Shown piece after piece: positions 1 to 64,000 of a stretch of 64,000 bases of DNA (the first letter of the stretch is position 1; each line of letters starts with the position of its first letter). The translations under genes were made by a program, and so were the position numbers. The notes under the pieces were generated by a model. It did not search any database, was not told where the DNA came from, and was given only the letters and a program-made list of their open reading frames with translations. The DNA comes from Prosthecobacter sp. GTDB lineage: Bacteria > Verrucomicrobiota > Verrucomicrobiia > Verrucomicrobiales > Verrucomicrobiaceae. The stretch is from assembly GCA_021733925.1 (NCBI GenBank), contig JAIPJY010000039.1:1-64000 (forward strand), written 5' to 3'.

Positions 1-123
1 CGACCCGGACGACGAGAGCCACGAGCCACGAAACGTCGCCCGAAAAGCTATCAACTGCTCACCCGTAAACGCCATCAGTTCCATGAAATCCCTCACCGTG
101 ATCGCTATCGCGCCAGCGCTTAA
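1..123 (+). CDS. C-terminal end of an IS4-like transposase (partial)
   Basis: Frame 1 is open from the window edge to a TAA at 121-123 and encodes about 40 basic residues. They include RRPKSYQLLTRKRHQFHE, the kind of arginine/lysine-rich tail (RRPK-x3-LLT-x-x-R) that ends many IS4-family transposases. The DDE catalytic core would lie left of the window. Directly after the stop comes the sequence GAGTGCCATTCATG, which recurs at six other places here and could be the terminal repeat of this insertion sequence. The family call is from memory of such tails only; a short fragment cannot prove it. Confidence 0.6.
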   Translation, partial: RPGRREPRATKRRPKSYQLLTRKRHQFHEIPHRDRYRASA

Positions 124-147
124 CTGAGTGCCATTCATGTCTGGCTG
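121..147 (+). repeat. Copy 1 of the dispersed GAGTGCCATTCATG repeat (putative IS end)
   Basis: TAACTGAGTGCCATTCATG is followed by TCTGGC. Related copies lie at 26141-26168, 27038-27065 (reverse), 27229-27250, 53163-53190 (reverse), 59950-59976 (reverse) and 60285-60312. Here it abuts the stop codon of the transposase fragment, which suggests that it is the right end of that insertion sequence. Confidence 0.55.
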
Positions 148-357
148 TTTTTTCGCGGCGGCTGCTTCCCCGTCACCATCATCGAAGTCATTGTTTTGGT
201 GGATGTCGTCGGGGTCATTCAACCGTCCATCTTGTTTGTGGATCGCGTCGGTCAGCCATTTGACTGGCGGTGGCTGCTGCCTGTGGGCATTGCCATCTTG
301 GCTCACCTCACGCTGGAGCCCTTGCGTCGTTGCGAGCAGAGTCGCGAAGTTGCATGA
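124..357 (+). pseudogene. 3' remnant of a membrane-protein gene, probably truncated by the IS
   Basis: Immediately after the IS end a frame stays open to a TGA at 355-357 and encodes about 77 residues. They include two strongly hydrophobic stretches, VTIIEVIVLVDVVGVI and WLLPVGIAILAHLTLEPL, separated by a short polar loop. There is no convincing start codon with a ribosome site, so I read it as the surviving 3' end of an integral membrane protein gene cut by the insertion. It could also be a chance open frame, since GC-rich DNA often gives these. The family is not recognisable. Confidence 0.35.
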
Positions 358-414
358 GAACCATCAACACCCCCCTGTGCGCACTGGAGCCCCTGATCGT
401 GGAGCACGCCCCAT

Positions 415-1062
415 ATGAAAAAAGTCATCCTGCCTAGTTTAGTCCTGAGCCTGAGCTGCATGCTGAGCGCCTGCGCTGTCAAGACACCGACCGCCGCCAC
501 TCAACGCCCGGTGATCGAGGCCGTCCGCTGGAAGGTGGACGATGCCGAGATGCCTTTTTATTTGGATTCGGATGTCGAGGAGATCGCGGTGGTGGAGCGG
601 ATTTCATATTATCAGCACGCCAAGGCCTTTCGCATGCTGGAGTCCAGAGGCTTCGTGCGCGTGACGAATGCCAAAGCCGAGGAGCTCATGGGACATGCCT
701 TTTCGGCGCGCAGTGCCATCCTGAAGCAGGCGGAAGACCATGCGGAGCGTGCGGCCATGTTCGCGAAGCTCTGGCATGACGATCCAAAAGACGGCGACTG
801 GCGGGATTTCGGTGCCGAAGAGCAGGCCACGGCGCGGCGCCTGCGCTCTCAGAGCGGACGTCTCAAGCCGTACCTAATGCGGGCCATCGGTCTCGCTGGC
901 TGTGGTACGGGCGGCTTCGGTGCGCTTCGCCACCATGATGAGATCTGGGTTTCATTTGGCGGGCTTGGCAGTGGATACACCCCGGAGACTCAGGCGGTGA
1001 TTGTTTACCTCGACCGCCCGCCACGAGTCGCGCATGTGACGAATCCGGGGACCTGTCTCTGA
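415..1062 (+). CDS. Hypothetical lipoprotein
   Basis: This 215-residue protein starts with a lysine-containing signal peptide and a lipobox LSAC at about residues 17-20 (cut before Cys20), so it should be lipid-anchored in the cell envelope. The mature part is mostly helical and charged, with the segment AEELMGHAFSARSAILKQAE near the middle and GCGTGGFGALRHHDEIWVSF towards the end. I do not recognise a domain. It lies 58 bp after a broken membrane gene and is followed by other short genes, so it is probably monocistronic. Start: the only ATG before the signal peptide. Confidence 0.7.
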   Translation: MKKVILPSLVLSLSCMLSACAVKTPTAATQRPVIEAVRWKVDDAEMPFYLDSDVEEIAVVERISYYQHAKAFRMLESRGFVRVTNAKAEELMGHAFSARSAILKQAEDHAERAAMFAKLWHDDPKDGDWRDFGAEEQATARRLRSQSGRLKPYLMRAIGLAGCGTGGFGALRHHDEIWVSFGGLGSGYTPETQAVIVYLDRPPRVAHVTNPGTCL

Positions 1063-1227
1063 TGGAATGGGAACGCTGAGCGCGTGCCAGTCAGGCCTGA
1101 TGGCGAAGATGCCCCTCATTTCCGCACGGAAACGCCGTGGGTGCGGAAGGCGGGTGAGGAAGCGATTCTCGGCCTTGACCCTAGCGAGGTGACGTGAAAA
1201 GGAGTTCGCATCTTTTCCCGCCACACC

Positions 1228-1470
1228 ATGAATGATTCCTCGCCAATGCTGATTTATCCGATCCCAAGTCTGGTTTCGACCTTGGTGAACCGGGAGGAGG
1301 AGAAGGGCAGTCCGCTGACGGAGGCGGAGGTCATTGAAATCCGCAATGGGTGCAAGGCGATTGCTCTGCCGAGGGATGTGGCGGAGAAGATTGATGCCGA
1401 ACGCGGCTACAAGGACATCGACCCCGTGCGCTGCTGGGAAGAGTGGCAGGAGGTGAGGAAGAGCTTTTGA
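1228..1470 (+). CDS. Small hypothetical protein next to a DUF2314 gene
   Basis: An 80-residue soluble protein rich in Glu and Trp, with no signal peptide. It has a central helix-like segment LTEAEVIEIRNGCKAIALP and the C-terminal segment PVRCWEEWQEVRKSF. It lies 128 bp upstream of a DUF2314 lipoprotein on the same strand. I recall similar small proteins near DUF2314 genes, but no function is known to me. The reading frame composition (third-position G/C) looks coding. The nearby minus-strand frames are shadows. Confidence 0.55.
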   Translation: MNDSSPMLIYPIPSLVSTLVNREEEKGSPLTEAEVIEIRNGCKAIALPRDVAEKIDAERGYKDIDPVRCWEEWQEVRKSF

Positions 1471-1598
1471 TCGCCTGCTCCATCCAGCAGTCGGTTCTCC
1501 CATCGTGACCTCGCTGGCGAATCCAAACTTGATTCCCCAGTTCCCGAGCGGCAGGCTTTGAGTGTCGTCTGCCTGCCTAAACAAGCCCCTGCCCAACC

Positions 1599-2120
1599 AT
1601 GAGATTTGCCGTCCTTCTTGTCTGCCTCACCTGCCTGAATTCCTGCGGACGCTCCAAGAGCGACAGCGTGGTAAAGCGGGAAGGAAATCCTGATTACGTC
1701 CGCGTGGGCGGTGAGTCGGAGGAAAAGATGAACGAGGCCATCGCCCAATCCAGGAAGGAGATTGGCACCTTCATCGAGGCCCTCGCGAATCCCAAGCCCT
1801 CGTATACGCACCTGTCAGTGAAGAAGCCCTTTCCCTATCAGGATGGAGATTTGACTGCCCATGAACACATCTGGCTCACCGAGGTGTCATTTAAAGACGG
1901 CAAGTTTTACGGCCGCGTGGGCAGCGATCCCGTCGATGTCAAAGATCTCAAACTTGGAGATGAAGTGGAGCTTGCCAAGGAAGAGGCCTCAGACTGGATG
2001 ATCATAGACGAGGGCTTTTTGATCGGTGGCTACACCATCCTCGCTCTCCGCGATGCCATGCCGCCCGATGAGCAGAAAGAATTCGACGAACAGTTCCCCT
2101 ACAAGACCCGCGCGAAGTAG
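1599..2120 (+). CDS. DUF2314 (YegJ-like) lipoprotein
   Basis: A 173-residue protein. Residues 1-16 form a signal peptide ending in the lipobox-like LNSC at 13-16, so it is probably a lipoprotein. From about residue 65 it matches the DUF2314 pattern: KKPFPY, then EHIWLTEVSFKDGKFYGRVG, then DPVDVKDLKLGDEVEL and DWMIIDEG. DUF2314 proteins have no established biochemical role. The C-terminal stretch ALRDAMPPDEQKEFDEQFPY is the usual end of the family. It probably sits in the same transcription unit as the small gene upstream. Confidence 0.75.
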   Translation: MRFAVLLVCLTCLNSCGRSKSDSVVKREGNPDYVRVGGESEEKMNEAIAQSRKEIGTFIEALANPKPSYTHLSVKKPFPYQDGDLTAHEHIWLTEVSFKDGKFYGRVGSDPVDVKDLKLGDEVELAKEEASDWMIIDEGFLIGGYTILALRDAMPPDEQKEFDEQFPYKTRAK

Positions 2121-2431
2121 AGCCCTGCCTTTTATGGGTAGGATCGTCCGGCCAAAATCCAGGGAACCTCACATGATCACCAAGGATGGAACCACACTGA
2201 AGGCCGCGCTGAGAGGGGGGCGTCGGCAGAGCTGCCGCTGGCGATGACTCCGATGGTCAGCGGCTTTGGGGCATTTTTGCACCCACCTGCGCTAGGGACG
2301 ATGCCGGTGGAGACTCGCGAGTGGGGGAGGAGACTTTTCAAATGATCGACAGTCTCTTTCGACCCTATTGAGGATGCCCCCATTTCCGCCCGTCCACCGC
2401 CACGGCCACAGGCGTTCTATCCTTGTGTCCT

Positions 2432-2455
2432 GTTATTCTCGTATTCGAGAATAAC
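2432..2455. promoter_or_regulatory. Perfect inverted repeat upstream of the NTPase gene
   Basis: GTTATTCTCG and CGAGAATAAC are perfect 10-bp arms around a TATT loop. The dyad lies about 95 bp before the GTG start at 2549, in an A/T-rich stretch within an otherwise GC-rich gap (2121-2548). No run of T follows, so an operator fits better than a terminator. The binding protein is unknown. The rest of the gap shows no gene. Confidence 0.4.
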
Positions 2456-2548
2456 GTCAAAGGCAAAAAACTTACTTTCTGTGGACTATGATTTGGCATA
2501 AATATCATTGTATCTGATCTGATTCAGAACCCTGAAACCGGATTCATT

Positions 2549-4981
2549 GTGGAAAGTCCAGAATCACCATTACCAAATTTGCATCCGTCCGCTTTGGGCC
2601 TGCCTCCGGCATTGCCGCAGGGGGAAGGGCTGAACCCCTTTACTGATGATGTCTGCGCCGGCCCCTTTGGCGTCGCGGAAAATCGCTCCGTGCCGGGCAT
2701 GAATGGCGACATTTTGGGACAGCTGACGACGACGATCGATGAGCGTCAAAGCAGCACGGGTCGTGCAGGCGGGCAGCCTTTGCTGCTGCTGACGGCCCCG
2801 CGTGCGGGCTACGGCAAGACGCATCTGCTGGGCCGTCTGGCAGCCGCAGCCAATGGGCAGGTGGTGCTGGTGCCTCTCGCGTTTCGTCTGGAAGATACGA
2901 TCGGCATATCCGCCGTGGCAGTACGCGGGCTGGAGTCGATGGCACGTGCGGAGGCTTCGCGCGAAGGCTGGACGAGGCTGCGTGAGGCCTGTGCAGGCGT
3001 GTGTGCAGTTTTAGTGCGCCGTTTGATCGAAAACGGCACGCTGCCTTGTGCGAACCCCGAGCAGGCGCTGCGCGTGCTCGGCGGTGATCCCGTGGAAGTC
3101 TTTGATGTGAATGGCAGCGCGCGCCTGATCGGCGACTGGGTGCGGCGCTTCGAATCACAGCTGCGCAGGCCGATGACGGAGCAGGCGATGAAGCGTGTGC
3201 CTGCGATCCCGACCGCGCTGGCGTCGTGGGTGAATGCCATGCTGAATCACGCGCTGGATGGCGGCATGTCCCACATGGCGGTGCTGCGCATGCTGGCGGC
3301 GGATGAATCCAATGAAGGCCCCGTGACGTGGCTGCGCCTGCTGGGCCTCTGGCGTCCCGTGGTGCTGCTGGTCGATCATCTGGATGCCTACTATCGCAAT
3401 CCGGAGGCCGGGCTGCGCATTGCCTCGCTGCTGCTGGATATGTCTGAAATGGACGGCGTGCACGTGGTGCTCAGCCTGAATCAGGATGTGTGGCAGGCGA
3501 CGTTTGGTCACCATCTGCCCAGCGCCATGGAGGACAGGCTGACGGCTTCGCAGATGCTGCTGCGCGGCATTGGCGAGAGCGAGGCGGCCACGCTGCTGCG
3601 CCTGCGCCTGCAGCATGCGGGCATTCCGGCGGACGCGGCCCAGGAGTTCACCGCGTTTCTGGATGTGAAGCGCTATTTCCTCGGGCGGCCTCTGGGCTCC
3701 GTCTCGGCGCGTACCTTTCTGCGCCATGCCGCAAAGCAGTGGGATTTTTTCCAGCAGACTCTGGCATCTCCGGTCATGCCCGGGTCGATTTCTCCGCAGT
3801 CGCTTGCACCGAATGAAGGCGTGCTGCCGCTGATGAAAGAGGAGGGGGCGGAGAGCAAGGCCGAAGAAAAGCCCGCCTCGGGCGAGTTGACGATTTTTGA
3901 TTCCAGCACGGCGGCGCAGATGAAGCTGATGGCCGAGGGACTGGCGGAGCCGACGCCGGCGCTGCCGCAGCAGGATGAAGCACCGCTGCTGCCGCCTCCT
4001 GCAGGCCTCAATGGAAATCACCTGCCTCCGCCGAGCCAGGCGGCCGCAGAGACTCCGGCAGCCGAAGAGGATGAGGCGCCCGCGCAGTTCTCGCCGAGCT
4101 CAGCGGGTGCGTTTGAAAATTTGCGTGAGATGCTCGGCAAGCTGCGGCAGCCGAGTGCTTCGAATGCGGCGGAGAGCAATGGTGCCCATTCTGTGGCCGA
4201 GCGTCTGGCAGATGTGCTGGGTGCTGCTGCAGCGCCAGAGCCAGAGCCAGAGCCAGCCGTGGTCGCCGCTGCTGCTGCGGAACTGCCGGCACCGTCTACT
4301 GAAGCAGCTGCGCCCGCTATTGCTGCAGCAGTGGCCGCACCACCAGCGTTTGTCCCACACTCACGTCTTTCTATATCAGCCGCGCCAAACACCGAGCGCG
4401 ATGCACTGCTAGGGCGCTACGAGGCTCTGCGCCTGCAAATGGCTGCGGAGGCCGTGTCACTGCCGCTGGATTTCACCAAGCTGGCCGATCTCATCCGCCT
4501 CGCAGGCAAGCGTTTCCCTCTCGTGCGCTTCAGCGAGCATGAACTGCCCGGCATGACCGGCCGTTATGCGATGTGCTGGTCCCTGCAGGGCCTGGAGGTC
4601 GTGTTTGGCCTCGCCAATTTCGCGGACGGCTCCTACTGGCGCACGCTGGCGGGTTTTGCCGCAGGCCGGCTGGCAGAGCTGAATCAAGATTCGCAGGCTT
4701 CAGGCGTGGCCGTGCCACGGCTGAAGATCACCACCTTCAAAACAGACCGCGAGCAGCAGAGCTGGGCGATCCTCCAGCACAGCACGGCTTTCCCGGAAGA
4801 GCTCAAGACCCACGTGGATGCGATCCACCTGGACACTCAAAACGTCGCCGCGCTCTATGCGATGCAGCGCATCATCAAGGAAGCCGAAAGCGGCACGCTG
4901 GAAGCCACGCCTGCGCAGGTGATGAGCGTGCTGGCCCGCGAGCTGGATTTCTTCTGGAAGCGTGTGACACGGGCGGCCTAG
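2549..4981 (+). CDS. Large P-loop NTPase of unknown function
   Basis: An 810-residue cytoplasmic protein. Residues 78-92 (LLLLTAPRAGYGKTH) hold a Walker A loop, residues 268-278 (RPVVLLVDHLD) a Walker B strand, and residues 304-312 (HVVLSLNQD) a sensor-1-like strand, so the first 400 residues are an AAA/STAND-type ATPase module. Residues 440-610 are a low-complexity Ala/Pro/Glu linker. Residues 615-810 form a second folded domain (segments RFPLVRFSEHELPGMTGRYA and SYWRTLAGFAAGRLAELN) that I do not recognise. The GTG start at 2549 is chosen because the frame upstream is short; an ATG at 2699 is the alternative but would remove conserved-looking sequence. A small gene follows 20 bp downstream and is probably co-transcribed. 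Confidence 0.65.
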   Translation: MESPESPLPNLHPSALGLPPALPQGEGLNPFTDDVCAGPFGVAENRSVPGMNGDILGQLTTTIDERQSSTGRAGGQPLLLLTAPRAGYGKTHLLGRLAAAANGQVVLVPLAFRLEDTIGISAVAVRGLESMARAEASREGWTRLREACAGVCAVLVRRLIENGTLPCANPEQALRVLGGDPVEVFDVNGSARLIGDWVRRFESQLRRPMTEQAMKRVPAIPTALASWVNAMLNHALDGGMSHMAVLRMLAADESNEGPVTWLRLLGLWRPVVLLVDHLDAYYRNPEAGLRIASLLLDMSEMDGVHVVLSLNQDVWQATFGHHLPSAMEDRLTASQMLLRGIGESEAATLLRLRLQHAGIPADAAQEFTAFLDVKRYFLGRPLGSVSARTFLRHAAKQWDFFQQTLASPVMPGSISPQSLAPNEGVLPLMKEEGAESKAEEKPASGELTIFDSSTAAQMKLMAEGLAEPTPALPQQDEAPLLPPPAGLNGNHLPPPSQAAAETPAAEEDEAPAQFSPSSAGAFENLREMLGKLRQPSASNAAESNGAHSVAERLADVLGAAAAPEPEPEPAVVAAAAAELPAPSTEAAAPAIAAAVAAPPAFVPHSRLSISAAPNTERDALLGRYEALRLQMAAEAVSLPLDFTKLADLIRLAGKRFPLVRFSEHELPGMTGRYAMCWSLQGLEVVFGLANFADGSYWRTLAGFAAGRLAELNQDSQASGVAVPRLKITTFKTDREQQSWAILQHSTAFPEELKTHVDAIHLDTQNVAALYAMQRIIKEAESGTLEATPAQVMSVLARELDFFWKRVTRAA

Positions 4982-5001
4982 CAGCCGAGTCTCAAAGGCG
5001 G

Positions 5002-5493
5002 ATGGGAACGATGACGAATGACGATGCTGGAGAGGAGATGGCGCTGCCGCTGTTTAAGGCGCGTTCGTGGGCGGTGGCGGGTCAGTTTGCCGTGCCTGAG
5101 GTGAAGCCGGAGATCACGGAAGGGCTGGAGCTTTTTCAGGCCGCACCTGCTCCTGAAGCGGAGGGTTACTCGGCGTGGAAGTCCGAGATGGCGGCGGAGA
5201 AAGCCGCCGAGGAAGCTCGACGCCGCAGCACGCATCTACCAGTACATACCAGTGAGGAGGGCTTTGCCCGCTGGAAGGAGGAGGCGGAGAATGAGAAGCG
5301 CGCCTTTGAGCGGCGCTGGGGCGTGCCACTGGGCAAGCCGGTGCGGGTGCAACTGCGCGGTGAATCCCGCGAGCGCAAAGGTCTGCTGCGCGTGGTGGAG
5401 GAACCTGCGGGAAAAACCACCGGTCAGCTCCGCCTGACCCTGGGCGGGCACTCCTTCCTGGCCTCCCAGATTGAAAGCGTCGTGCGGGTGTGA
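5002..5493 (+). CDS. Hypothetical partner of the upstream NTPase
   Basis: A 163-residue charged protein with no signal or membrane segment. Residues 50-115 are Glu/Lys/Arg-rich and likely helical or coiled coil, with two similar motifs, GYSAWKSEMAAEKAAEEARR and GFARWKEEAENEKRAFERRW. The last 50 residues (KPVRVQLRGESRERKGLLRV onward) look like a small beta-barrel. Start ATG 5002 follows an AAGGCGG ribosome site; the frame is open much further upstream, but that part overlaps the NTPase gene. It begins 20 bp after the NTPase stop, which suggests a two-gene operon. Confidence 0.6.
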   Translation: MGTMTNDDAGEEMALPLFKARSWAVAGQFAVPEVKPEITEGLELFQAAPAPEAEGYSAWKSEMAAEKAAEEARRRSTHLPVHTSEEGFARWKEEAENEKRAFERRWGVPLGKPVRVQLRGESRERKGLLRVVEEPAGKTTGQLRLTLGGHSFLASQIESVVRV

Positions 5494-5502
5494 TCAGGGA
5501 GA

Positions 5503-6759
5503 CTAAGGCCCAGCAGACTCCTTGACGATGATCTCATGCTCGCCGGGACTGAATGTGGGGCTTTGGCGCCATTGGCTGCCCTTTTTTCCGAACAGGTAAT
5601 CGACGGCATCGTCGGGGGCCCAGGTCCAGGTGTACACGCCCTGGTCGTCCGCTTTGTCGGGGATCTTGCTGTAGGGGACGTTGGAGTGCCGCCAGTTGAA
5701 GAGGGTTTCTTTGCCGCGCCAGCCGGTGATGTTGACGAGGACTTTGGGCACGGGTTTGCCTGCGGCATCGACAAAACGAAAGGTGATGGTCTTGCCGGGC
5801 TGGAGCTGCACGTTTTCGACCTGGGGGGTGGCCACGAGCTGGATCTCCCTGAGAAAGGGAGCGTAGCCTACGGCAATGACGGTGAGCAGGGTCTTGCCGG
5901 TGTCGAGCGGGGGGAACTGAAAGCGCCCCTTATCATCTGCAAAAGTCTCCTGCACGTTGCTGTTGTGGTAGGGTTTGTCTCCCCAGATGACGAGGGCCTT
6001 GGGCACGGGTTTGCCATCGGGGCCGGTGATGGTGCCGTTGACGCGCACGCCGGTCTGCATGACGGAGATGGCGGTTTGATCGCGGAACTGCTGGAGGGAA
6101 AAGGGCGGGCCCTGCATGCCGCGCCAGTCCTGATCGCCCACATGGTCGGGGTGCTGGAGGCGGAGGCCGATGCGCCAGTCCGGGCCGGCGGGGACGTTGT
6201 TGAGCGCCCAGAAGCCGTGTTCGTCGGTGACGCAGGCGTCCTCTGCCTCGGCGAGCCATTTGTTGACGACGGGCTCGCCGATGCCGCCCCTGCCGGGCTC
6301 GCGGGAAGTGACGCAGACTTCGACCTTGGCTCCGGGGATGGGAGCGCCGATGTCATCGTGCACAAAGCCGCCGATGGTGGTGCCCTGCGCGAGGGTGAAG
6401 GTGTAGTCCTTGGGCACGGGATCGCCGCCGAGCTGCCCGGCGTCGAAGTTGGCGAACATGGGGACGCGGCCTTTGGCGCGGGCCCAGAGGCGGAGGATGC
6501 GGACCTGCGCGGGGAGCTGGAAGGTGACGGAGCCGGTGGCGTCGGTGGTGTAGTCGGAATTGGGCGGGAACTTGGCGTTCGTCCAGACGCCACTGTGGAT
6601 CTTTGCGCCAGGGATGGGCGCACCGGATTCATCGAGTACGCGGACGGTGAGGGGGCGGGTGGCGGCGGGTGCCTCCTCTGCTGCTGCGGCATGGGGCAGC
6701 AAGTGCGCCATGGTGATGAGGATGGCGATTAGGAATGAGGCATTTTTCACGCGGGTCAT
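5503..6759 (-). CDS. Secreted protein with carboxypeptidase-regulatory-like (CNA-B/Ig-like) repeats
   Basis: A 418-residue exported protein. The start at 6759 gives a clean signal peptide, MTRVKNASFLIAILITMAHL to about residue 25, ending near AAAAEE; a longer frame to 6846 would spoil it. The mature protein is four or so repeats of a beta-sandwich of the carboxypeptidase regulatory-like type, each opening with a motif such as VRVLDESGAPIPGAKI, FVHDDIGAPIPGAKVEV, TGPDGKPVPKALVIW and VDAAGKPVPKVLVNI. Such domains bind surfaces or act as structural spacers and no catalytic domain is seen. Its 3' end faces the 3' end of the gene at 5002-5493, 10 bp away. Confidence 0.75.
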   Translation of the reverse strand: MTRVKNASFLIAILITMAHLLPHAAAAEEAPAATRPLTVRVLDESGAPIPGAKIHSGVWTNAKFPPNSDYTTDATGSVTFQLPAQVRILRLWARAKGRVPMFANFDAGQLGGDPVPKDYTFTLAQGTTIGGFVHDDIGAPIPGAKVEVCVTSREPGRGGIGEPVVNKWLAEAEDACVTDEHGFWALNNVPAGPDWRIGLRLQHPDHVGDQDWRGMQGPPFSLQQFRDQTAISVMQTGVRVNGTITGPDGKPVPKALVIWGDKPYHNSNVQETFADDKGRFQFPPLDTGKTLLTVIAVGYAPFLREIQLVATPQVENVQLQPGKTITFRFVDAAGKPVPKVLVNITGWRGKETLFNWRHSNVPYSKIPDKADDQGVYTWTWAPDDAVDYLFGKKGSQWRQSPTFSPGEHEIIVKESAGP

Positions 6760-6821
6760 TTTAAGCGGGCGGCGTGGGAAAAGCGAGGATGAAATAGCCA
6801 GCCGAGGGTGTTGGGGCCAGG

Positions 6822-6860
6822 GCCACGAGGGCCAAATGGGGGTCATTTGGCCCTCATGGC
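6822..6860. repeat. Strong hairpin, 17-bp arms
   Basis: GCCACGAGGGCCAAATG (6822-6838) pairs with CATTTGGCCCTCATGGC (6844-6860) around a 5-nt loop, with one mismatch. It lies between two minus-strand genes, just before the 60-bp palindrome. It may act as a terminator for the gene at 7155-7688, although no T-run follows. Confidence 0.6.
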
Positions 6861-6867
6861 CCTTGGC

Positions 6868-6927
6868 GGGTTCAGGGTCACAGGGTCACGACCTATATAT
6901 AGGTCGTGACCCTGTGACCCTGAACCC
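6868..6927. repeat. Perfect 60-bp palindrome
   Basis: The 30-nt left arm (6868-6897) is the exact reverse complement of the right arm (6898-6927), with no loop. The centre is ACCTATATATAGGT. Inside each arm the unit CAGGGTCAC occurs twice (GGGTCACAGGGTCAC). No gene overlaps it. Confidence 0.95.
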
Positions 6928-7022
6928 TACCACTCCGATGGGAATTGACCCTCACCGCCGGTGCCCCACCAACCCCTGACTTCACGTCAGAACGCGCGGC
7001 GCGAATGTGGCCACGGGGAATT

Positions 7023-7120
7023 GCCTTCGCCATGGGCGAACCGTCGCAGGTGGGCAACTTTTGGGAATGGCCGCAGATGCATTGGTGGATGCCTTTGCCG
7101 GCGAGGATGAGGGGAAGGTC
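7023..7120 (-). pseudogene. Decayed copy of a CDGSH iron-sulfur tail
   Basis: Read on the minus strand this stretch encodes LILAGKGIHQCICGHSQK followed by LPTCDGSP. This is nearly identical to the last 30 residues of the gene at 7749-8396 (LAGKGIHDCICGHSQK then MPTCDGSH). The final His of the CDGSH motif is lost (Pro here) and there is no start or upstream coding region. The DNA identity is also plain (GTCGCAGGTGGGCA, GGAATGGCCGCAGATGCA). It is a duplicated gene end stranded on the far side of the gene at 7155. Confidence 0.75.
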
Positions 7121-7154
7121 TGCCTGGCAGCTACGGCTGACGCTGGGTGGTGTG

Positions 7155-7688
7155 TTATGGCTTTGGCAGAAGCTGTTTCAGCCGGTCTTCCTTGGTCAGG
7201 GGCTGGATGTCTTCGGAGTTGAGTACGCCCAGGGTTTTGGCGTGGGTCTCGTAGCTGTTTCCCTGATGGTGAAGCCGCCAGATCTGATTTTTGTGAACGT
7301 CAGCGGTGGGGCGGAAGTAGCCCTCGCTGGGGTTGTCTTCAAAAATGTGCGTGGCTTCGCCGGGTTCTTCGGGGGCGGTGGGCCGGGTATTCATGTCTTT
7401 GACATAGCGGGCGGCCACGGGAAGCAGTCCGTAGCGAAGGGTGATGGGCAGTTCAGCGTCCTGAAAGACGCCTTTGATGACGCGAGTCACCAGCAGGATC
7501 GCGTGATGCTCATAGGTGCCTTCGCTTTTGTGAGCGACCTTTTTGATGCTGCCTTCTTTGACGCGTGCAATGACGATCAACTCCGCGCGGGCGGTGACTT
7601 CCGCGTCCGTGTAAAGGCGGGTGGGCCATGCGCCGGCAGTGCCGGAGAAAACGGCCGCCAGAAGGGCGAGTAGAAGCGCAGTTTTCAT
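7155..7688 (-). CDS. Hypothetical secreted protein
   Basis: A 177-residue protein with a signal peptide (MKTALLLALLAAVFSGTAGA, cut near residue 20). The mature part has an OB-like beta-rich look, with AELIVIARVKEGSIKKVAH and ILLVTRVIKGVFQDAELPIT. This pattern is common in verrucomicrobial secreted proteins of unknown function. Start ATG 7688 is chosen because it opens directly into the signal peptide; seven more residues to 7709 are possible. It sits between the intact and the decayed copies of the CDGSH tail, so it may have been duplicated into, or inserted within, a rearranged site. Confidence 0.65.
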   Translation of the reverse strand: MKTALLLALLAAVFSGTAGAWPTRLYTDAEVTARAELIVIARVKEGSIKKVAHKSEGTYEHHAILLVTRVIKGVFQDAELPITLRYGLLPVAARYVKDMNTRPTAPEEPGEATHIFEDNPSEGYFRPTADVHKNQIWRLHHQGNSYETHAKTLGVLNSEDIQPLTKEDRLKQLLPKP

Positions 7689-7748
7689 TGTGGAGTGATT
7701 TGTGTGCATGCTGTGGTATGACTCAGACGCGGCGATTCATATTAGGCA

Positions 7749-8396
7749 TTATTTGATGAATTTTGTGTGCGATCCGTCGCAGGTGGGCATTTTTTGGGAG
7801 TGGCCGCAGATGCAGTCGTGGATGCCTTTGCCGGCGAGGATGCGGGGCGTGCAGGCATCGATGCGGGAGGTGCGGGTGGCGGACTGCTTGGCGGCGTTGA
7901 AGTGCAGCAGGTAGGCGCGCTGGCGGCCGGGGGTGAGGGCGGCGAAGGCTTCGTCCAGCGCGGGGCTTTTGTTGAGCTTGGTTTGCAGCTCTTCGGGGAT
8001 GGGCTCGGGGGTGGTTTTGTAGACGGGTTTGACGCCGGCTTTTTCGTTTTCGATGGCGGCGAGGAGGAAGGACTTCAGGTCGGGCTCCAGTGCTTTGATT
8101 TCAGCCACGCTGGTGAAGGGGATGAAGCGCCCGGCCTGGGTGTGCTCGCCGGGCTTTTGTAGAAGGCTGCAGGGATCTGCGAGCAGGGAGCCGTTGCAGA
8201 ACATGAGCCTGCAGTGGTTTTTGAAGCCGCCGATGAGTACGATGTTGTGGCCGTCGTGGGTGTAGCAGGGCTGGTCCCATTTGAGTTCTTCAGTGAGGCC
8301 GGAGTCGAGGATGATGCGTCGCAGGGCTTTCATCTCCGGCTGCCACTTTTTGGCGCTGGCGATGTGGGCATCGATGGCGGGTTTTTTGCGGCTCAT
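7749..8396 (-). CDS. YdeI/OmpD-associated (DUF1801-type) protein with a C-terminal CDGSH iron-sulfur motif
   Basis: A 215-residue cytoplasmic protein. Residues 15-115 match the DUF1801 fold of YdeI-type proteins (LKWDQPCYTHDGHNIVLIGG, then LMFCNGSLL). Residues 145-185 match the second YdeI segment (LDEAFAALTPGRQRAYLLHF then ATRTSRIDACTPRIL). The last 25 residues carry CICGHSQKMPTCDGSH, which fits the CDGSH 2Fe-2S consensus C-x-C-x2-S-x3-P-x-C-D-G-S-H, with three Cys and one His ligand. Family knowledge links YdeI to peptide or bacteriocin tolerance. Adding a 2Fe-2S site is unusual and suggests a redox-sensing role; that is inference. Confidence 0.8.
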   Translation of the reverse strand: MSRKKPAIDAHIASAKKWQPEMKALRRIILDSGLTEELKWDQPCYTHDGHNIVLIGGFKNHCRLMFCNGSLLADPCSLLQKPGEHTQAGRFIPFTSVAEIKALEPDLKSFLLAAIENEKAGVKPVYKTTPEPIPEELQTKLNKSPALDEAFAALTPGRQRAYLLHFNAAKQSATRTSRIDACTPRILAGKGIHDCICGHSQKMPTCDGSHTKFIK

Positions 8397-8419
8397 GGGG
8401 GGATGAATCGGAATTGAAG

Positions 8420-8962
8420 CTAAGGCTGCTTGCTGGGGGCAGTGGCTGCTGGATCAGGCAGTCGGTCGGCAAAAGGGTAGGGAAGGAAATGAGAGCGATC
8501 GATGACGAAGCCTCTTCGCCGAGTGGCAGGGTCTGATGCGGCGAAGTCGGCGATGGTTTCATCCCCGCGCAGAAGCTGGGTGCCGTTGAGTTTCACGTTT
8601 GGAAAGTCGAGGCTGCAGTGTGAGATCAAATGGAAATCGGTGGAAAGGCAGAGCAGAAAGCCGTGGTGGCGTGGCGGGGGATATTCACTGTTTTCTGCGG
8701 AAGACCGAATGAACAGAGCGGTGGCCAGGATAAAACGCTCGTTGCCGCGCTCGATGGTGCCGAGACAGGCAACGGACTGCAGGTTGTAGGAAAACTTGGT
8801 GCCCTTGTCTTGATAGGTATGAGGAGTGAGATGATCGAGCTTCGATGTCACTAATGCGGAGGTGATCTGACCCACGAGATTTGGCTGGGGAGTGTATGCG
8901 CCGGGTTCACCCGCAAGGGCCAGGCATCCGCTGAGGAGGAGGGCAAGGAGTGTGCTGCGCAT
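8420..8962 (-). CDS. Hypothetical secreted protein
   Basis: A 180-residue protein opening with a signal peptide (MRSTLLALLLSGCLALAGEP). Residues 14-17 (CLAL) give no standard lipobox, so signal peptidase I is more likely. The mature part has SVACLGTIERGNERFILATA and HGFLLCLSTDFHLISHCSLD. No family is recognised. The start at 8962 is preferred over a much longer frame, which would overlap the lipoprotein gene at 8991-9455 and reads as out-of-frame protein. It ends 24 bp from the start of the YdeI gene and may be in the same transcript. Confidence 0.6.
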   Translation of the reverse strand: MRSTLLALLLSGCLALAGEPGAYTPQPNLVGQITSALVTSKLDHLTPHTYQDKGTKFSYNLQSVACLGTIERGNERFILATALFIRSSAENSEYPPPRHHGFLLCLSTDFHLISHCSLDFPNVKLNGTQLLRGDETIADFAASDPATRRRGFVIDRSHFLPYPFADRLPDPAATAPSKQP

Positions 8963-8990
8963 GGTGGGATGAATCGGAATCGAAGCGGAT

Positions 8991-9455
8991 TTAGTTTGAA
9001 AAGGTCGAAAAATAAATGGCCGCAGCGGAAGGCGAGAGGGCGACGATGCCGCATGAACGGCCCGTGAGTTTTTTGGGCTCGTAATATTCGCAGTCTTTGA
9101 AGGCGGCTGCGGCGGGCCACCAGGTGGGGGCTTTGAAGTGACCGAGAAAAAGAGGAGCATCAGCGGGGCTCGTGCGTGGAGAAAGTACCTTTTGCCACTT
9201 GGAGAGGTCCGAAGCTGGAAAAGAAATGACGCCCGTGAGAGTGGAATTTGAAGGGCCGGGAGCGAGCCCGCCACTGATGACGTCTTCGGCCATGTGGGCA
9301 TCGAGGAGCGGGCCGGGGAGTTTGCAGTACTTGGAGAGGATCGCGGTGGCGCGTGTGACGCGCTCTGATTGCGTGCCAGTGATCTCGTCGCGCGTTTGAT
9401 TTGGGCCACAGGCGCTGAGGGTGCAGACGAGGAGGATGGACAGGAGGGCTTTCAA
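8991..9455 (-). CDS. Hypothetical lipoprotein
   Basis: A 154-residue protein with a textbook lipoprotein signal (MKALLSILLVCTLSACGPNQ, lipobox LSAC, lipidated Cys16). The mature part contains two Trp-rich strands, SDLSKWQKVLSP and FKAPTWWPAAAAF, and ends in a hydrophobic segment. The domain is not recognised. It lies 28 bp upstream of the secreted protein at 8420-8962 on the same strand, so the two are probably co-transcribed. Confidence 0.65.
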   Translation of the reverse strand: MKALLSILLVCTLSACGPNQTRDEITGTQSERVTRATAILSKYCKLPGPLLDAHMAEDVISGGLAPGPSNSTLTGVISFPASDLSKWQKVLSPRTSPADAPLFLGHFKAPTWWPAAAAFKDCEYYEPKKLTGRSCGIVALSPSAAAIYFSTFSN

Positions 9456-9721
9456 GTGGCGGGAGGAATGATGCGGACGCGCTGACCGACAGAAAGGAGA
9501 GCCGAGGCTTGGCGAACCGGAGCACAGCGGTGCGGGGCGGGGCGAAGACCGCCGTAAGGCAAATAGACGTAGTCAAACAGTCGCAGCCAATCTGTCGTAC
9601 TTGGCGGTGTCTTTGCAAATCAAACGAAGTCCCATGCCATCGGGAAAAAAGCCTGCCGTTCACCGCACCAAGGACGGCGCAGCTTTTTGAGCGCCTGCGA
9701 AGCGACAGACCCGAAATCTCG

Positions 9722-9800
9722 GACGCGCACAACGCGTCCCTACCAGCCCTATAGGGTGAGGCGCGCGAAAAAGGGAAGGTAGGGACGCGTTGTGAGCGTC
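9722..9800. repeat. Inverted repeat of the GGGACGCGTTGTG type in a gene-free gap
   Basis: GACGCGCACAACGCGTCCCTACC (9722-9744) pairs with the segment at 9778-9800 with one mismatch around a 33-nt loop. The gap 9456-9951 holds no convincing gene. It also starts with GCGCTGACCGACAGAAAGGAG, related to the hairpin repeat at 39811-39840. These look like dispersed intergenic repeats. Confidence 0.7.
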
Positions 9801-9951
9801 CCTGGAATCCTTTGTTCCAGCGCGGGCTGCGGCCCATGGCATTCTCCCCTTTTCAAAAAACTCCCTCTCTCACGACCTGCCACCACCCCCGCATCTTTTC
9901 TCCAGAGTGCAGTCTTCTATTTACAAAGAGCCGTCTTGGGGAGGCGGCAGC

Positions 9952-12306
9952 TCACTTCCTTCGTGTGGGGCTGTCCCTTTTGATGCGATCTCTCTTGATG
10001 GTGTCTTTTTTAATGGTGTCCTTCTTGGGCATGTCCCGGCGTGGGGGCGGGCTGGCGAAGGGGATGTTGGGGAGGGTGGCGATCACCACTGGAGTGGGAG
10101 CGGGCGTGAGGGAGGCGGATTTTTGGGGAGCATCGGCTGGCTTCTTCTTGGGCTCTTCTTTCTTCTTCGGCTCTTCCTTCACCTCCTCGGGCTTCACGGG
10201 GACGCGGACTTGGAACTGGGTTTCTTTGCCGAGGTTCTTTGTCAAAGTGGCGGGGTAGTCCCAGGCGGCTTTGTCGGGGGCGTAGACGACGACTTTGCTG
10301 CGCATGGCGGCCATGGCGGTGGCCTGGGGGATGTCGAGGTATTTGAGGACGTTGAGCATGGCGGGGCCGACGGATTCGGGATCGCCGGAGACGGTGCCGT
10401 TGTGGGTGAGGGGCATGTCGTGGAGATCGAGGCGCTTGACGTTGTCTTCAAAGAGGGAGGCGTAGAGGGCATCCACCGCCATGTCGCGATGGGCCTGGAT
10501 CCAGAGCGGGGTTTCGCCGAAGCCGGGGATGGCGCGGATGGTTTGCAGGGTGCGGCGGACGTCCCAGACGCGCATGCCATCGAGGGTCTGGCCGAGGAGG
10601 TAGAAGCGGCGGAGGCGCTGGGTCTGGGCCTTGGGGCTGCCGGTCCAGGCGGTGGGGCCGACGCCACGTGGGCAGATGTAGGCCATGCCCCATTTGAAAT
10701 TGGTGAACATTTTCTTTTCCTGCTCAAAGGCGGCGTCGTCTTTGGGGGCGCCGGGGAAGACTTCGATGAGCTTGCCAAAGCGGGAGTGGTAGGTGGCGCA
10801 GAAGTCATCCCACCCGGCTTCATCGAGGACGTTGAGCGCGACGAGGTCGAGGTCTTCGGCGCGGAGGCCATCGCGATGGACGACGTAGAGGCGCAGGCGG
10901 AAGGGGGACTGGCTGTCGAAGTCGTAGGCGGTCATGCGGATGCCATAGACTTCGGCGCTGCTTTCCTTCTGCGGATTGACGGAGGCGATTTCCTTGGGCC
11001 AGCCGTTGAAGACTTTGGCTTTGAGATCGTTCATCCAGGTGTCGCTCTGCTTGGACCAATCGGCGGCATTGGTGGCGGGTGCGGGGGCCTTGGCCATGGG
11101 GACGAAGGTTTCGTCGGCCTTGGTGTTGATCTCGTCCTTGGGGATTTCGGTGAAGACTCGGAGGGAGGCGGGCTGGATGGTTTTCTTCGCGCCTTCGTCG
11201 AGCACGGCCATGGAGTCCGCGCCTTTGAGGAAGCGCTCGAACCAATGGAAGGCGCCGATGTTCAGCGGCTGCAGATCTCTGTGCGGACCTTCGGCGACCT
11301 GAAGGCCGATGTTTCCCTCTTTGCCGAGGAGGGTGTAGATTTTGCGCACGTTCTGGTAGATGCGGAAGACGCCGTCGATGGGGAAGATGGTGTCTTTGTC
11401 GGTATTGACGATGAGCAGGGGGCGCGGTGCGTCGAGGGCGACCATGCGCTCGAAATTCCAGCGGTAAGTGTTCACGAAGAACATGCAGTCGCAGTGGCCT
11501 TCGATGCAGCCGTCGATGACCTGATTTTGCATGTCGGTGACGCCGGCGGTGGGGGCGCTGGCTTGGATGCGCTCATCCAGGGCGGTGATCCACCAGGAGT
11601 AGGCACCGCCGCCGCTGCGGCCGGTGACGCCGAAGCGGGTCTTGTCCACTTCCTTGCGGGTTTCGAGGTAGTCGAGGGCGCGGATGCAGCTCCAGGCTTC
11701 GAGTCCGGCGGGGGTGTAGCCGCGTGAGAACCACCACCAGCGGCCTTTGCTGTAGGTGCCGTGGTGTTCACCACGGATCTCGCCGAGCTGCACGGTGTCG
11801 ATGATGAGGCAGGCGTAGCCATGGCGTGCGTACCAGACACCGTGGTGCTCGTAGCCGGTTTTGTTGCCCATGCTGATGCCTTCCTTGACCACATTGGCAT
11901 GACCGCAGACGTAGAGGATGGTGGGCAGGGGCTTCTCCACCTTCTCAGGGAGGTAGAGATTGGCGGTGACGTAGAGTCCGGGCATGGACTGGAAGTGCAT
12001 TTTTTCCACGATGTAGCCGTCGCCTTTGAGCTCGCCGGTCTTGGTGGGGTGGAGCGGGGTTTTCTCTGGCAGGGGATCGAGGCCGAGCATCTCGAACATC
12101 TGGCGGCGGTATTCGGGGGCTTTGGCCTCCCAGTCGGCGGCGGTCTCGATCTGCGCGAGGCCGTTTTCTGCGGTGATCTCGCGTGACTGCTCGGCGAAGT
12201 AGCGGTTGATGAGCCTGTTGCCCAGGGTGTCCGGGGTCTTTTCAGGGTAGGGCGAGGCTGCGAGGACGAGGGACGGCAGCAGGCAGAGGAGCAGGGAAGT
12301 GCGCAT
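9952..12306 (-). CDS. Secreted alpha/beta hydrolase, acetyl-xylan-esterase-like
   Basis: A 784-residue exported hydrolase with a signal peptide (MRTSLLLCLLPSLVLAASPY). Residues 100-360 are an alpha/beta-hydrolase domain of the acetyl xylan esterase type. The nucleophile elbow is GRSGGG, a probable acid is in LLIVNTDKDTIFP, and the His is in EGPHRDLQPL. The middle region (about 400-690) is a second, partly hydrolase-like domain without an obvious catalytic triad. The last 80 residues are a Lys/Pro/Glu-rich tail with short repeats (KKDTIKKDTIKRDRIKRDS). The family removes acyl groups from polysaccharides; this protein is about twice the usual length. It is probably monocistronic. Confidence 0.8.
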   Translation of the reverse strand: MRTSLLLCLLPSLVLAASPYPEKTPDTLGNRLINRYFAEQSREITAENGLAQIETAADWEAKAPEYRRQMFEMLGLDPLPEKTPLHPTKTGELKGDGYIVEKMHFQSMPGLYVTANLYLPEKVEKPLPTILYVCGHANVVKEGISMGNKTGYEHHGVWYARHGYACLIIDTVQLGEIRGEHHGTYSKGRWWWFSRGYTPAGLEAWSCIRALDYLETRKEVDKTRFGVTGRSGGGAYSWWITALDERIQASAPTAGVTDMQNQVIDGCIEGHCDCMFFVNTYRWNFERMVALDAPRPLLIVNTDKDTIFPIDGVFRIYQNVRKIYTLLGKEGNIGLQVAEGPHRDLQPLNIGAFHWFERFLKGADSMAVLDEGAKKTIQPASLRVFTEIPKDEINTKADETFVPMAKAPAPATNAADWSKQSDTWMNDLKAKVFNGWPKEIASVNPQKESSAEVYGIRMTAYDFDSQSPFRLRLYVVHRDGLRAEDLDLVALNVLDEAGWDDFCATYHSRFGKLIEVFPGAPKDDAAFEQEKKMFTNFKWGMAYICPRGVGPTAWTGSPKAQTQRLRRFYLLGQTLDGMRVWDVRRTLQTIRAIPGFGETPLWIQAHRDMAVDALYASLFEDNVKRLDLHDMPLTHNGTVSGDPESVGPAMLNVLKYLDIPQATAMAAMRSKVVVYAPDKAAWDYPATLTKNLGKETQFQVRVPVKPEEVKEEPKKKEEPKKKPADAPQKSASLTPAPTPVVIATLPNIPFASPPPRRDMPKKDTIKKDTIKRDRIKRDSPTRRK

Positions 12307-12399
12307 GAGAGAGGATGACAGCCAAAACGCGCTTCAAAGGCAAGAGTGATCGTCTTTTGCGCAGAAGCGCAGGAAGTGCAGAAAAACGTAAAACAGTGG

Positions 12400-12426
12400 T
12401 TGCATAAAAACTGGATCGTCTATATT
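12400..12426 (+). promoter_or_regulatory. Possible sigma70-type promoter of tRNA-Leu
   Basis: TTGCAT (12400-12405), a 15-bp spacer and TATATT (12421-12426) end 23 bp before the tRNA. The spacer is short, so the exact boxes may differ, but the position and A/T-rich context fit. Confidence 0.4.
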
Positions 12427-12449
12427 CGCGGCCCCTGTTTTCAGCACCT

Positions 12450-12534
12450 GCTCGGGTGGCGGAATTGGTATACGCGCAAGACTAAGGATCTTGTGCCGAA
12501 AGGCTTAAGGGTTCGAGTCCCTTCCCGAGCACCA
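12450..12534 (+). tRNA. tRNA-Leu, anticodon AAG
   Basis: The 85-nt sequence starts GCTCGGG and ends CCCGAGC-A-CCA, so the acceptor stem is perfect and CCA is encoded. The D-arm is TGGCGGAATTGGTA, the anticodon arm CAAGA-CTAAGGA-TCTTG gives the loop CTAAGGA with AAG at positions 34-36, the variable arm (TGTGCCGAAAGGCTTA) is long as in class II leucine tRNAs, and the T-arm is GGGTTCGAGTCCC. A34 is rare in bacterial leucine tRNAs and implies editing to inosine by TadA. A degraded second copy lies at 14641-14719. Confidence 0.92.
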
Positions 12535-12690
12535 CTCTTTGAAGTACAAAGAGTCACGATGGCAGGTGTGACAAAATCTTTGTCTGAGCTACTCAACGTG
12601 AAGAAAATCAAATCAATTGGAAAGTCCGGGATTTGCGGCACATGATTCTGGCAGAATGGGTGGCATATTTATTTTTTATACCAAATCCGG

Positions 12691-13983
12691 ATGATCACCA
12701 AAATCGAAGCGCGGAACTACCGCTGTCTGGCTCATGTCTCCCAAGGACTTGGTAACTTTCACATCATTACTGGCCCGAACGGCAGCGGAAAGAGCACGTT
12801 CTTGGAAGTTCCGCAGGTGATGGCGGCCTTTGCCGCAGGAGGTCTCGAAGATGTATGGGACAAGACGCGGACGCGAAGCATGGGGGAGATCCTATTTCAG
12901 GGAAAAGGAACGTATTTCGATCTGGCGGTAGAAGCAAGGATACCCGATGCAGTAAGAAGTCTGCACATCAATGGCAAAAGTTCTGCTTACTCGCATGTTC
13001 GCTACGAAGTTCGACTGGGGTTGGGCGAGGAGAAGGATGATCCGTTAGACTGGGAGCCGCGCATTTTGGCCGAGAACTTGTGGCTCTTTTCGCCGAATGG
13101 TGACGCTGCTGCACAGGGGGAGCAGCAAAGAGGGAAATTTCCAGACGATGTCTGGCTTCCCGATCTGGGCCCGATGAGCCAGATCATCCACAGGCAAGCT
13201 CCCTCCGGGAAATGGAAAAGAACGGCCAGCAAATCGAAAAATCAGAACAGTAATTTTACGGCAGAGACTACCGGCTACAATCTCCAAATCAAAAATCCGG
13301 CATCAAAATCAGCTCTCAGTACTCTGCCAGAGGATGAGGTTCGATTCCCGCTCTCGAATTGGTTCAAGACCGAACTGGCGGAGCATGTGCAGAAGATTTT
13401 GCTGAATGCTGAATCCATGATGCTTCCTTCGTCGCCGTTGAAGGGCAGACGTTTTGCCGTAGACGGATCGAATCTCCCGCAAGTGGTGCGAGAGCTGAAA
13501 AAAGACACCCCTTCATGGACGGGATGGCTTGAACATCTTCGTACCATCTTGCCGATCGAAGACATTGAAGTCATTGAACGTGACGAGGACAAAACACTTT
13601 ATCTCAAGGTGAAATACAAGTCTGGTCATGAGGTGAAGTCCTGGCACTTGTCCGACGGTACGCTGCGGCTGCTGGCATTGACGCTGCTGGCCTACATACC
13701 TGACGAAGGCAGCATCTATTTGATTGAAGAGCCCGAGAATGGTGTGCATCCACAGGCCATCGAGGCCTTGTATCAGTCTTTGTCGGCCTTGACGGAGGGG
13801 CAGGTGCTGCTGGCCACCCATTCACCTGTGCTGGTGGCGCAGGCGACACCGGCCCAGTTGCTGTGCTTTGCCAAATGCAATGATGCTACAGACATCGTGC
13901 GAGGCGATCTGCATCCCAAGCTCAAGAACTGGAAAAGCTCAGTAAACCTGGCCCAGTTGTATGCTGCGGGAATTCTCAGCTAA
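12691..13983 (+). CDS. AAA/ABC-type ATPase of a putative anti-phage pair
   Basis: A 430-residue ATPase of the AAA_21/SMC-like group. It has Walker A GPNGSGKST at 28-36, an ABC-type signature LSDGTLR near 316-322, Walker B and catalytic Glu in IYLIEEPENGVHP, and a switch His in ATHSP near 380. The N-terminus MITKIEARNYRCL is typical of RecF/OLD-like ATPases. The middle (110-250) is a variable insertion with likely helices. It stands 11 bp before a small TOPRIM-like gene and between two tRNA-Leu copies. Related ATPases with small TOPRIM partners act in phage defence (for example OLD, PARIS, Septu-like systems). The exact system is not one that I can name. Start ATG 12691. Confidence 0.85.
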   Translation: MITKIEARNYRCLAHVSQGLGNFHIITGPNGSGKSTFLEVPQVMAAFAAGGLEDVWDKTRTRSMGEILFQGKGTYFDLAVEARIPDAVRSLHINGKSSAYSHVRYEVRLGLGEEKDDPLDWEPRILAENLWLFSPNGDAAAQGEQQRGKFPDDVWLPDLGPMSQIIHRQAPSGKWKRTASKSKNQNSNFTAETTGYNLQIKNPASKSALSTLPEDEVRFPLSNWFKTELAEHVQKILLNAESMMLPSSPLKGRRFAVDGSNLPQVVRELKKDTPSWTGWLEHLRTILPIEDIEVIERDEDKTLYLKVKYKSGHEVKSWHLSDGTLRLLALTLLAYIPDEGSIYLIEEPENGVHPQAIEALYQSLSALTEGQVLLATHSPVLVAQATPAQLLCFAKCNDATDIVRGDLHPKLKNWKSSVNLAQLYAAGILS

Positions 13984-13994
13984 CCGCGCCGCGC

Positions 13995-14630
13995 ATGGAA
14001 GATCTTGTCATCCTTACTCCTGACAGCGCCTACAAGCAGGTTCTGCCTGCCATTCTGGCAAGGCATCAGGCACTTGGCATCCGCTCTCTGACTCCTGAGA
14101 TTGTTTCTGATCCATACCATGATTCCAGCGATCAAGCAGTGGAGCTTCTGCGAGCTTATCAATCAACCCACCGTCGGGCGTTGATGGTCAGGGATATCGA
14201 GGGCAGCGGGCGTGAAGAACTAGGGGCGGCCGCTTTGGAAAGACACTTGCACCAACAGTTGATGCAAAGCGGATGGCAGAGTGATCATACAGCAGTCCTC
14301 GTTTTGGAGCCTGAACTGGAATCTTGGCTGAGATTTGGCTCCTCCCATATGGGGATGGTGCTAAAAGAGCTGGCCAGAAAGAATCGTGACAAACTGGCCG
14401 ACTGGGAAACGAAACTCGAGCACATATGTGCAGAGCACGGTGGCATGAATGAGCTGGGCAAACCGCTGCGACCTAAAGAAGTATTTCGGGATCTTCTGAA
14501 AGAATACAACATCCCTCCCTCCAATGCCGTGCTGGGCAAACTCGCCGAAAAGGAAAGTCTTCAGGCTTGCCGGGTGCCATCGTTCGTCCGCTTCCGTGAG
14601 CTGATGCAACAGTGGTTTCCTGCTTCCTGA
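13995..14630 (+). CDS. TOPRIM-like partner protein of the upstream ATPase
   Basis: A 211-residue soluble protein. It opens with a Rossmann-like strand (MEDLVILTPD). Residues 62-72 (ALMVRDIEGSG) carry an acidic DxEG motif and residues 101-110 (VLVLEPELES) a second acidic strand. This spacing resembles a TOPRIM/OLD-type nuclease core (DUF4276/DUF4435-like), inferred by eye. The C-terminal part (RPKEVFRDLLKEYNIPPSNA) is helical. It starts 11 bp after the ATPase stop, so the two are an operon. A plausible role is an effector nuclease controlled by the ATPase, as in AriA/AriB-type pairs. Confidence 0.65.
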   Translation: MEDLVILTPDSAYKQVLPAILARHQALGIRSLTPEIVSDPYHDSSDQAVELLRAYQSTHRRALMVRDIEGSGREELGAAALERHLHQQLMQSGWQSDHTAVLVLEPELESWLRFGSSHMGMVLKELARKNRDKLADWETKLEHICAEHGGMNELGKPLRPKEVFRDLLKEYNIPPSNAVLGKLAEKESLQACRVPSFVRFRELMQQWFPAS

Positions 14631-14640
14631 CCGCGGGTTC

Positions 14641-14719
14641 CTCGGCGGCATTGGTATAAGCGCAAGACTAAGGATCTTGTGCCGGAAGGCTTAATGGTTC
14701 GAGTCCCTTCCCGAGCACC
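14641..14719 (+). pseudogene. Degraded second copy of tRNA-Leu(AAG)
   Basis: From CTCGG onward this 79-nt stretch matches the tRNA at 12450-12534 with a few changes and keeps the whole anticodon arm, T-loop and CCA. It lacks the first acceptor bases and about four bases after CTCGG, and has a mismatch in the T-stem (ATGGTTCGAGTCCC). It cannot fold a proper acceptor stem. It marks the right edge of the small island with the ATPase pair. Confidence 0.85.
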
Positions 14720-14859
14720 ACTGACACAATCTCGCCCTCACCGGGGACGGTGGATCAGCGCTGAAGAAGCTGGAGTTCTTTGCTGTGCGGGCGGTGAGAT
14801 GCGGGGAAGGGTGCAGAGGACGGTCGGTCTGCTGGCAAGTAACATCTGTGCACTGGTAT

Positions 14860-15762
14860 TCATTTGGAGACCCGGCAGAGGCCCAGTCTTGAAAAGATGC
14901 CAAGCACAGGCTGAGCCTGGTTCAGGGTGTAAAGGTGGATGCCGGGGACGTTATGGTCGAGAAGATCGGCGCATTGTTCGGTGGCGTGATGAAGGGCGAT
15001 GCGGCGGAAGGCTTCCGGGTCATCGCCAGCGCGATTGAGTGAACGGATGAGGCGTGCGGGGTAGCGCGTGCCGCCGACGAGTTCGGCCATGCGCTGCATG
15101 CCGGTGGCGGTGGTGAGAGGGAGGATGCCGGCGAGGATGGGCGCGGTGATGCCTGCGAGTGTGCAGCGGGCGCGGAAGTCGTGGAAGGCGGCATTGTCAA
15201 AGAAGGCCTGGGTGCAGAGCCAGTCGGCCCCGGCATCGACCTTGGCTTTGAGGTGGTCCATCTCGGTCATGCGATTGGGCGTGGCGGGATGGCCTTCGGG
15301 AAAACAGGCGACGCCGATGCCGAAGCCGCGTGGGTGCGGGTGCAGGCCGCGTTCGTTGAACTGGCGGATGAAGCGCACGAGCTCTGCGGCGTGGGTAAAG
15401 ACGCCGGTGTCGGTGTGGCCTGCGGGAAGGTCGCCGCGCAGAGCCAGGATGTTGCTGACTCCGGCGGCGGCGTAGCGTGTGAGCAGGGTCATGATTTCGG
15501 ACTCGCTGTGGCCGACGCAGGTGAGGTGCGGGATGGGGGAGAAGACATCGCTCTGCGTGAGCTCGGCGACGAGGCTTTGGGTGAGCTCGCGCGTGCTGCC
15601 GCCAGCGCCGTACGTCACGCTGGCAAAGGCGGGACGCAGCGGCGCGAGCTGATCGAGGGTGCTTTGCAGCGTCTTCACCGCCACGGGGGTGCGTGGCGGG
15701 AAGAACTCGAATGAGAACGCAGTGGTGCCACGGGTGGCGGAGAGGATGTCTTCGATGTGCAT
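14860..15762 (-). CDS. metF: 5,10-methylenetetrahydrofolate reductase
   Basis: A 300-residue enzyme of the MetF family that reduces methylene-THF to methyl-THF with FAD, the methyl donor for MetE. Motifs include FEFFPPRT near the start (the catalytic Glu), SVTYGAGGSTRE, HLTCVGHS, NILALRGDLP and TQAFFDN. The length is normal for bacterial MetF. It lies 6 bp downstream of metE (minus strand), so metE-metF is an operon, with regulation probably by the divergent MetR-like gene. Start ATG at 15762. Confidence 0.95.
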   Translation of the reverse strand: MHIEDILSATRGTTAFSFEFFPPRTPVAVKTLQSTLDQLAPLRPAFASVTYGAGGSTRELTQSLVAELTQSDVFSPIPHLTCVGHSESEIMTLLTRYAAAGVSNILALRGDLPAGHTDTGVFTHAAELVRFIRQFNERGLHPHPRGFGIGVACFPEGHPATPNRMTEMDHLKAKVDAGADWLCTQAFFDNAAFHDFRARCTLAGITAPILAGILPLTTATGMQRMAELVGGTRYPARLIRSLNRAGDDPEAFRRIALHHATEQCADLLDHNVPGIHLYTLNQAQPVLGIFSRLGLCRVSK

Positions 15763-15768
15763 GCGGCG

Positions 15769-18120
15769 TTACGCGGTGGGTTGCAACTGCGGTGCGCGGA
15801 GGTTTTTCGCCGTCTGTACCATGTGGATGAGGGAGGTTTTCACTTCGGCCCAGCCGCGTGTTTTGAGACCGCAGTCGGGATTCACCCAGAGATTGCGACG
15901 AGGGATGACGGCCTCGGCTTTGCGCATGAGGTTTTCCATTTCGCTGACGGAGGGCACACGCGGGGAGTGGATGTCATACACGCCGGGGCCGATCTCGTTG
16001 GGGTATTTGAAGTCCACGAATGCACCGAGGAGTTCCATGTTGGAGCGGGAGGTCTCGATGGTGATGACATCAGCGTCCATGTCTGCGATAGCGGCGATGA
16101 TGTCGTTGAATTCGGAGTAGCACATGTGCGTGTGGATCTGGGTGTCATCACGCACGCCGCTGGCGCTGAGGCGGAAGGCGGTGACGGCCCAGTCGAGGTA
16201 GTGGGCCCAGTCGAAACGGCGAAGAGGGAGACCTTCGCGGATGGCGGGCTCGTCGATCTGGATGGCGGCAATGCCGGCGGCTTCGAGGTCCACGACTTCA
16301 TCGCGAATGGCGAGGGCGATCTGGCGTGTGGTCTCGGAGCGCGGCTGGTCATCGCGCACAAAGCTCCACTGCAAGATGGTGACGGGGCCGGTGAGCATGC
16401 CTTTCATGGGGCGCGTGGTGAGGGACTGGGCGAACTTCGACCAGCGCACGGTCATGGGCGCGGGGCGGGAGACATCGCCGTAGATGATGGGCGGCTTGAC
16501 GCAGCGGGTGCCGTAGCTCTGCACCCAGCCGTTGGCGGTGAAGAGGAAGCCGTCGAGCTGCTCGCCGAAATACTCCACCATGTCATTGCGCTCGAACTCG
16601 CCGTGAACGGGCATGTCGAGGCCGATGTCGTCTTGAAGGGCGACGCAGGCGCGGGTTTCATTTTCCAGGTAGGCTTCGTACTCGGCGGCGGTGAGGTCGC
16701 CTTTTTTCCACTTGGCGCGCATGGAGCGCACTTCGGCGGTCTGTGGGAATGAGCCGATGGTGGTGGTGGGGAATTCGGGGAGTGCGAGGCGAGCGTGCTG
16801 CAATGCCTGACGCTGTGGGAAGGGGGAGTGGCGGCGCGCATCGGCATCGGTGACGAGCGCGAGGCGTGCTCTGACTTCGGGATTGTGGGTGCGGCGGCTG
16901 GTGGCGCGGCTGTGGATGGCGTCTTGATTGTTTTCCAAGACGCCGCTGCGGGAGACGTTGCGCAGCAGTGCGCTGAGGGTGACGACTTCGGTGAGTTTTT
17001 GATCGGCAAAGGCGAGCCAGTTTTCGATCTGGGCATCCAGTGCTGGCTCGGAGGCGAGGGTGACGGGCGAGTGGAGCAGCGAGCAGGAGGGAGCCACCCA
17101 CAGGCGCTGCAGGCCCAGCCTGGCCTTTGCTGCCGTGAGCAGTTTTAGGGATTTGGTGAAATCATTCTTCCAGATGTTGCGGCCATTGACGACGCCGAGG
17201 GAGAGGATTTTATCCTGCGGCAGATGGTCCAGCACCTCATCGAGCTCTGCCGGAGCACGTGCGCAGTCACAGTGGAAGGCGTGCGCAGGGAGTGAGAAAA
17301 ACAGCGGCAGATTTTCCCGCAGGGCACCGAAGTAACTGGCGACGATGATTTTCAAGCCGGGCGCGGCAGCCGTGATGCGACGCCAGGCGTCCACGACGGC
17401 GTCGCGCTGCTGTGGGGAGAGATCAAGCGCGAAGATGGGCTCGTCGATCTGCACCCACTCGGCTCCTTGCTCGGCGAGGCGTTGCAGGATTTGTTCATAG
17501 ACTGACACCAATCCGTCGAGCAGTGACCAGCGGTCGAAGTCGGGGTTTTGGGAGTCCTGGACTTTGCCGAGTGAGAGGTAGGTCACGGGGCCGGGCAGGA
17601 CGGGCTTGGCGCGCAGGCCGAGTGCTTTCGCTTCGGCGAATTCGCGGAAGACTTTGCTGCCGACGAGCTGGAACTGTGTGTCCGCGCGGAACTCTGGGAC
17701 GATGTAGTGGTAGTTCGTGTCGAACCATTTGGTCATTTCGCAGGCAAAGGCGGCCTCATGGCCGCCGCAGCCATGGGCGCAGCCTTGGTGGCCTTCACCG
17801 CGTGAGCCGCGTGCCATGAGGAAGAGGGTGTCGAGGCAGATGTCTTCACCCTGCCAGCCAAAGCGTGGGGGCACGTTGCCGATGAGGCAGGAGAAATCGA
17901 GCATCTGATCGTAGAACGAGAAGTCGTTGCAGGGGATGAGGTCGATGCCTGCGGCGCTCTGTTTGGCCCAGTTGTCACGGCGCAGACGGCGGCCGGTGGC
18001 TTCCAGCTCCTCCTGGGAGAGCTTGCCATGCCAGAAGGCTTCGGTGGCTTTTTTGAGTTCGCGCTGCTCGCCGATGCGCGGGTAGCCCAGATTGTGTGTG
18101 TGAATGATGTGGTCGCTCAT
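15769..18120 (-). CDS. metE: Cobalamin-independent methionine synthase
   Basis: A 783-residue enzyme that transfers the methyl group of 5-methyl-THF (polyglutamylated) to homocysteine. The N-terminus HTHNLGYPRIGEQRELKKA is characteristic of MetE. The C-terminal half has the zinc site: HMCYSEFNDI (His, Cys) and NPDCGLKTRGW (Cys), with ITIETSRSNMELL between. The length equals the usual 750-790 residues. Start: ATG 18120 aligns with the family start, whereas the longer frame to 18183 adds 21 unrelated residues. It is in an operon with metF and faces the metR-like chimera. Confidence 0.95.
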   Translation of the reverse strand: MSDHIIHTHNLGYPRIGEQRELKKATEAFWHGKLSQEELEATGRRLRRDNWAKQSAAGIDLIPCNDFSFYDQMLDFSCLIGNVPPRFGWQGEDICLDTLFLMARGSRGEGHQGCAHGCGGHEAAFACEMTKWFDTNYHYIVPEFRADTQFQLVGSKVFREFAEAKALGLRAKPVLPGPVTYLSLGKVQDSQNPDFDRWSLLDGLVSVYEQILQRLAEQGAEWVQIDEPIFALDLSPQQRDAVVDAWRRITAAAPGLKIIVASYFGALRENLPLFFSLPAHAFHCDCARAPAELDEVLDHLPQDKILSLGVVNGRNIWKNDFTKSLKLLTAAKARLGLQRLWVAPSCSLLHSPVTLASEPALDAQIENWLAFADQKLTEVVTLSALLRNVSRSGVLENNQDAIHSRATSRRTHNPEVRARLALVTDADARRHSPFPQRQALQHARLALPEFPTTTIGSFPQTAEVRSMRAKWKKGDLTAAEYEAYLENETRACVALQDDIGLDMPVHGEFERNDMVEYFGEQLDGFLFTANGWVQSYGTRCVKPPIIYGDVSRPAPMTVRWSKFAQSLTTRPMKGMLTGPVTILQWSFVRDDQPRSETTRQIALAIRDEVVDLEAAGIAAIQIDEPAIREGLPLRRFDWAHYLDWAVTAFRLSASGVRDDTQIHTHMCYSEFNDIIAAIADMDADVITIETSRSNMELLGAFVDFKYPNEIGPGVYDIHSPRVPSVSEMENLMRKAEAVIPRRNLWVNPDCGLKTRGWAEVKTSLIHMVQTAKNLRAPQLQPTA

Positions 18121-18139
18121 AGCGACGCAATAACTATCG

Positions 18140-18163
18140 CTGGATTCAGCATTAACAATCCAG
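18140..18163. promoter_or_regulatory. Candidate LysR-type operator between metE and metR
   Basis: CTGGATT (18140-18146) and AATCCAG (18157-18163) form a perfect 7-bp dyad with a 10-bp centre containing TTCAGCATTAA, a T-N11-A-type layout. It sits in the 85-bp divergent gap, 20 bp from the metE start, as expected for a MetR target. Confidence 0.45.
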
Positions 18164-18205
18164 AGAGTTTTGTGGATCATCATCGAAAATGGTTATGATG
18201 GCAGC

Positions 18206-19420
18206 ATGATCGAAATCCGCCATCTACATGCCCTGATTGCCCTCGCTGAGACGGGGAACCTTTCCAAGGCGGGCCGCCGTCTGCATCTTTCGCAGCCTGC
18301 GCTGTCGCATCAGGTGAAGAGCATCGAGACGCATCTGGGGGTGCCGTTGTTTGAGAGGAAGAGCAGCCCGATCAGGCTGAGCCCGGCGGGTGAGAGGCTG
18401 CTGGGCACGGCGCATGAGATCGTGAAACAGATGCGGCAGTGTGAGCGGGATGTGGCACGCATTGCGGAAGGGAAGGCGGGGCAGCTGCGCATCGCGGTGG
18501 AGTGCCATTCGTGCTTTGACTGGCTGATGCCGGCGATGGATGAATTTCGCATCGCGTGGCCGGAGGTGGAGATGGATCTTGTCTCAGGGTTTCAGCCTGA
18601 CCCTACCGGATTGCTCATCGAAGATCAGGCGGATCTGGTGATTGTTTCCAAAGCGCCGGCTCGCAAGGACGTGGTGTATCATCCGCTGTTTCGCTACGAG
18701 GTGCTGGCGCTGCTGGCGCATCAGCATCCGCTGACGCGGAAGCGATTTCTCACGGCGCAGGATTTTGCGAAGGAGACGCTGATTACGTATCCGATTCCGG
18801 ATGACCGCATTGATGTGGTGCGGGAGGTGCTGGGGCCGCTGGGTCTCGAAGCCAACGCAAACGCCTTGGCGCGCTATGCGGCCTTGTGCCAGGAGGTGGG
18901 GCTGGTGCCCATCGTGGAACCTGAAGTGCTCATGACGGGCGAGCATACGCTGGAGCGCTGCTACAATGTCACGCGGGAAGTGCTGAGAACGGTTTTCATT
19001 CAGCTCAACTGCCAGCGTGTGCTGCTGGAAGGGATGATACTCAAACCGAACATGGTGCTGCCGGGATTGAGCTGTCCGACGCAGGTGTCCGTGGATGAGG
19101 TGGCAGATGCCACGGTGAATTGCTTGCTGCAAACCGTCCCTGCGGCAGTTCCGGGCATTGCGTTTCTCTCAGGTGGTCAGTCCGCGAAACTCGCCTCGGC
19201 CCGGCTGAATGCGATGAGCGTTCGCTTCAAGTCGCGTGCGCCGTGGGCCCTGGCGTTTTCGTTTGCCCGCGCCATTCAGCAGCCGGCATTGGAAATCTGG
19301 CGTGGCGACAAGGCAAACGTGGAAGCGGCCCAGCAAGCGCTGCTGCATCGGGCGAGGTGCAATGTGGCTGCCCGTCGTGGAATCTACACCGATGCCACAG
19401 AAGGGAGCGGAACAAACTGA
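18206..19420 (+). CDS. In-frame chimera: N-terminal half of MetR fused to C-terminal half of class I fructose-bisphosphate aldolase
   Basis: Of 404 residues, 1-216 match the MetR type of LysR regulator: winged helix (MIEIRHLHALIALAETGNLS, LSQPALSHQVKSIE), then LRIAVECHSCFDWLMPAMDE, diagnostic of MetR, up to DDRIDVVREVLGPLG. From about residue 217 (N at 18854) the sequence switches to class I aldolase: NANALARYAALCQEVG, VPIVEPEVLM, LLEGMILKPNMV (Schiff-base Lys280), GIAFLSGGQS, PWALAFSFARAIQQPALEIW. Missing are MetR's second effector subdomain and aldolase barrel strands 1-4 with their catalytic Asp and Lys residues. No stop or shift lies at the join. It is probably a deletion scar joining metR with an aldolase gene of the downstream sugar operon. 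The DNA-binding part may work; aldolase activity is unlikely. Assembly error is the alternative. Confidence 0.9.
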   Translation: MIEIRHLHALIALAETGNLSKAGRRLHLSQPALSHQVKSIETHLGVPLFERKSSPIRLSPAGERLLGTAHEIVKQMRQCERDVARIAEGKAGQLRIAVECHSCFDWLMPAMDEFRIAWPEVEMDLVSGFQPDPTGLLIEDQADLVIVSKAPARKDVVYHPLFRYEVLALLAHQHPLTRKRFLTAQDFAKETLITYPIPDDRIDVVREVLGPLGLEANANALARYAALCQEVGLVPIVEPEVLMTGEHTLERCYNVTREVLRTVFIQLNCQRVLLEGMILKPNMVLPGLSCPTQVSVDEVADATVNCLLQTVPAAVPGIAFLSGGQSAKLASARLNAMSVRFKSRAPWALAFSFARAIQQPALEIWRGDKANVEAAQQALLHRARCNVAARRGIYTDATEGSGTN

Positions 19421-20112
19421 TGCCTCTGCACGTACATCTCATCCGGCACGGCGAAACCGAATGGACCTTCTCCGGCCGCCACACCGGACGTACCGACATT
19501 CCACTGACCGCGCTCGGCGAGGACGAAGTGCGGGAGTGGGGGCAGCGTCTCTGCCGAATCCCTTTTGACCATGTGCTGACGAGTCCCCTCATACGGGCGC
19601 AGCGGACCTGTGAGCTGGTCGGACTGGCCAGGGACGCCGAGCTGGAACCCGACTTGCAGGAGTGGGACTACGGCGACTACGAGGGCCTGGGCTCCGTGGA
19701 CATCCGCAAGGAGCGGCCCGGATGGAATGTGTTTCGCGACGGGTGTCCGAACGGCGAAACGACCGAAGAAATTTGCGCCCGCGCAGACCGGCTCATCGCC
19801 CGCCTGCGCACGATGGAAGGCAACGTGGCGCTCTTTTCACACGGTCAGTATGGCAGTGTGCTGGCTGCGCGCTGGATTGGGTTGTCGGTGGTCGAAGCGC
19901 GGCATTTTCCTCTGGGCGCGGCATCGCTGAGCATTCTCAGCGATGATCCGCATCATCCCGAGGTGCCGGTCTTGGAGCTGTGGAATGCCGCCCCCCACGA
20001 AGCGACCCATCTGGCTCCCGTTTCCCGTGAAGTCGATCACATGCCCTTGAAAGAACGCGCGCTCCAACGCTGGGAGAACGAAGGCGGGGAGATACCCGCG
20101 GCAACTCGCTGA
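19420..20112 (+). CDS. Histidine phosphatase (phosphoglycerate mutase-like)
   Basis: A 230-residue enzyme of the histidine phosphatase superfamily. The catalytic LIRHGETEW is near residues 6-14, the conserved RAQRTCEL follows at about 62-69 (HVLTSPLIRAQRT), and the second catalytic His is in ALFSHGQYGS. The family hydrolyses or transfers phosphate on sugar phosphates. Start ATG 19420 overlaps the stop of the chimera (TGATG), so it is translationally coupled; the frame continues upstream but inside the aldolase part. It forms an operon with the HAD and GH130 genes, suggesting sugar-phosphate work. Confidence 0.85.
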   Translation: MPLHVHLIRHGETEWTFSGRHTGRTDIPLTALGEDEVREWGQRLCRIPFDHVLTSPLIRAQRTCELVGLARDAELEPDLQEWDYGDYEGLGSVDIRKERPGWNVFRDGCPNGETTEEICARADRLIARLRTMEGNVALFSHGQYGSVLAARWIGLSVVEARHFPLGAASLSILSDDPHHPEVPVLELWNAAPHEATHLAPVSREVDHMPLKERALQRWENEGGEIPAATR

Positions 20113-20116
20113 CCTG

Positions 20117-20890
20117 ATGAAGAAGCTCATAGTTTTTGACCTTGATGGAACACTTGCCGTGAGCAAGGCGCCGCTGGATGCCGAGATGGCCGGGCTGCTG
20201 GGTACTCTTTTAGGCATCGTGAAAGTGGCTGTGATCTCGGGTGGTGCCTGGTCTCAGTTTGAGGCGCAGGTGCTCGCCAATTTTCCGCATGATGCGCAGC
20301 TCAAGGGCCTGTCGTTGCTGCCGACCTGCGGCACGAAGTTTTACCAATATGATGCTGATTGGAAGCAGCTGTATGCCGAGAATTTCACGGCGGAGGACAA
20401 AGAGAAGATCCTCCGCTCTCTGAATCAGGTCATGGATGACACGGGCTTCAAGCCCGAGAAGACGTGGGGCGAGATCATTGAAGACCGAGGGAGTCAGATC
20501 ACGTTCTCGGCTTTGGGTCAGCATGCTCCCATTGAGGCCAAGGAGAGGTGGGACCCGGATATCGCGAAGCGGAAGAAAATGCAGGAGCGCCTCGATGCGT
20601 TCATCCCTGAGTTCTCGGTGCGTCTGGGTGGCACGACGTCCATTGATGTCACCAAGCCCGGGATCGACAAAGCTTATGGCATTCGCAAGCTGCGCGACAC
20701 GCTCGGCATCGCCATTGATGAGATGATTTTTATTGGCGATGCGCTGTTTCCCGGAGGCAATGATTATCCGGCGAAGGAGGCTGGCGCGTTGTCGATTCAG
20801 GTCAGAGATCCCGAAGAAACCAAGCGGGTGGTCGAGACGATTCTCGCGTGTCTGAGTGACTGGACACCGCCGCCGGCCCTAAAAGCATGA
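20117..20890 (+). CDS. HAD-IIB hydrolase resembling eukaryotic-type phosphomannomutase
   Basis: A 257-residue protein. HAD motif I is FDLDGTLA (Asp8, Asp10), motif II VAVISGGAWSQF, motif III Lys in TKPGIDKAYG, and motif IV is IGDALFPGGNDYPA. The GD-x4-PGGND-Y ending and overall layout match eukaryotic-type phosphomannomutase and related HAD-IIB phosphatases. With GH130 next to it, conversion between mannose 1-phosphate and 6-phosphate is a reasonable role. It starts 4 bp after the phosphatase gene and overlaps GH130 by ATGA. Confidence 0.85.
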   Translation: MKKLIVFDLDGTLAVSKAPLDAEMAGLLGTLLGIVKVAVISGGAWSQFEAQVLANFPHDAQLKGLSLLPTCGTKFYQYDADWKQLYAENFTAEDKEKILRSLNQVMDDTGFKPEKTWGEIIEDRGSQITFSALGQHAPIEAKERWDPDIAKRKKMQERLDAFIPEFSVRLGGTTSIDVTKPGIDKAYGIRKLRDTLGIAIDEMIFIGDALFPGGNDYPAKEAGALSIQVRDPEETKRVVETILACLSDWTPPPALKA

Positions 20891-21984
20891 GTGATTTCCA
20901 GCTCAAGCGCCTCGGGCTCATCATGGAACCTGAACCTGGCAATGCGCATGATGTCGAAGGAACGCTGAATCCTGCGGCTGTTCGCGGGCCGGATGGAGAG
21001 CTTTATCTCTTTCCGAGACTCGTCGCGAAGGGCAACTATTCGCGCATTGGCATCGCCCGGGTGAAGTTTGATGAGGCGGGTGATCCCTGCGGAATCGAGC
21101 GGCTCGGCATCGCCCTCGAACCGGAGGCTGACTATGAAAGACTGCCGGGTGGTGGTGGCGGCTGTGAAGACCCTCGCGTGACGTTTGTCGAACCGCTGCA
21201 TCATTATGTGATGACCTACACGGCGCTGTCACCGCGTGGGCCGCGCATTGCGCTGGCGATGTCCAAAGACCTGTTTCACTGGGAGCGCATCGGGCTGGCG
21301 AATTTTGAGCCGTATCAGGGCATCGACTTTGTGCATGTGGACAACAAGGATGCGAGCATCTTCCCCACGGCGATTCCGAATCATGTGGGGAAGCTTCAGC
21401 TCGCGATGCTGCACCGCCCGCTATTCGCCGGCACACGCCCTGAGGAAACCGTGTGTCAGGGTGCTGACCGGCTGGTGGATCTCGATCATGAAAGCATCTG
21501 GATTTCCTACTGCCCGATGCCGTCGGACAATCTGGAGCCGCACCATCCTGGCCTGTTCAATTCCCATCACCGGCTGGCAACGCCGACTGCGCCATGGGAG
21601 AAGCTCAAAATCGGCGGCGGCACTCCGCCTGTGCTCACTCGTCATGGCTGGCTGGTCGTTTATCATGGTGTGAGCAAGGCGACCGAGCCGGACAAGGTCG
21701 GGCGACAGCTCTGCTACTCGGCGGGCGTGATGGTGCTGTCTGAGGAGCATCCGCGCATCATTCGCTACCGATCACCGGAGCCAGTGCTGACGCCGTCCTC
21801 ACCGGAAGAACTTGAAGGAATGATCTCCAACGTGGTCTTTCCGACAGGCATCGACCGGCGGGATGATCTCGGCACGCCGGACCGGTTCGATGTCTATTAC
21901 GGCATGGCGGACAGCCGCATAGGCGTGGCGCGGCTTGATCTGCCGGAATGCCTGCCGGGGCATGAGAAAGAAAAGCTGGGGTGA
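20887..21984 (+). CDS. GH130 family glycoside phosphorylase (beta-mannoside type)
   Basis: A 365-residue protein of the GH130 family, inverting phosphorylases that release mannose 1-phosphate from beta-mannosides. Visible motifs are GTLNPAAVRGPDGELYLFPR, GGGGGCEDPRVTF (catalytic Asp after CE), DNKDASIFP, IGGGTPPVLTRHGWLVVYHG and the C-terminal YYGMADSRIGVA typical of the five-bladed propeller. It is the last gene of the coupled operon. Together with the HAD and phosphatase genes it suggests mannose salvage into glycolysis, in which an aldolase would also fit. Confidence 0.9.
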   Translation: MSDFQLKRLGLIMEPEPGNAHDVEGTLNPAAVRGPDGELYLFPRLVAKGNYSRIGIARVKFDEAGDPCGIERLGIALEPEADYERLPGGGGGCEDPRVTFVEPLHHYVMTYTALSPRGPRIALAMSKDLFHWERIGLANFEPYQGIDFVHVDNKDASIFPTAIPNHVGKLQLAMLHRPLFAGTRPEETVCQGADRLVDLDHESIWISYCPMPSDNLEPHHPGLFNSHHRLATPTAPWEKLKIGGGTPPVLTRHGWLVVYHGVSKATEPDKVGRQLCYSAGVMVLSEEHPRIIRYRSPEPVLTPSSPEELEGMISNVVFPTGIDRRDDLGTPDRFDVYYGMADSRIGVARLDLPECLPGHEKEKLG

Positions 21985-22108
21985 AGACCTCATGGTGAAA
22001 CCAACGCGACCGCCCGAAACTCCTGCTGAGACGGAAGCTGCGAAAGCATTTCCCTGACACATCGAACTGGGGAGGGTCTCAACCGATAACACATCCAAGG
22101 AGTCCAAC

Positions 22109-22471
22109 ATGCCTATTCAAATCAAAGAAGAAAACGAAGGGAAGACAGTGGCTGTTTACGTCAGCGGCAAGCTGGTCAAAGAAGATTACGAGCACTTTGT
22201 GCCTGAGTTTGACCGACTCGTCGGTCTGTACGGAAAGCTGCGCGTGCTGTTCGACATGACTGATTTCCACGGCTGGACAGCCGGTGCGCTGTGGGAAGAC
22301 ACCAAGTTCGCGATGCATCACTTCAGCAGCATCGAGCGAATCGCGATGGTCGGGAATACGCAATGGGAAAAGGGCATGGCGACCTTTTGCAAGCCGTTCA
22401 CCAAGGCGTCGGTCAAATACTTCGACCACACCGCCGCTGCAGAGGCCCGGATATGGCTGGCTGAAGCCTAG
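22109..22471 (+). CDS. SpoIIAA-like (STAS) protein
   Basis: A 120-residue soluble protein of the SpoIIAA-like family (PF11964). Motifs include VAVYVSGKLVKEDYEHFVPE, LRVLFDMTDFHGW, IERIAMVGNTQWEK and the C-terminal AAAEARIWLAEA. The STAS fold often binds lipids or partner proteins; the role here is unknown. A ribosome site AAGGAG precedes the ATG by 7 bp. Confidence 0.85.
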   Translation: MPIQIKEENEGKTVAVYVSGKLVKEDYEHFVPEFDRLVGLYGKLRVLFDMTDFHGWTAGALWEDTKFAMHHFSSIERIAMVGNTQWEKGMATFCKPFTKASVKYFDHTAAAEARIWLAEA

Positions 22472-22553
22472 CGGCTTCGGACCGTGTGAATTCTTGAGGG
22501 TAGGACTAAGACCTATCGAGTACGGCTCGACGGAAAAACAGCGCGTGTTATTT

Positions 22554-23603
22554 ATGAACATGAGCCTGACTACCCCCAAGGATCATGGTCTGCCCAAGGT
22601 GCCATTCTGGAATGGAGTGAGGTGCGCAGTGAGTGTGACTGCGGCATGGCTCCTGATGACTGTGGCCGGAGGCGGGCTTGCCTGCGCGCTGAACGCGGGC
22701 GCGGCGAAGGAGAGCCCCAAGGACCGGGTGGTGGCCAAGGTGAACGGGATGCCGATTTTCGCCTCAGACCTTGATGCGATGATCCATGCGCAGGAGCGGG
22801 TGATAAGGTTTCAGTTTGCCAATGATCCAGCTCGTTTGAGGAAGGAACTGGCGGAGGTGAAACGCAATGCGCTCAACGGACTCATCGACTTTCAGCTGCT
22901 GGAGGATGAGTTCTTCAGGCTCGGCGGTGTGATCCGGAAGGAGGACATCGATGAAGATGTGAAACTGGCCATCCAGGAAGCATTCAAGGGAGATCGCGCG
23001 GCTTTGATGGCGGAACTCAACGCCATCGGCATGACCTATGGCAAGTATCGCGAGCTGAGAGAACAGATGATCATGGTCAGCGCGGTGCGGGCCCGAATAG
23101 CGAACAAGGTGGAGGTGACGGACAAGATGGTGAGGGAGCACTATGAGAATAACCTGCAGAAATGGCGCGGGCCGGAGTCGGTGAAGTTTCACACGCTGAC
23201 GATTTTCAACACATCCGCCAATGCCCGCAGTCTGGCGGAGGGCCTGCGAATGAAGCTGGCCAGCGGCGGAGACTTTGCGGAGATAGCCCGTGAGAACAGC
23301 AAGGACAGCCGCGCGGATGACGGCGGCGCATGGCCGTGGACAAGCATTGCAAATATCAACAACAATGTGGGCAAGGTCATGGAGAAGATGAAAAAGGGAG
23401 AACTCAGCGAAGTGCTGGAAGAGCCGAACTCCTTTGTCATCCTGCGTGTGGATGACATTCGGAAGACTGAGCCGAAGCCGTTTGAAAGCGTGAAGGAGGA
23501 AGTGAAAAAGTCCCTGATGGAGGAACTGAGCAGGGAGAAGATCGAGAACCGGCTGTGCCGGCTGCGCGAGGCGGCGGAGATCCAGAAGATGGGGCCGGTG
23601 TAG
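22554..23603 (+). CDS. SurA-like periplasmic peptidyl-prolyl isomerase/chaperone
   Basis: A 349-residue exported protein. After a hydrophobic signal segment (VSVTAAWLLMTVAGGGLACA) comes the SurA-type N-terminal domain (VVAKVNGMPIFASDLDAMI, RNALNGLIDFQLLEDEF). A parvulin-type PPIase domain follows at about 215-310 (ESVKFHTLTIF, GDFAEIARENSKDSRADDGG, ELSEVLEEPNSFVILRVDDI). It is probably a periplasmic chaperone for outer-membrane proteins. ATG 22554 is taken; 22560 is equally possible. The next gene is a close paralogue, a tandem duplicate. Confidence 0.85.
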   Translation: MNMSLTTPKDHGLPKVPFWNGVRCAVSVTAAWLLMTVAGGGLACALNAGAAKESPKDRVVAKVNGMPIFASDLDAMIHAQERVIRFQFANDPARLRKELAEVKRNALNGLIDFQLLEDEFFRLGGVIRKEDIDEDVKLAIQEAFKGDRAALMAELNAIGMTYGKYRELREQMIMVSAVRARIANKVEVTDKMVREHYENNLQKWRGPESVKFHTLTIFNTSANARSLAEGLRMKLASGGDFAEIARENSKDSRADDGGAWPWTSIANINNNVGKVMEKMKKGELSEVLEEPNSFVILRVDDIRKTEPKPFESVKEEVKKSLMEELSREKIENRLCRLREAAEIQKMGPV

Positions 23604-23711
23604 GGGAGGGGAGCTGGCAGGGTATGACGTCGGAGCCCCTGGATTCCGCGAAAGCATGAGGCTTTCAGTTCGTTGTTGCTGGTTCCTAGTTCGCCTTTGT
23701 TTGACTACTCC

Positions 23712-24707
23712 ATGAAATCACTGAGTTCCCTTTTACCGCCAGTCTGCGCATGCTGTGCATGGCTGCTGATGACGCTGGCGGGTGGCGGGGATGCCTGCGC
23801 GCAAGCTCCCCAGGAAGAAACGCAGAACCGGATGGTGGCCAAGGTGAACGGTGCGCCGATCCTGGTCTCAGATCTCAAGCAGGTGGCCGCAGCGCAGGCG
23901 CAGGTGATCCGGCAGCAGTTCGCGGATGATCCCACGAAGCTGGAGAAAGAAATGGCCGCAGTGAAGCTGAATGCGCTCGACACTCTCATCGACTGCCAGC
24001 TGCTGGCGGATGAGTTTTACAAACTCGGCGGCGTCATGCAGCCGGAGTTTTTGGAACAGGATCTGACTCAGATCATCCAGATGGCGTTCAGGGGGAACCG
24101 CGAGGCCTTCATGGCGGACCTGGCGAAAAACGGAATGGCCTTGGAGAAGTTCCGCGAGCTGCGGGAGCGGATGATCATCATGAACGTGATGCGCGCGCGA
24201 ATTGCGGGCACGGTGAAGGTCACGGAGGAGGAGGTGCGTGAGCACTATGAAAAGAACCTGCGGCGCTGGAGCGGTCCGGAAATGGTGAAACTGCACACGG
24301 TGACGATCAGCAAGACGACCGCCGATGCCCGCAGTGTGGCAGAGAGCGTTCACACGAAGCTGGTCGCGGGCGGCGACTTTGCGGAGATCGCGCGCAAGAG
24401 CAGCGCGGACAGCCATGCGGCGCGCGGGGGTGAGTGGAAATGGATTTACCTTTCTGATCTCACGGGCACGGTTAGCGAGGTCGTCCTGAGTACGAAAAAG
24501 GGGGAGATCAGCGAGGTGATCGAACAACTGGACGCTTACATCATCGTGCGTGTGGATGACCGTCAGGAGGGTGAGCCGAAACCGTTTGAGAGCGTGAAGG
24601 CTGAAGTGGCCAAGTCGCTCATGGAGGAGGTGAGCAAGGAGAGGATCGAGAAACGACTGATCCAGCTGCGGGCGGCGGCGGACATTCAGCGGATGGGGGC
24701 GGAGTAG
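23712..24707 (+). CDS. SurA-like chaperone, tandem paralogue
   Basis: A 331-residue paralogue of the preceding gene with the same architecture: signal peptide (ACCAWLLMTLAGGGDACAQA), VAKVNGAPILVSDLKQV, RARIAGTVKVTEEEVREHYE, then the PPIase core (GDFAEIARKSSADSHAARGG, ISEVIEQLDAYIIVRVDD). The start ATG 23712 opens into the signal. The two genes share roughly half their residues and are 108 bp apart. Duplication suggests a specialised client set, unknown here. Confidence 0.85.
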   Translation: MKSLSSLLPPVCACCAWLLMTLAGGGDACAQAPQEETQNRMVAKVNGAPILVSDLKQVAAAQAQVIRQQFADDPTKLEKEMAAVKLNALDTLIDCQLLADEFYKLGGVMQPEFLEQDLTQIIQMAFRGNREAFMADLAKNGMALEKFRELRERMIIMNVMRARIAGTVKVTEEEVREHYEKNLRRWSGPEMVKLHTVTISKTTADARSVAESVHTKLVAGGDFAEIARKSSADSHAARGGEWKWIYLSDLTGTVSEVVLSTKKGEISEVIEQLDAYIIVRVDDRQEGEPKPFESVKAEVAKSLMEEVSKERIEKRLIQLRAAADIQRMGAE

Positions 24708-24799
24708 GGGAGGGGAGGGCTGGTGGATGGTCGCTGAGTGATTGTCGTCAGCTCGGGCGGTTCGCATAACTCATTTCCGTTTAGCTGGCAGTTTCTTTT

Positions 24800-25010
24800 C
24801 AGAAAATCCTGAAATTCTGCCATCTTGTTAATCCTGTCAAAACGGGCACCAAACCACCCACCAACAATCGCCTTCGCCATGCGCTCTCTTGCGTTTATTC
24901 GGCAGATCTAGTTCTGTGGTTATGCGGTGCCATTTTTGACAGGATTAACAGAATTCCAGGATTTCAGGATTTCAGGATTCTTTGCACTCGTGGAAGCAGG
25001 CTTTTATAGA
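24800..25010. repeat. TTGACAGGATTAACAGAATT dispersed repeat, copy A
   Basis: A reverse-oriented arm (AATCCTGAAATTCTGCCATC...TTGTTAATCCTGTCAAAA) is followed by the spacer GGCACCAAACCACCCACCAA and then a forward arm (TTTTTGACAGGATTAACAGA ... TTTCAGGATT). The same parts recur at 50764-51309 and 56376-56832, and single arms at 31813 and 37754. No gene lies in the block. Confidence 0.85.
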
Positions 25011-25148
25011 GGTTCGCAAAACTCATTTTGTGGCGGCATCTACTTTCGCATAAGTATGATGCCCGACCGTGAGGATGTGGCGGGCTTCTTTTCAGGGCGG
25101 GTATGGCCTGGGCTTGAGGTGGGGTGTTTGCTGCGGAGAGTCACGCTG

Positions 25149-25826
25149 ATGACAGATCCCAACGATGTTTACACCACTCTCTTCAAACCGGCGCTGCCGC
25201 TGTTCCTGCTGGTGGCGGGCATCTACGTGGCGCGGTTCATTTATCATCGGTTCAAGTCGTCCACCAAAGGGTCGCTGGGCGAGGCGCTGGTGACGCAGGG
25301 GACGTTTCGACTGCTGGACAAGGAGCTCTATCGAGGCTTCAGCGATCTGTATGTGCCGCGTCCGGACGGTGATGGGCTGACGCAAGTGGATCACGCGGTG
25401 GTTTCGCCGTACGGGATTTTTGTGATCGAGACGAAGAACTACACGGGCTGGATCTATGGGGCTGAGCATCAGGCGAAATGGACGCAGACCTTCAGTTCCG
25501 GGGGGAAGTTCGATTTTCAGAATCCGATCTGGCAAAACCGGCTGCACCTCCGGGCGCTGGCGAAGCTCTTGAATGTGCCGGAGTCGAAGTTTCGGCCGGT
25601 GGTCTTTTTTATGGGAGGGAGCGCCTTCAAAACGGAGCTGCCGGAGTATGTGATCGACACGAGCCTCACGGGCTACATCACCGAGATTGAAGAGGTGCTG
25701 CTGCAGCCGGAGGAAGTGGCGGCGGCGAATGCGGCGCTGGATGCGTTGGTGGCGCGGACGGACAAGCGCAAGGCGAAGCGGGAGCTGGTGGCGGGGATCA
25801 AGAGGCGGGCGGGGGCGCGGGCGTAG
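25149..25826 (+). CDS. NERD (nuclease-related) domain protein
   Basis: A 225-residue protein. One transmembrane helix (FKPALPLFLLVAGIYVARFI) lies at about 11-30. The NERD domain at about 37-150 has GSLGEALVTQGTF, then TQVDHAVVSPYGIFVIETKN (Asp and Glu-x-Lys of the nuclease-like fold) and WQNRLHLRALAKLL. NERD proteins are nuclease-like with unclear function. The start is set at ATG 25149, which gives a short N-terminus before the helix; the frame upstream runs into the dispersed repeat. Confidence 0.85.
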   Translation: MTDPNDVYTTLFKPALPLFLLVAGIYVARFIYHRFKSSTKGSLGEALVTQGTFRLLDKELYRGFSDLYVPRPDGDGLTQVDHAVVSPYGIFVIETKNYTGWIYGAEHQAKWTQTFSSGGKFDFQNPIWQNRLHLRALAKLLNVPESKFRPVVFFMGGSAFKTELPEYVIDTSLTGYITEIEEVLLQPEEVAAANAALDALVARTDKRKAKRELVAGIKRRAGARA

Positions 25827-26095
25827 GGCACGAAAGTCCTGGAGGGTGTGTGTCTATTCGGAGGCATGCCTGCTCCAGGCTCTCGCCGGGGGCGATGGAT
25901 TGAGCAGAAAACGGGGTGGTATCTTTTGTCAAGAATTTGCATCCTGACCCCATTTTGAGGGAGCGCCGATATTTTTTGCGGCTCTGGGCGAACGTCCCTG
26001 CCGCCTCGGTGCGGAATGAAGCTGGTTGGGGCTTCGTGCATCTGGGGGGCAGGGCCAGAATTGGTTCAAAACCGGCGCTCCCAGTACTGGCTGCC

Positions 26096-26132
26096 GCGTG
26101 GCTTTGGTGTGACCAACAACCCAAAGCCACGC
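26096..26132. repeat. Hairpin and IS-like repeat in a gene-poor gap
   Basis: GCGTGGCTTTGG (26096-26107) pairs perfectly with CCAAAGCCACGC (26121-26132). Directly after it, 26141-26168 is another copy of the GAGTGCCATTCATG family (GGGTGCCATTCATTCCCGGC). The rest of 25827-26175 shows no gene. Confidence 0.7.
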
Positions 26133-26140
26133 AGCATGTC

Positions 26141-26168
26141 CTTGACCGGGTGCCATTCATTCCCGGCC
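26141..26168 (+). repeat. Copy 2 of the GAGTGCCATTCATG family
   Basis: CTTGACCGGGTGCCATTCAT is followed by TCCCGGC, with two or three differences from the copy at 60285. No partner end is visible nearby. Confidence 0.5.
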
Positions 26169-26175
26169 TCTTTTT

Positions 26176-26349
26176 CTAGCGGGCGGAGGGCTCGCGGCCG
26201 GTGGCGGTCTTGCTGTGGTTGGAGACCTCCTTGCCGGCATGCGCTCCCTTGGGTGCGGTGGCATGGTCCATTTCCCGGTGTGCTTTGGCGTCGTCCCTGG
26301 ACATTTTGGCGATGAAGGCTTCAAGGGTGTAGTTGCGGCTTGATCTCAT
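26176..26349 (-). CDS. Small hypothetical protein
   Basis: A frame of 57 residues starting MRSSRNYTLEAFIAKMSRDD and ending in a His/Lys/Ala-rich tail (HATAPKGAHAGKEV). The N-terminal part looks like a real helix. No ribosome site is evident and the frame is only moderately coding-like. It may be spurious. Confidence 0.3.
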   Translation of the reverse strand: MRSSRNYTLEAFIAKMSRDDAKAHREMDHATAPKGAHAGKEVSNHSKTATGREPSAR

Positions 26350-26822
26350 GTTCGTGTGGGGGTGAGTGAATGTGAGCTGACTCAAGGAACATGCGCATGA
26401 TGCAGCACCGGCGGAGATGCGGTATCGGCGCTGCTGCCGTTTGTTGATAGGCGGGGGGCCTAGCTGCGCACCATCTGGCTTCGCGACGGTGCGCCGGAAA
26501 GCTCTGCTGCCGGCATTGAGGGGGGGCGCGTTGAACCTTGTCAGCCAAACCACCGGACAAGAGGGGCTGCTGCTGCTGCCGGAGCAAGTGACGGCGGCGA
26601 ATGTGAGGTATTGGGCGCTCTGGTGCTGCGGATTGAGAAGAGGAGGGGTAGAGGGCTTAGGGTTGGTGGGGGCGTGCTGGAGAGTTCTTTCTCGTGCTCC
26701 AGAGTCAAATTCAGGTCGGGTTACACCCCATCGTAATCAGTCTCCTGCTGGCAAAGAGTGGAGGCCTGTGGATCTGCGGAAAAGTCATTTTGCAGAACCA
26801 CCCACATCCAACCAACACCACC

Positions 26823-27023
26823 ATGACAACACTCGAAATCAAAGGCGACTGGAACATCACCAAAGGCAAACTGAAGCAGCAATGGGCCAACCTCACGGAC
26901 GACGATCTCCAATACATTGAAGGCAAGTAGGACGAACTTGTTGGCCGCATTCAGAAGCGCACGGGTGAAACCCGTGAAGCGGTCGAAAAAGCCATCAAGG
27001 GCACCTCATCCTGCTGCAACTAA
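26823..27023 (+). pseudogene. csbD: CsbD-family stress protein gene with an in-frame TAG
   Basis: The translation is 35 residues, [20 protein letters not shown] and [15 protein letters not shown], then a TAG at 26928-26930, then in the same frame DELVGRIQKRTGETREAVEK to a TAA at 27021-27023. Both parts match a normal CsbD protein (stress-induced, about 65 residues) across the stop. A single base change (CAG to TAG) would explain it. It is inactive unless the amber codon is read through. Confidence 0.85.
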
Positions 27024-27037
27024 GCGCGGAATCGAAG

Positions 27038-27250
27038 GCCGGGCATGAATGGCACTGAGTGAAGGCGAGGTGTCGTTCGTTTTTTAGCCTGCCGACAGCG
27101 TTTGACCCGCAGTCACACGAGCGCGAATGCGTCTTGGAGTGCGTGCGTCTGGCATCTCTGCCACCGCACTCCAAGATGCTGCCGCGCTGCTCTGTTGTTC
27201 CAGCTTCCAAAGCCCACGATCAACGCTGCTTAACAGAGTGCCATGCGTGA
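27038..27250. mobile_element. MITE-like element bounded by inverted GAGTGCCATTCATG ends
   Basis: The left end GCCGGGCATGAATGGCACTG (27038-27057, reverse orientation) and right end TAACAGAGTGCCATGCGTGA (27231-27250) face outward. The interior of about 170 bp has no gene. The ends resemble the terminal sequence beside the transposase fragment at 121-147, so this may be a non-autonomous derivative. The match of the right end is imperfect. Confidence 0.5.
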
Positions 27251-27396
27251 TCATTGTTTCGATTAATGGCATCCGTAGATCGTTTTCCAATGGGTATTTG
27301 GTGGTTGCGTTTCCGGTGGTGAGAGATGCGGGGCTTCGAAGCTCCTTGCGGATGGAGCGCCATTCATTGACGCATCGTGCATGCGTTGCAGCCCGG

Positions 27397-28164
27397 CTAT
27401 GTGTGCACCAGTTCATCCACCCAATATCCTTCGAGGTTGTAATGGTCATGCAGCTCGATCTCATAATCGCGCGTCAGCAGGGCCTCCTCTGTGTATTGCG
27501 GCGACTGCAGGATGGCCTCACGGGTAAGGCTGATGAAGACTTTCGAATTGTTCCAACTCAAGCGATCAATCCATTGCGGTGATACCAGGACCTTTTTCCC
27601 GGGCCACCAGTTGCGCGTGGCAACGACCAGATAGCGAATGGACCACGTCTCCTCATCAATGACAAAATCCTCGACATGGCCAATCTCGCCGTCGGCGGCC
27701 TGGATTGCATAGCCGCTCACCTGGTCCGTGCTGCGTAGATGGAGATCCCACTCTTCCTCACCTCTGGAGGGTTGCTTCCATTCTTCCTGCTCACGCATGG
27801 GATAGGAATACGCGCCCCAGCTGCAGGGGCCGTTCCAATACATGGGGTAGCCATAAAACCCATGGTAGGCCTTCTCGAACTGGCGGGAGACGGGCTTGTC
27901 ACAATGCAGGGAGGGGCTGGACACGATTTGCTCTTTGGTTAAATCGGTGACGATGTTTTCGCGATCGGCATTCACCGCAACCAGCGCATATGGAGAAATC
28001 AGCACCTGCCTGCCGGTGAGCCAGCCGCCTGTATTGGCGACGAGATAACGAACGGTCCAATGCCAGTCGTCAAAGTAGAATTGGCTGACCTTGCTGATCT
28101 CCTCCCCGTCGAGGTTTTGCAACGAGCAACCCTTCAGTGTTTTGGCTTTGTACAACATAATCAA
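27397..28164 (-). CDS. PRC-barrel domain protein, two repeats
   Basis: A 255-residue protein with two PRC-barrel domains, about 5-80 (KTLKGCSLQNLDGEEISKVS, WTVRYLVANTGGWLTGRQVL) and 145-225 (VSGYAIQAADGEIGHVEDFV, WSIRYLVVATRNWWPGKKVL). Each domain ends in ISPYAL or VSPQWI. The proteins are soluble or peripheral and often stress-related. Start ATG 28164 is taken; Met at 28158 is also possible. It is near other stress-type genes (csbD, YihY). Confidence 0.85.
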   Translation of the reverse strand: MIMLYKAKTLKGCSLQNLDGEEISKVSQFYFDDWHWTVRYLVANTGGWLTGRQVLISPYALVAVNADRENIVTDLTKEQIVSSPSLHCDKPVSRQFEKAYHGFYGYPMYWNGPCSWGAYSYPMREQEEWKQPSRGEEEWDLHLRSTDQVSGYAIQAADGEIGHVEDFVIDEETWSIRYLVVATRNWWPGKKVLVSPQWIDRLSWNNSKVFISLTREAILQSPQYTEEALLTRDYEIELHDHYNLEGYWVDELVHT

Positions 28165-28338
28165 TCGTTCCTGCTTTGAGTGTGACGTTATTTTGTGCGC
28201 TGCTGGCTTCTGACAGAGTCTGTGTCTGAAAAAGCGAATGCGCCGTGACTTGCACGGAGGCCTGGTTGAACTTTGCGCCGTCGGGCGTGGTTACACCATG
28301 GGGTGAAAACCCACCTTGAGCATGGGGGCGGAAGTCAT

Positions 28339-29229
28339 TCACTTCTCCGCCTTCGCCGCGCAATAGCATACCCCGAACACGCCCCCGCAGCCTGAGAAGT
28401 AAACCCAAAGCAGGAAAGCCATGATGCCGCCCAAGGCGCCGTAGAGTACGTTGAAGTGCGCAATGTTCGCCGCGTAAACCAGGAGCAGCAGCTCGCCAAG
28501 CCAGATCAAGACCGTCGCGCCCAAGGCTCCGAGCCAGACTTCGGAAAAGCTTGTGTGCCGGCTGGGGGCCAGCTTGTAAATCATGACCAATCCGTAGAAC
28601 AGCACGAGCCACGGAAGCAGATGAAACAACAGGGCAAACGCCCATGAGGGAAAATCGAGATAGCTCTGGAGCCACTCCTGGACCAGCCGCACCAAGCCGG
28701 GCAGCAGGATGCCGATCAGCACCGCGCTTGTCGTGATGCCGAGCAAGCCGAGGCTTTTCAACGGCAAGCGCCACCAGTTGTAAGTCTGTGAATGCCAGAT
28801 GCGGTTGGTGGTCCGAATCAGGGTGCGCAGAAATTTCAACGCGCTCCAAAGCAGCAGCGGCAGTGCCGTCAGACTGATCGTGCTGCGCGCTTGCAGCCAC
28901 TCGCGAATGGCCGCCACGGCGGTGCTCTCCTGTTCGCTGGTCAGCGGTGTGTAGTGATTGACGAGATTAAGAACTGCTTGCGTCACCACTTCGCGCTCGA
29001 CGAACAGCGATCCTACGGTCACGACCAGAATGGCCAAAGGCAGGAGGGACAGCAGCAGGTAATAGGAGAAGGCGGCGGCGCGCTGGTCGCCATCCACTTC
29101 TTTCCAACGCGCCCAGGCCCGCTTGAGGGTGCGCCACTCGTTTGACCGTTGCGCCTTCTGTAACCATGTTCGCATCAGCTTGAACCTATTGTCGAAACCG
29201 GCGGCGGCCAGTTGATCGGCCAGGCTCAT
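28339..29229 (-). CDS. YihY/BrkB-family membrane protein
   Basis: A 296-residue integral membrane protein of the YihY family with about six membrane segments, e.g. YYLLLSLLPLAILVVTVGSL, ITTSAVLIGILLPGL, LFHLLPWLVLFYGLVMIY and VLIWLGELLLLVY. The family motif DGDQRAAAFSYYLLLSLLPL is at the first segment. The start at ATG 29229 (MSLADQL) is chosen because the longer frame adds a basic, unrelated head. The function of the family is uncertain. Confidence 0.85.
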   Translation of the reverse strand: MSLADQLAAAGFDNRFKLMRTWLQKAQRSNEWRTLKRAWARWKEVDGDQRAAAFSYYLLLSLLPLAILVVTVGSLFVEREVVTQAVLNLVNHYTPLTSEQESTAVAAIREWLQARSTISLTALPLLLWSALKFLRTLIRTTNRIWHSQTYNWWRLPLKSLGLLGITTSAVLIGILLPGLVRLVQEWLQSYLDFPSWAFALLFHLLPWLVLFYGLVMIYKLAPSRHTSFSEVWLGALGATVLIWLGELLLLVYAANIAHFNVLYGALGGIMAFLLWVYFSGCGGVFGVCYCAAKAEK

Positions 29230-29585
29230 GAGGGGTTGCTGGTAGAGAGAGGGGCGGAAATCAAGGGGGCTGTGGGTGCGTTTGGCAGTGATTCGTGGGG
29301 GCAAAGTGGACGGGGTGGAGCGGCGGGATGAACTCGGGGCTTTTGATTCTTTGGGCCATGTGGGGACTGAAAACTGGGAACTGAAAACTGAGAATTGTAA
29401 ATTGGGCTCTGCGAAGGCGGCGCTGGTTGGCTTGATGAGTGATGTGCGGCTTCGAGGGCGTGTGGGATGGAAGAATGGAAAATGGGGCGGGAAGGGCTGG
29501 GCGGGTGGGATTTGGATTTAGGGAGGGGGCTGGGTGGGTGGTGGGAGAGAAAAAAGGAGGGGGGCAGAAAACTCGGAGCAAGTTC

Positions 29586-29613
29586 TTGCCTGTAATTTGC
29601 GACTTGCTAAAGT
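29586..29613 (+). promoter_or_regulatory. hppA: Possible promoter of the pyrophosphatase gene
   Basis: TTGCCT (29586-29591), 16 bp, TAAAGT (29608-29613), 48 bp before the hppA ATG. The remaining gap 29230-29580 is purine-rich with a short repeated segment (CTGAAAACTGGGAACTGAAA) that also occurs near 39689-39727; no gene seen. Confidence 0.35.
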
Positions 29614-29660
29614 GCGCGGCTTTACCCGCCACGGACCAACCACCCGAACATCCTTTAATC

Positions 29661-31721
29661 ATGCTTCCATCCTTTTTGCTGACTCACGGCATCGCCCTTG
29701 CCATCGCCCTCTCTGTTGTGGGGCTTATCTTTGCTTTTATCCTGATCAAGAAGGTCGTGGGGGCGGATGCGGGGAATGAGAAGATGGCGGCGATTGCGGA
29801 GGCCATTCAGCAGGGGGCGAAGGCGTACCTGAACCGGCAGGTGATGGCGGTGAGCCTGATCGCGGTGCTGGTGTTTGCGGCGGTGTGGTGGCTGCGTGGC
29901 GGCCTGACAGCGGCGGGTTTTGTGGTGGGCGCGGTGTGCTCGCTGGCGGCGGGATACATCGGGATGATGATCGCGGTAAGGGCGAACGTGCGCACGGCGC
30001 AGGCGGCCTCGGTGAGCAGTCATTCGGCGTTGAAGGTGGCTTTCAATGGCGGTGCGGTGACGGGTTTGCTCGTCGTGGCGCTGGGCCTGCTGTCGGTGGG
30101 TGTGTTTTATTTGATTGTGCGCGGGTCGGGGGCTCACGCGAAGCATGCGATCGATTCGCTGGTGGGGCTGGCGCTGGGCAGTTCGCTGATCAGTGTGTTT
30201 GCACGTCTGGGCGGCGGTATTTATACGAAGGCGGCGGACGTGGGCGCGGATCTGGTGGGCAAGAACGAGCAGAATCTGAATGAGGATGATCCGCGCAATC
30301 CGGCGACCATCGCGGATAACGTGGGCGACAACGTGGGCGACTGCGCTGGGATGGCGGCGGACGTTTTCGAAACCTATGCGGTGAGCTTGATCGGCGGCGT
30401 GCTGGTGGGTCACCTGACGGTGGGCACTGAGGCGGCGGTGGTTTACCCGTTTGTGCTTTGCGGTCTGGCGATCATTGCGTCTCTGATCGGCATTGGCTGG
30501 GTGAATTTTGTGAAGCAGGAGGCGACGGCGTCGCTGGTGTGCGGGGTGGCGGTGTCGGGCATCGTGGCTTCGGGCCTGTTCTGGTGGGCGACTGCGGCGA
30601 TATTCCCTGAGGGGATCAAGATTGGTGAGCTGGCGGTGACCAACACGAACCTGTTTTACTGCGCGGCGGTGGGTCTGGTGATGACGCTGCTGGTGGTGTG
30701 GATCACGAACTACTACACGAGCACGCACCACAAGCCGGTGCGCATCATTGCGAAGGCTTCTGAGACGGGTCCGGCGACGAACATCATCGCGGGGATCAGC
30801 ATCGGGAACCAGGCAACGCTGCTGCCGGTGCTGGCCATCGCGGCGGCGATCTGGGGCTGCTATGATCTGGCGGGGCTGTATGGCATCGCGATTGCGGTGG
30901 TGTCCATGCTGTCGCTGTCGGGCATTGTGATTTCTTTGGATGCGTTTGGTCCGATCACGGACAACGCGGGTGGCATTGCGGTGATGGCGGGTCTGCCGGA
31001 AAGCGTGCGCAAGATCACGGACGAACTGGATGCCGTGGGCAACACGATGAAGGCGGTGACGAAGGGCTATGCGATCGCGAGCGCGGGGCTGGCGGCGATG
31101 GTGCTGTTTGGCTCGTATGTGGAAGATTTGCAGGCGTTTGTGGGGCACAAGGTGAGCTTTGACCTGATGGACCACCGGGTGGTGATCGGCATGTTCATCG
31201 GCGGGCTGCTGCCGTTCCTGTTCACGTCTTTCTGCATGAGCGCGGTGGGCAATGCGGCGGGTGCGGTGGTGCGCGAGGTGCGCCGTCAGATCACCGCGAA
31301 GCCTGGCATCCTGACGGGTGCGGACACTCCGGACTATGCGCAGTGCGTGGACATCGTGACGAAGGCGGCGCTGGGCCAGATGATTGTGCCGGCGCTGCTG
31401 CCGCTGATCTTTGTGATCGCGGTGTCGTTCCTGGGCATGGAAGCGCTGGGCGGGGTGCTGATCGGCACGATCGTGACGGGTCTGTTTGTGGGCATTTCGA
31501 TGACGAGCGCCGGGGGCGCGTGGGACAATGCGAAGAAGTTCATCGAAGAAGGCAACCACGGCGGCAAGGGCAGCTTTGCGCATCAGGCGGCGGTGACGGG
31601 CGACACGGTGGGTGATCCTTACAAGGACACGGCGGGCCCGGCGGTGAACCCGATGATCAAGGTGGTGAACATTTTGGCGATTCTCATCATCCCGATTGCG
31701 TTCAAGGCGATGGCGAAGTGA
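29661..31721 (+). CDS. hppA: Membrane-bound proton-pumping pyrophosphatase
   Basis: A 686-residue membrane pump that couples PPi hydrolysis to H+ export. It has about 16 membrane helices and the signature [18 protein letters not shown] followed by [20 protein letters not shown]. Other PPi-binding segments are [18 protein letters not shown] and [16 protein letters not shown] followed by [20 protein letters not shown]. The segment [16 protein letters not shown] has Lys where K+-independent enzymes do, suggesting a K+-independent pump. ATG 29661 begins at the first helix. It is followed by a terminator. Confidence 0.95.
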
Positions 31722-31744
31722 TGGGTTGAAGATTCAAATGAGAG

Positions 31745-31772
31745 GGCCTCCAGAGATGGGGGCCTTTTTTTT
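31745..31772 (+). terminator. Rho-independent terminator of hppA
   Basis: GGCCTCC-like stem (31745-31751) pairs with GGGGGCC (31758-31764), then T8 (31765-31772), 24 bp after the stop. Confidence 0.8.
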
Positions 31773-31812
31773 GGCTGGGGAAGGGGGCGGTGGAGGACGA
31801 GGCGGTGTTGAT

Positions 31813-31850
31813 GGACAGGATTAACAGGATGGCAGAATTTCAGGATTACT
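31813..31850. repeat. Single arm of the TTGACAGGATTAACAG family
   Basis: GGACAGGATTAACAGGATGG then CAGAATTTCAGGATT. Only one arm is present. The remaining gap to 32103 has no gene. Confidence 0.8.
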
Positions 31851-32202
31851 GCAGGGGTGGAACCGAGGGTAGCGAGGTAGACGAACGAAGTGCCCGGAGG
31901 GTGAGCGCAGCGAATCAATGGTGGAGGGATGGAGGGCGGGGGCTTGAGGGAAGGGGGAGAGCGGGTGGCATGGAAGGGTGTGGTGGGGCGATGGATTCTA
32001 GGGACTCGCACATCGTGTCCGTACCAGCGCTGGGGCTGCGGGGTGGTGGGTGCTGGCGGATGGGTGGGGATGGAGAGGGGTGGTTTGATCGAGGACGAGG
32101 AGGATGGGGGCGGCGGGGTATGAGCCTGAGCAATCAGCATTTGATTCTGAGGGGCTTGCGAGCACTATAAAAGGGGAGGGGCTCCCACGTTCGCCCTGCT
32201 TT

Positions 32203-33528
32203 GTGACTGACTTTTATCCCATCGATCATCGACGCAGCAGCAATCTGCGCATTGCCATCACCGGTACGGTGGTGGTGCATGTGATTTTGCTGGTGCTGCT
32301 GGCGTGGGTGTTTGCGAGCGAGGCGGCGCACCGGCTGTGGCTGGAGGCGAACCAGCCGCCGAAGGAGAATGTGAAGGAAGAGGAGGTGCTGCTGTTTCCA
32401 GATCAGTTCCTGACACCGCCGCCGCCGAAGCCAAAGCCGCAGGTGTACATCCGCACGTCGCAGAATGAGGGCTCGGACACGGCCCCGAAGAATCCGGCGT
32501 TCATCGCGGACCGGAACACGCATGCGGCCACCACGAAGGCGCCGTCTCCAGATGCGACGGAGCCGATGCCCTCGATGGACGGGCTGAAGCTGCCCGGGCG
32601 TGAGCTGGCGGACCGTGACTTTAAGGATGGTGACCTGAAGGATGATGCGCGGCCGATGACAAAGCCGTCGGAGCTGGCGATGCTGGCACCGAAACCGCCG
32701 GCGCCGCCCAGCCCGCCGACACCGCCTTCGATTCTGAAGCCGAAGGATGCCGCCCCGCCGCAGCCGCCCAAGCCGATGGAGCTGACGCCGGAGACGCCGC
32801 AGCCGGAGGTGACGAAGACCGATACGGAGCCGCCTGTGGACACGCAAAAGATGGCGAAGGTGGAGCCCGACAAGACGCCGCTGACGAAGATGATGGAGGA
32901 GGCTGACAAGGAGCTGGCCAATGTGGACAAGAACCGGCTGCCGCTGGAGGTGATGAAACCCGAACCGAAGGAGAAGACGCCTGACGCGCCGCCGAAGACG
33001 GAGCCGGTGCCGAAAAAGCTGGAGACAGCGGAGGAGATGCCGCCGCCGTCTCCGCCGGAGAAGCCCATTCCCAAGGCTCTGCCGGTGGTGGAAGATGAGG
33101 CCGTGACGCGCTCGACGAACAACAAGGACCCGAACGCCTACACGCCCTTCACGCGCAAGCAGGAGACGAAGGGCAACATTGCCAATCGCGGCAAGGAGGC
33201 CTCCGTGGATGCAGCGGACACGCCGCTGGGGCGCTACTACCGGCAGGTGACGGGGCAGGTGGAAAAGAAGTGGCACGTTTACCTGCACCTGCGGCGTGAT
33301 GGCGCGACGGCGGGGTATCTGCAGATCGTTTTTTACGTGAATCGAAAGGGCAAGGTGGAGGGCCTGCGGGTCGTGAATGCCAAGGAATCCAACCCGGTCC
33401 TCACGGAACTGACCGTGCGTGCGATCCAGGATGCGGATATTCCGCCCATGCCTGCCAACGTGATCCCTTCGCTCCCGATGAATGATCAGGAGCGTTTGAA
33501 AATCGAATACGATGCCCTCATTTACTGA
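32203..33528 (+). CDS. tonB: TonB-type energy transducer
   Basis: A 441-residue protein with the usual TonB layout: short cytoplasmic end, one transmembrane helix (IAITGTVVVHVILLVLLAWV), a long Pro/Lys/Glu-rich periplasmic linker (residues 100-320) and a C-terminal TonB domain (GRYYRQVTGQVEKKWHVYLH to IKLEYDALIY-type end), which contacts TonB boxes of outer-membrane receptors. The GTG at 32203 is used as start; an ATG at 32104 would add 33 residues. ExbB and ExbD follow, with a small paralogue between. Confidence 0.85.
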   Translation: MTDFYPIDHRRSSNLRIAITGTVVVHVILLVLLAWVFASEAAHRLWLEANQPPKENVKEEEVLLFPDQFLTPPPPKPKPQVYIRTSQNEGSDTAPKNPAFIADRNTHAATTKAPSPDATEPMPSMDGLKLPGRELADRDFKDGDLKDDARPMTKPSELAMLAPKPPAPPSPPTPPSILKPKDAAPPQPPKPMELTPETPQPEVTKTDTEPPVDTQKMAKVEPDKTPLTKMMEEADKELANVDKNRLPLEVMKPEPKEKTPDAPPKTEPVPKKLETAEEMPPPSPPEKPIPKALPVVEDEAVTRSTNNKDPNAYTPFTRKQETKGNIANRGKEASVDAADTPLGRYYRQVTGQVEKKWHVYLHLRRDGATAGYLQIVFYVNRKGKVEGLRVVNAKESNPVLTELTVRAIQDADIPPMPANVIPSLPMNDQERLKIEYDALIY

Positions 33529-34132
33529 CCTGCAAGCGGCCGAGGGATTTGGCATGGGGCACATTTTGATGAGCGCCGCTGGTATGCGCATGCTGACGTG
33601 GCGAAAGCTGAGGCTGCTGGGCACGATGACGGCGGTGCTGCTGTGCATGCTCTGTGCCTCCGCCGCTCCGCCGGAGAAGCCCATTCCGAAAGCTCTCCCT
33701 GTGGCGGACGAAGAGCCTGCGAGGAGGAACCAGGACCCGAACGCCTACACGCCCTTTACGCGCACGACGCAGACAAAGGGGACGACTTTGAAGAGCGGCA
33801 AGGCGTCCGATGATGCTGCGAATACACCGCTGGGGCGGTACTACAGGCAGGTGACTGGGAAGGTGGAAAAGAAGTGGAGCAGTTTGCTGCACTTGCGGAG
33901 GGAAGGCCTGACCCCAGGGGCTCTGCAGCTCGTTTTTTACGTTAACAAGAAGGGCAAGGTGGAGGGCCTGCGCGTCGTCAATGACAAGGAATCCAATCCT
34001 CTTCTCACCGAAATCACCTTGCAGGCGATCAAGGATGCAGAGATACCACCCATGCCTGCTGATGTGTTCCCTTTTCTCCCGGTGGAAGATCGGGAGCGCC
34101 TGAAAATTCACTATGATGCCCTTATTTACTGA
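33512..34132 (+). CDS. Shortened TonB paralogue between TonB and ExbB
   Basis: A 206-residue protein. After a signal-like segment (MLTWRKLRLLGTMTAVLLCM LCASA) there is a short linker with PEKPIPKALPVADEEPARRN and a TonB C-terminal domain (GRYYRQVTGKVEKKW to LKIHYDALIY) closely similar to that of the preceding gene. It lacks the long linker. Its ATG at 33512 overlaps the end of tonB by 17 bp; that overlap (ATGCCCTCATTTACTGA) repeats as the start of the next gene, a footprint of tandem duplication of the TonB 3' part. Met at 33584 or 33590 would give a cleaner signal peptide. Confidence 0.8.
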   Translation: MPSFTDLQAAEGFGMGHILMSAAGMRMLTWRKLRLLGTMTAVLLCMLCASAAPPEKPIPKALPVADEEPARRNQDPNAYTPFTRTTQTKGTTLKSGKASDDAANTPLGRYYRQVTGKVEKKWSSLLHLRREGLTPGALQLVFYVNKKGKVEGLRVVNDKESNPLLTEITLQAIKDAEIPPMPADVFPFLPVEDRERLKIHYDALIY

Positions 34133-34850
34133 ACTCCTCGCCTCTGCCACGCCCATGCTTGCGGCTGCTGCCGCTGACGCCACTGAAAAGGCTGCGCCTT
34201 CGGGGCTGCATCTGGTTTTTGAATTCCTATCTACGGGGGGCTATGTCATGGGGCTCATTGTCATTTGTTCGATGTCGGCCATCGGGGCGTCCATCATGGC
34301 GTGGCTGCAACTGCGGGAGCAGGTGATCATGCCGAGCGCGGTGGTGAGCCAGCTGCGGGCGATCCCGAACTATGCGCTGAAGGGGGACATCCGGCCGCTG
34401 CAGGAGTTTCTGGTGCATGATGGCTCGATGCTTTCGCGACTGGGGAGCATGGCGATCAGCGGGGCCTTCACGAGCAAGCAGGAGTGCCATGAGGCGTGCG
34501 CGATCAAGGCGCGTGAGGAGATCCACCGGCTGGAGAGCGGCATCCCGCTGCTGGAGGTGATGGTGTCGGTGGCACCGCTGCTGGGGCTGCTGGGCACGAC
34601 GGTGGGCTTGGTGGGGATGTTCTCGGCCTTTGGCGCGGGTGGCGGGCCGGACACGACGGTGATCGCGCATGAGATCGGCGTGGCGCTGCGCTGCACGATC
34701 GCGGGTCTGTTTGTGGCGGTGCCGTCGGTGCTGGCGCACACGTATTTCTCACGCCGGCTGGATGCGCTGGCGGTGCGGGTGGAGTCAATCATGCAGGAGA
34801 CGATCCAGCATTTCTACCAGCACTTTGAAGTGCAGCGTCCGTCGAACTGA
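34113..34850 (+). CDS. exbB: ExbB/MotA/TolQ-type proton channel
   Basis: A 245-residue inner-membrane protein with three membrane segments: GYVMGLIVICSMSAIGASIM at about 43-62, and two near the end (LLGLLGTTVGLVGMFSAFG, IGVALRCTIAGLFVAVPSVL). The motif MVSVAPLLGLLGTTVG is typical of ExbB/TolQ. It overlaps the preceding gene by 20 bp and lies 29 bp before exbD, giving a full TonB-ExbB-ExbD energy complex. Confidence 0.95.
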   Translation: MMPLFTELLASATPMLAAAAADATEKAAPSGLHLVFEFLSTGGYVMGLIVICSMSAIGASIMAWLQLREQVIMPSAVVSQLRAIPNYALKGDIRPLQEFLVHDGSMLSRLGSMAISGAFTSKQECHEACAIKAREEIHRLESGIPLLEVMVSVAPLLGLLGTTVGLVGMFSAFGAGGGPDTTVIAHEIGVALRCTIAGLFVAVPSVLAHTYFSRRLDALAVRVESIMQETIQHFYQHFEVQRPSN

Positions 34851-34879
34851 ACGAGGTCAGATTTCACGCACTCCCTGCC

Positions 34880-35302
34880 ATGAATTTGCGCCCCAAACGC
34901 CGCCCGGTACCGACGATCCCCATTGTGTCGCTGATCGACATCATGGTGATTTTGCTGATCTTCTTTGTCGCGACGACGACGTTTGAGAAGGACAAGGCGC
35001 ATGTGAAGATCACGCTGCCGGAGTCAAAAACTCTCGGCGGTGCGGCGACGACGCCGGAGACGCGCGTGGCGATCAGCATCGATGAGCAGCAGCATGTGTT
35101 TCTGGATGGAAAGCCGGTGGAACTGGAGCAGCTGGCGGCGGCGATCACGTCGATGAAGGAGACGACGCCCGGGATGAAGCTGGAGCTTCAGGCGGACACG
35201 ACGGCGGCGCTGGGGAATCTGGTGAAAGTGTGGGACGCGCTGAGAGAGGCGGGGTACAGCATCAATGATGTGCCGGCGCGGATTCAGCGGCAGGGGAAGT
35301 GA
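34880..35302 (+). CDS. exbD: ExbD/TolR biopolymer transport protein
   Basis: A 140-residue protein: basic N-terminus (MNLRPKRRPVPTIPIVSLID), one membrane helix with the conserved Asp (LIDIMVILLIFFVATTTF) and a periplasmic domain (KVWDALREAGYSINDVPARI). This is the usual ExbD pattern. It is the last gene of the operon; its stop codon is the first T-G-A of a 7-bp tandem repeat. Confidence 0.95.
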   Translation: MNLRPKRRPVPTIPIVSLIDIMVILLIFFVATTTFEKDKAHVKITLPESKTLGGAATTPETRVAISIDEQQHVFLDGKPVELEQLAAAITSMKETTPGMKLELQADTTAALGNLVKVWDALREAGYSINDVPARIQRQGK

Positions 35303-35388
35303 TGCTGGATGCTGGATGCTGGATGCTGGATGCTGGATGCTGGATGCTGGATGCTGGATGCTGGATGCTGGATGCTGGATGCTGGATG
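35302..35388. repeat. 7-bp tandem repeat (ATGCTGG)n, about 12 copies
   Basis: The unit ATGCTGG repeats about 12.4 times without interruption, beginning at the last base of the exbD stop. On the minus strand it gives the open peptide repeats PASSIQH, a side effect of the 7-bp period. The tract is typical of slipped-strand growth and could vary in length between strains. Confidence 0.95.
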
Positions 35389-35492
35389 TGGCGGGTGGCG
35401 GGTGGAGAGAAGGAGGAGCGAGCATAGGGAGGTCAATTTCAGTGTAGAAAACAATTGAAATGCTGATATTAAGTATTTTATTTGTCTTCGAA

Positions 35493-36083
35493 ATGAGAAA
35501 GCTCGATTCCAGCCTCCTTGACGAGGCACTCACTTTGCTGGCTGAACTTACTCAAGATAAGCTCCGGCAGCACTTCGTGGTCTGTGGCGGCTCTTCTCTG
35601 CTAGCGCTTGGTTTGGTTCGACGCTCGACCACAAGGGATGTGGATGTGCTGGCCCGAGTCGAGGCAGACACGCTTGTCACCGCCAAGCCGCTCCCTGACT
35701 GGTTGATCAAGGCGGTGAATGAAGTTCAGGCGTCTCTCGGGCTGCTCGACAAATGGTTCAACACCGGTCCATCCGATGATTCATTTTTTCGCTTCGGCTT
35801 TCCCGAAGGCATGGCCGGCCGCCTTGAGACACGCGAGTACGGTCCATCACTTCGGATCAGCTATATCAGCCGCTACGATCAGGTCTTCTTCAAGCTCTAT
35901 GCCACTGCCGATTCGGATCAGGGGCGCCACTACAGAGATCTTCAGGATCTGAACCCAACGGCGGAGGAACTGCTGGCCGCAGCCTGCTGGACCCGCACAC
36001 AAGACCCGTCTGAAGGCTTCCTCTGTGTTCTTACCCATGTGTTGAAAAGCCTAGGCCATGAATCCCTCATTGAACAGCTTTAA
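35493..36083 (+). CDS. Nucleotidyltransferase-like protein (DUF6036/AbiEii-type)
   Basis: A 196-residue protein from ATG 35493 (MRKLDSS). The motif VVCGGSSLLALGLVRRSTTRDVDVLARV is the GGS...RxTxDVDV core of a nucleotidyltransferase fold, as in AbiEii-like toxins and DUF6036. Later segments are YISRYDQVFFKLYATADSDQ and HYRDLQDLNPTAEELLAA. An alternative start at 35460 adds 11 residues. It overlaps the next gene (winged-helix) by 26 bp, so both are one operon. The order is enzyme first, then DNA-binding protein; AbiE pairs usually have the reverse. Confidence 0.75.
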   Translation: MRKLDSSLLDEALTLLAELTQDKLRQHFVVCGGSSLLALGLVRRSTTRDVDVLARVEADTLVTAKPLPDWLIKAVNEVQASLGLLDKWFNTGPSDDSFFRFGFPEGMAGRLETREYGPSLRISYISRYDQVFFKLYATADSDQGRHYRDLQDLNPTAEELLAAACWTRTQDPSEGFLCVLTHVLKSLGHESLIEQL

Positions 36084-37101
36084 GGAGCGCCTGCTGGAGG
36101 TGTTGCTTCAGTTCCTATGGCGCCAGTGGTCCGCCTTGGGAGTGGCAGGTTATACCAGCATCCGGGATCCTTGGATGATCGATCCTGAGGCCCTGCTGCT
36201 ATTCTCCCTGCCCATCGCGCGGAACGACCCGCGTCTCTTTGATGAAATCATGGACTGGCTGCATCAAAACGGGACTTCGATCAGCATTCAGCGCCTGCAG
36301 ACGCTCTCAAAGGAGTTTCATCTGGGAGACCTAACCCTGCTTCGTCCTATTGCTGACAAAATGGGTGCAACCTCCATGCATGCCAAATGGCGGCTGCTGG
36401 AAAAGATGGGGCCCTCAGCCCCCTCAGCAGAGGCACCGCGGCTGCTCTTCGAGGGGACTCCGGTGTTCGCAGAGCCTGACCCGCAGTTCCTGCACTGGGG
36501 CTGGCTGCGTGGGCGCATCGAACTCCGTGGCATGAGTCAGAAACCGCGCATCGACCAGCCGACCACGTTTCTCTTCAAGCTCCGCGCTCTTTTTGGCCGG
36601 CAAGTCCGTGCCGAAGTCATGGCCTGGCTCTTGAGTCATGAGCACGGCCACCCGGCGGAAATCGCCCGCCAGACGGGCTACTTTGCCCGCAGCGTGCAGC
36701 TCGTGCTCAATGAACTGGAGACCTCCGGCCTCATCCGTGCCCACCGAATTGGCCGGGAAAAGCACTTTTCCCTTCTCCATGCTCAATGGCGCTTTCTCAT
36801 CAACTGGGGGCCGCCGGAGACTTTTCCAGTTTGGATCGCCTGGGCACCTCTCTTTCAGGCACTGCAAACCTTCCTCGCCTGTCTCTCTCAGCCTGGGCTC
36901 GACGAGCGCTCAGAGCGCTTCCAGTCGATCAAGCTGCGTGAGGCGCTCACGGATTCAATGCCCGCCCTTGTGCAAGCGGGCATTGCCCACCGCCTGCAAA
37001 GCAGCCCTCAGCTCACCGGGGGGGGCCTCATCAAAGCTCTGCTCTCCGACATCGAAACCATCTTGGCGGAGCAGTTGAACAATCCCATGCCTCATGTGTA
37101 G
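36058..37101 (+). CDS. Winged-helix protein paired with the nucleotidyltransferase
   Basis: A 347-residue soluble protein. Residues 190-250 look like a winged helix: VRAEVMAWLLSHEHGHPAEI, ARQTGYFARSVQLVLNELET, SGLIRAHRIGREKHFSLLHA, the last being the wing. The N-terminal half (about 1-180) is helical with no clear family. Its start overlaps the preceding gene by 26 bp, so expression is coupled. A toxin-antitoxin-like or regulatory pair is inferred; no catalytic residues are evident in this protein. Confidence 0.65.
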   Translation: MNPSLNSFKERLLEVLLQFLWRQWSALGVAGYTSIRDPWMIDPEALLLFSLPIARNDPRLFDEIMDWLHQNGTSISIQRLQTLSKEFHLGDLTLLRPIADKMGATSMHAKWRLLEKMGPSAPSAEAPRLLFEGTPVFAEPDPQFLHWGWLRGRIELRGMSQKPRIDQPTTFLFKLRALFGRQVRAEVMAWLLSHEHGHPAEIARQTGYFARSVQLVLNELETSGLIRAHRIGREKHFSLLHAQWRFLINWGPPETFPVWIAWAPLFQALQTFLACLSQPGLDERSERFQSIKLREALTDSMPALVQAGIAHRLQSSPQLTGGGLIKALLSDIETILAEQLNNPMPHV

Positions 37102-37145
37102 GCCTTGACTCAGCAGCTCATGACCCTCCTATGATATGAGCCTGC

Positions 37146-37565
37146 TTAGCGGCTCTTCACCGGGGTGACTTTCACGAAGGGCTCGAATTTGTAGTGGGTG
37201 GGCATGATGATGCCGCGCTTGCCGAGGATGGAGGTTTGGTTTTCGTCCACTTCAAAGCCGGGGTGGCCGATCCAGGCCCACTGCCAGCCTTCTTTGGCGA
37301 TGAAGAGGCCGCCGCGCTCATGGCCTTGGCGAATGATGCCGGTGGTCTTCAGGCGCTCCGGGGCGACGTAGTAGATGCCTTGGGAGGACTGGGCCTCGGG
37401 CTGGTAGATGCCGGCGGGCAGGGTGAACTTGCCGTCTGGGTAGGTGCATTCGACGGCCTGCGAGACTTTGATGGCGGGGGTGCCGGGGGCGCAGCGCTCA
37501 AGATCTTTGGAGGCGCAGGAGATGAGGAGGCAGGAGGTCAGAAGGGCGGCAAGGAGGTGTTTCAT
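37146..37565 (-). CDS. Hypothetical lipoprotein
   Basis: A 139-residue protein with a lipoprotein signal (MKHLLAALLTSCLLISCASK, lipobox LISC). The mature part is beta-rich (GIYYVAPERLKTTGIIR, GWQWAWIGHPGFEVDENQTS). The start at 37565 is preferred to the frame that extends to 37649, which would precede the signal peptide with unrelated sequence. The family is unknown. Confidence 0.65.
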   Translation of the reverse strand: MKHLLAALLTSCLLISCASKDLERCAPGTPAIKVSQAVECTYPDGKFTLPAGIYQPEAQSSQGIYYVAPERLKTTGIIRQGHERGGLFIAKEGWQWAWIGHPGFEVDENQTSILGKRGIIMPTHYKFEPFVKVTPVKSR

Positions 37566-37753
37566 AAGGTGGTTGGGAGGAGGAAACTCTGTGGTTGTGT
37601 GCGCCATGTGCGGACGGGGCCGGTGATGAACGCGGCCATTACTAAACACAGAATGCGGTGCGTGTGGTAGTGGAATGTGGGGGCGATTTGGTGAGGGTGG
37701 AGGTGTGGCGGGATTTTTGGCAGGGTGGGCGGTAGTTGCGTGGTGAGCGGGGC

Positions 37754-37795
37754 GGATGGACGGGATTAACAGAATGGCATGATTAACAGGATTTT
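37754..37795. repeat. Degenerate arm of the TTGACAGGATTAACAG family
   Basis: GATGGACGGGATTAACAGAA then TGGCATGATTAACAGGATTT, one arm with an internal repeat. Nothing else is seen in 37566-37947. Confidence 0.7.
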
Positions 37796-37947
37796 TGGCA
37801 GGGTGATTTTGGGCTGGGGGCTTGGGCTGGAGGTTTTAAGCGGGCTTGAATAGACCAGAGTGTGGTATTTGATGATGGAAAAAGACAGGATCGTGAAGAA
37901 ATCACTTGAGATCTGAAATCGGGACCCAAGGCTGTTGGTCACCCAAT

Positions 37948-39663
37948 ATGAATGATGCTGATTTTCATCTGGTGGCGCATTCGCCGCTGGTTCATTTCGA
38001 GACGTGCACGAAGGTGCAGAACGCTACGACGAAGAAGCTGGAGACGCCGCGGGCGAATGTGCTGCAGCGACGGATGGCGGAGGCGGTGGAGGTGCTGACG
38101 GCGCTGGGGATTCCGGCGATTCGCGTCATTGTGACGAAGATCCGCCAGTGCGGGGGGACGACCTTCAGCGTGGAGGTGATTTATCACCTGTGCCAGCAGC
38201 GGAACACGGATGCGCTGATCCTGGCGAACATCAGTGCGAACAGCCAGGGCATCCTGGAGCGGATACGGACTTTCAGTGAGAACGACCGCTTCCCGTGGCA
38301 CAATGCGCTGGTGCCGCGTGAGCGGCGGATGAAGTGGGCGAACGGGAGCACGGCGACAATCACGAGCGCGGAGTCGATGAACCCGGGGATCTCGAAGCCG
38401 CGGCAGGCGGTGCTGTTTAGCGAGAGCGCGAAGTATCCGCGCGGCGGGGTGAAGGATGACCGGAAGATCATGGCGTCGATCCTGCCGTCGCTGAATGATG
38501 CGGGGCTGGCCATAGCAGAGAGCACGCCTGATGGTGCGAGTGGCTGGCACTATGAGACGTGGCAGGGGGCGCTGTCTTTGGATGATTTTCTCAAGGCGTG
38601 GCGCGCGGGGGATGCGGCACCGGGGAACGGGTGGGTGAAGGTGTTTGCGGCGTGGTTTGAGTTTGCGGAGAATGCGAAGCCGGTGACGGAGGCGATGCGG
38701 GCGAAGATCGATGCGACGCTGACGCCGCGTGAGGCGAACGGGCGGCGGCGCTATGGATGGACGTATGAGCAGCTGGCGTGGCGGCGGGCGATCATGGAGG
38801 CGGAGTGCTCGGGCTCTGAGGATACGTTTGATGAGTTTTACCCGGAGGATGAGGTGAGCTGCTTTCTTTCGTCAGGCAGGCCGCGCTTCAATGTGGCGGC
38901 GCTGCGGCGGCTGGAGATGGCGGCGCATCTGCACGCGCCGGAGGTGGGCTCTCTGGTGACGGTGGGGGATGGGGTGGAGTTTCAGATGGATGCGAGCGGC
39001 TTTGGCAGCTTCCATGTTTGGGAAAGGCCGCAGGTGGGCTGCAGCTACATCGTGTGGTGTGACCCGATGACGGGGGAGGATCAGGCGGAGAGCGGGGATC
39101 CGGACCGGCACTCGATTGGCGTGCTGCGCACGGAGTACCAGGAGGCGGGCGGTGCGTGCTACAAAGATGCGGTGGTGGCGCGTGTGAGGCCGCCGTTTAC
39201 CGGGACGACGCTGCTGACGGCGGACTACATCGCGCTGCTGTCAGAGTATTACGGTGGTGCGCTGGTGGTGCTGGAGGTGAACATGGGGCTGCATGTGCTG
39301 GAGCGTCTGAAGGATCTGGGGGTGCCGCTGTACAAGCGGCAGGTGGTGGACCCGTATGACCGCGAGAAGCAGAACTTCATGCTAGGCTGGAAGCTGAAGG
39401 ACAGGGACCAGCGGAGAGATGTGATCGACAGTCTGGCGCTGGCGTTTCACAATGAGACGCTGGATGTGTTCTGCCCGCATATTTTGGCGGAGTGCAAGAA
39501 CTTCATGTGGAGCAAGAACGGCCGTGAGGAGGCGCGCAGCGGCTGCCACGATGATGATGTGCTGGGCCTGGCGATGGCGCACCGCTGCAAGGGAAGTGCG
39601 ACGCTGTACAAGGTGGCGACGCGGCGGAGGCGGAGGCCGGTGGATTACCGGAGGGTGAGGTAG
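37948..39663 (+). CDS. Phage terminase large subunit
   Basis: A 571-residue protein. The N-terminal ATPase has the terminase-style Walker A variant TKIRQCGGTTFS, Walker B AVLFSESAKY and coupling motif AESTPDGASG. The C-terminal nuclease has an acidic strand YIVWCDPMTGE, then VVLEVNMGLHVLERL and the end CHDDDVLGLAMAHRC. This is TerL, which packages phage DNA. ATG 37948 is used; the frame runs 14 codons upstream without a good start. No small subunit or portal is present nearby, so this is a phage remnant. Confidence 0.85.
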   Translation: MNDADFHLVAHSPLVHFETCTKVQNATTKKLETPRANVLQRRMAEAVEVLTALGIPAIRVIVTKIRQCGGTTFSVEVIYHLCQQRNTDALILANISANSQGILERIRTFSENDRFPWHNALVPRERRMKWANGSTATITSAESMNPGISKPRQAVLFSESAKYPRGGVKDDRKIMASILPSLNDAGLAIAESTPDGASGWHYETWQGALSLDDFLKAWRAGDAAPGNGWVKVFAAWFEFAENAKPVTEAMRAKIDATLTPREANGRRRYGWTYEQLAWRRAIMEAECSGSEDTFDEFYPEDEVSCFLSSGRPRFNVAALRRLEMAAHLHAPEVGSLVTVGDGVEFQMDASGFGSFHVWERPQVGCSYIVWCDPMTGEDQAESGDPDRHSIGVLRTEYQEAGGACYKDAVVARVRPPFTGTTLLTADYIALLSEYYGGALVVLEVNMGLHVLERLKDLGVPLYKRQVVDPYDREKQNFMLGWKLKDRDQRRDVIDSLALAFHNETLDVFCPHILAECKNFMWSKNGREEARSGCHDDDVLGLAMAHRCKGSATLYKVATRRRRRPVDYRRVR

Positions 39664-39810
39664 AAGAGAAAAGGGAAAAGGCGGAGACTGCAAACTGAGA
39701 ACTGAAAACTGGGAATTGAAAATTGGGGGGGGCGGGGCGATGCGTTTGTTGGTCAGTTTGTGCCTTGGAGGTGTGGGATTTTGGTTTGTAGAAGCTGGGG
39801 CGTGGAGGGG

Positions 39811-39840
39811 GCGCTGACCGACAGACAGGAGTGTCTGTCG
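39811..39840. repeat. Hairpin repeat CTGACCGACAGACAGGAG
   Basis: CGACAGACA (39819-39827) pairs perfectly with TGTCTGTCG (39832-39840) around GGAG. The opening GCGCTGACCGACAGA matches 9479-9494. No gene is seen in 39664-39940. Confidence 0.7.
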
Positions 39841-40024
39841 TACTTCATGCAGGGAACTTTGACTATTTGGGTGGGCGCTGCGTCCAAGAGGGTGCTGCTG
39901 ATGCCTGCTTTGGTGGCGGGTGGTTGGCGACGCCTTTTTTATGAATGCTGTCCTGCCCCTCGTTCTGGGTTCTCCGGGTGCTGGTCACTCTGATGCGGCG
40001 ACGGCTGCGGCTGGAACTGCGGTG

Positions 40025-40408
40025 ATGGAGCACTTTCTGCCGGAAGATGAACTGGAGGATCTGCTGCGGGAGTTTGAGAAGCACGGTGAGAGGCTGGACC
40101 GGCTGCTGACGGAGGTGGAGGAGATCCGCCATTTCGGGCGGTTTTTCCGGGTGATCGCACAGGCGCTGATGAGCGTGGGTTCGTTCAGCGAGGGCGGTGT
40201 GGATGATGAGGCTGACTACACCTACTGGCCTTGCATGGACCCGTCGCGGATCCTGCGGGTGGTGGCGCGGGTATCCATCACGCGGAAGACTGTGCGGACG
40301 GTGCTGGCGGCGTGCCGGGCGCTGGGGGCTGAGCACGCGGTGGTCTTTGATGGCAAGGCGGGCCGCTGCGTGGTGTTTAGCAACGGGGACTGGTGCCGGG
40401 AGGAGTGA
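40025..40408 (+). CDS. Hypothetical phage-region protein
   Basis: A 127-residue protein with a helical N-terminus (EDELEDLLREFEKHGERLDR, LLTEVEEIRHFGRFFRVIAQ) and a beta-rich end. No family is recognised. A start at 39941 is possible, but its N-terminus looks unnatural. It lies between the terminase and the repeat protein, so it may be a phage product. Confidence 0.5.
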   Translation: MEHFLPEDELEDLLREFEKHGERLDRLLTEVEEIRHFGRFFRVIAQALMSVGSFSEGGVDDEADYTYWPCMDPSRILRVVARVSITRKTVRTVLAACRALGAEHAVVFDGKAGRCVVFSNGDWCREE

Positions 40409-40431
40409 CGAATGCGGAGAGTGCTGAGGCG

Positions 40432-40911
40432 CTACTTTGTGGGTGCGCTTGCAGCGGGCTCTGCGGCAGGTGCAGGGGGCTCTGCGGCTGCTGAGCTTGC
40501 AACTGGGATAGAGGACACTGAGGGGGGGTAGTTCCAGGTGCGGGTGAAGCTGGGGAGGTGGGAGATTTCGCTGTGGATCTGAACGGACCGCACGACATCG
40601 CCTTTGGGAGTTTTTGAATAGCGGACGAGGACGGTCCAGATGCCGGTGCGATGCCGCAGGGTCCAGGTCTCGGTGGTGAGGTCTGGGGCGGCTTTGATGG
40701 ATTCGATGACGGCACCGCTTTTGGTGAGGAGAGTGTTCGTGTCGGCCAAGGAAGTGGCGCCCGGATTATGGAGGGGGGCCCACGTGGCGGGCTGCGCGGG
40801 ATACAGGGCGGCCTTGGCCGTGGCGATGATGAGGCCGACCAGGATGAGGATGAGCACTGCCATGGTTTTGGGAGAGGTGGGCGGCAGTGAGTCGGGGTCG
40901 GCTATTTTCAT
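40432..40911 (-). CDS. Hypothetical single-pass membrane protein
   Basis: A 159-residue protein with an N-terminal helix (MAVLILILVGLIIATAKAAL, residues 17-36) and a beta-rich outer part (ETWTLRHRTGIWTVLVRYSK). The C-terminal 30 residues are Ala/Pro/Glu-rich. The function is unknown; it is on the strand opposite to the phage genes and close to them. Confidence 0.55.
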   Translation of the reverse strand: MKIADPDSLPPTSPKTMAVLILILVGLIIATAKAALYPAQPATWAPLHNPGATSLADTNTLLTKSGAVIESIKAAPDLTTETWTLRHRTGIWTVLVRYSKTPKGDVVRSVQIHSEISHLPSFTRTWNYPPSVSSIPVASSAAAEPPAPAAEPAASAPTK

Positions 40912-41172
40912 GAGGATCGAAGGGGGAGGGGATTATTGAACTGCGGCGCTGTTTGTCGAGGGGTTGATCCATGTTTTCGGTGGAATGAAGAATGACGAAA
41001 GGCGAATTTGGAGTGCGGAGTGATGAGCCGGGAGAGGTGGAAGCGAATGATGACGGGGAAGGGGCTGTCAGAGGGCGGCGATGGCCTGGGAAAGTGTGGC
41101 AAAATACCGCAAGATACCAGAATAAGACATTAAAGAGCTTGCACTCTGAAATGCAGACCCAAGCAGTACGGC

Positions 41173-42663
41173 ATGGCCTTTCAAAACATGCAAAACGACG
41201 ACGAAGAACAACCGCAGCAAAAGCGGCTGGATGCACGCCCGAAGAACAACCTCTACATGCCCGGCACGGGACCGCGCACCGGGCGTGCGGCGGTCCGCGT
41301 GGGCACGATCAACCGCGACGGCAGCACTTCTCCTGTATCTGGAATGGGGTCGGCCACGGGGCCGCTGTCTCAGCCGCTGCCCCGGTATACCTCGAAGCAG
41401 CTGGATCAGATGAAGGAGGCGAACAGCGCCAGCTTTGGAACGCGCCCGGGCCGGATCGACGCGCGGCCGCGCAACAACATCTATGCCCCTGGCACGGGGC
41501 CGGGCACGGGGCGTACGGCGATCCGTGTGGGCACGATCAACCGCGACGGCAGCACTTCTCCTGTGTCTGGAATGGGGTCGGCCACGGGGCCGCTGTCTCA
41601 GCCACTGCCCCGGTATACCTCGGAGCAGCTTGATCAGTTGAAGGACACGAATCGAGGCGGCTTTGGGGCGCGCCCGGGCCGGATTGACGCGCGGCCGCGC
41701 AACAACATCTATGCCCCTGGAACAGGGCCGGGCACGGGACGTACGGCGATCCGCGTGGGCACGATCAACCGTGACGGCAGCACTTCGCCAGTGTCTGGAA
41801 TGGGGTCGGCCACGGGGCCGCTGTCTCAGCCACAGTCGAAACTGATGACGCCGCGTCCGACGCCTGCGGATGCGTACAAGCAGCGGCAGGACAATGTGGC
41901 GAATGCGAAGTCGAATGGCACCTTTGACACCACCCGCGAGAAATTCAATGCGGCGAATCCGGGGCACAGCATGGATGAGCAGGGCGCGATCAGTAAGAAG
42001 CCTGGCGAGGCCAGTACCGGCGCAGGTGGCACTCCCTCACCTGACGCGGGTGCAGCCGCGAGCATGCACGATGCCATGGCCCCGCCGGCAGGGCAGGACC
42101 GCTATGGACGCACCGCCAATTCGCCGTCTGCCCAGGGATCGCACCCTCTTCCGCCCGGCGCAGGGGCTCCTATTTCCTCCTCCGCCGCAGGCTACTGGCA
42201 GGCCGGGAGTCCCAACACACGTGCCATCTCCAGCAATTACGGTACTGGGAGTTCAAAGATCACACCGCCTGCAGCGCCGCCTGCCAGTCCTCCGGATAAT
42301 GGACCTGCAGCCACGCCATCTGACACTGCTCCTGCTGACAAGGCATCTGACGCAGCGTCGGCGACTCCAGCGGAGGACTCAGGCGCTGAGGAGGACGATA
42401 CCCTAGAAGCGAAGGCGAAAGGCGGGCCGGTGAAGGCAGGAAAGCCCTACCTCGTGGGTGAGAAAGGGCCGGAGATCATCGTGCCAAAACAGAGCGGCAC
42501 TGTGGTGCCGAATCATGCCATCACTGCCGCTGCGCTGATGGAGATGAAACGCGCCGGGAAGAAAGTCGTGCTGCCGAAGGGCGTGGCCGGAGCGAAGTTT
42601 TTTGAGGATCGTTCGGCTCCGCAACAGTACCACAAGACGATGAGAAGGGGGCGCTGCGCCTGA
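41173..42663 (+). CDS. Tape-measure/tail-associated protein with three 76-residue repeats
   Basis: A 496-residue protein. Residues 18-220 are three near-identical 76-residue repeats (41227, 41455, 41683), each with NNIYAPGTGPGTGRTAIRVG and TINRDGSTSPVSGMGSATGP. The middle (260-410) is Ala/Pro/Gly-rich. The end carries KGGPVKAGKPYLVGEKGPEI followed by IVPKQSGTVVPNHAI, a motif seen near the C-terminus of phage tail tape-measure proteins. The three DNA copies are more alike than needed for the protein, so the expansion is recent. It is probably a phage remnant or tail-like particle component; the exact role is unknown. Confidence 0.7.
   Translation: MAFQNMQNDDEEQPQQKRLDARPKNNLYMPGTGPRTGRAAVRVGTINRDGSTSPVSGMGSATGPLSQPLPRYTSKQLDQMKEANSASFGTRPGRIDARPRNNIYAPGTGPGTGRTAIRVGTINRDGSTSPVSGMGSATGPLSQPLPRYTSEQLDQLKDTNRGGFGARPGRIDARPRNNIYAPGTGPGTGRTAIRVGTINRDGSTSPVSGMGSATGPLSQPQSKLMTPRPTPADAYKQRQDNVANAKSNGTFDTTREKFNAANPGHSMDEQGAISKKPGEASTGAGGTPSPDAGAAASMHDAMAPPAGQDRYGRTANSPSAQGSHPLPPGAGAPISSSAAGYWQAGSPNTRAISSNYGTGSSKITPPAAPPASPPDNGPAATPSDTAPADKASDAASATPAEDSGAEEDDTLEAKAKGGPVKAGKPYLVGEKGPEIIVPKQSGTVVPNHAITAAALMEMKRAGKKVVLPKGVAGAKFFEDRSAPQQYHKTMRRGRCA
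41227..41834 (+). repeat. Three tandem 228-bp repeats
   Basis: Units begin near 41227, 41455 and 41683 and share long identical segments, such as GGCACGATCAACCGCGACGG and GGAATGGGGTCGGCCACGGG. They lie inside the tape-measure-like gene and preserve the frame (228 = 76 codons). Confidence 0.95.
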
Positions 42664-42801
42664 ACTGAGTCCCTTGTATTTTCGCGATGAGCTCTCCTGT
42701 CCGCCGGTCTGGAGTGATTGGCGGGCGGTGGGTTTCGACGGGCAGGTGTGACCCTCGCACTTCAAACAGTCAGCTGAATTGCGGGTCAATGGATCAATGA
42801 T

Positions 42802-42830
42802 TTGCACATTGCACTCATTTACCGGATAAA
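42802..42830 (+). promoter_or_regulatory. Possible promoter of the secreted protein gene
   Basis: TTGCAC (42802-42807), 17 bp, GATAAA (42825-42830), 33 bp before the ATG at 42864. Confidence 0.35.
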
Positions 42831-42863
42831 GACTCCTAATCGTAACCGATAAGCAGCTTTCCA

Positions 42864-43403
42864 ATGAATCCCCTCGCAAAAATCTTCATCTGCGCCGCCG
42901 CCTTCGGTCTCAGCCAGGCCGCCGCCCAGCAGCCCACGGTCGTCAAGACCAACCTCTTCACCAATCCCTCCTTCGAGGACGGGCTGAACGGCTGGTCCTT
43001 TGCCGCTCATGAAAAGCATGGGACCATCACTGTGGACACCGTGGAAAAGCACGATGGCAAAAACAGCATCCGCATCGACAACCCGGCCGGTGACGACAGC
43101 TTTCTGCAGCAGACGGTCACCGTAAAGCCCAAGACGCGCTACCGCCTCACGGGCTACCTCAAAACCAAGGACGTCGTCGTCAAGGGCACGGGTGCGAACA
43201 TCTCGCTTGCGGGCGGCTTCGACCATACTGAAGCGTTCTCGGGCAAGCAGAACTGGAAGAAGGTCTCCTTTGAGTTCGACAGCGGCGGGATGGACACCAT
43301 CAAGATCGGGCCGCGTCTCGGTCACTACTCCAGCATGGCGATGGGAACCGCCTGGTTCGATGACCTCCAGCTCATTGAACTTGGTCCTTCACGCAAACGC
43401 TGA
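42864..43403 (+). CDS. Secreted carbohydrate-binding-module-like protein
   Basis: A 179-residue protein. The signal peptide MNPLAKIFICAAAFGLSQAA is cut near residue 21. The mature part is a beta-sandwich of the CBM_4_9 type: TNLFTNPSFEDGLNGWSFAA, then TVKPKTRYRLTGYLKTKDVV and AWFDDLQLIELG. Such domains bind polysaccharides. No catalytic partner is fused. A putative promoter lies 33 bp upstream. Confidence 0.8.
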   Translation: MNPLAKIFICAAAFGLSQAAAQQPTVVKTNLFTNPSFEDGLNGWSFAAHEKHGTITVDTVEKHDGKNSIRIDNPAGDDSFLQQTVTVKPKTRYRLTGYLKTKDVVVKGTGANISLAGGFDHTEAFSGKQNWKKVSFEFDSGGMDTIKIGPRLGHYSSMAMGTAWFDDLQLIELGPSRKR

Positions 43404-43447
43404 AGCGGGCCGTGTTTCCCCATGGGCCATGTTAAAATGAGTCCGTC

Positions 43448-43870
43448 ATGAAACGAATCCGTCATACCATGCAGTGGTTGTTCACGGCTCCTCAGGAGCC
43501 CGTTACGACACGGCGCGTCATCGGCTGGTGGGAGCTGCGGCGCCTCCCTTTCAATGTCATTCTCGGCAGCATCGGTTTTCTGGCGCTCCTCCTCTTCACC
43601 GCCTGCATCGAAAGCGCCGGTGTGCTCCAGCCCGGTGAAGATGCCGTCGAGCCGCTGGCCCTCTTGATCGTGCCTCTGGTGGCCAATGCAGCCTACACCG
43701 GCGGCTGGCTGATCGACGCCCCACTGCGTCGCATGCGCCGCTCCCTCAGTCCCAGTTTCACCCCGCAACTTTTTGGCCTTGGGCTCCTTTTTTCACTCTT
43801 CGTGGTCAGCTTTCCCGCCATCCTCTGGGGCAGCTATCGACTGCTGCAGTTGCTGAATGTTTTGCGGTGA
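43448..43870 (+). CDS. Hypothetical membrane protein
   Basis: A 140-residue protein with three or four membrane segments: LPFNVILGSIGFLALLLF, LALLIVPLVANAAYTGGWLI, and QLFGLGLLFSLFVVSFPAIL. The N-terminus is basic. No family is recognised. It lies 45 bp after the CBM-like gene and may be in its transcript. Confidence 0.6.
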   Translation: MKRIRHTMQWLFTAPQEPVTTRRVIGWWELRRLPFNVILGSIGFLALLLFTACIESAGVLQPGEDAVEPLALLIVPLVANAAYTGGWLIDAPLRRMRRSLSPSFTPQLFGLGLLFSLFVVSFPAILWGSYRLLQLLNVLR

Positions 43871-44136
43871 TTTTCTGCCCGGCCCTGGACCTCCTGCGTC
43901 CATTGATTGTCCAGCCGGTGGATTATCTGGCGCGACTCCAGGCATTTGGAGAGGCCCTCCAGCAGCTGAATCTCCTCCTTTCTGAGGCAGTCTGACTGGC
44001 GGATTTTTTCGATCATCTGGCTCAAGCCTTGGGAGTCCATGATCGGCATCAGACATGACTTCGTTATTTTTGACGAGAAAAATTTGCCGGTGCACTGCCT
44101 CATTGTTTCTTTGAAATAATAAATGAGATCATGCAT
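43834..44136 (-). CDS. Small hypothetical protein
   Basis: A 100-residue soluble protein (or 89 from the Met at 44103) with alternating helix pattern (LSQMIEKIRQSDCLRKEEIQ, LLEGLSKCLESRQIIHRLDN). The composition is coding-like. Its 3' end overlaps the membrane protein gene by 37 bp (convergent). No family is recognised. Confidence 0.4.
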   Translation of the reverse strand: MHDLIYYFKETMRQCTGKFFSSKITKSCLMPIMDSQGLSQMIEKIRQSDCLRKEEIQLLEGLSKCLESRQIIHRLDNQWTQEVQGRAENHRKTFSNCSSR

Positions 44137-44341
44137 CCGCTTTCTCCGCGAGCGGCGTTAATCCAGATGTCAGCGTTGAAGTTCAACCGCACCGCAGAGC
44201 TGAGGTGCTGACATGGGCGTGAGTCTGCAAAGACTGCACGCCCTCCTTTTTTGCTGCCGCCGAATGTTCGGCCCCGCTGAAAACCAATCAGCCAGTCTAT
44301 GCAGGCGGCGGATGGTCGCGCACATCCCAACCCAAAACCAT

Positions 44342-44394
44342 TTGACGATCCGGCCGCGATAAGTTAAACAGCTGTTTATAAACGCATGTTTAAC
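44342..44394 (+). promoter_or_regulatory. Promoter and palindromic operator of the TetR-RND operon
   Basis: TTGACG (44342-44347), 17 bp, TAAACA (44365-44370) could be the promoter. Over it lies a symmetric site centred at 44378: outer arms GTTAAACA (44363-44370) and TGTTTAAC (44387-44394) and an inner palindrome GTTTATAAAC. The site covers the ATG of the TetR gene at 44386, fitting autorepression. Confidence 0.6.
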
Positions 44395-45072
44395 TCTACT
44401 CCATCCCGCGAACATGATGCCGAGGCGCGACGCGAGCGCCTGCTGAAGGCCGCCGCCGCCGTTTTCGCCAAAGACGGCTTTGAGAAGGCCAGCCTGCGCG
44501 CCATCTGCCTGAAGGCGAAGGCCAATGTGGCGTCGGTGAAGTATTACTTTGGCAGCAAGGACGGGCTCTACCGCGAGGTCTTCCTGTCCTCCTGCCAGGA
44601 AAGCATGAAGGAGGATGCTCCCGTCACCCTCGCAGATGGGGGCACGCCGGAGGACACGCTGCGCCGCTGGATTCATCACCTGCTGGATCATGTGCTGCTC
44701 AAACGCGCCAAGAATCCAGTGAAGAGCCAGATCATGGCCCATGAAATGCGCGAGCCTACGCCCTGCCTCAACGAATTCATCAAGCTCGTCGTCCGCCCTT
44801 TCCATGAGGAGCTGGAACGCATCATCGCCGCCGTCATGGGCAGGCGCGTGGTGGATGAAGAGTGCGTCCTGTACTGCCACCACATCATCGGACTGTGCAT
44901 CCACTACGACCACTGCCGCGTCTTCGTTGACCGCCTCGGTCCGCCCGTGCCTAAAACGGCACCCGAAGTGCAGCGTCTCGCTGACAACATAGCCGACTTT
45001 GTGCTCGGCGCGCTCACCTCGCAGCGCGCAACCAAGACGAAACCCGCCTCACGTTCAAAAAAACAGTCATGA
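44386..45072 (+). CDS. TetR-family regulator of the RND operon (CerR type)
   Basis: A 228-residue repressor. The N-terminal DNA-binding domain has EARRERLLKAAAAVFAKDGF, KASLRAICLKAKANVASVKY and YFGSKDGLYREVFLS. The C-terminal domain (HHLLDHVLLKRAKNPVKSQI, HEMREPTPCLNEFIKL) matches the CerR/DUF1956 group, which controls efflux genes. Its stop overlaps the ATG of the MFP gene (ATGA at 45069), so it is the first gene of the operon. The palindrome at its start is a likely autoregulatory site. Confidence 0.85.
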   Translation: MFNSTPSREHDAEARRERLLKAAAAVFAKDGFEKASLRAICLKAKANVASVKYYFGSKDGLYREVFLSSCQESMKEDAPVTLADGGTPEDTLRRWIHHLLDHVLLKRAKNPVKSQIMAHEMREPTPCLNEFIKLVVRPFHEELERIIAAVMGRRVVDEECVLYCHHIIGLCIHYDHCRVFVDRLGPPVPKTAPEVQRLADNIADFVLGALTSQRATKTKPASRSKKQS

Positions 45073-46169
45073 CTTCCACTCTTCGAAATTACTGCCTCGC
45101 TCTCGGTCTCGGTGTCGTGGGCTTCGCACTGACCAGCTGCGGCAAAGCACCGGCCGCCGCACCTGCCGAAGTGCCAAAAGCTCCCGCTGCGATCATTGTT
45201 AAAACGGCTGCGGCGAAGGAAGAGGCCATGCCTCGCTATCTGCGCCTGACGGGTGAGATCACCGCTGCGCAGAATGCTGCCGTGGCTGCAGACACGACGG
45301 GGAAGGTGATCGAGACACCCGTCGAACGAGGCACCGTGGTCAAAACGGGCGATGTGCTCGTGCAGCTCGACAGTCGTACTGCCGCGCTCAATCTTGTAGA
45401 AGCCGAAGCCAATGTGGTGCTGGCGAAATCCAAGCTGGATCTCGCGGAGAGCGAAGTGAAGCGAAACGAGCCGCTGGTGCAGATGAAGGCGGTGGCCGCA
45501 ACGGACTTCGAACGCATCAAGGCAGATCGCGATGGTGCTGCGGCGAGTCTGTCCGCGTCTGAAGCGCGCCGAGACATGACGAAGAAGACGCTGGAGGATT
45601 CCACCATCCGTGCGCCGTTTAACGGCACCGTGGCTGAGCGCTTTGTGACGGCTGGCGAGTACGTCATGGCCAACTCGAAGGTTGCGCAGGTCATCGATCT
45701 GCAGCACCTGCGACTGCTGGTGAATGTCTCGGAGCCTTCGGTGGGACTCATCCATGTGGGGCAGGCGGTGGAGTTCAGCGTGTCGCCGTTTCCAGGTGAG
45801 GTCTTCAAAGGCACGGTCAAATTCATCGGTGCGGCGGTGCGCGCTGAATTGCGCGATCTTCAGGTGGAGGCCGAAGTGACAAACACCGATGGCCGCCTGC
45901 GCCCTGGACTTTTTGCCGAGGCACGCCTGACACTGCCGGAGCAGACCGCCATCACCATTCCGGTGAGCGCTGTGCGCACGGATGGTGCGAACCAGAAAGT
46001 CTGGGTGGTGGAGTCGGGCCAGCTCACTGAGCGCCTCGTGGAAGTGGGTGAGACGGACAAGGACCGCATCGAAATTCGCCGGGGTGTGAAGAAGGGCGAA
46101 AACGTGGTGCTCTCTCCGGGAGCGGATGCTGCAGACGGCGTGGTGGTGCAGACGACTCCTCAATCTTAA
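45069..46169 (+). CDS. RND efflux membrane-fusion protein (lipoprotein)
   Basis: A 366-residue periplasmic adaptor. It starts with a lipoprotein signal (LGVVGFALTSCGKAP, lipobox LTSC). The lipoyl/barrel-sandwich part has LTGEITAAQNAAVAADTTGK, VVKTGDVLVQLD and APFNGTVAERFVTAGEYV. Then come the hairpin (LNLVEAEANVVLAKSKLDLA) and the beta-barrel/membrane-proximal domains (TIPVSAVRTDG, GVKKGENVVL). It pairs with the permease 17 bp downstream. Confidence 0.9.
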   Translation: MTSTLRNYCLALGLGVVGFALTSCGKAPAAAPAEVPKAPAAIIVKTAAAKEEAMPRYLRLTGEITAAQNAAVAADTTGKVIETPVERGTVVKTGDVLVQLDSRTAALNLVEAEANVVLAKSKLDLAESEVKRNEPLVQMKAVAATDFERIKADRDGAAASLSASEARRDMTKKTLEDSTIRAPFNGTVAERFVTAGEYVMANSKVAQVIDLQHLRLLVNVSEPSVGLIHVGQAVEFSVSPFPGEVFKGTVKFIGAAVRAELRDLQVEAEVTNTDGRLRPGLFAEARLTLPEQTAITIPVSAVRTDGANQKVWVVESGQLTERLVEVGETDKDRIEIRRGVKKGENVVLSPGADAADGVVVQTTPQS

Positions 46170-46186
46170 CTTTTTCTTTTTAATTT

Positions 46187-49100
46187 ATGCAATGGCTCGC
46201 CCGCATCTGTGTTCAGCGTCCAGTCCTCGCCAGCGTCATCGTGCTGGTGTTTGTGGTGGTCGGCATCATCGGCTACACGCGCCTGCCGGTGGATCGTTTT
46301 CCGAAGGTGGATTTCCCCACGGTCGCGATCACCACGCGTCTGAATGGCGCGACGCCGAAGGAAGTGGAAACGCAGATCACGGACAAGATCGAAGAGGCGG
46401 TGAACACGGTCAGCGGCATTGATGAACTGCGCTCCGTTTCCAGCGAAGGCATCTCCCAGGTCATTGTGGTCTTCCTGCTGGAAAAGAACGTGGACGTGGC
46501 GGCGCAGGAAATCCGCGACCGGGTGAACCGCATCATTTCCGAACTTCCTGAGGATGCGGATCCGCCCATTGTGGAAAAGCTTGATCCTGATGCGTCGCCG
46601 ATTCTCAACGTCGCGCTGACGGCAGATCGCCCGGCGCGTGAGATCACCGAATACGCGGACAAGGTGCTGCGGCGTCAGCTTGAAAGTGTGCCGGGTGTGG
46701 GACAAGCGACGCTGCTGGGCGGACGCAAGCGGCAGATCAATGTGTGGATGGACCCCGTGCGGCTGCGCTCGTTTAATCTCACTGCGATCGATGTGCAGAA
46801 GGCGCTGCGTTCGCAGAATGTGCAGATTCCTGCGGGGACGGTGAAGGACGCGGCCAGCCAGGAGGGCCTGCGAGTACTCGGCAAGGCCGCCTCCGTGGCG
46901 GAACTGCGGCAGATGGTCGTGCGTGAAAAAGACGGAGGTCTTGTGCGTCTCGGAGATCTGGCCCGTGTGGAAGATGGCGAAGAAGAGCCGCAGACCGCCG
47001 CCCGGCGCAATGGCATCCCCAGTGTGGTGATTTCACTGCGCAAGCAGTCTGGCGAAAACACCATCAAGGTGGTGGATGCTGTGAAGGAGCGACTGGATGA
47101 AGTGAGCAAGATGCTGCCTGCGGGCTACACGATCAATGTGGTGCGTGACAACTCCCTCGTCATTCGCACGAGCACGCATGCCGTGCAGGAGCACTTGATT
47201 CTTGGCGCTGTGTTTGCCGCGCTGATCGTGCTGCTCTTTCTGGGGAACACGCGTGCCACTATCATCGCCGCGCTTTCCATTCCCACCTCCATCATCGCCG
47301 CGTTTGGCGTCATGTGGGCGCAGGATGTGACGCTGAATCAGATCAGCCTCGTGGCGCTGGCGCTGGCGGTGGGCATCGTGATCGATGACGCCATCATCGT
47401 GGTGGAAAACATTGTCCATCACATGGAGGAGAAGGGCGAAAATGCGCATGATGCTGCGATCAATGGCACGAAGGAGATCGGGCTCGCGGTCATGGCGACT
47501 ACGCTTTCGTTGCTGGCGGTCTTTGTTCCTGTGGCCTTCCTGAGCGGCATTGTCGGCATGTTCTTGAAGAGCTTCGGCCTGACGATGGCCTTTGCCATCG
47601 CGGTGTCGTTGCTCATCAGCTTCACGCTGGTGCCATCCCTCGCGGCGCGCATGCTTGGCCGCAGACGCAAGAGCTGGATCGAGCGGGCGCTGGATCGTGT
47701 GGTGAACCTTTTCTACCGCCCCATCGAGGCCATCTACATGATCATGCTGCGCTTTTCCATGCGGTTCCGCTGGGTGGTTTTGCTGGCGTGCTTTGGCGCG
47801 CTGGCATCGCTGCCGATGCTGATGCGCACGGTGCAAAAGAGCTTCATGCCACCGACGGAGGAAGCGGAGTTCATTGTGAACATCCGCGTTCCGGAAGGCA
47901 CCACGCTGGCCTCCACCGATCTGCTGGGAGAGCGCGTGGCGCGCAGCATTCGTGCACTGCCGGGTGTGGAGTCCACGCTGCTGACCATCGGCGATAATGA
48001 CCAGCGCGTGCCCAACCTCGCCGGCATCTACGTCCGCCTCACGGATCCCGACACGCGCGAAGCCACGCAGCAGGACATCATGGATCAGGTGCGCAAAGAG
48101 ATCCTGCCGAAGTTCCCTGCGGAGTGGCGCATGACCGTTCTGGCGGTGCCGCCGTTCAACACGGGGCAGTCCAGTGCGAACATTCAGTTTTACGTCGCAG
48201 GGCCGGATCTGGACCGCCTCACCGCTGCCACGGATGTCATCATGAAGGAGGCCAAAAACATTCCTGGCATTCGCGATCTGGATTCCACGCTTATCAGCGG
48301 CAAGCCTGAGATCACCGCGAGTGTGGACCGCAGCAAGGCAGGTCAGCTTGGTGTCAACATTGCCGATCTTTCCACCACGCTGCGTCTGCTGGTGGGTGGT
48401 CTTGATGTCTCCACCTATGATGAGGCCGGTGAGCAGTATGACATCCATCTGCGCGCTGAAGCTGGCTACCGCAACAACCTCGAAGCCATGGAGCAGCTCT
48501 CTGTGCCGAGTGCCAGCGGCGTGCCGGTGGCACTCAACAATGTGCTGAAGCTGGAGCAGACTTCTGGCCCTTCGCAGATCGACAGGCTGAACCGTCGGCG
48601 TCAGGTGACGATCAGTGCGAACAACGCGCCGGACGTGGGCGAAAGCCAGATCGTGGATGCGATTGAGGCCATCGTGAAAAAGCAAAATCTTCCTGCTGAC
48701 TACAGCAGCGGGGTCGCGGGGCGGTCCAAGGAAATGGCGCGCACGGGCAAGGCCTTTGGCATGGCCTTCCTGATGGCGTTTGTGTTCATGTACCTGATTC
48801 TTGCGGCGCAGTTTGAGAGCTGGATTCATCCGCTGACCATTCTGCTGGCGCTGCCGCTCACGCTGCCCTTTGCCATCCTCTCGCTCATCATCTTTGGCCA
48901 GTCGCTGAATCTTTTCTCCATGCTCGGGGTGCTGGTGCTGTTTGGCATGGTGAAGAAAAACGGCATTCTGCAGATTGATCACACCATCCAGCTAAGGGCG
49001 CGTGGGTTGAACCGGCTGGACGCCATCCTCAAAGCCAACAAAGACCGACTGCGGCCCATTCTCATGACCACGCTCGCGTTTGTCGCGGGCATGGTGCCGA

Positions 49101-49324
49101 TGATGCTCGCACGTGGTGTGGGTGCTGCGTTTAACAATGCTACTGCAGGTGTCATTCTTGGTGGGCAGACGTTGTCTCTGCTGCTCACGCTGCTGGCCAC
49201 GCCGGTGATCTATTCCTACTTCGACGACATCGTCGAGTGGCGCCGCCGCCGTGCTGAAAAGCGTGAGGCACGCCGCGCTGCACGTGAGGCCGCTCTGCCG
49301 CCTGAGACGGCTCCTGCTGTTTAA
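46187..49324 (+). CDS. RND efflux permease (HAE-1 family)
   Basis: A 1045-residue inner-membrane proton-driven pump with 12 membrane helices and two periplasmic loops. The N-terminal helix (ASVIVLVFVVVGIIGYTRLP), loop 1 (VDRFPKVDFPTVAITTRLNG), the proton-relay helix with AVGIVIDDAIIVVENIVHHM, and the C-terminal half with LGVLVLFGMVKKNGILQIDH are as expected for AcrB/MexB-type pumps. It lies between the MFP and OMF genes in one operon. The substrate cannot be read from sequence. Confidence 0.95.
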   Translation: MQWLARICVQRPVLASVIVLVFVVVGIIGYTRLPVDRFPKVDFPTVAITTRLNGATPKEVETQITDKIEEAVNTVSGIDELRSVSSEGISQVIVVFLLEKNVDVAAQEIRDRVNRIISELPEDADPPIVEKLDPDASPILNVALTADRPAREITEYADKVLRRQLESVPGVGQATLLGGRKRQINVWMDPVRLRSFNLTAIDVQKALRSQNVQIPAGTVKDAASQEGLRVLGKAASVAELRQMVVREKDGGLVRLGDLARVEDGEEEPQTAARRNGIPSVVISLRKQSGENTIKVVDAVKERLDEVSKMLPAGYTINVVRDNSLVIRTSTHAVQEHLILGAVFAALIVLLFLGNTRATIIAALSIPTSIIAAFGVMWAQDVTLNQISLVALALAVGIVIDDAIIVVENIVHHMEEKGENAHDAAINGTKEIGLAVMATTLSLLAVFVPVAFLSGIVGMFLKSFGLTMAFAIAVSLLISFTLVPSLAARMLGRRRKSWIERALDRVVNLFYRPIEAIYMIMLRFSMRFRWVVLLACFGALASLPMLMRTVQKSFMPPTEEAEFIVNIRVPEGTTLASTDLLGERVARSIRALPGVESTLLTIGDNDQRVPNLAGIYVRLTDPDTREATQQDIMDQVRKEILPKFPAEWRMTVLAVPPFNTGQSSANIQFYVAGPDLDRLTAATDVIMKEAKNIPGIRDLDSTLISGKPEITASVDRSKAGQLGVNIADLSTTLRLLVGGLDVSTYDEAGEQYDIHLRAEAGYRNNLEAMEQLSVPSASGVPVALNNVLKLEQTSGPSQIDRLNRRRQVTISANNAPDVGESQIVDAIEAIVKKQNLPADYSSGVAGRSKEMARTGKAFGMAFLMAFVFMYLILAAQFESWIHPLTILLALPLTLPFAILSLIIFGQSLNLFSMLGVLVLFGMVKKNGILQIDHTIQLRARGLNRLDAILKANKDRLRPILMTTLAFVAGMVPMMLARGVGAAFNNATAGVILGGQTLSLLLTLLATPVIYSYFDDIVEWRRRRAEKREARRAAREAALPPETAPAV

Positions 49325-49349
49325 TCTTTTTCACTTCATCTCATTCATC

Positions 49350-50756
49350 ATGCTCACCTCCGCCTCACACCTTTGCCTTGTCCCGGTCCTTCTCATGGGG
49401 ATCGCGGGCTGCTCCGTCGGGCCTGATTACAAAAAGCCGGACACCACGGACATCACGCCCGCCACCTGGCGCTGGCAGGCCAGTGCACCGCGCGATGCCG
49501 CACCCAAGGGCGACTGGTGGAAGGTGTTTCATGACAGCGAGCTCGACAGGCTGGAAGCCCTTGCGCTCGCGGACAATCAAAACCTCCGTGCTGCGTATGC
49601 ACGCATCCAGCAATCACGCGCGAATGCCCGTGCCGCCGCCACCGACTGGTATCCATCCTTCGGCCTCAACTCACGCAACAAGCGCGAGCGCACCTCCGGC
49701 TTTCTGCCGACGCCTGTGCCGGTGAAAATTCCCTCTGCGCAGATCAACACCTACAGCGAGACCCTGGACCTCAGCTATGAGCTCGATCTCTGGGGCAAGG
49801 TGCGGCGCTCCTTTGAATCCGCCCGCGCTGAGTCCGAGTCGAGCGCGGCTGATTTCAACAACGTGCTCCTCACGCTGACCGGCGATGTCGCCGCGACCTA
49901 CTTCCAGCTTCGTGCGCTGGATGCTGATCTCGCCTCACTGCGCCGCACCATCGCGCTGCGTGAGAAGAGTCTCGGCATCATTCAGCAGCGCTTCAATGCC
50001 GGCACCATTCAGGAGACGGATGTGGCGCGGTCCAAAACCGAAGTCGCCACAGCCAAGGCCGAACTCGCCGACATCAAACGCCAGCGTCAGGAAGCCTCAG
50101 ACAATCTGTCTCTGCTCTGCGGCGTACCCGCCACGAATTTTACTGTGGCCGAGCGCCCGCTGCACGGATCACCGCCGGTCATTCCTGCGGGACTGCCTGC
50201 CAGCGTATTGGAACGCCGTCCGGATGTGGCCGCAGCGGAGCGCATTGTCGCCGCACGCAATGCCGACATCGGTGTTGCCACCGCAGCGTATTTTCCTGCG
50301 ATCAGTCTCACGGGGCAGGGTGGCTACTTGAGCAAGGATACTGGCAGTCTTTTCACTGCTGACAGCCGTGTGTGGTCCATCGGGCCAAGCCTCAGCCTGC
50401 CTGTGACCGGCTTTGCCCTCATTCGCGCGAACGTGCGCAAAAAACGTGAAGCGCGGGAGGAGGCCATTGCTAATTATCGACAGGCCGTGCTTGCCGCATT
50501 GAAGGATGTCGAGACCACCCTCGCGCAGACGCGCTATCGTGCGGAGCAGTCCGCCGCTCAAAACGAAGCGCTCGCCGCCGCCTCCCAGGCCGCTGAACTC
50601 ACGCGCGCACGCTATGACAGCGGCACCGTCGGATATCTCGAATTTCTCGATGCCGAACGCACCCGCCTGCAAACCGAACGCCAGGCCAATCAGGTGACCG
50701 CGCAGAGATTTATCGCCACGGTGAGGCTGGTGAAGGCGATGGGTGGCGGGTGGTGA
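49350..50756 (+). CDS. RND outer-membrane channel lipoprotein (NodT/OprM type)
   Basis: A 468-residue outer-membrane factor. The lipoprotein signal ends in GIAGCSVGPDYKKP (Cys at about 20), the hallmark start of OprM/NodT. The two long helical repeats include YSETLDLSYELDLWGKVRRS and RARYDSGTVGYLEFLDAERT. It completes the TetR-MFP-RND-OMF operon. The start at 49350 is chosen over the longer frame, which overlaps the permease and precedes the signal. A damaged copy of its last 55 codons lies at 56190-56365. Confidence 0.95.
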   Translation: MLTSASHLCLVPVLLMGIAGCSVGPDYKKPDTTDITPATWRWQASAPRDAAPKGDWWKVFHDSELDRLEALALADNQNLRAAYARIQQSRANARAAATDWYPSFGLNSRNKRERTSGFLPTPVPVKIPSAQINTYSETLDLSYELDLWGKVRRSFESARAESESSAADFNNVLLTLTGDVAATYFQLRALDADLASLRRTIALREKSLGIIQQRFNAGTIQETDVARSKTEVATAKAELADIKRQRQEASDNLSLLCGVPATNFTVAERPLHGSPPVIPAGLPASVLERRPDVAAAERIVAARNADIGVATAAYFPAISLTGQGGYLSKDTGSLFTADSRVWSIGPSLSLPVTGFALIRANVRKKREAREEAIANYRQAVLAALKDVETTLAQTRYRAEQSAAQNEALAAASQAAELTRARYDSGTVGYLEFLDAERTRLQTERQANQVTAQRFIATVRLVKAMGGGW

Positions 50757-50763
50757 AATCCAA

Positions 50764-51309
50764 CGTCATGGGTATGCGATGCCTTTTTTGACAGGATTAA
50801 CAGAATTGCAGAATTTCAGGATTGTGGCAGATGACGCAGCACTCGCCGAAGCAGGGTTTAAAACCACGCGAAACACATCGGACGTACCGCTGCAGCGCGA
50901 CTCTTCAGAATAAAAAATCCTGAAATTCTGTCATCTTGTTAATCCTGTCAAAAACGGGCACCAAGCCACCCACCAATAATCCCCTTCGCCCTGCGCTCTT
51001 TTTCGCTCTCCGGCAGATCTTGCTCAATGGGCATGCGATGCCTTTTTTGACAGGATTAACAGAATTGCAGAATTTCAGGATTGTAGCAGATGACGCTGCA
51101 CTCGCCGAAGCAGGGTTTTGAACCGTCCGAAACACCTCGGACTTACCGCCGCAGAACCGCCCGTCAGAATAAAAAATCCTGAAATTCTGTCGTCTTGTTA
51201 ATCCTGTCAAAAACGGGCAGCAAGCCACCCACCAACAATCCCCTTTGCCTTACGCTCTTCTCACGCTCAGGCAGATCCTTCAATGGTTATGCGATGCCTT
51301 CTTTGACTC
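50764..51309. repeat. TTGACAGGATTAACAGAATT dispersed repeat, copy D (two units)
   Basis: Two units of about 260 bp. Each has a forward arm (TTGACAGGATTAACAGAATT at 50788 and 51047), about 90 bp of moderately conserved sequence (CACTCGCCGAAGCAGGGTTT), a reverse arm (AATCCTGAAATTCTG...TTGTTAATCCTGTCAA) and a spacer (GGGCACCAAGCCACCCACCA). Paired arms could fold into a large hairpin. The same array follows the OMF gene fragment at 56376. Confidence 0.9.
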
Positions 51310-51338
51310 ATATCTTCGGCGTTCGCTTCGGCCTGTGC

Positions 51339-52748
51339 TTATCCAAACAGCCCCATGACCGGCTTGCCGGTGGAGAAGGGCGGGCGGGAGAGGCCGGTGT
51401 TCATGGTGAGATCGTTCAAGGGCACGCCCAGGGCATGGAGCACGGTGGCGTGGAGATCCTGCACGGTGACGGGATCGCTGATCGGAGCGGAGGCGGTTTT
51501 GTCGGACTCGCCGTAAACCGCACCGCCGCGAATGCCGCAACCGGCGACGATGGCGGAGAAGCACTTGGGCCAGTGCTGGCGTCCGGGAGGCCCCTGCGTG
51601 AGGATGATGGGCGTGCGCCCGAATTCGCCGACTGCAACGACGAGCGTGTCTTCGAGCAGGCCGCGCTGCTTGAGATCGGTGAGAAGCGCGGAGAGTGCCT
51701 GGTCGAGGCGCGGCAGGCAGAAGTTCATGCCATAGGAACCACCGCCGAAGGCGTTGCCCATGCCCATGTTGCCGCCATGCATGTCCCAGCTGGAGCTGGG
51801 CGGGCCGCCGCCTTTTTCGTCCGGCGCGGCGCCGACCCAGCCATTGACGGTGATGAAGCGTACGCCGGCCTCGACCATGCGCCGGGCGAGCAGGAGATTC
51901 TGGCCGAGCGGGTGCATGCCGTAGCGTTCGCGCACGGCCAGCGGCTCACTCTTCAAATCAAACGCCTGCCGGCCTTCCGGGCGGGTCATGGCGTCGTAGG
52001 CTTTCTCGCGGAGGTCGTTCCAGTCCGTGCCCTGCGGATTTTCCGCGAGCATCTTGGATTCCAGATCGGCGAGCAGCTTGCGCCGTTCCCACAGACGCTC
52101 GGGATCGCCCATGTCATAGATCTCAGGCGGCTTGAAATTCGGCATGGCGGGATGGTTGGTCTCGGAGCCGATGAAGACCGGCGCGTGCGCAGACCCTAGA
52201 TACCCGCCGGAGCCGATGTTCGGCGCGCAGAAGACCGGCGGCCCCACGCACTTGATGAGCCAGGCGTTGGAGACGAGGTTGTGCTCACTGGGCAGATGCT
52301 TGGCAACGACGGAGCCGAGATAGGGGAGGCCGTCGGGCTCGCCCTGCTTCACGCGCTCGATCAACTGCCCGCTGAGCAGGTTGTGCATGGCGTCGAAGTG
52401 ATTGTTGATCGGCCCCGGGTGCGTCATCGAGCGGATGAGGCAGAACTGATCGGTCACCTTCGCGAGCATGGGGTGCAGTTCGCTCAAGTGCATGCCCGGC
52501 ACCTTGGTTCGGATGGGTTTGTAAGGGCCGCGGATCTCGGCCGGTGCGTCCGGCTTCAGATCCCAGGTGTCGATCTGGCTCGGGCCGCCGCAGAGCAGCA
52601 GAAAGATGCAGCGCTTCTTGGATGCCACCGCGTTGCCCGAGGCGTCCAGCTTGTCCTTCCCGACGACGAGTCCTGGGATGGCGAGATTCAGAGCGCCGAT
52701 GCCACCGGCTTGTAGAAACTGGCGGCGCGAGGTCGGGAGGATATTCAT
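51339..52748 (-). CDS. DUF1501 protein with Tat signal (sulfatase-like fold)
   Basis: A 469-residue exported protein. The Tat motif SRRQFLQAGGIGALNLAIPG lies at residues 7-26. The core matches DUF1501, a sulfatase/alkaline-phosphatase-like family common in Planctomycetes and Verrucomicrobia: CIFLLLCGGPSQIDTWDLKP, then HPGPINNHFDAMHNLL, DTLVVAVGEFGRTPI and the C-terminal VYGESDKTASAPISDP. DUF1501 genes usually stand next to DUF1549/DUF1553 (cytochrome-type) genes; none is adjacent here. The gene has a sharp right border and is followed by a repeat-rich gap. Confidence 0.9.
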   Translation of the reverse strand: MNILPTSRRQFLQAGGIGALNLAIPGLVVGKDKLDASGNAVASKKRCIFLLLCGGPSQIDTWDLKPDAPAEIRGPYKPIRTKVPGMHLSELHPMLAKVTDQFCLIRSMTHPGPINNHFDAMHNLLSGQLIERVKQGEPDGLPYLGSVVAKHLPSEHNLVSNAWLIKCVGPPVFCAPNIGSGGYLGSAHAPVFIGSETNHPAMPNFKPPEIYDMGDPERLWERRKLLADLESKMLAENPQGTDWNDLREKAYDAMTRPEGRQAFDLKSEPLAVRERYGMHPLGQNLLLARRMVEAGVRFITVNGWVGAAPDEKGGGPPSSSWDMHGGNMGMGNAFGGGSYGMNFCLPRLDQALSALLTDLKQRGLLEDTLVVAVGEFGRTPIILTQGPPGRQHWPKCFSAIVAGCGIRGGAVYGESDKTASAPISDPVTVQDLHATVLHALGVPLNDLTMNTGLSRPPFSTGKPVMGLFG

Positions 52749-53017
52749 AAGCAGTGGCTGTTCGAGACAAATCGAATGCCGCCGCAGGCAGCATGCCCCG
52801 TGCAGACCCCGGGGCCGGATAGGTACGGTGCCACGCGGCGGGATTTCTCATCATCGGTATGAAAGGTCAAAGATGGGGGAAATCGTCCGCTTCGGGGCGG
52901 CTTGCGGCTGGGAAGGGGCTTTTGCGGGTGCGGGGTCGTGCCGGTGCAGGGTGTGGCGACTAAATAATATAATACCACGATCAATTGAAAACAGGTCTGT
53001 ATCTCAGCAATGAATCC

Positions 53018-53095
53018 ACCACAGAGGCACGATGAGCGCAGAGATCTGAAGCCGGTCTTGATGGCAAACCTCTGTGTCCATCGTGCCTCTGTGGT
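53018..53095. repeat. Inverted repeat ACCACAGAGGCACGATG
   Basis: ACCACAGAGGCACGATG (53018-53034) and CATCGTGCCTCTGTGGT (53079-53095) are perfect 17-bp arms, 44 nt apart. This class of repeat is common between verrucomicrobial genes (from memory). Apart from this, the gap 52749-53300 holds only the fragments listed next. Confidence 0.85.
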
Positions 53096-53162
53096 TAAAA
53101 ACAGGCCCCCTTCTGTCCAGACCCCTTTTTTAACTGCTCATGATATAAGATACCACAAGATC

Positions 53163-53190
53163 AGATGCCAGGAATGATTGGCACTCAGTC
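53163..53190 (-). repeat. Reverse copy of the GAGTGCCATTCATG family
   Basis: On the minus strand it reads TTGACTGAGTGCCAATCATT then CCTGGC, similar to the copy at 26141. No partner end is found in the gap. Confidence 0.55.
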
Positions 53191-53232
53191 AAGCCGGGTT
53201 GTCGTTCAATTTGCAGGTGGTGTCGTGACTAC

Positions 53233-53287
53233 ATGGAAGCTTTCTGTGATCTGCGGGGATTTGTGCCGCTCCACCAACCCGCCGCTG
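53233..53287 (-). pseudogene. Fragment of a LysR (nhaR-like) gene
   Basis: On the minus strand it encodes SGGLVERHKSPQITESF, which matches SGELVERHKFPQIKESF near the C-terminus of the LysR gene at 56841-57743. The DNA is also alike (GAAGCTTTCTGTGATCTGCG against GAAGCTTTCTTTGATCTGGG). It is too short and degraded to work. It is the remnant of a former copy (see the duplication finding). Confidence 0.75.
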
Positions 53288-53300
53288 ATTCCTCGCGGCC

Positions 53301-55769
53301 TCAGAACTTATAGCCCACGCGCACACTGCCAAACTGCGCGGTCAGGTTGTTCCGGAAGATCTGCGTCTGGTAGTTCAGCAGCAGGCTCAGAGTCGGTGTG
53401 AACTGAAAGTTAATGCCTCCGCCCAGCACCATGTAGTCCTGCCCGGGTGACTGGTGCCCGCCCGTTGCGGTGAAGGGGGCGTTGATCAGGGTCACGCTGG
53501 TGCCGTTGTTGCGCACGTTCTGCCGCTCATAGCTGAGCCGCACCTGCGGGGTGATCACGGCCCAGTCGGTGGTGATTTTCTTGGAGACCGACCAGCCCAC
53601 GCGGGTGACCAGCGATTCAAAGGTCTGCCGTGCAAAGCTCAGCGCTGCTGGCCCGCCGCCGGTCTCGCTGTAACCCTCCACGGTGCCATGCAGGTAGTCC
53701 ACTCCGACAAATGGACCCATCACCAGCGTGTTGTTTTGAAAGCGGAGGCTGTAGCCGGTGTTGAACTGCAGGGAGTTCGTGTACGTCGTCGTGGAGCCCT
53801 GGGCGGCGGCGAAGCCGAAGCCTGGATTGCGCGAGGTGCCCATGTTGTAGTCGCCAAAGGTGTAGAGCAGGTTGCACCACACGTTTTTGCGCACGTAGGA
53901 GAGGTAGGCGGAGAGGGCGGGGCCCTCGAGATCCACGCTGCCGAGGCCGTTGGTGTAGTTCTGCTTGCTCTGGAGGTAGGAGAACGCAAAACCGAGCGTC
54001 ATGCCGCGCGACACGTGCCTCTCGATCCCCACGCCGGAGGCCCAGGCATCCACCTGCACGCCGGCCTGCTTGTTGATGGGGCTCAGCCGCACGTTGCCAT
54101 AGTTCACCGTGGCAAAGGCCTGCCACTGCCGTGATGGCTTGATGCGCCTTGCCATCGCGCTGTCCGGCCCGTCGCCCTGGCCCATCACCACGCCGACATC
54201 CATGCTGGCGGAGATGCTGCCATCACCGCCCTCATCATCACTTTCCTCCCCACCGCCTGCGCGCAGGATGAAGAGGTGGTTGTTGATGTCATTGGTCACG
54301 GTCCCGTTGCCTGCGATCAGCACCTGACTTTCTGCATTGGCAAAGGGCAGCCCAGAGTCTGTGGCGGACATTTCCGGGCGGTAATCCGCGATGCTGTAGA
54401 TGCCCGTCGTCTGGTCAAAGGTGCCGCTGAATCCCGTGGCAAGGCCAAGGGAGCTGTCATCCACCGCGAGGGTGCCGGTGATGCTGCCTGCTCCGCCGTT
54501 CAGATCGACCAACTGCCACTGATCGCCGCCGGCGTAGCTCGTCATTGCATTGGGATTCCCGATCACCAGCGTGCCGCCGGCGCTGGCATCCAGCGTGCCA
54601 TTCAGGCTGAGCTGATCCGCCGCTGTGGCGATGCCCGTGTTGTCGCCGAGGCCGGCCCCGGTGAAGAGATCCACCCGCAGCATGCTGCCGGACCCCATGA
54701 CGATGCTGCCGGTGCCGGAGGTGGTGAGGGACAGCACCGCAGCGCCGGCGATCACGCTGGGATCTCCCACGCTGATCGCGCCATTGGCAAAGATGGACTG
54801 GTCTGCCGCCATCTGCACCGCACCGTCTCCGGCCAGTGTCCCTGCGGCGTCGATGGTCAAGGCCCCGCCACCCGCGAGGATGACGCTGTTGTTCACGGAC
54901 AGCACGCTGTTCACCGCCGTGGTGGTATTTACGTTCAGCGTCTGCGCCCCGGCGGAGGAGATGCCCGTGGCGCTGTTGATCGTGAGGCTGTTGATGGTGA
55001 AGGCCGCATCGAGGTTGGTGTTCACCTGGTTGGCCGCGCCCGTGGCGGCAAAGGTGATGTCGTCCGCCGCCGTGGGCGTCGCAAGGGTGGGCGTTCCTGT
55101 GGCATCGCTCGCCCAGTTGTTCCCGGTCCAGGTGCTGTCCGTGCCGCCGAGCCAGTGCGTCGCAGCCAGCCCTGAAGCGGCGGTGATGGTGATGGTGAAG
55201 CGGCGGATGTTTCCCGTGTCATCTATAAAGAAGTCCTGCGCCTTGAGCATCCAGGTGCCGTTGGCCAGCTCTCCGATGAAGGTGGCCAGCGGAGTGTCCG
55301 GCGCAAAAGTCCCGGTAAAGGGGGCGTCTCCGCTCGTCAGGGACTGGATGCTCGTGGCCGCCGCATCATCCAGCACCGTCTGCGCAAAGTTCTGGCCTGC
55401 GCTGCCGACCTGGTCGATCAGCAGCACCTCGGTGCTGGCAGGCGAGATCAGCGAGATCTTCAGGTCGCCCACAAAGGTATGGTCCAGGCCCACGTCAGCG
55501 GGGAATGCGTCGGGAGCGGAATCGCCATCGAAGCGGAAGGTCACATTCGTGATCACATCCAAGGCGCCAAAACCCGACACATCGATCGAAGCAAAGGCGG
55601 GCGCACCGGCAATATCCTCGCCTGTGCTATCAGGAATGGGCACGGCCGGACTGGTGTAGGAAAAGGACAGGGTCGTGGAGGCCAGAGTCAGGCAGGGGGC
55701 TGCCAGCACCGCCAGAGCGGCGAGACTCAGGGAAACGAAGCGGCGTGGAGCGCGGACACGGGGCGTCAT
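53301..55769 (-). CDS. Autotransporter with a P/homo B-like domain
   Basis: An 822-residue outer-membrane protein. The signal peptide (SLAALAVLAAPCLTLAST) ends near residue 31. Residues 35-200 resemble the P domain of proprotein convertases (DLKISLISPASTEVLLIDQV, GNIRRFTITITA). Residues 200-500 are Gly/Ala/Thr-rich passenger repeats (LTINSATGISSAGAQTLNVN). The last 280 residues are an autotransporter beta-barrel: WQAFATVNYGNVRLS, YLSYVRKNVWCNLLYTFGDY and the terminal LTAQFGSVRVGYKF, ending in Phe. It is probably a surface protein; its ligand is unknown. Confidence 0.9.
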   Translation of the reverse strand: MTPRVRAPRRFVSLSLAALAVLAAPCLTLASTTLSFSYTSPAVPIPDSTGEDIAGAPAFASIDVSGFGALDVITNVTFRFDGDSAPDAFPADVGLDHTFVGDLKISLISPASTEVLLIDQVGSAGQNFAQTVLDDAAATSIQSLTSGDAPFTGTFAPDTPLATFIGELANGTWMLKAQDFFIDDTGNIRRFTITITAASGLAATHWLGGTDSTWTGNNWASDATGTPTLATPTAADDITFAATGAANQVNTNLDAAFTINSLTINSATGISSAGAQTLNVNTTTAVNSVLSVNNSVILAGGGALTIDAAGTLAGDGAVQMAADQSIFANGAISVGDPSVIAGAAVLSLTTSGTGSIVMGSGSMLRVDLFTGAGLGDNTGIATAADQLSLNGTLDASAGGTLVIGNPNAMTSYAGGDQWQLVDLNGGAGSITGTLAVDDSSLGLATGFSGTFDQTTGIYSIADYRPEMSATDSGLPFANAESQVLIAGNGTVTNDINNHLFILRAGGGEESDDEGGDGSISASMDVGVVMGQGDGPDSAMARRIKPSRQWQAFATVNYGNVRLSPINKQAGVQVDAWASGVGIERHVSRGMTLGFAFSYLQSKQNYTNGLGSVDLEGPALSAYLSYVRKNVWCNLLYTFGDYNMGTSRNPGFGFAAAQGSTTTYTNSLQFNTGYSLRFQNNTLVMGPFVGVDYLHGTVEGYSETGGGPAALSFARQTFESLVTRVGWSVSKKITTDWAVITPQVRLSYERQNVRNNGTSVTLINAPFTATGGHQSPGQDYMVLGGGINFQFTPTLSLLLNYQTQIFRNNLTAQFGSVRVGYKF

Positions 55770-56189
55770 GGGGTAATTCGGGTTTGGGGAGTGGAACCTG
55801 GGGGATCATCCAGACCCGATCAAAACCCCTTTGGCAGCCATCCGTTACAGTGCGGTGGGAGGGCTGCGCCAGATGACTCTGAGCTGCATCGTTATGATCT
55901 TCATCCGGCGGCAGGGGAGCGTGTGGGAAGGCCCCCACGCCACCGTCTCCGGCCAGGCGGCAGCCTGTTTAATCACTCATTCAGCCTGAACAATAAAAAC
56001 TGCATTTCTAGAGTCTGAAATTGCCTTTAGATAAGAAGTGCCGTGCTTTGTTTTTTATAAGCAATCCGTTTTCAAGGCGTGATATCTCGCGGCTGCCTGA
56101 CTTATGTTGCGCAGGGAGGACATGCGACGACCTGTGGAAAAAGTGGCCCCCCTCAGACAGCGAACCGCCTCACGCGGTACCCACCGCCG

Positions 56190-56365
56190 CCTCACAGGCA
56201 GCCGATCTCACCCGCGCCCGCTATGACAGCGGCACGGTAGGCTGCCTCGAATTCCTCGATGCCGAACGCACCCGCCTGCAGACCGAACACCAGGCTAATC
56301 AGGCCACTGCGCAGCGCTTTATTGCTACGGTGAGGTTGGTGAAGGCGATGGGTGGCGGGTGGTGA
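56190..56365 (+). pseudogene. Truncated 3' end of the RND outer-membrane channel gene
   Basis: It encodes ASQAADLTRARYDSGTVGCL then EFLDAERTRLQTEHQANQA, ending RLVKAMGGGW, against ASQAAELTRARYDSGTVGYL and KAMGGGW at the end of the gene at 49350-50756. It has no start of its own; a frame open from 56021 begins with unrelated residues. The large repeat array that follows also follows the intact gene, so this is a duplicated gene end. Confidence 0.85.
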
Positions 56366-56375
56366 AAATCAAGCG

Positions 56376-56832
56376 TCGATGGGTATGCGATGCCTTTATT
56401 GACAGGATTAACAGAATTGCAGAATTTCAGGATTGCAGCAGCAGAGTTGTTCACTCGCAGAAGCAGGTATTTAATCGGCACGAAACAAATCGGCCCCCAC
56501 ATTGGCACTGCAGAAGAAATAATCCTGCATCATTCTGTCATATTGTTAATCCTGTCTAAAACCACCACCAAGCCACCCACCAACACGCCCCTTCGCCCTG
56601 CGCTCACTCTCACGGTCCGGGCAAATCCTCCTCAGTGATCATGCGGTGCCATCTTTGACAGGATTAACAGAATTCCAAGATTTCAGGATTTAATCCAAAT
56701 GATTCTGCACTCGCAAAGCAGGCTTTTAAACCACCCGAAACACATCGGACGCACAGCCACCTTCAGAAAAAAATCCTGAAATTCTGCCATCTTGTTAATC
56801 CTGTCTAAAACCACCACCAAGTCACCCACCAA
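56376..56832. repeat. TTGACAGGATTAACAGAATT dispersed repeat, copy E (two units)
   Basis: Forward arms near 56400 and 56657, reverse arms near 56520 and 56773, with the same spacer (CCACCAAGCCACCCACCAAC). It follows the truncated OMF copy exactly as copy D follows the intact gene. No gene inside. Confidence 0.9.
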
Positions 56833-56840
56833 CACTCCTT

Positions 56841-57743
56841 TCACCCACCACCCACGCGCCTCCGCTCAATCTTCGGGTTCATCAGCTCCCGCAAAATCAA
56901 ATTCGGAAACCGCCGGCTCGGGGTGATGGCGTAGAAGCTTTCTTTGATCTGGGGGAATTTGTGGCGCTCCACGAGTTCGCCGCTTTCGAGCTCGTCTTTG
57001 ACGACGACGGGGGGGACGAGAGTCACGCCGTGGGTTTCGCGGGCCATGAGGCGGAGCATGGCCATGTCATCCACTTCGGCGGCGATGATGGGACGGATGC
57101 CGGTCTGATCCATCAGCACGTCAAACGCGGTGCGGATGCTGCTTTCGAGACTGGGCAGGACGATGGGCACGGTGCGCAGGTCGGCGGGAAAGCGGAAGGG
57201 CTTCATGCCGCGCTTTTTATGGCCCACGAGGCTGACGGCCTGCTCATCCAGCAGGTGGCTGTGCCAGCCTGTTTCGGTATCGCGGCGGACGGGGGTGTTG
57301 GAGAGCACGACGTCCAGCGTGTGGGTTTGCAGCTGGGCCAAAAGCTCGCGCAGGCTGCCGGAGTGGATGACGAGCTCCACGTCATCGCGCGGGATGAGCG
57401 GGCGCAGGAAGCTGAGCTGGAAATTGCGGGAGAGATTGGACGCAGCACCCACGCGCAGGAGGCCACGGCTGCGGCCAGCGCGGTTTTTCAGCAGGTCGGT
57501 GAGTTCCTCGCCGCTGTGGAAGATGGCATGGGCATACTCCAGCGCGATGCGTCCGGCTTCGGTCAGAACCAGTGTCTTGTGCTTTCGCTCAAACAGGAGC
57601 TGGCCGAGGCTTTCCTCAAGACTGCGCAGCTGCACACTCAGTGCGGACTGAGAGAGCTTCAGGTGCTTGGCCGCCTTGGTCAGACTTCCTTCGGTGGCGA
57701 TGGCACGGAAGTAGCGTAAATGATGGTAGTTTAGAAATCCCAT
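56841..57743 (-). CDS. LysR-family regulator (NhaR-like), divergent from carbonic anhydrase
   Basis: A 300-residue LysR-type regulator. The winged helix has MGFLNYHHLRYFRAIATEGS, LTKAAKHLKLSQSALSVQLR and SLEESLGQLLFERKHKTLVL. The effector domain has LRVGAASNLSRNFQLSFLRP and VVLSNTPVRRDTETGWHSHL. The start at ATG 57743 (MGFLNYHHL) matches NhaR-type regulators. It is divergent from the carbonic anhydrase gene with an 83-bp gap that holds a palindrome. A decayed piece of the same gene lies at 53233-53287. Confidence 0.85.
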   Translation of the reverse strand: MGFLNYHHLRYFRAIATEGSLTKAAKHLKLSQSALSVQLRSLEESLGQLLFERKHKTLVLTEAGRIALEYAHAIFHSGEELTDLLKNRAGRSRGLLRVGAASNLSRNFQLSFLRPLIPRDDVELVIHSGSLRELLAQLQTHTLDVVLSNTPVRRDTETGWHSHLLDEQAVSLVGHKKRGMKPFRFPADLRTVPIVLPSLESSIRTAFDVLMDQTGIRPIIAAEVDDMAMLRLMARETHGVTLVPPVVVKDELESGELVERHKFPQIKESFYAITPSRRFPNLILRELMNPKIERRRVGGG

Positions 57744-57775
57744 GATCTCACATTTAGCAAAGCGAACGATGTGTG

Positions 57776-57791
57776 CCAATTCTTGAATTGG
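57776..57791. promoter_or_regulatory. Palindromic site between LysR and carbonic anhydrase genes
   Basis: CCAATTCTTGAATTGG is a perfect 16-bp dyad (two 7-bp arms around TT), 33 bp before the LysR start and 36 bp before the anhydrase start. It fits a LysR-type operator for both genes. Confidence 0.5.
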
Positions 57792-57826
57792 AACGAATCG
57801 TCTTTCTGGCGCATGAAAGCAGCCGT

Positions 57827-58744
57827 ATGACCCCGACTCCCATGAAACGTGTCTCCATCATCTGCGAAGCGACCCTCGAGGAGCGCGTGGTCGAACTCCT
57901 GCACGAAATCGGTGCCCAGGGCCACATGGCTGTGCCTGTGCGCGGCATTGGCAATCAAGGAGAAGGCAGCGCGGAAATTTCTGAAACCGACCAGGTGCAG
58001 ATCGAGGTGGTGCTGGATCCAGCCATGGCCGAGATCCTCCTCCAGCGGCTGCAGAGCGACTTCTTTGCCGCCCATGTCATGACCGCCTACGAGAGCGATG
58101 TGCAGGAAGAGCCCGAAGAAAGCCACGTGACCACGGAGGAGGAGCAGGCCCGGCTCACGCCCGATGAAGTGCTGCAGCAGTTTAAAGACGGCAACAGGCG
58201 CTTTCGCAGCGGCCAGGTGACGCGCCGCAATCACCGCGAGCAGGTGCGCAAGTCGGCGCCCGGCCAATACCCCAAGGCGGTGGTGCTGAGCTGCCTGGAC
58301 AGCCGCGTCCCGGTGGAGGACGTCTTTGATCAGGGCATCGGCGATGTCTTCGTGGGCCGTGTCGCGGGGAACCTGGTGAATGAAGATCTGCTGGGCAGCA
58401 TGGAGTTTGCCTGCAAGGTGGCCGGTGCGAAATTGATCCTCGTCATGGGCCACCAGCACTGCGGTGCGATCCGTGGGGCCATCGATGACGTGAAACTCGG
58501 CAATCTCACCACCCTGCTGGCCAAGATCAAACCCGCCGTGGCCCTGAGCGAGGATTTCGATGGCGAGAAGACCTCGGCGAACCCGCTTTACATGAGGCGC
58601 GTGGCCAAAAACAACGTGCGGGTTGCTGTCGCGACCATCCGCACGCAGAGCCCCATCCTCAAAGAGATGGAGGACCTGGGCCAGATCAAGATCGTGGGTG
58701 CTTTCTACCGGCTGACGGATGGCACGCTGGAGTTCATTGATTGA
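57827..58744 (+). CDS. Beta-carbonic anhydrase fused to a PII-like domain
   Basis: A 305-residue protein. Residues 6-90 look like a PII-type regulator (MKRVSIICEATLEERVVELL, then IETDQVQIEVVLDPAM-like strands and LLQRLQSDFFAAHVMTAYES). A linker with charged residues follows (QEEPEESHVTTEEEQ). Residues 115-305 are a beta-carbonic anhydrase: CLDSRVPVEDVF (Cys, Asp, Arg of the zinc/dyad site) and VMGHQHCGAIRGA (zinc His and Cys), then FYRLTDGTLEF. It converts CO2 and bicarbonate; the PII-like part could sense a nucleotide or bicarbonate state. The start is uncertain between 57827 and 57842. It is divergent from a LysR gene. Confidence 0.85.
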   Translation: MTPTPMKRVSIICEATLEERVVELLHEIGAQGHMAVPVRGIGNQGEGSAEISETDQVQIEVVLDPAMAEILLQRLQSDFFAAHVMTAYESDVQEEPEESHVTTEEEQARLTPDEVLQQFKDGNRRFRSGQVTRRNHREQVRKSAPGQYPKAVVLSCLDSRVPVEDVFDQGIGDVFVGRVAGNLVNEDLLGSMEFACKVAGAKLILVMGHQHCGAIRGAIDDVKLGNLTTLLAKIKPAVALSEDFDGEKTSANPLYMRRVAKNNVRVAVATIRTQSPILKEMEDLGQIKIVGAFYRLTDGTLEFID

Positions 58745-59027
58745 ACTGGAACGGAGAGATCTGACATCAGGCCGCACGCAGCAGGGAGTCGATCACTGAG
58801 AAGCTGTCTTGATTTCAATGATACAATTGGGTTGGCACACCCAATGCCATTGGTTGGCGCGTGGGTTCATTAAATGAAATGGTTGTGCGGCAAGTCTCCA
58901 CCAAATGACCGGCAACCTTTTTCCATTCCAGCCCACTCAGGCATTAATCTATTTTGAACTGGATTCTCTTCAAACTCACCGGCGGTCTGAGTTGTCAAAA
59001 GATTCAATAGACGCATTCATGGTCTGA

Positions 59028-59055
59028 TTGACAATTGAGCTTGCAGGCCTAGTAT
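59028..59055 (+). promoter_or_regulatory. Possible sigma70-type promoter
   Basis: TTGACA (59028-59033), 16 bp, TAGTAT (59050-59055). It sits 8 bp before the frame at 59063. The remaining gap 58745-59027 has no gene. Confidence 0.45.
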
Positions 59056-59062
59056 TTGGATC

Positions 59063-59416
59063 TTGGCCAAGCACTTCAGCCTTAAAATCGCGCAACGATT
59101 TTTGCTAACCTCCGCACTGTTGCTGGTCCTTGCAACACTTCGGGTTTGGTCTGCTGTTCCCGCGCCGATTGATTTTGCCGGGTTCCAAAAGAATCGAGGC
59201 TCAGAAGCGGTGTTGTACCTTGGCGGGGAGGGGAGTCTAAGGAGTCTTGGACTGACTCAATTAGCCAAGGAATTCCAGGCTGGAAATTCTGATTCCACCT
59301 GCAAAGCATTCCATGCTGTCAGTTTTCTTCGCAAGAGAGCCAAACATGCATTGCTTGTGGTGGAGCGTTGTGGGGAGGTGTTGAACCGAGGTCCTCCGAT
59401 CCGAGAACACCTCTGA
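59063..59416 (+). CDS. Possible small secreted protein
   Basis: A 117-residue frame starting at TTG. It has a basic start and a hydrophobic stretch (FLLTSALLLVLATLRVWSAV), as in a signal peptide, followed by FAGFQKNRGSEAVLYLGGEG. The C-terminal half is plausible but not recognised. The TTG start lies at the expected transcription start, so it is leaderless if real. Confidence 0.35.
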   Translation: MAKHFSLKIAQRFLLTSALLLVLATLRVWSAVPAPIDFAGFQKNRGSEAVLYLGGEGSLRSLGLTQLAKEFQAGNSDSTCKAFHAVSFLRKRAKHALLVVERCGEVLNRGPPIREHL

Positions 59417-59583
59417 TTGATCACCGGCGTGGCTTCGTGACCTCTTGTGTCGCAGCCATGGATTCCACTGCGCAAACTCGGAAGGCACTTCTGAGGCCTG
59501 AACGTGCATGCGTCCCTATTGGGCGCTGGAGGCCGGTCATCGTTTTTCTTCAAGTTAGGTGTGCAAGTTAACCTCTATTTTTT

Positions 59584-59742
59584 ATGAACGATACTATTCT
59601 ACTGATTTTGCGATGTGCTTTGGGAGTAACAGGAGTGTGGATGGTTTGGCTGATCATTGATACCTTCTGGGGCAAGCATAAGGAAGATATCCCAGACGAC
59701 GATTCTGCTGGCAAAAGTGATCCGGACTCCATGGATAAGTAA
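59584..59742 (+). CDS. Short single-pass membrane peptide (52 residues)
   Basis: The frame reads MNDTILLILRCALGVTGVWM then VWLIIDTFWGKHKEDIPDDD, ending SAGKSDPDSMDK. Residues 5-25 form one hydrophobic helix, and the tail is Asp/Lys-rich. No ribosome site is clear, but the helix-plus-acidic-tail pattern is typical of real small membrane proteins. The function is unknown. Confidence 0.5.
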   Translation: MNDTILLILRCALGVTGVWMVWLIIDTFWGKHKEDIPDDDSAGKSDPDSMDK

Positions 59743-59949
59743 GTCCTGAGCGGTAACCCATGCATCGGCGATTCCACGGTAGGAGTCGTCGATGCAGCGC
59801 GCCCAGTATTGGGAATGGAAGGGGAGGGGGCGCAATGGTAGAGTCCGAATGCACAGCCTCACATGCAACCGCCGGACGCAGACCGTCACTTGTGCGGCGA
59901 TCTCCATGAGATTGCAGCCGAATCGTGCCCAGCGTGGGACGAGAAAATG

Positions 59950-60312
59950 TCTGGCAAGAATGGCACTCGGTTAAGGGTGTCATTCGTGGATTTTGGGAGC
60001 TGGCGGCGCGCTCTTGGCGCGGCGGCGTTTATTGCAGCCGCTGCTGGCAGGCGCAGTATGTGGCGGAATTCTGGGTTTGCTTCCCGGTCGGCCGCATGCC
60101 GACCCAGGGAAGCACTCGCCAAGGCTTCCTTCTTCGCTCTACGAGCTTCGTAGGACACGCGGCATCCCTGGGCTATATTACGCAGCCCTTTCAGGGCTGG
60201 TGTGGCGCGGGGCGGAGTGGTGGAAGAAAGGTATTCCAGCAAGAAAGCGCCAAGTGCCTAGAGTCACGGACTGGTGACAACCTGCCTCAACCGAGTGCCA
60301 TTCATGACTGGC
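59950..60312. mobile_element. MITE-like element with inverted GAGTGCCATTCATG ends
   Basis: The left end TCTGGCAAGAATGGCACTCG (59950-59969) and the right end CCTCAACCGAGTGCCATTCA (60285-60304) are inverted copies of the GAGTGCCATTCATG family with about 17 bp of matching sequence. The interior (about 300 bp) holds no gene but has CTACGAGCTTCGTAG and GCCCTTTCAGGGC hairpins. It may be mobilised in trans by the insertion sequence whose end lies at 121-147. The whole gap 59743-60443 has no other gene. Confidence 0.6.
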
Positions 60313-60443
60313 ACCTTTTCTTCAAGTGCGTGGTGGCAGGGTTTTGCAAGGTCGGATGCAGAACGGTTTTCAACTGCTCATGGTGGCATATTAACTTGTG
60401 GTATTATATCTTTCGCTTCGACCGGTTCTGCATTCCCCCGCCG

Positions 60444-63400
60444 TCACTTCCGGGCCTGCTGAAACTCCTGCACGCGCTGTTCGGCCTGGGCGCGCTGCTG
60501 CTGGGTGAGCCGGGGTGCCAGGGCATTGGCTCCTTCCGCAGCGGGGGCATCGCCCTGCGCGGAGGCCAGGAGATACCACTTCATGGCTTCCACCAGATCC
60601 ACCGCCGTGCCGGTGCCTGACTCGTAGTAAACGCCCAGATTGGCCTGTGCGGGCACGAGGCCCTGCTCCGCGGCTTGGCGGTAATAGTTGAGGGCTTGGA
60701 CGCGATCCTCAGGCACTCCGAAGCCGGACTCGTAGCAGGTGGCCAGGTGGTTCTGCGCCTCGGCGTATTTCTGGTCTGCGGCTTTGGTGAACCATGCCAC
60801 GGCGAGAGCGGGGTCTATGCCCACACCGGTGCCGCGCGTGTAGCAGAGGCCCAGGGCTGTCTGCGCCGGCGCGTAGCCCAGGTCTGCGGCTTTGCGATAC
60901 CACGGCACAGCGGCGGCGGCGTCCTGCGCCACGCCTACGCCGCCTTCATAGCAAGCGGCGAGCTCGTTCTGCGCCACATCCACGCCCTGCGCTGCCGCTT
61001 TTTGCAGCCATGCCACTCCGGCTGCGGGATCCTTTGCCACGCCGCTGCCGGCGAAGCAGGCGCGGGCCAGGCTTAGCTGCGCCATGGCGTGGCCTTGGTC
61101 TGCGGCTTTGCGAAACCATTTGGCCGCCTCGGTGGCATCCGGGGGTTTCCCTAGACCGGTGAGGCAGAGTGAGCCGACGAGGAATTGGGATTCTGCATCG
61201 CCCTGATTTGCCAGGATGATGATTTCTTCCAGCGTCTTGGAATTCGAATTGGGCGCTGCCGGGGTGGCCGCAGGCGCAGTGGCTGGCGGTGCCGCAGAGG
61301 GTGTGGGGGAGGGGGCCGCGACGGGGCCGGTGGGTTTAAAGTCAGTCGACCGCTGATAGGCCTCCGCACGTTGCTCAGGCGTCGCAGTCTCTTGCACAAT
61401 GGCGTATAACGTGCCGGCGGGCTTATGGCCATTGCTAAGGGAGATCAGCAGCCATTTCATGGATTCCACGGAGTCTTTGGATACGCCACTTCCTGTGAAA
61501 TACGCGGAGCCCAGGAGTGCCTGCGCCTCGGCATAGCCCTGCTCCGCAGCACGGCGGTACCACTCTGCCGCCACAGCCAGGTCTTTCGGCAGCCCTTCAT
61601 CACCGAGGGCATGGGAGGCCCCCATGTGGACCTGAGCCGCCGCATGGCCCGCCTCCGCCCACCTGCGCTGCTCTGACAGCGGCAGGTCGTGATTCCACTG
61701 GGAATTTTCGAGGACGGCAGCAGGTGCAGCCGGGGTGGTGGCAGTCGGCGTCGAGCTTGCTGCAGGGGTCTTGACGGGTCGAAACGCCGCCACTCTCTGC
61801 TTGGCCTCGGCAAGCTGCTCCGGCCTGAGAACTGAGGCGAGGTCATTGGCCTTGATGTCTGCTGGTTGATCTCCCTGAGCGGCGGCGAGGAGGAACCATT
61901 TCAGCGCTTCGACGAGGTCCTTCGTCACACCATTGCCGGACTGGTAGCAGCGGCCCAGATTACGCTGCCCCGTCGCATCGCCCTGGTCTGCTGCTTTGCG
62001 GTACCACTGCACTGCTTCGGCAAAATCCAGCGGCAGGCCGTCGCCGTATTCGTAGCCAGCGGCCAGATTGTTCTGTGCGCTCGCATACCCCTGCTCGGCA
62101 GCTTTGCGGTACCAGCGCATGGCTTCGGCGAGATCCTGCGGCACACCGAAGCCGGACCCGTAGCAGAGACCCACACCGTACTGCCCTGGCGCATAGCCTT
62201 GGTCTGCTGCTTTGCGGTACCACTTCAGCGCTTCGACGGGATCCTTCGGCAGGCCGATGCCGGACAGATGGCAGGTTCCCAGATAATTCTGCGCCTTGGC
62301 ATAGCCCTGCTCGGCGGCTTTGGCATACCACTTCACGGCGGTGACGGCGTCCTTCGGCACGCCGTCGCCGTCTTCATAGTGTGTGCCGAGATCATACTGT
62401 GCATCGACCAGCCCCTGCTCAGCAGCGCGGGTCAGCCACAGCAATCCGGTCGTGGGGTCCTTTGTCACGCCTAGACCTGCCGTGTAGGCAGAGCTCAGGA
62501 AATACTGGGCTTCAACTTCCCCCTGATCGGCTGCTTTGCGGATCCACTCCACGGCGGTGACTGAGTTTTGGGCCACTCCCTGGCCGCCCAAATAGGCCAA
62601 TCCGAGCGCATACTGCCCCTTCGCGTGGCCCTGCACTGCGGCTTTGCGATACCACTCTGCGGCCGCTGCGTCATCCTTGGCTGTTTGCGTACCGACAGAG
62701 CAGGCCTGCCCCATTTGATACTGCGCCTCCGCATCGCCCTGCTCAGCCAGCGTGCGCTGCTCTGCCAGCGGCAGGCCGGGCCGCCACGGGGACTTTCCGG
62801 GGGAGGCAGCAGCCGCAGCCGGGGTGGGGACAGGCGGCGGCGTCAGCGACGGAGCCTCAGCTAGTGGCAGCGTCACGCCATGTGTCCTGGCCCAATCCGA
62901 AACCTTGAGCCGCGCCGCAGCCAGTTCTGCTGCGGTCATCTTTTTCAGCAGCAAATCGTAAACTTTCTTCACGTCATCCGCCCGGTGCGGGTGGCTCAGC
63001 GCGAGCCAGTAGTACGACTCCACATTGTCCCGCTCCGTCCCATCGCCAAAGAAGAGATCCATCCCCAGATTGAATCTCCCTGCCAGATTGCCAGCCTCCG
63101 CAGCACGCCGATGCCAGCGGAGCGCCTCCACCAGATTTTTTTGAATATGATGGCACTCACCCAGATCATTCTGTGCCTGCGCATGTCCCTGCTCCGCCGC
63201 CTTCAGCAGCCACCGGATGCCCTCGTCCATGTCCTGCGGCAGGCCCTGACCCCGCCCATACGCCAGCCCCAGTTGGTACTGCGCCTCCGCAAAGCCATGC
63301 TCCGCCGCCTTGCGGTACCACTCCGCTGCGGCCACATCATCCTTCGCCCCCCCCTCCCCAAGGCGCAAAGCATTGGCAAAAATGAGCTGCGCCTGCGCAT

Positions 63401-64000
63401 GCCCACCCCTCGCCGCTTTGCCAAACCAGAGCCTTGCCTCCACCGGGTCTTTAGGCGTGCCCGCACCATCCAGGTAACGCAAGCCCACATTGAACTGCGC
63501 CGTCGCATCGCCCGCGATCGCCTTGAGGCGCAGCTCAGCCAGCGGCGTCGTCTTATCCTCCACCAGCGTCGGAGTCAGATCTCCGACAGGCGTAGCCGCA
63601 GCAGGCGGCGCAGCCTGCGTGGTCATCGTCGGTGCAGCCGCAGGCACAGCGGACGGGGCCGCAGTTGGCGCGGCAGCCGCCGCCCCGGCATCCGCAGGCG
63701 CGGCATCCGCCACGCTGCCTCGCTTGGAAGGGGAAAGCAGCAGTGCAAATATGCCCAGCAGCGCCACCACGCCCACGGAGGCCACGCCCCAGGCCACCAT
63801 TGTCATCGCGCTCGTCTTTCGCTGTTTCGGGTGCACCCGAAGCGGCGGCAGCGGCTGGGCCTGGCTGTTTGGCAGCGGCGCCTTCTCCAGCGGGGGTGGC
63901 GGTGGCGTGGCAAACGTCCCCGGCTGCTCATTTGCCCTGACCGGCGGCGTCTGTGGGCGCGGGGTGCTCGCACGCGGCAGGCTCGGCGGTGCGATCAGTG
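60444..64000 (-). CDS. Large Sel1-repeat membrane protein (5' end beyond the window)
   Basis: The minus-strand frame is open from the stop at 60444 to the window edge, so the true start lies outside; a GTG at 63836 gives a 1130-residue minimum. Residues N-terminal to the helix (63837-64000) are Pro/Ala-rich, then one transmembrane helix (VAWGVASVGVVALLGIFALL) and about 28 Sel1 repeats (AxxG-x-AxAQ-xLG-x-Y-xxG-G...KDxxEAxxWYRKAAEQG). Sel1 repeats are tetratricopeptide-like, form superhelices and bind proteins. The Pro-rich cytoplasmic head before the helix suggests that a further domain, such as a kinase, lies upstream; this is inference. Confidence 0.85.
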   Translation of the reverse strand, partial: LIAPPSLPRASTPRPQTPPVRANEQPGTFATPPPPPLEKAPLPNSQAQPLPPLRVHPKQRKTSAMTMVAWGVASVGVVALLGIFALLLSPSKRGSVADAAPADAGAAAAAPTAAPSAVPAAAPTMTTQAAPPAAATPVGDLTPTLVEDKTTPLAELRLKAIAGDATAQFNVGLRYLDGAGTPKDPVEARLWFGKAARGGHAQAQLIFANALRLGEGGAKDDVAAAEWYRKAAEHGFAEAQYQLGLAYGRGQGLPQDMDEGIRWLLKAAEQGHAQAQNDLGECHHIQKNLVEALRWHRRAAEAGNLAGRFNLGMDLFFGDGTERDNVESYYWLALSHPHRADDVKKVYDLLLKKMTAAELAAARLKVSDWARTHGVTLPLAEAPSLTPPPVPTPAAAAASPGKSPWRPGLPLAEQRTLAEQGDAEAQYQMGQACSVGTQTAKDDAAAAEWYRKAAVQGHAKGQYALGLAYLGGQGVAQNSVTAVEWIRKAADQGEVEAQYFLSSAYTAGLGVTKDPTTGLLWLTRAAEQGLVDAQYDLGTHYEDGDGVPKDAVTAVKWYAKAAEQGYAKAQNYLGTCHLSGIGLPKDPVEALKWYRKAADQGYAPGQYGVGLCYGSGFGVPQDLAEAMRWYRKAAEQGYASAQNNLAAGYEYGDGLPLDFAEAVQWYRKAADQGDATGQRNLGRCYQSGNGVTKDLVEALKWFLLAAAQGDQPADIKANDLASVLRPEQLAEAKQRVAAFRPVKTPAASSTPTATTPAAPAAVLENSQWNHDLPLSEQRRWAEAGHAAAQVHMGASHALGDEGLPKDLAVAAEWYRRAAEQGYAEAQALLGSAYFTGSGVSKDSVESMKWLLISLSNGHKPAGTLYAIVQETATPEQRAEAYQRSTDFKPTGPVAAPSPTPSAAPPATAPAATPAAPNSNSKTLEEIIILANQGDAESQFLVGSLCLTGLGKPPDATEAAKWFRKAADQGHAMAQLSLARACFAGSGVAKDPAAGVAWLQKAAAQGVDVAQNELAACYEGGVGVAQDAAAAVPWYRKAADLGYAPAQTALGLCYTRGTGVGIDPALAVAWFTKAADQKYAEAQNHLATCYESGFGVPEDRVQALNYYRQAAEQGLVPAQANLGVYYESGTGTAVDLVEAMKWYLLASAQGDAPAAEGANALAPRLTQQQRAQAEQRVQEFQQARK

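What the first reader, a model, noticed from the sequence alone, without database searches (positions are those of the whole stretch)
18206..19420. MetR-aldolase chimera: half a LysR regulator fused in frame to half a class I fructose-bisphosphate aldolase
The first 216 residues match MetR (RIAVECHSCFDW is diagnostic). From residue 217 the protein is the C-terminal half of class I aldolase, keeping Schiff-base Lys280 and Glu238 but lacking barrel strands 1-4 with their catalytic Asp and Lys. The join is seamless. It sits beside metE, where metR belongs, and heads a coupled sugar operon in which an aldolase would fit. A deletion that removed the metR 3' end and the aldolase 5' end best explains it. 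The product may be a constitutive or altered regulator of metE-metF, and the strain would lack this aldolase.
Basis: partly seen in the sequence, partly recalled or inferred. Interest (0 to 1): 0.85.

Follow-up and report, generated by a model that had tools for sequence, protein, structure and literature searches.

The report
Deletion-born MetR–aldolase gene fusion
In one Prosthecobacter-like bacterium a deletion of some 20 kb appears to have joined the front of a methionine-gene regulator, in frame, to the back half of a sugar enzyme, making a hybrid gene seen in no other genome checked; it is a natural curiosity of genome change rather than a known working machine.

Summary
The fusion is there as described: one 404-residue frame (18206-19420). 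Residues 1 to about 213 are MetR (LysR type); 214-404 are the last 191 residues of a class I fructose-bisphosphate aldolase (FBA). Same-genus relatives carry both genes intact. The closest, G039, matches the window along metR up to base 18843 and along fba from base 18843, with no inserted base. In relatives metR is followed by an antiporter and signalling genes, and fba is preceded by its own partners; this DNA was not found in the window's genome. G042 is collinear with the window on both sides of the join. Among 386 genomes of the order and 80 named loci the fusion occurs once. The half-aldolase should not be an aldolase; the genome has a class II enzyme. Neither half shows relaxed selection, so the event is very recent or the product is still constrained; one genome cannot tell which. 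My reading: a recent deletion whose hybrid has lost homocysteine sensing and puts the downstream genes behind the metR promoter. No reads were available to exclude an artefact.

The parts
18206..18843 (+). 5' part of metR: winged HTH, linker helix and first two thirds of the effector domain (residues 1-213)
   Evidence: Pfam PF00126 and PF03466; 94% DNA identity with intact metR of G039 up to base 18843
18843..18843 (+). fusion point inside codon 213; no inserted bases, about 1-3 nt of microhomology
   Evidence: blastn blocks 14873-18843 and 18843-20147 against G039; junction lined up with four metR and ten fba sequences
18844..19420 (+). 3' part of class I fructose-bisphosphate aldolase (residues 214-404 plus stop), with the Schiff-base Lys (280) and Glu (238) but without the first half of the barrel
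   Evidence: Pfam PF00274 profile 148-335 of 349; 89% protein identity with G039 fba
18121..18205 (.). metE-metR intergenic region, largely conserved in six relatives; should carry the promoter that now drives the fusion
   Evidence: alignment of seven genomes, G000 included; no TGAA-N5-TTCA site with 0-1 mismatch found; promoter itself not tested
15769..18183 (-). metE (start more likely at 18120)
   Evidence: NCBIfam PRK05222 1143.8 bits; relatives
14860..15762 (-). metF
   Evidence: TIGR00676 296.5 bits over cut-off 293.7
19420..20112 (+). histidine-phosphatase gene, overlapping the fusion's stop codon (TGATG)
   Evidence: PF00300 E 9.5e-44; the same overlap in G039
20117..20890 (+). HAD-IIB hydrolase; in the genus found only here and in G051
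   Evidence: TIGR01484; 2 of 48 genomes, this one included
20887..21984 (+). GH130 mannoside phosphorylase-like gene
   Evidence: PF04041 E 5.6e-36; also follows fba and the phosphatase in G039 and G046

Best explanation
A deletion of about 21-26 kb in the chromosome of a Prosthecobacter-like bacterium removed the last 93 codons of metR, the genes after it, the upstream partners of fba (ackA and the phosphoketolase gene xfp), and the first 152 codons of fba. By a one-in-three chance the ends met in frame. Shown: the join in the assembly, the intact parent genes in relatives, the absence of the intervening DNA from the assembly, and both flanks collinear with a relative. Inferred: (1) the event is recent; (2) the hybrid keeps the MetR DNA-binding head and linker helix, so it may still dimerise and bind the metE-metR region, but its homocysteine pocket is incomplete, so it should be weak, inactive or dominant-negative as an activator of metE rather than constitutive; (3) the half-aldolase has no catalysis; (4) the metR promoter and the overlapping stop/start codons now feed the phosphatase, HAD and GH130 genes.
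For: G039 carries intact metR and fba, and the window switches from one to the other at a single base. G042, on one contig, matches the window's left flank up to base 18843 in metR and its right flank (window 22.1-41.9 kb against G042 25.6-45.6 kb) in the same orientation. G051, on one contig, has metR, then further genes, then the sequence that lies just before ackA in G039. G046 has the window's hydrolase gene (9952-12306) beside ackA, followed by xfp and fba, on the expected side. The whole missing segment in G039 coordinates (1-5828 and 63405-78427) was searched in the window's own genome in three queries; only the retained parts, short dispersed repeats and short or diverged stretches matched (40 of 141, 40 of 109 and 40 of 75 first-look candidates were scored). 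No relaxation is visible: omega on the G000 branch 0.068 for the fba half (background 0.118) and 0.024 for the metR half (background 0.025); G000 departs at 0 of 76 otherwise invariant fba columns and 1 of 177 metR columns.
Against: No single contig of a relative shows metR and fba in the required order. G039 has both on one contig, about 57 kb apart and in the reciprocal order; the required order appears only if its two contig ends are neighbours, which G042 and G051 support but do not prove. G042 lacks the fba gene, and in G051 it lies on separate small contigs. The assembly is 93% complete in 127 contigs and no reads were seen. The last of the three searches for missing DNA had no positive control (one search says so). 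Lack of relaxation is equally expected if the hybrid is selected or if the join is an artefact. What the hybrid does is wholly inferred.
Confidence: 0.72

Rival explanations
1. Assembly or amplification artefact: the two genes are separate and intact in the organism, and the contig is a false join.
For: Only one genome carries the join; no reads or coverage available; the assembly is in 127 contigs and 93% complete; the unrelaxed sequence fits an artefact too.
Against: The missing metR and fba ends, and the DNA between, were not found on any other contig. The parent genes share only about 1-3 nt at the join, too little, by inference, for a k-mer assembler to bridge without reads that span it. 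The flanks fit a collinear chromosome.
Confidence: 0.12
2. The hybrid is a selected, working regulator in which half an aldolase barrel replaces the effector end of MetR, perhaps still holding a sugar phosphate by Lys280 and Glu238.
For: Open frame throughout; both halves look constrained on the G000 branch, with a rough upper bound for the fba half of omega near 0.15, which by simple averaging leaves only about 4% of the branch for neutral drift; a second lineage (G003) keeps the same half of fba after losing the other half. Half barrels of another (beta-alpha)8 enzyme, HisF, have been made to fold as fragments (recalled, from no call).
Against: A very recent event gives the same numbers; one genome only; no test of fold or function. 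The OxyR DNA-binding domain alone had no regulatory activity, and truncations into its last helix weakened activation (PMC8787470, passages).
Confidence: 0.07
3. The join marks a circle, a tandem duplication or a translocation rather than a simple deletion, as the linear order in G039 (metR 5' to fba 3' is the reciprocal of a deletion) would suggest at face value.
For: In G039:C83 as assembled, joining metR 5' to fba 3' would need a circle or duplication junction.
Against: The window's contig has no exact end overlap of 15-2000 bases; its right flank does not follow G039 38-61 kb but is collinear with G042; the other halves were not found, which a duplication would have kept.
Confidence: 0.06

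Closest known systems
MetR, LysR-type regulator of methionine genes
   Same: N-terminal HTH, linker and most of the effector domain; divergent from metE, as described for E. coli and Salmonella (PMC5002191, passages).
   Different: Last 93 residues replaced by aldolase sequence; no TGAA-N5-TTCA site with 0-1 mismatch found between metE and metR here or in six relatives.
Class I fructose-bisphosphate aldolase (PF00274, NF033379; e.g. PDB 3mmt, 1ado)
   Same: C-terminal half with the Schiff-base Lys and a Glu of the active site (roles recalled from rabbit aldolase); the intact G039 enzyme matches solved aldolases over residues 7-340 of 343.
   Different: First 152 residues missing, including the DES, GIKVD and AKWRA segments (active-site roles recalled).
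Gene fusions created by deletion between two same-strand genes (recalled as a kind)
   Same: Join inside both genes, almost no microhomology, lost segment between, downstream genes put behind a new promoter.
   Different: The pair of genes; no LysR-aldolase fusion was met in the sequence searches or in the listing.

Membership tests
MetR (NCBIfam NF011950, equivalog) | score over the curated cut-off of 382 bits | tested here: not met
   Fusion 194 bits; but intact metR of G039 reaches only 235.8, so the model looks too narrow for this phylum
MetR (NCBIfam NF011950, equivalog) | divergent neighbour metE with a conserved intergenic region | tested here: met
   window metE 15769-18183 (-); largely conserved region in seven genomes
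MetR (NCBIfam NF011950, equivalog) | complete effector domain | tested here: not met
   PF03466 matched only to position 133 of 209
MetR (NCBIfam NF011950, equivalog) | response to homocysteine | not testable with these tools
   needs a bench assay
Class I FBA (PF00274 / NF033379) | score over the curated cut-off | tested here: met
   242 bits against 22.2 and 262.5 against 250, though with half the profile
Class I FBA (PF00274 / NF033379) | complete barrel with all active-site residues | tested here: not met
   profile matched from position 148 only; 152 of 343 residues of the G039 enzyme missing (alignments)
Deletion-born fusion | both parents intact in relatives, with the intervening DNA lost here | tested here: met
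Deletion-born fusion | both parents on the same strand in the right order within reach of one deletion | tested here: inconclusive
   holds if the ends of G039:C83 are neighbours, as in G042 and G051; not seen on one contig
Deletion-born fusion | junction present in the cell's DNA | not testable with these tools
   no reads held

The most novel reading that the evidence does not exclude
The C-terminal half barrel of class I FBA is a selected module in its own right: here it serves as the new effector end of a MetR hybrid that links the metE-metR switch to sugar phosphates, and in G003 it stands alone after an independent loss of the first half.
Probability: 0.06. Interest if true: 0.75.

Novelty: new member of a known kind. 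Interest (0 to 1): 0.4.

Why it matters
It is a clean natural example, with the intact parents in close relatives, of how one deletion can make a chimeric regulator-enzyme gene and hand an operon to a new promoter. If the hybrid proved to be active, it would show a regulator gaining a new sensor in one step.

Tried and rejected
Simple in-place decay of a full aldolase or metR: rejected, since the two retained parts abut with nothing between them. Circularity: no exact end overlap in the window's contig (15-2000 bases tested) or in G039:C83 (15-3000 bases). MetR consensus site TGAA-N5-TTCA in the metE-metR region: none with 0-1 mismatch in seven genomes, so the binding site is unidentified. A protein alignment of the hybrid with both half-families (A1, 44 rows) placed the aldolase halves against the MetR half and was discarded; no structure was predicted and no fold searched. 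The first ORF map missed the phosphatase gene through a greedy overlap rule; it was replaced by tblastn with window proteins. Literature: the listings (101 papers, 12 listed; 1; 3; 0; 8) showed no such fusion; only passages of PMC5002191 and PMC8787470 were read.

Limits of counts; 48 genomes of the genus, 11 with any PF00274 match, this one and G003 with half of it; 386 genomes drawn from the order, 66 with a match at 1e-40 or better, 1 with the fusion; 4 first-look candidates were scored in each listed genome. Selection tests used 7 sequences for metR, 11 for fba, 5 for the phosphatase, 4 for GH130 and 6 for metF; metE was aligned but not tested. A G003 phosphatase row was dropped for an in-frame stop in the matched stretch, and matches that covered under 85% of the query or were under 45% identical were not taken. 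Results in other directions: on the G046 branch the fba omega was raised (0.275, p 0.023), on the G039 branch the metR omega was lowered (0.001, p 0.027), and the downstream phosphatase departs in G000 at 4 of 109 otherwise invariant columns, with omega 0.097.

Full report
What is there. The frame 18206-19420 (+) encodes 404 residues without a stop. Its first part matches LysR-type regulators, best MetR, and its second part class I fructose-bisphosphate aldolase, each as a fragment of its family: LysR_substrate up to position 133 of 209, Glycolytic (PF00274) from position 148 of 349. It stands divergent to metE, which is followed by metF, and its stop codon overlaps the start of a histidine-phosphatase gene; then come a HAD-IIB hydrolase and a GH130 gene.

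Kin. The window is bases 1-64000 of contig C69 (66,248 bases) of a 7.3 Mb genome in 127 contigs, 93% complete. A same-genus relative, G051, has a contig of the same size and number (C102, 52,333 bases) as a record named Prosthecobacter sp. D1-2020 MAG001, and G005 likewise (C34, 75,940 bases) Brevifollis gellanilyticus; so the genus is Prosthecobacter-like. This naming is an inference from sizes and numbers.

Parents. G039 has an intact metR (306 aa) and an intact fba on one contig. The window follows the metR of G039 to base 18843 (94% identity in metR, 92% over the whole block from metF) and the fba of G039 from base 18843 (88% over the block), with no bases between. The parents share about 1-3 nt at the join, depending on which fba relative stands for the ancestor. 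In 10 of the 10 fetched fba loci of the genus the phosphatase follows. xfp (phosphoketolase) lies directly before fba in G039, G046, G002, G012, G044 and G051; in G049 and G057 it lies some 5-8 kb away, in G050 only fragments matched, and in G003 nothing. ackA (acetate kinase) precedes xfp in G039 and, with another frame between, in G046. metR is followed in G042 by a sodium/proton antiporter and a hybrid histidine kinase.

Deletion. None of the metR 3' end, the sequence after it, ackA, xfp or the fba 5' end was found elsewhere in the window's genome. Queries G039:C83 1-6466, 62801-74000 and 74001-78427 together cover the whole missing segment. The first gave the retained metR part, dispersed repeats of up to about 170 bases near its 5.3-5.5 kb, one 72% match of 391 bases on contig C11 and other short ones; the second the retained fba part and four stretches of 48-137 bases on C11; the third nothing (40 of 141, 109 and 75 first-look candidates were scored, and warns that an empty answer without a positive control shows little). 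PF00274 occurs once in the genome, as the half gene. G042 is collinear with the window on both sides: its 447-8891 with window 10162-18843, and its 25.6-45.6 kb with window 22.1-41.9 kb, same orientation, with some gaps. G051:C102 runs from metR to the sequence that lies before ackA in G039, 22.2 kb. G046 has the hydrolase gene of window 9952-12306 beside ackA, then xfp and fba. The common order is thus hydrolase, metF, metE, metR, antiporter and kinases, ackA, xfp, fba, phosphatase, GH130, and a deletion of about 20.9 kb (G039, contig ends taken as neighbours) to about 26 kb (G051 plus 4.2 kb of ackA-xfp-fba 5' of G039) gives the window. The weak point is that no one contig shows the whole order: as assembled, G039 has the two genes about 57 kb apart in the reciprocal order, and only closure of its ends, whose counterparts are neighbours in G042 and lie within 1.1 kb in G051, restores it.

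How common. Among 386 genomes of the order only G000 has a match over 1-404; the listed matches of the others cover one part. Among 80 named loci 12 have the metR part, 68 the fba part, none both.

Selection. A codon model with a free omega on the G000 branch gives 0.024 for the metR part (background 0.025, difference p 0.96) and 0.068 for the fba part (background 0.118, difference p 0.20); omega of 1 is rejected for both (p 6e-8 and 2e-8). Profiles put the upper bounds near 0.09 and 0.15. If the fba half had drifted freely after the deletion, then by simple averaging only about 4% of the branch could have been free. So the deletion is recent or the product is constrained; the data do not choose. 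The codon model is my own code and was not checked against a standard program.

What it does (inference). The half aldolase lacks the segments with the Asp and Lys residues of the first half barrel (roles recalled) and should not cleave fructose bisphosphate; a class II aldolase is present. The hybrid keeps the DNA-binding head and linker. In OxyR, another LysR-type protein, the DNA-binding domain alone had no regulatory activity and truncations into the last helix reduced activation, though some response to peroxide remained (PMC8787470, passages). I therefore expect a regulator that no longer answers to homocysteine and activates metE poorly, rather than a constitutive one. The metR promoter and the conserved overlap of stop and start codons would carry transcription and translation into the phosphatase, HAD and GH130 genes; retention of that coupling is one plain reason why an in-frame join could have survived.

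A parallel. G003 has also lost the first part of fba (PF00274 from position 126), and no xfp or ackA was found in the 16 kb fetched; the remaining half overlaps a BNR-repeat gene on the other strand at its upstream edge and is still followed by the phosphatase. Its branch omega for fba is 0.079. Two lineages have thus kept the same half of fba with the phosphatase, which could be chance, selection on the downstream gene, or (least likely) a use for the half barrel.

Verdict. It is an interesting natural chimera, a new member of a known kind, with its function open.

Noticed in passing
12450-14722: A tRNA-Leu gene (12450-12534) and a second, 95% identical copy of the 79 bases 12458-12536 at 14644-14722 (not called as a tRNA) bracket a two-gene insert: an AAA-ATPase (12691-13983; HEC-01A and mad3 among its best PADLOC matches) and a 211-aa protein (13995-14630; weak mad4 match). 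The fetched stretches of G039, G042 and G046 have a single copy of the repeat. It looks like a small defence island in a tRNA gene; no third gene was looked for between the repeats.
   Followed up: partly
L036:4802-5470 (G003:C9): An independent truncation of class I aldolase: only the second half remains, its upstream edge overlapping a BNR-repeat gene on the other strand, still followed by the phosphatase gene.
   Followed up: partly
22650-24707: Two neighbouring PPIC-type peptidyl-prolyl isomerase genes with SurA-like N-termini, 71% identical in DNA over about 970 bases: a tandem duplication.
   Followed up: no
41224-41833 and 50575-51241 with 56184-56838: Direct repeats: a tandem repeat with a step of 228 bases (89% identical) and two copies of a 0.67 kb stretch (80% identical).
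   Followed up: no
18120-18183: The longest metE frame starts at 18183, but the codon that fits the G042 gene start (MSD.IIHTHNLGYPRIG) is at 18120; the start at 18183 would leave only 22 bases to metR.
   Followed up: partly
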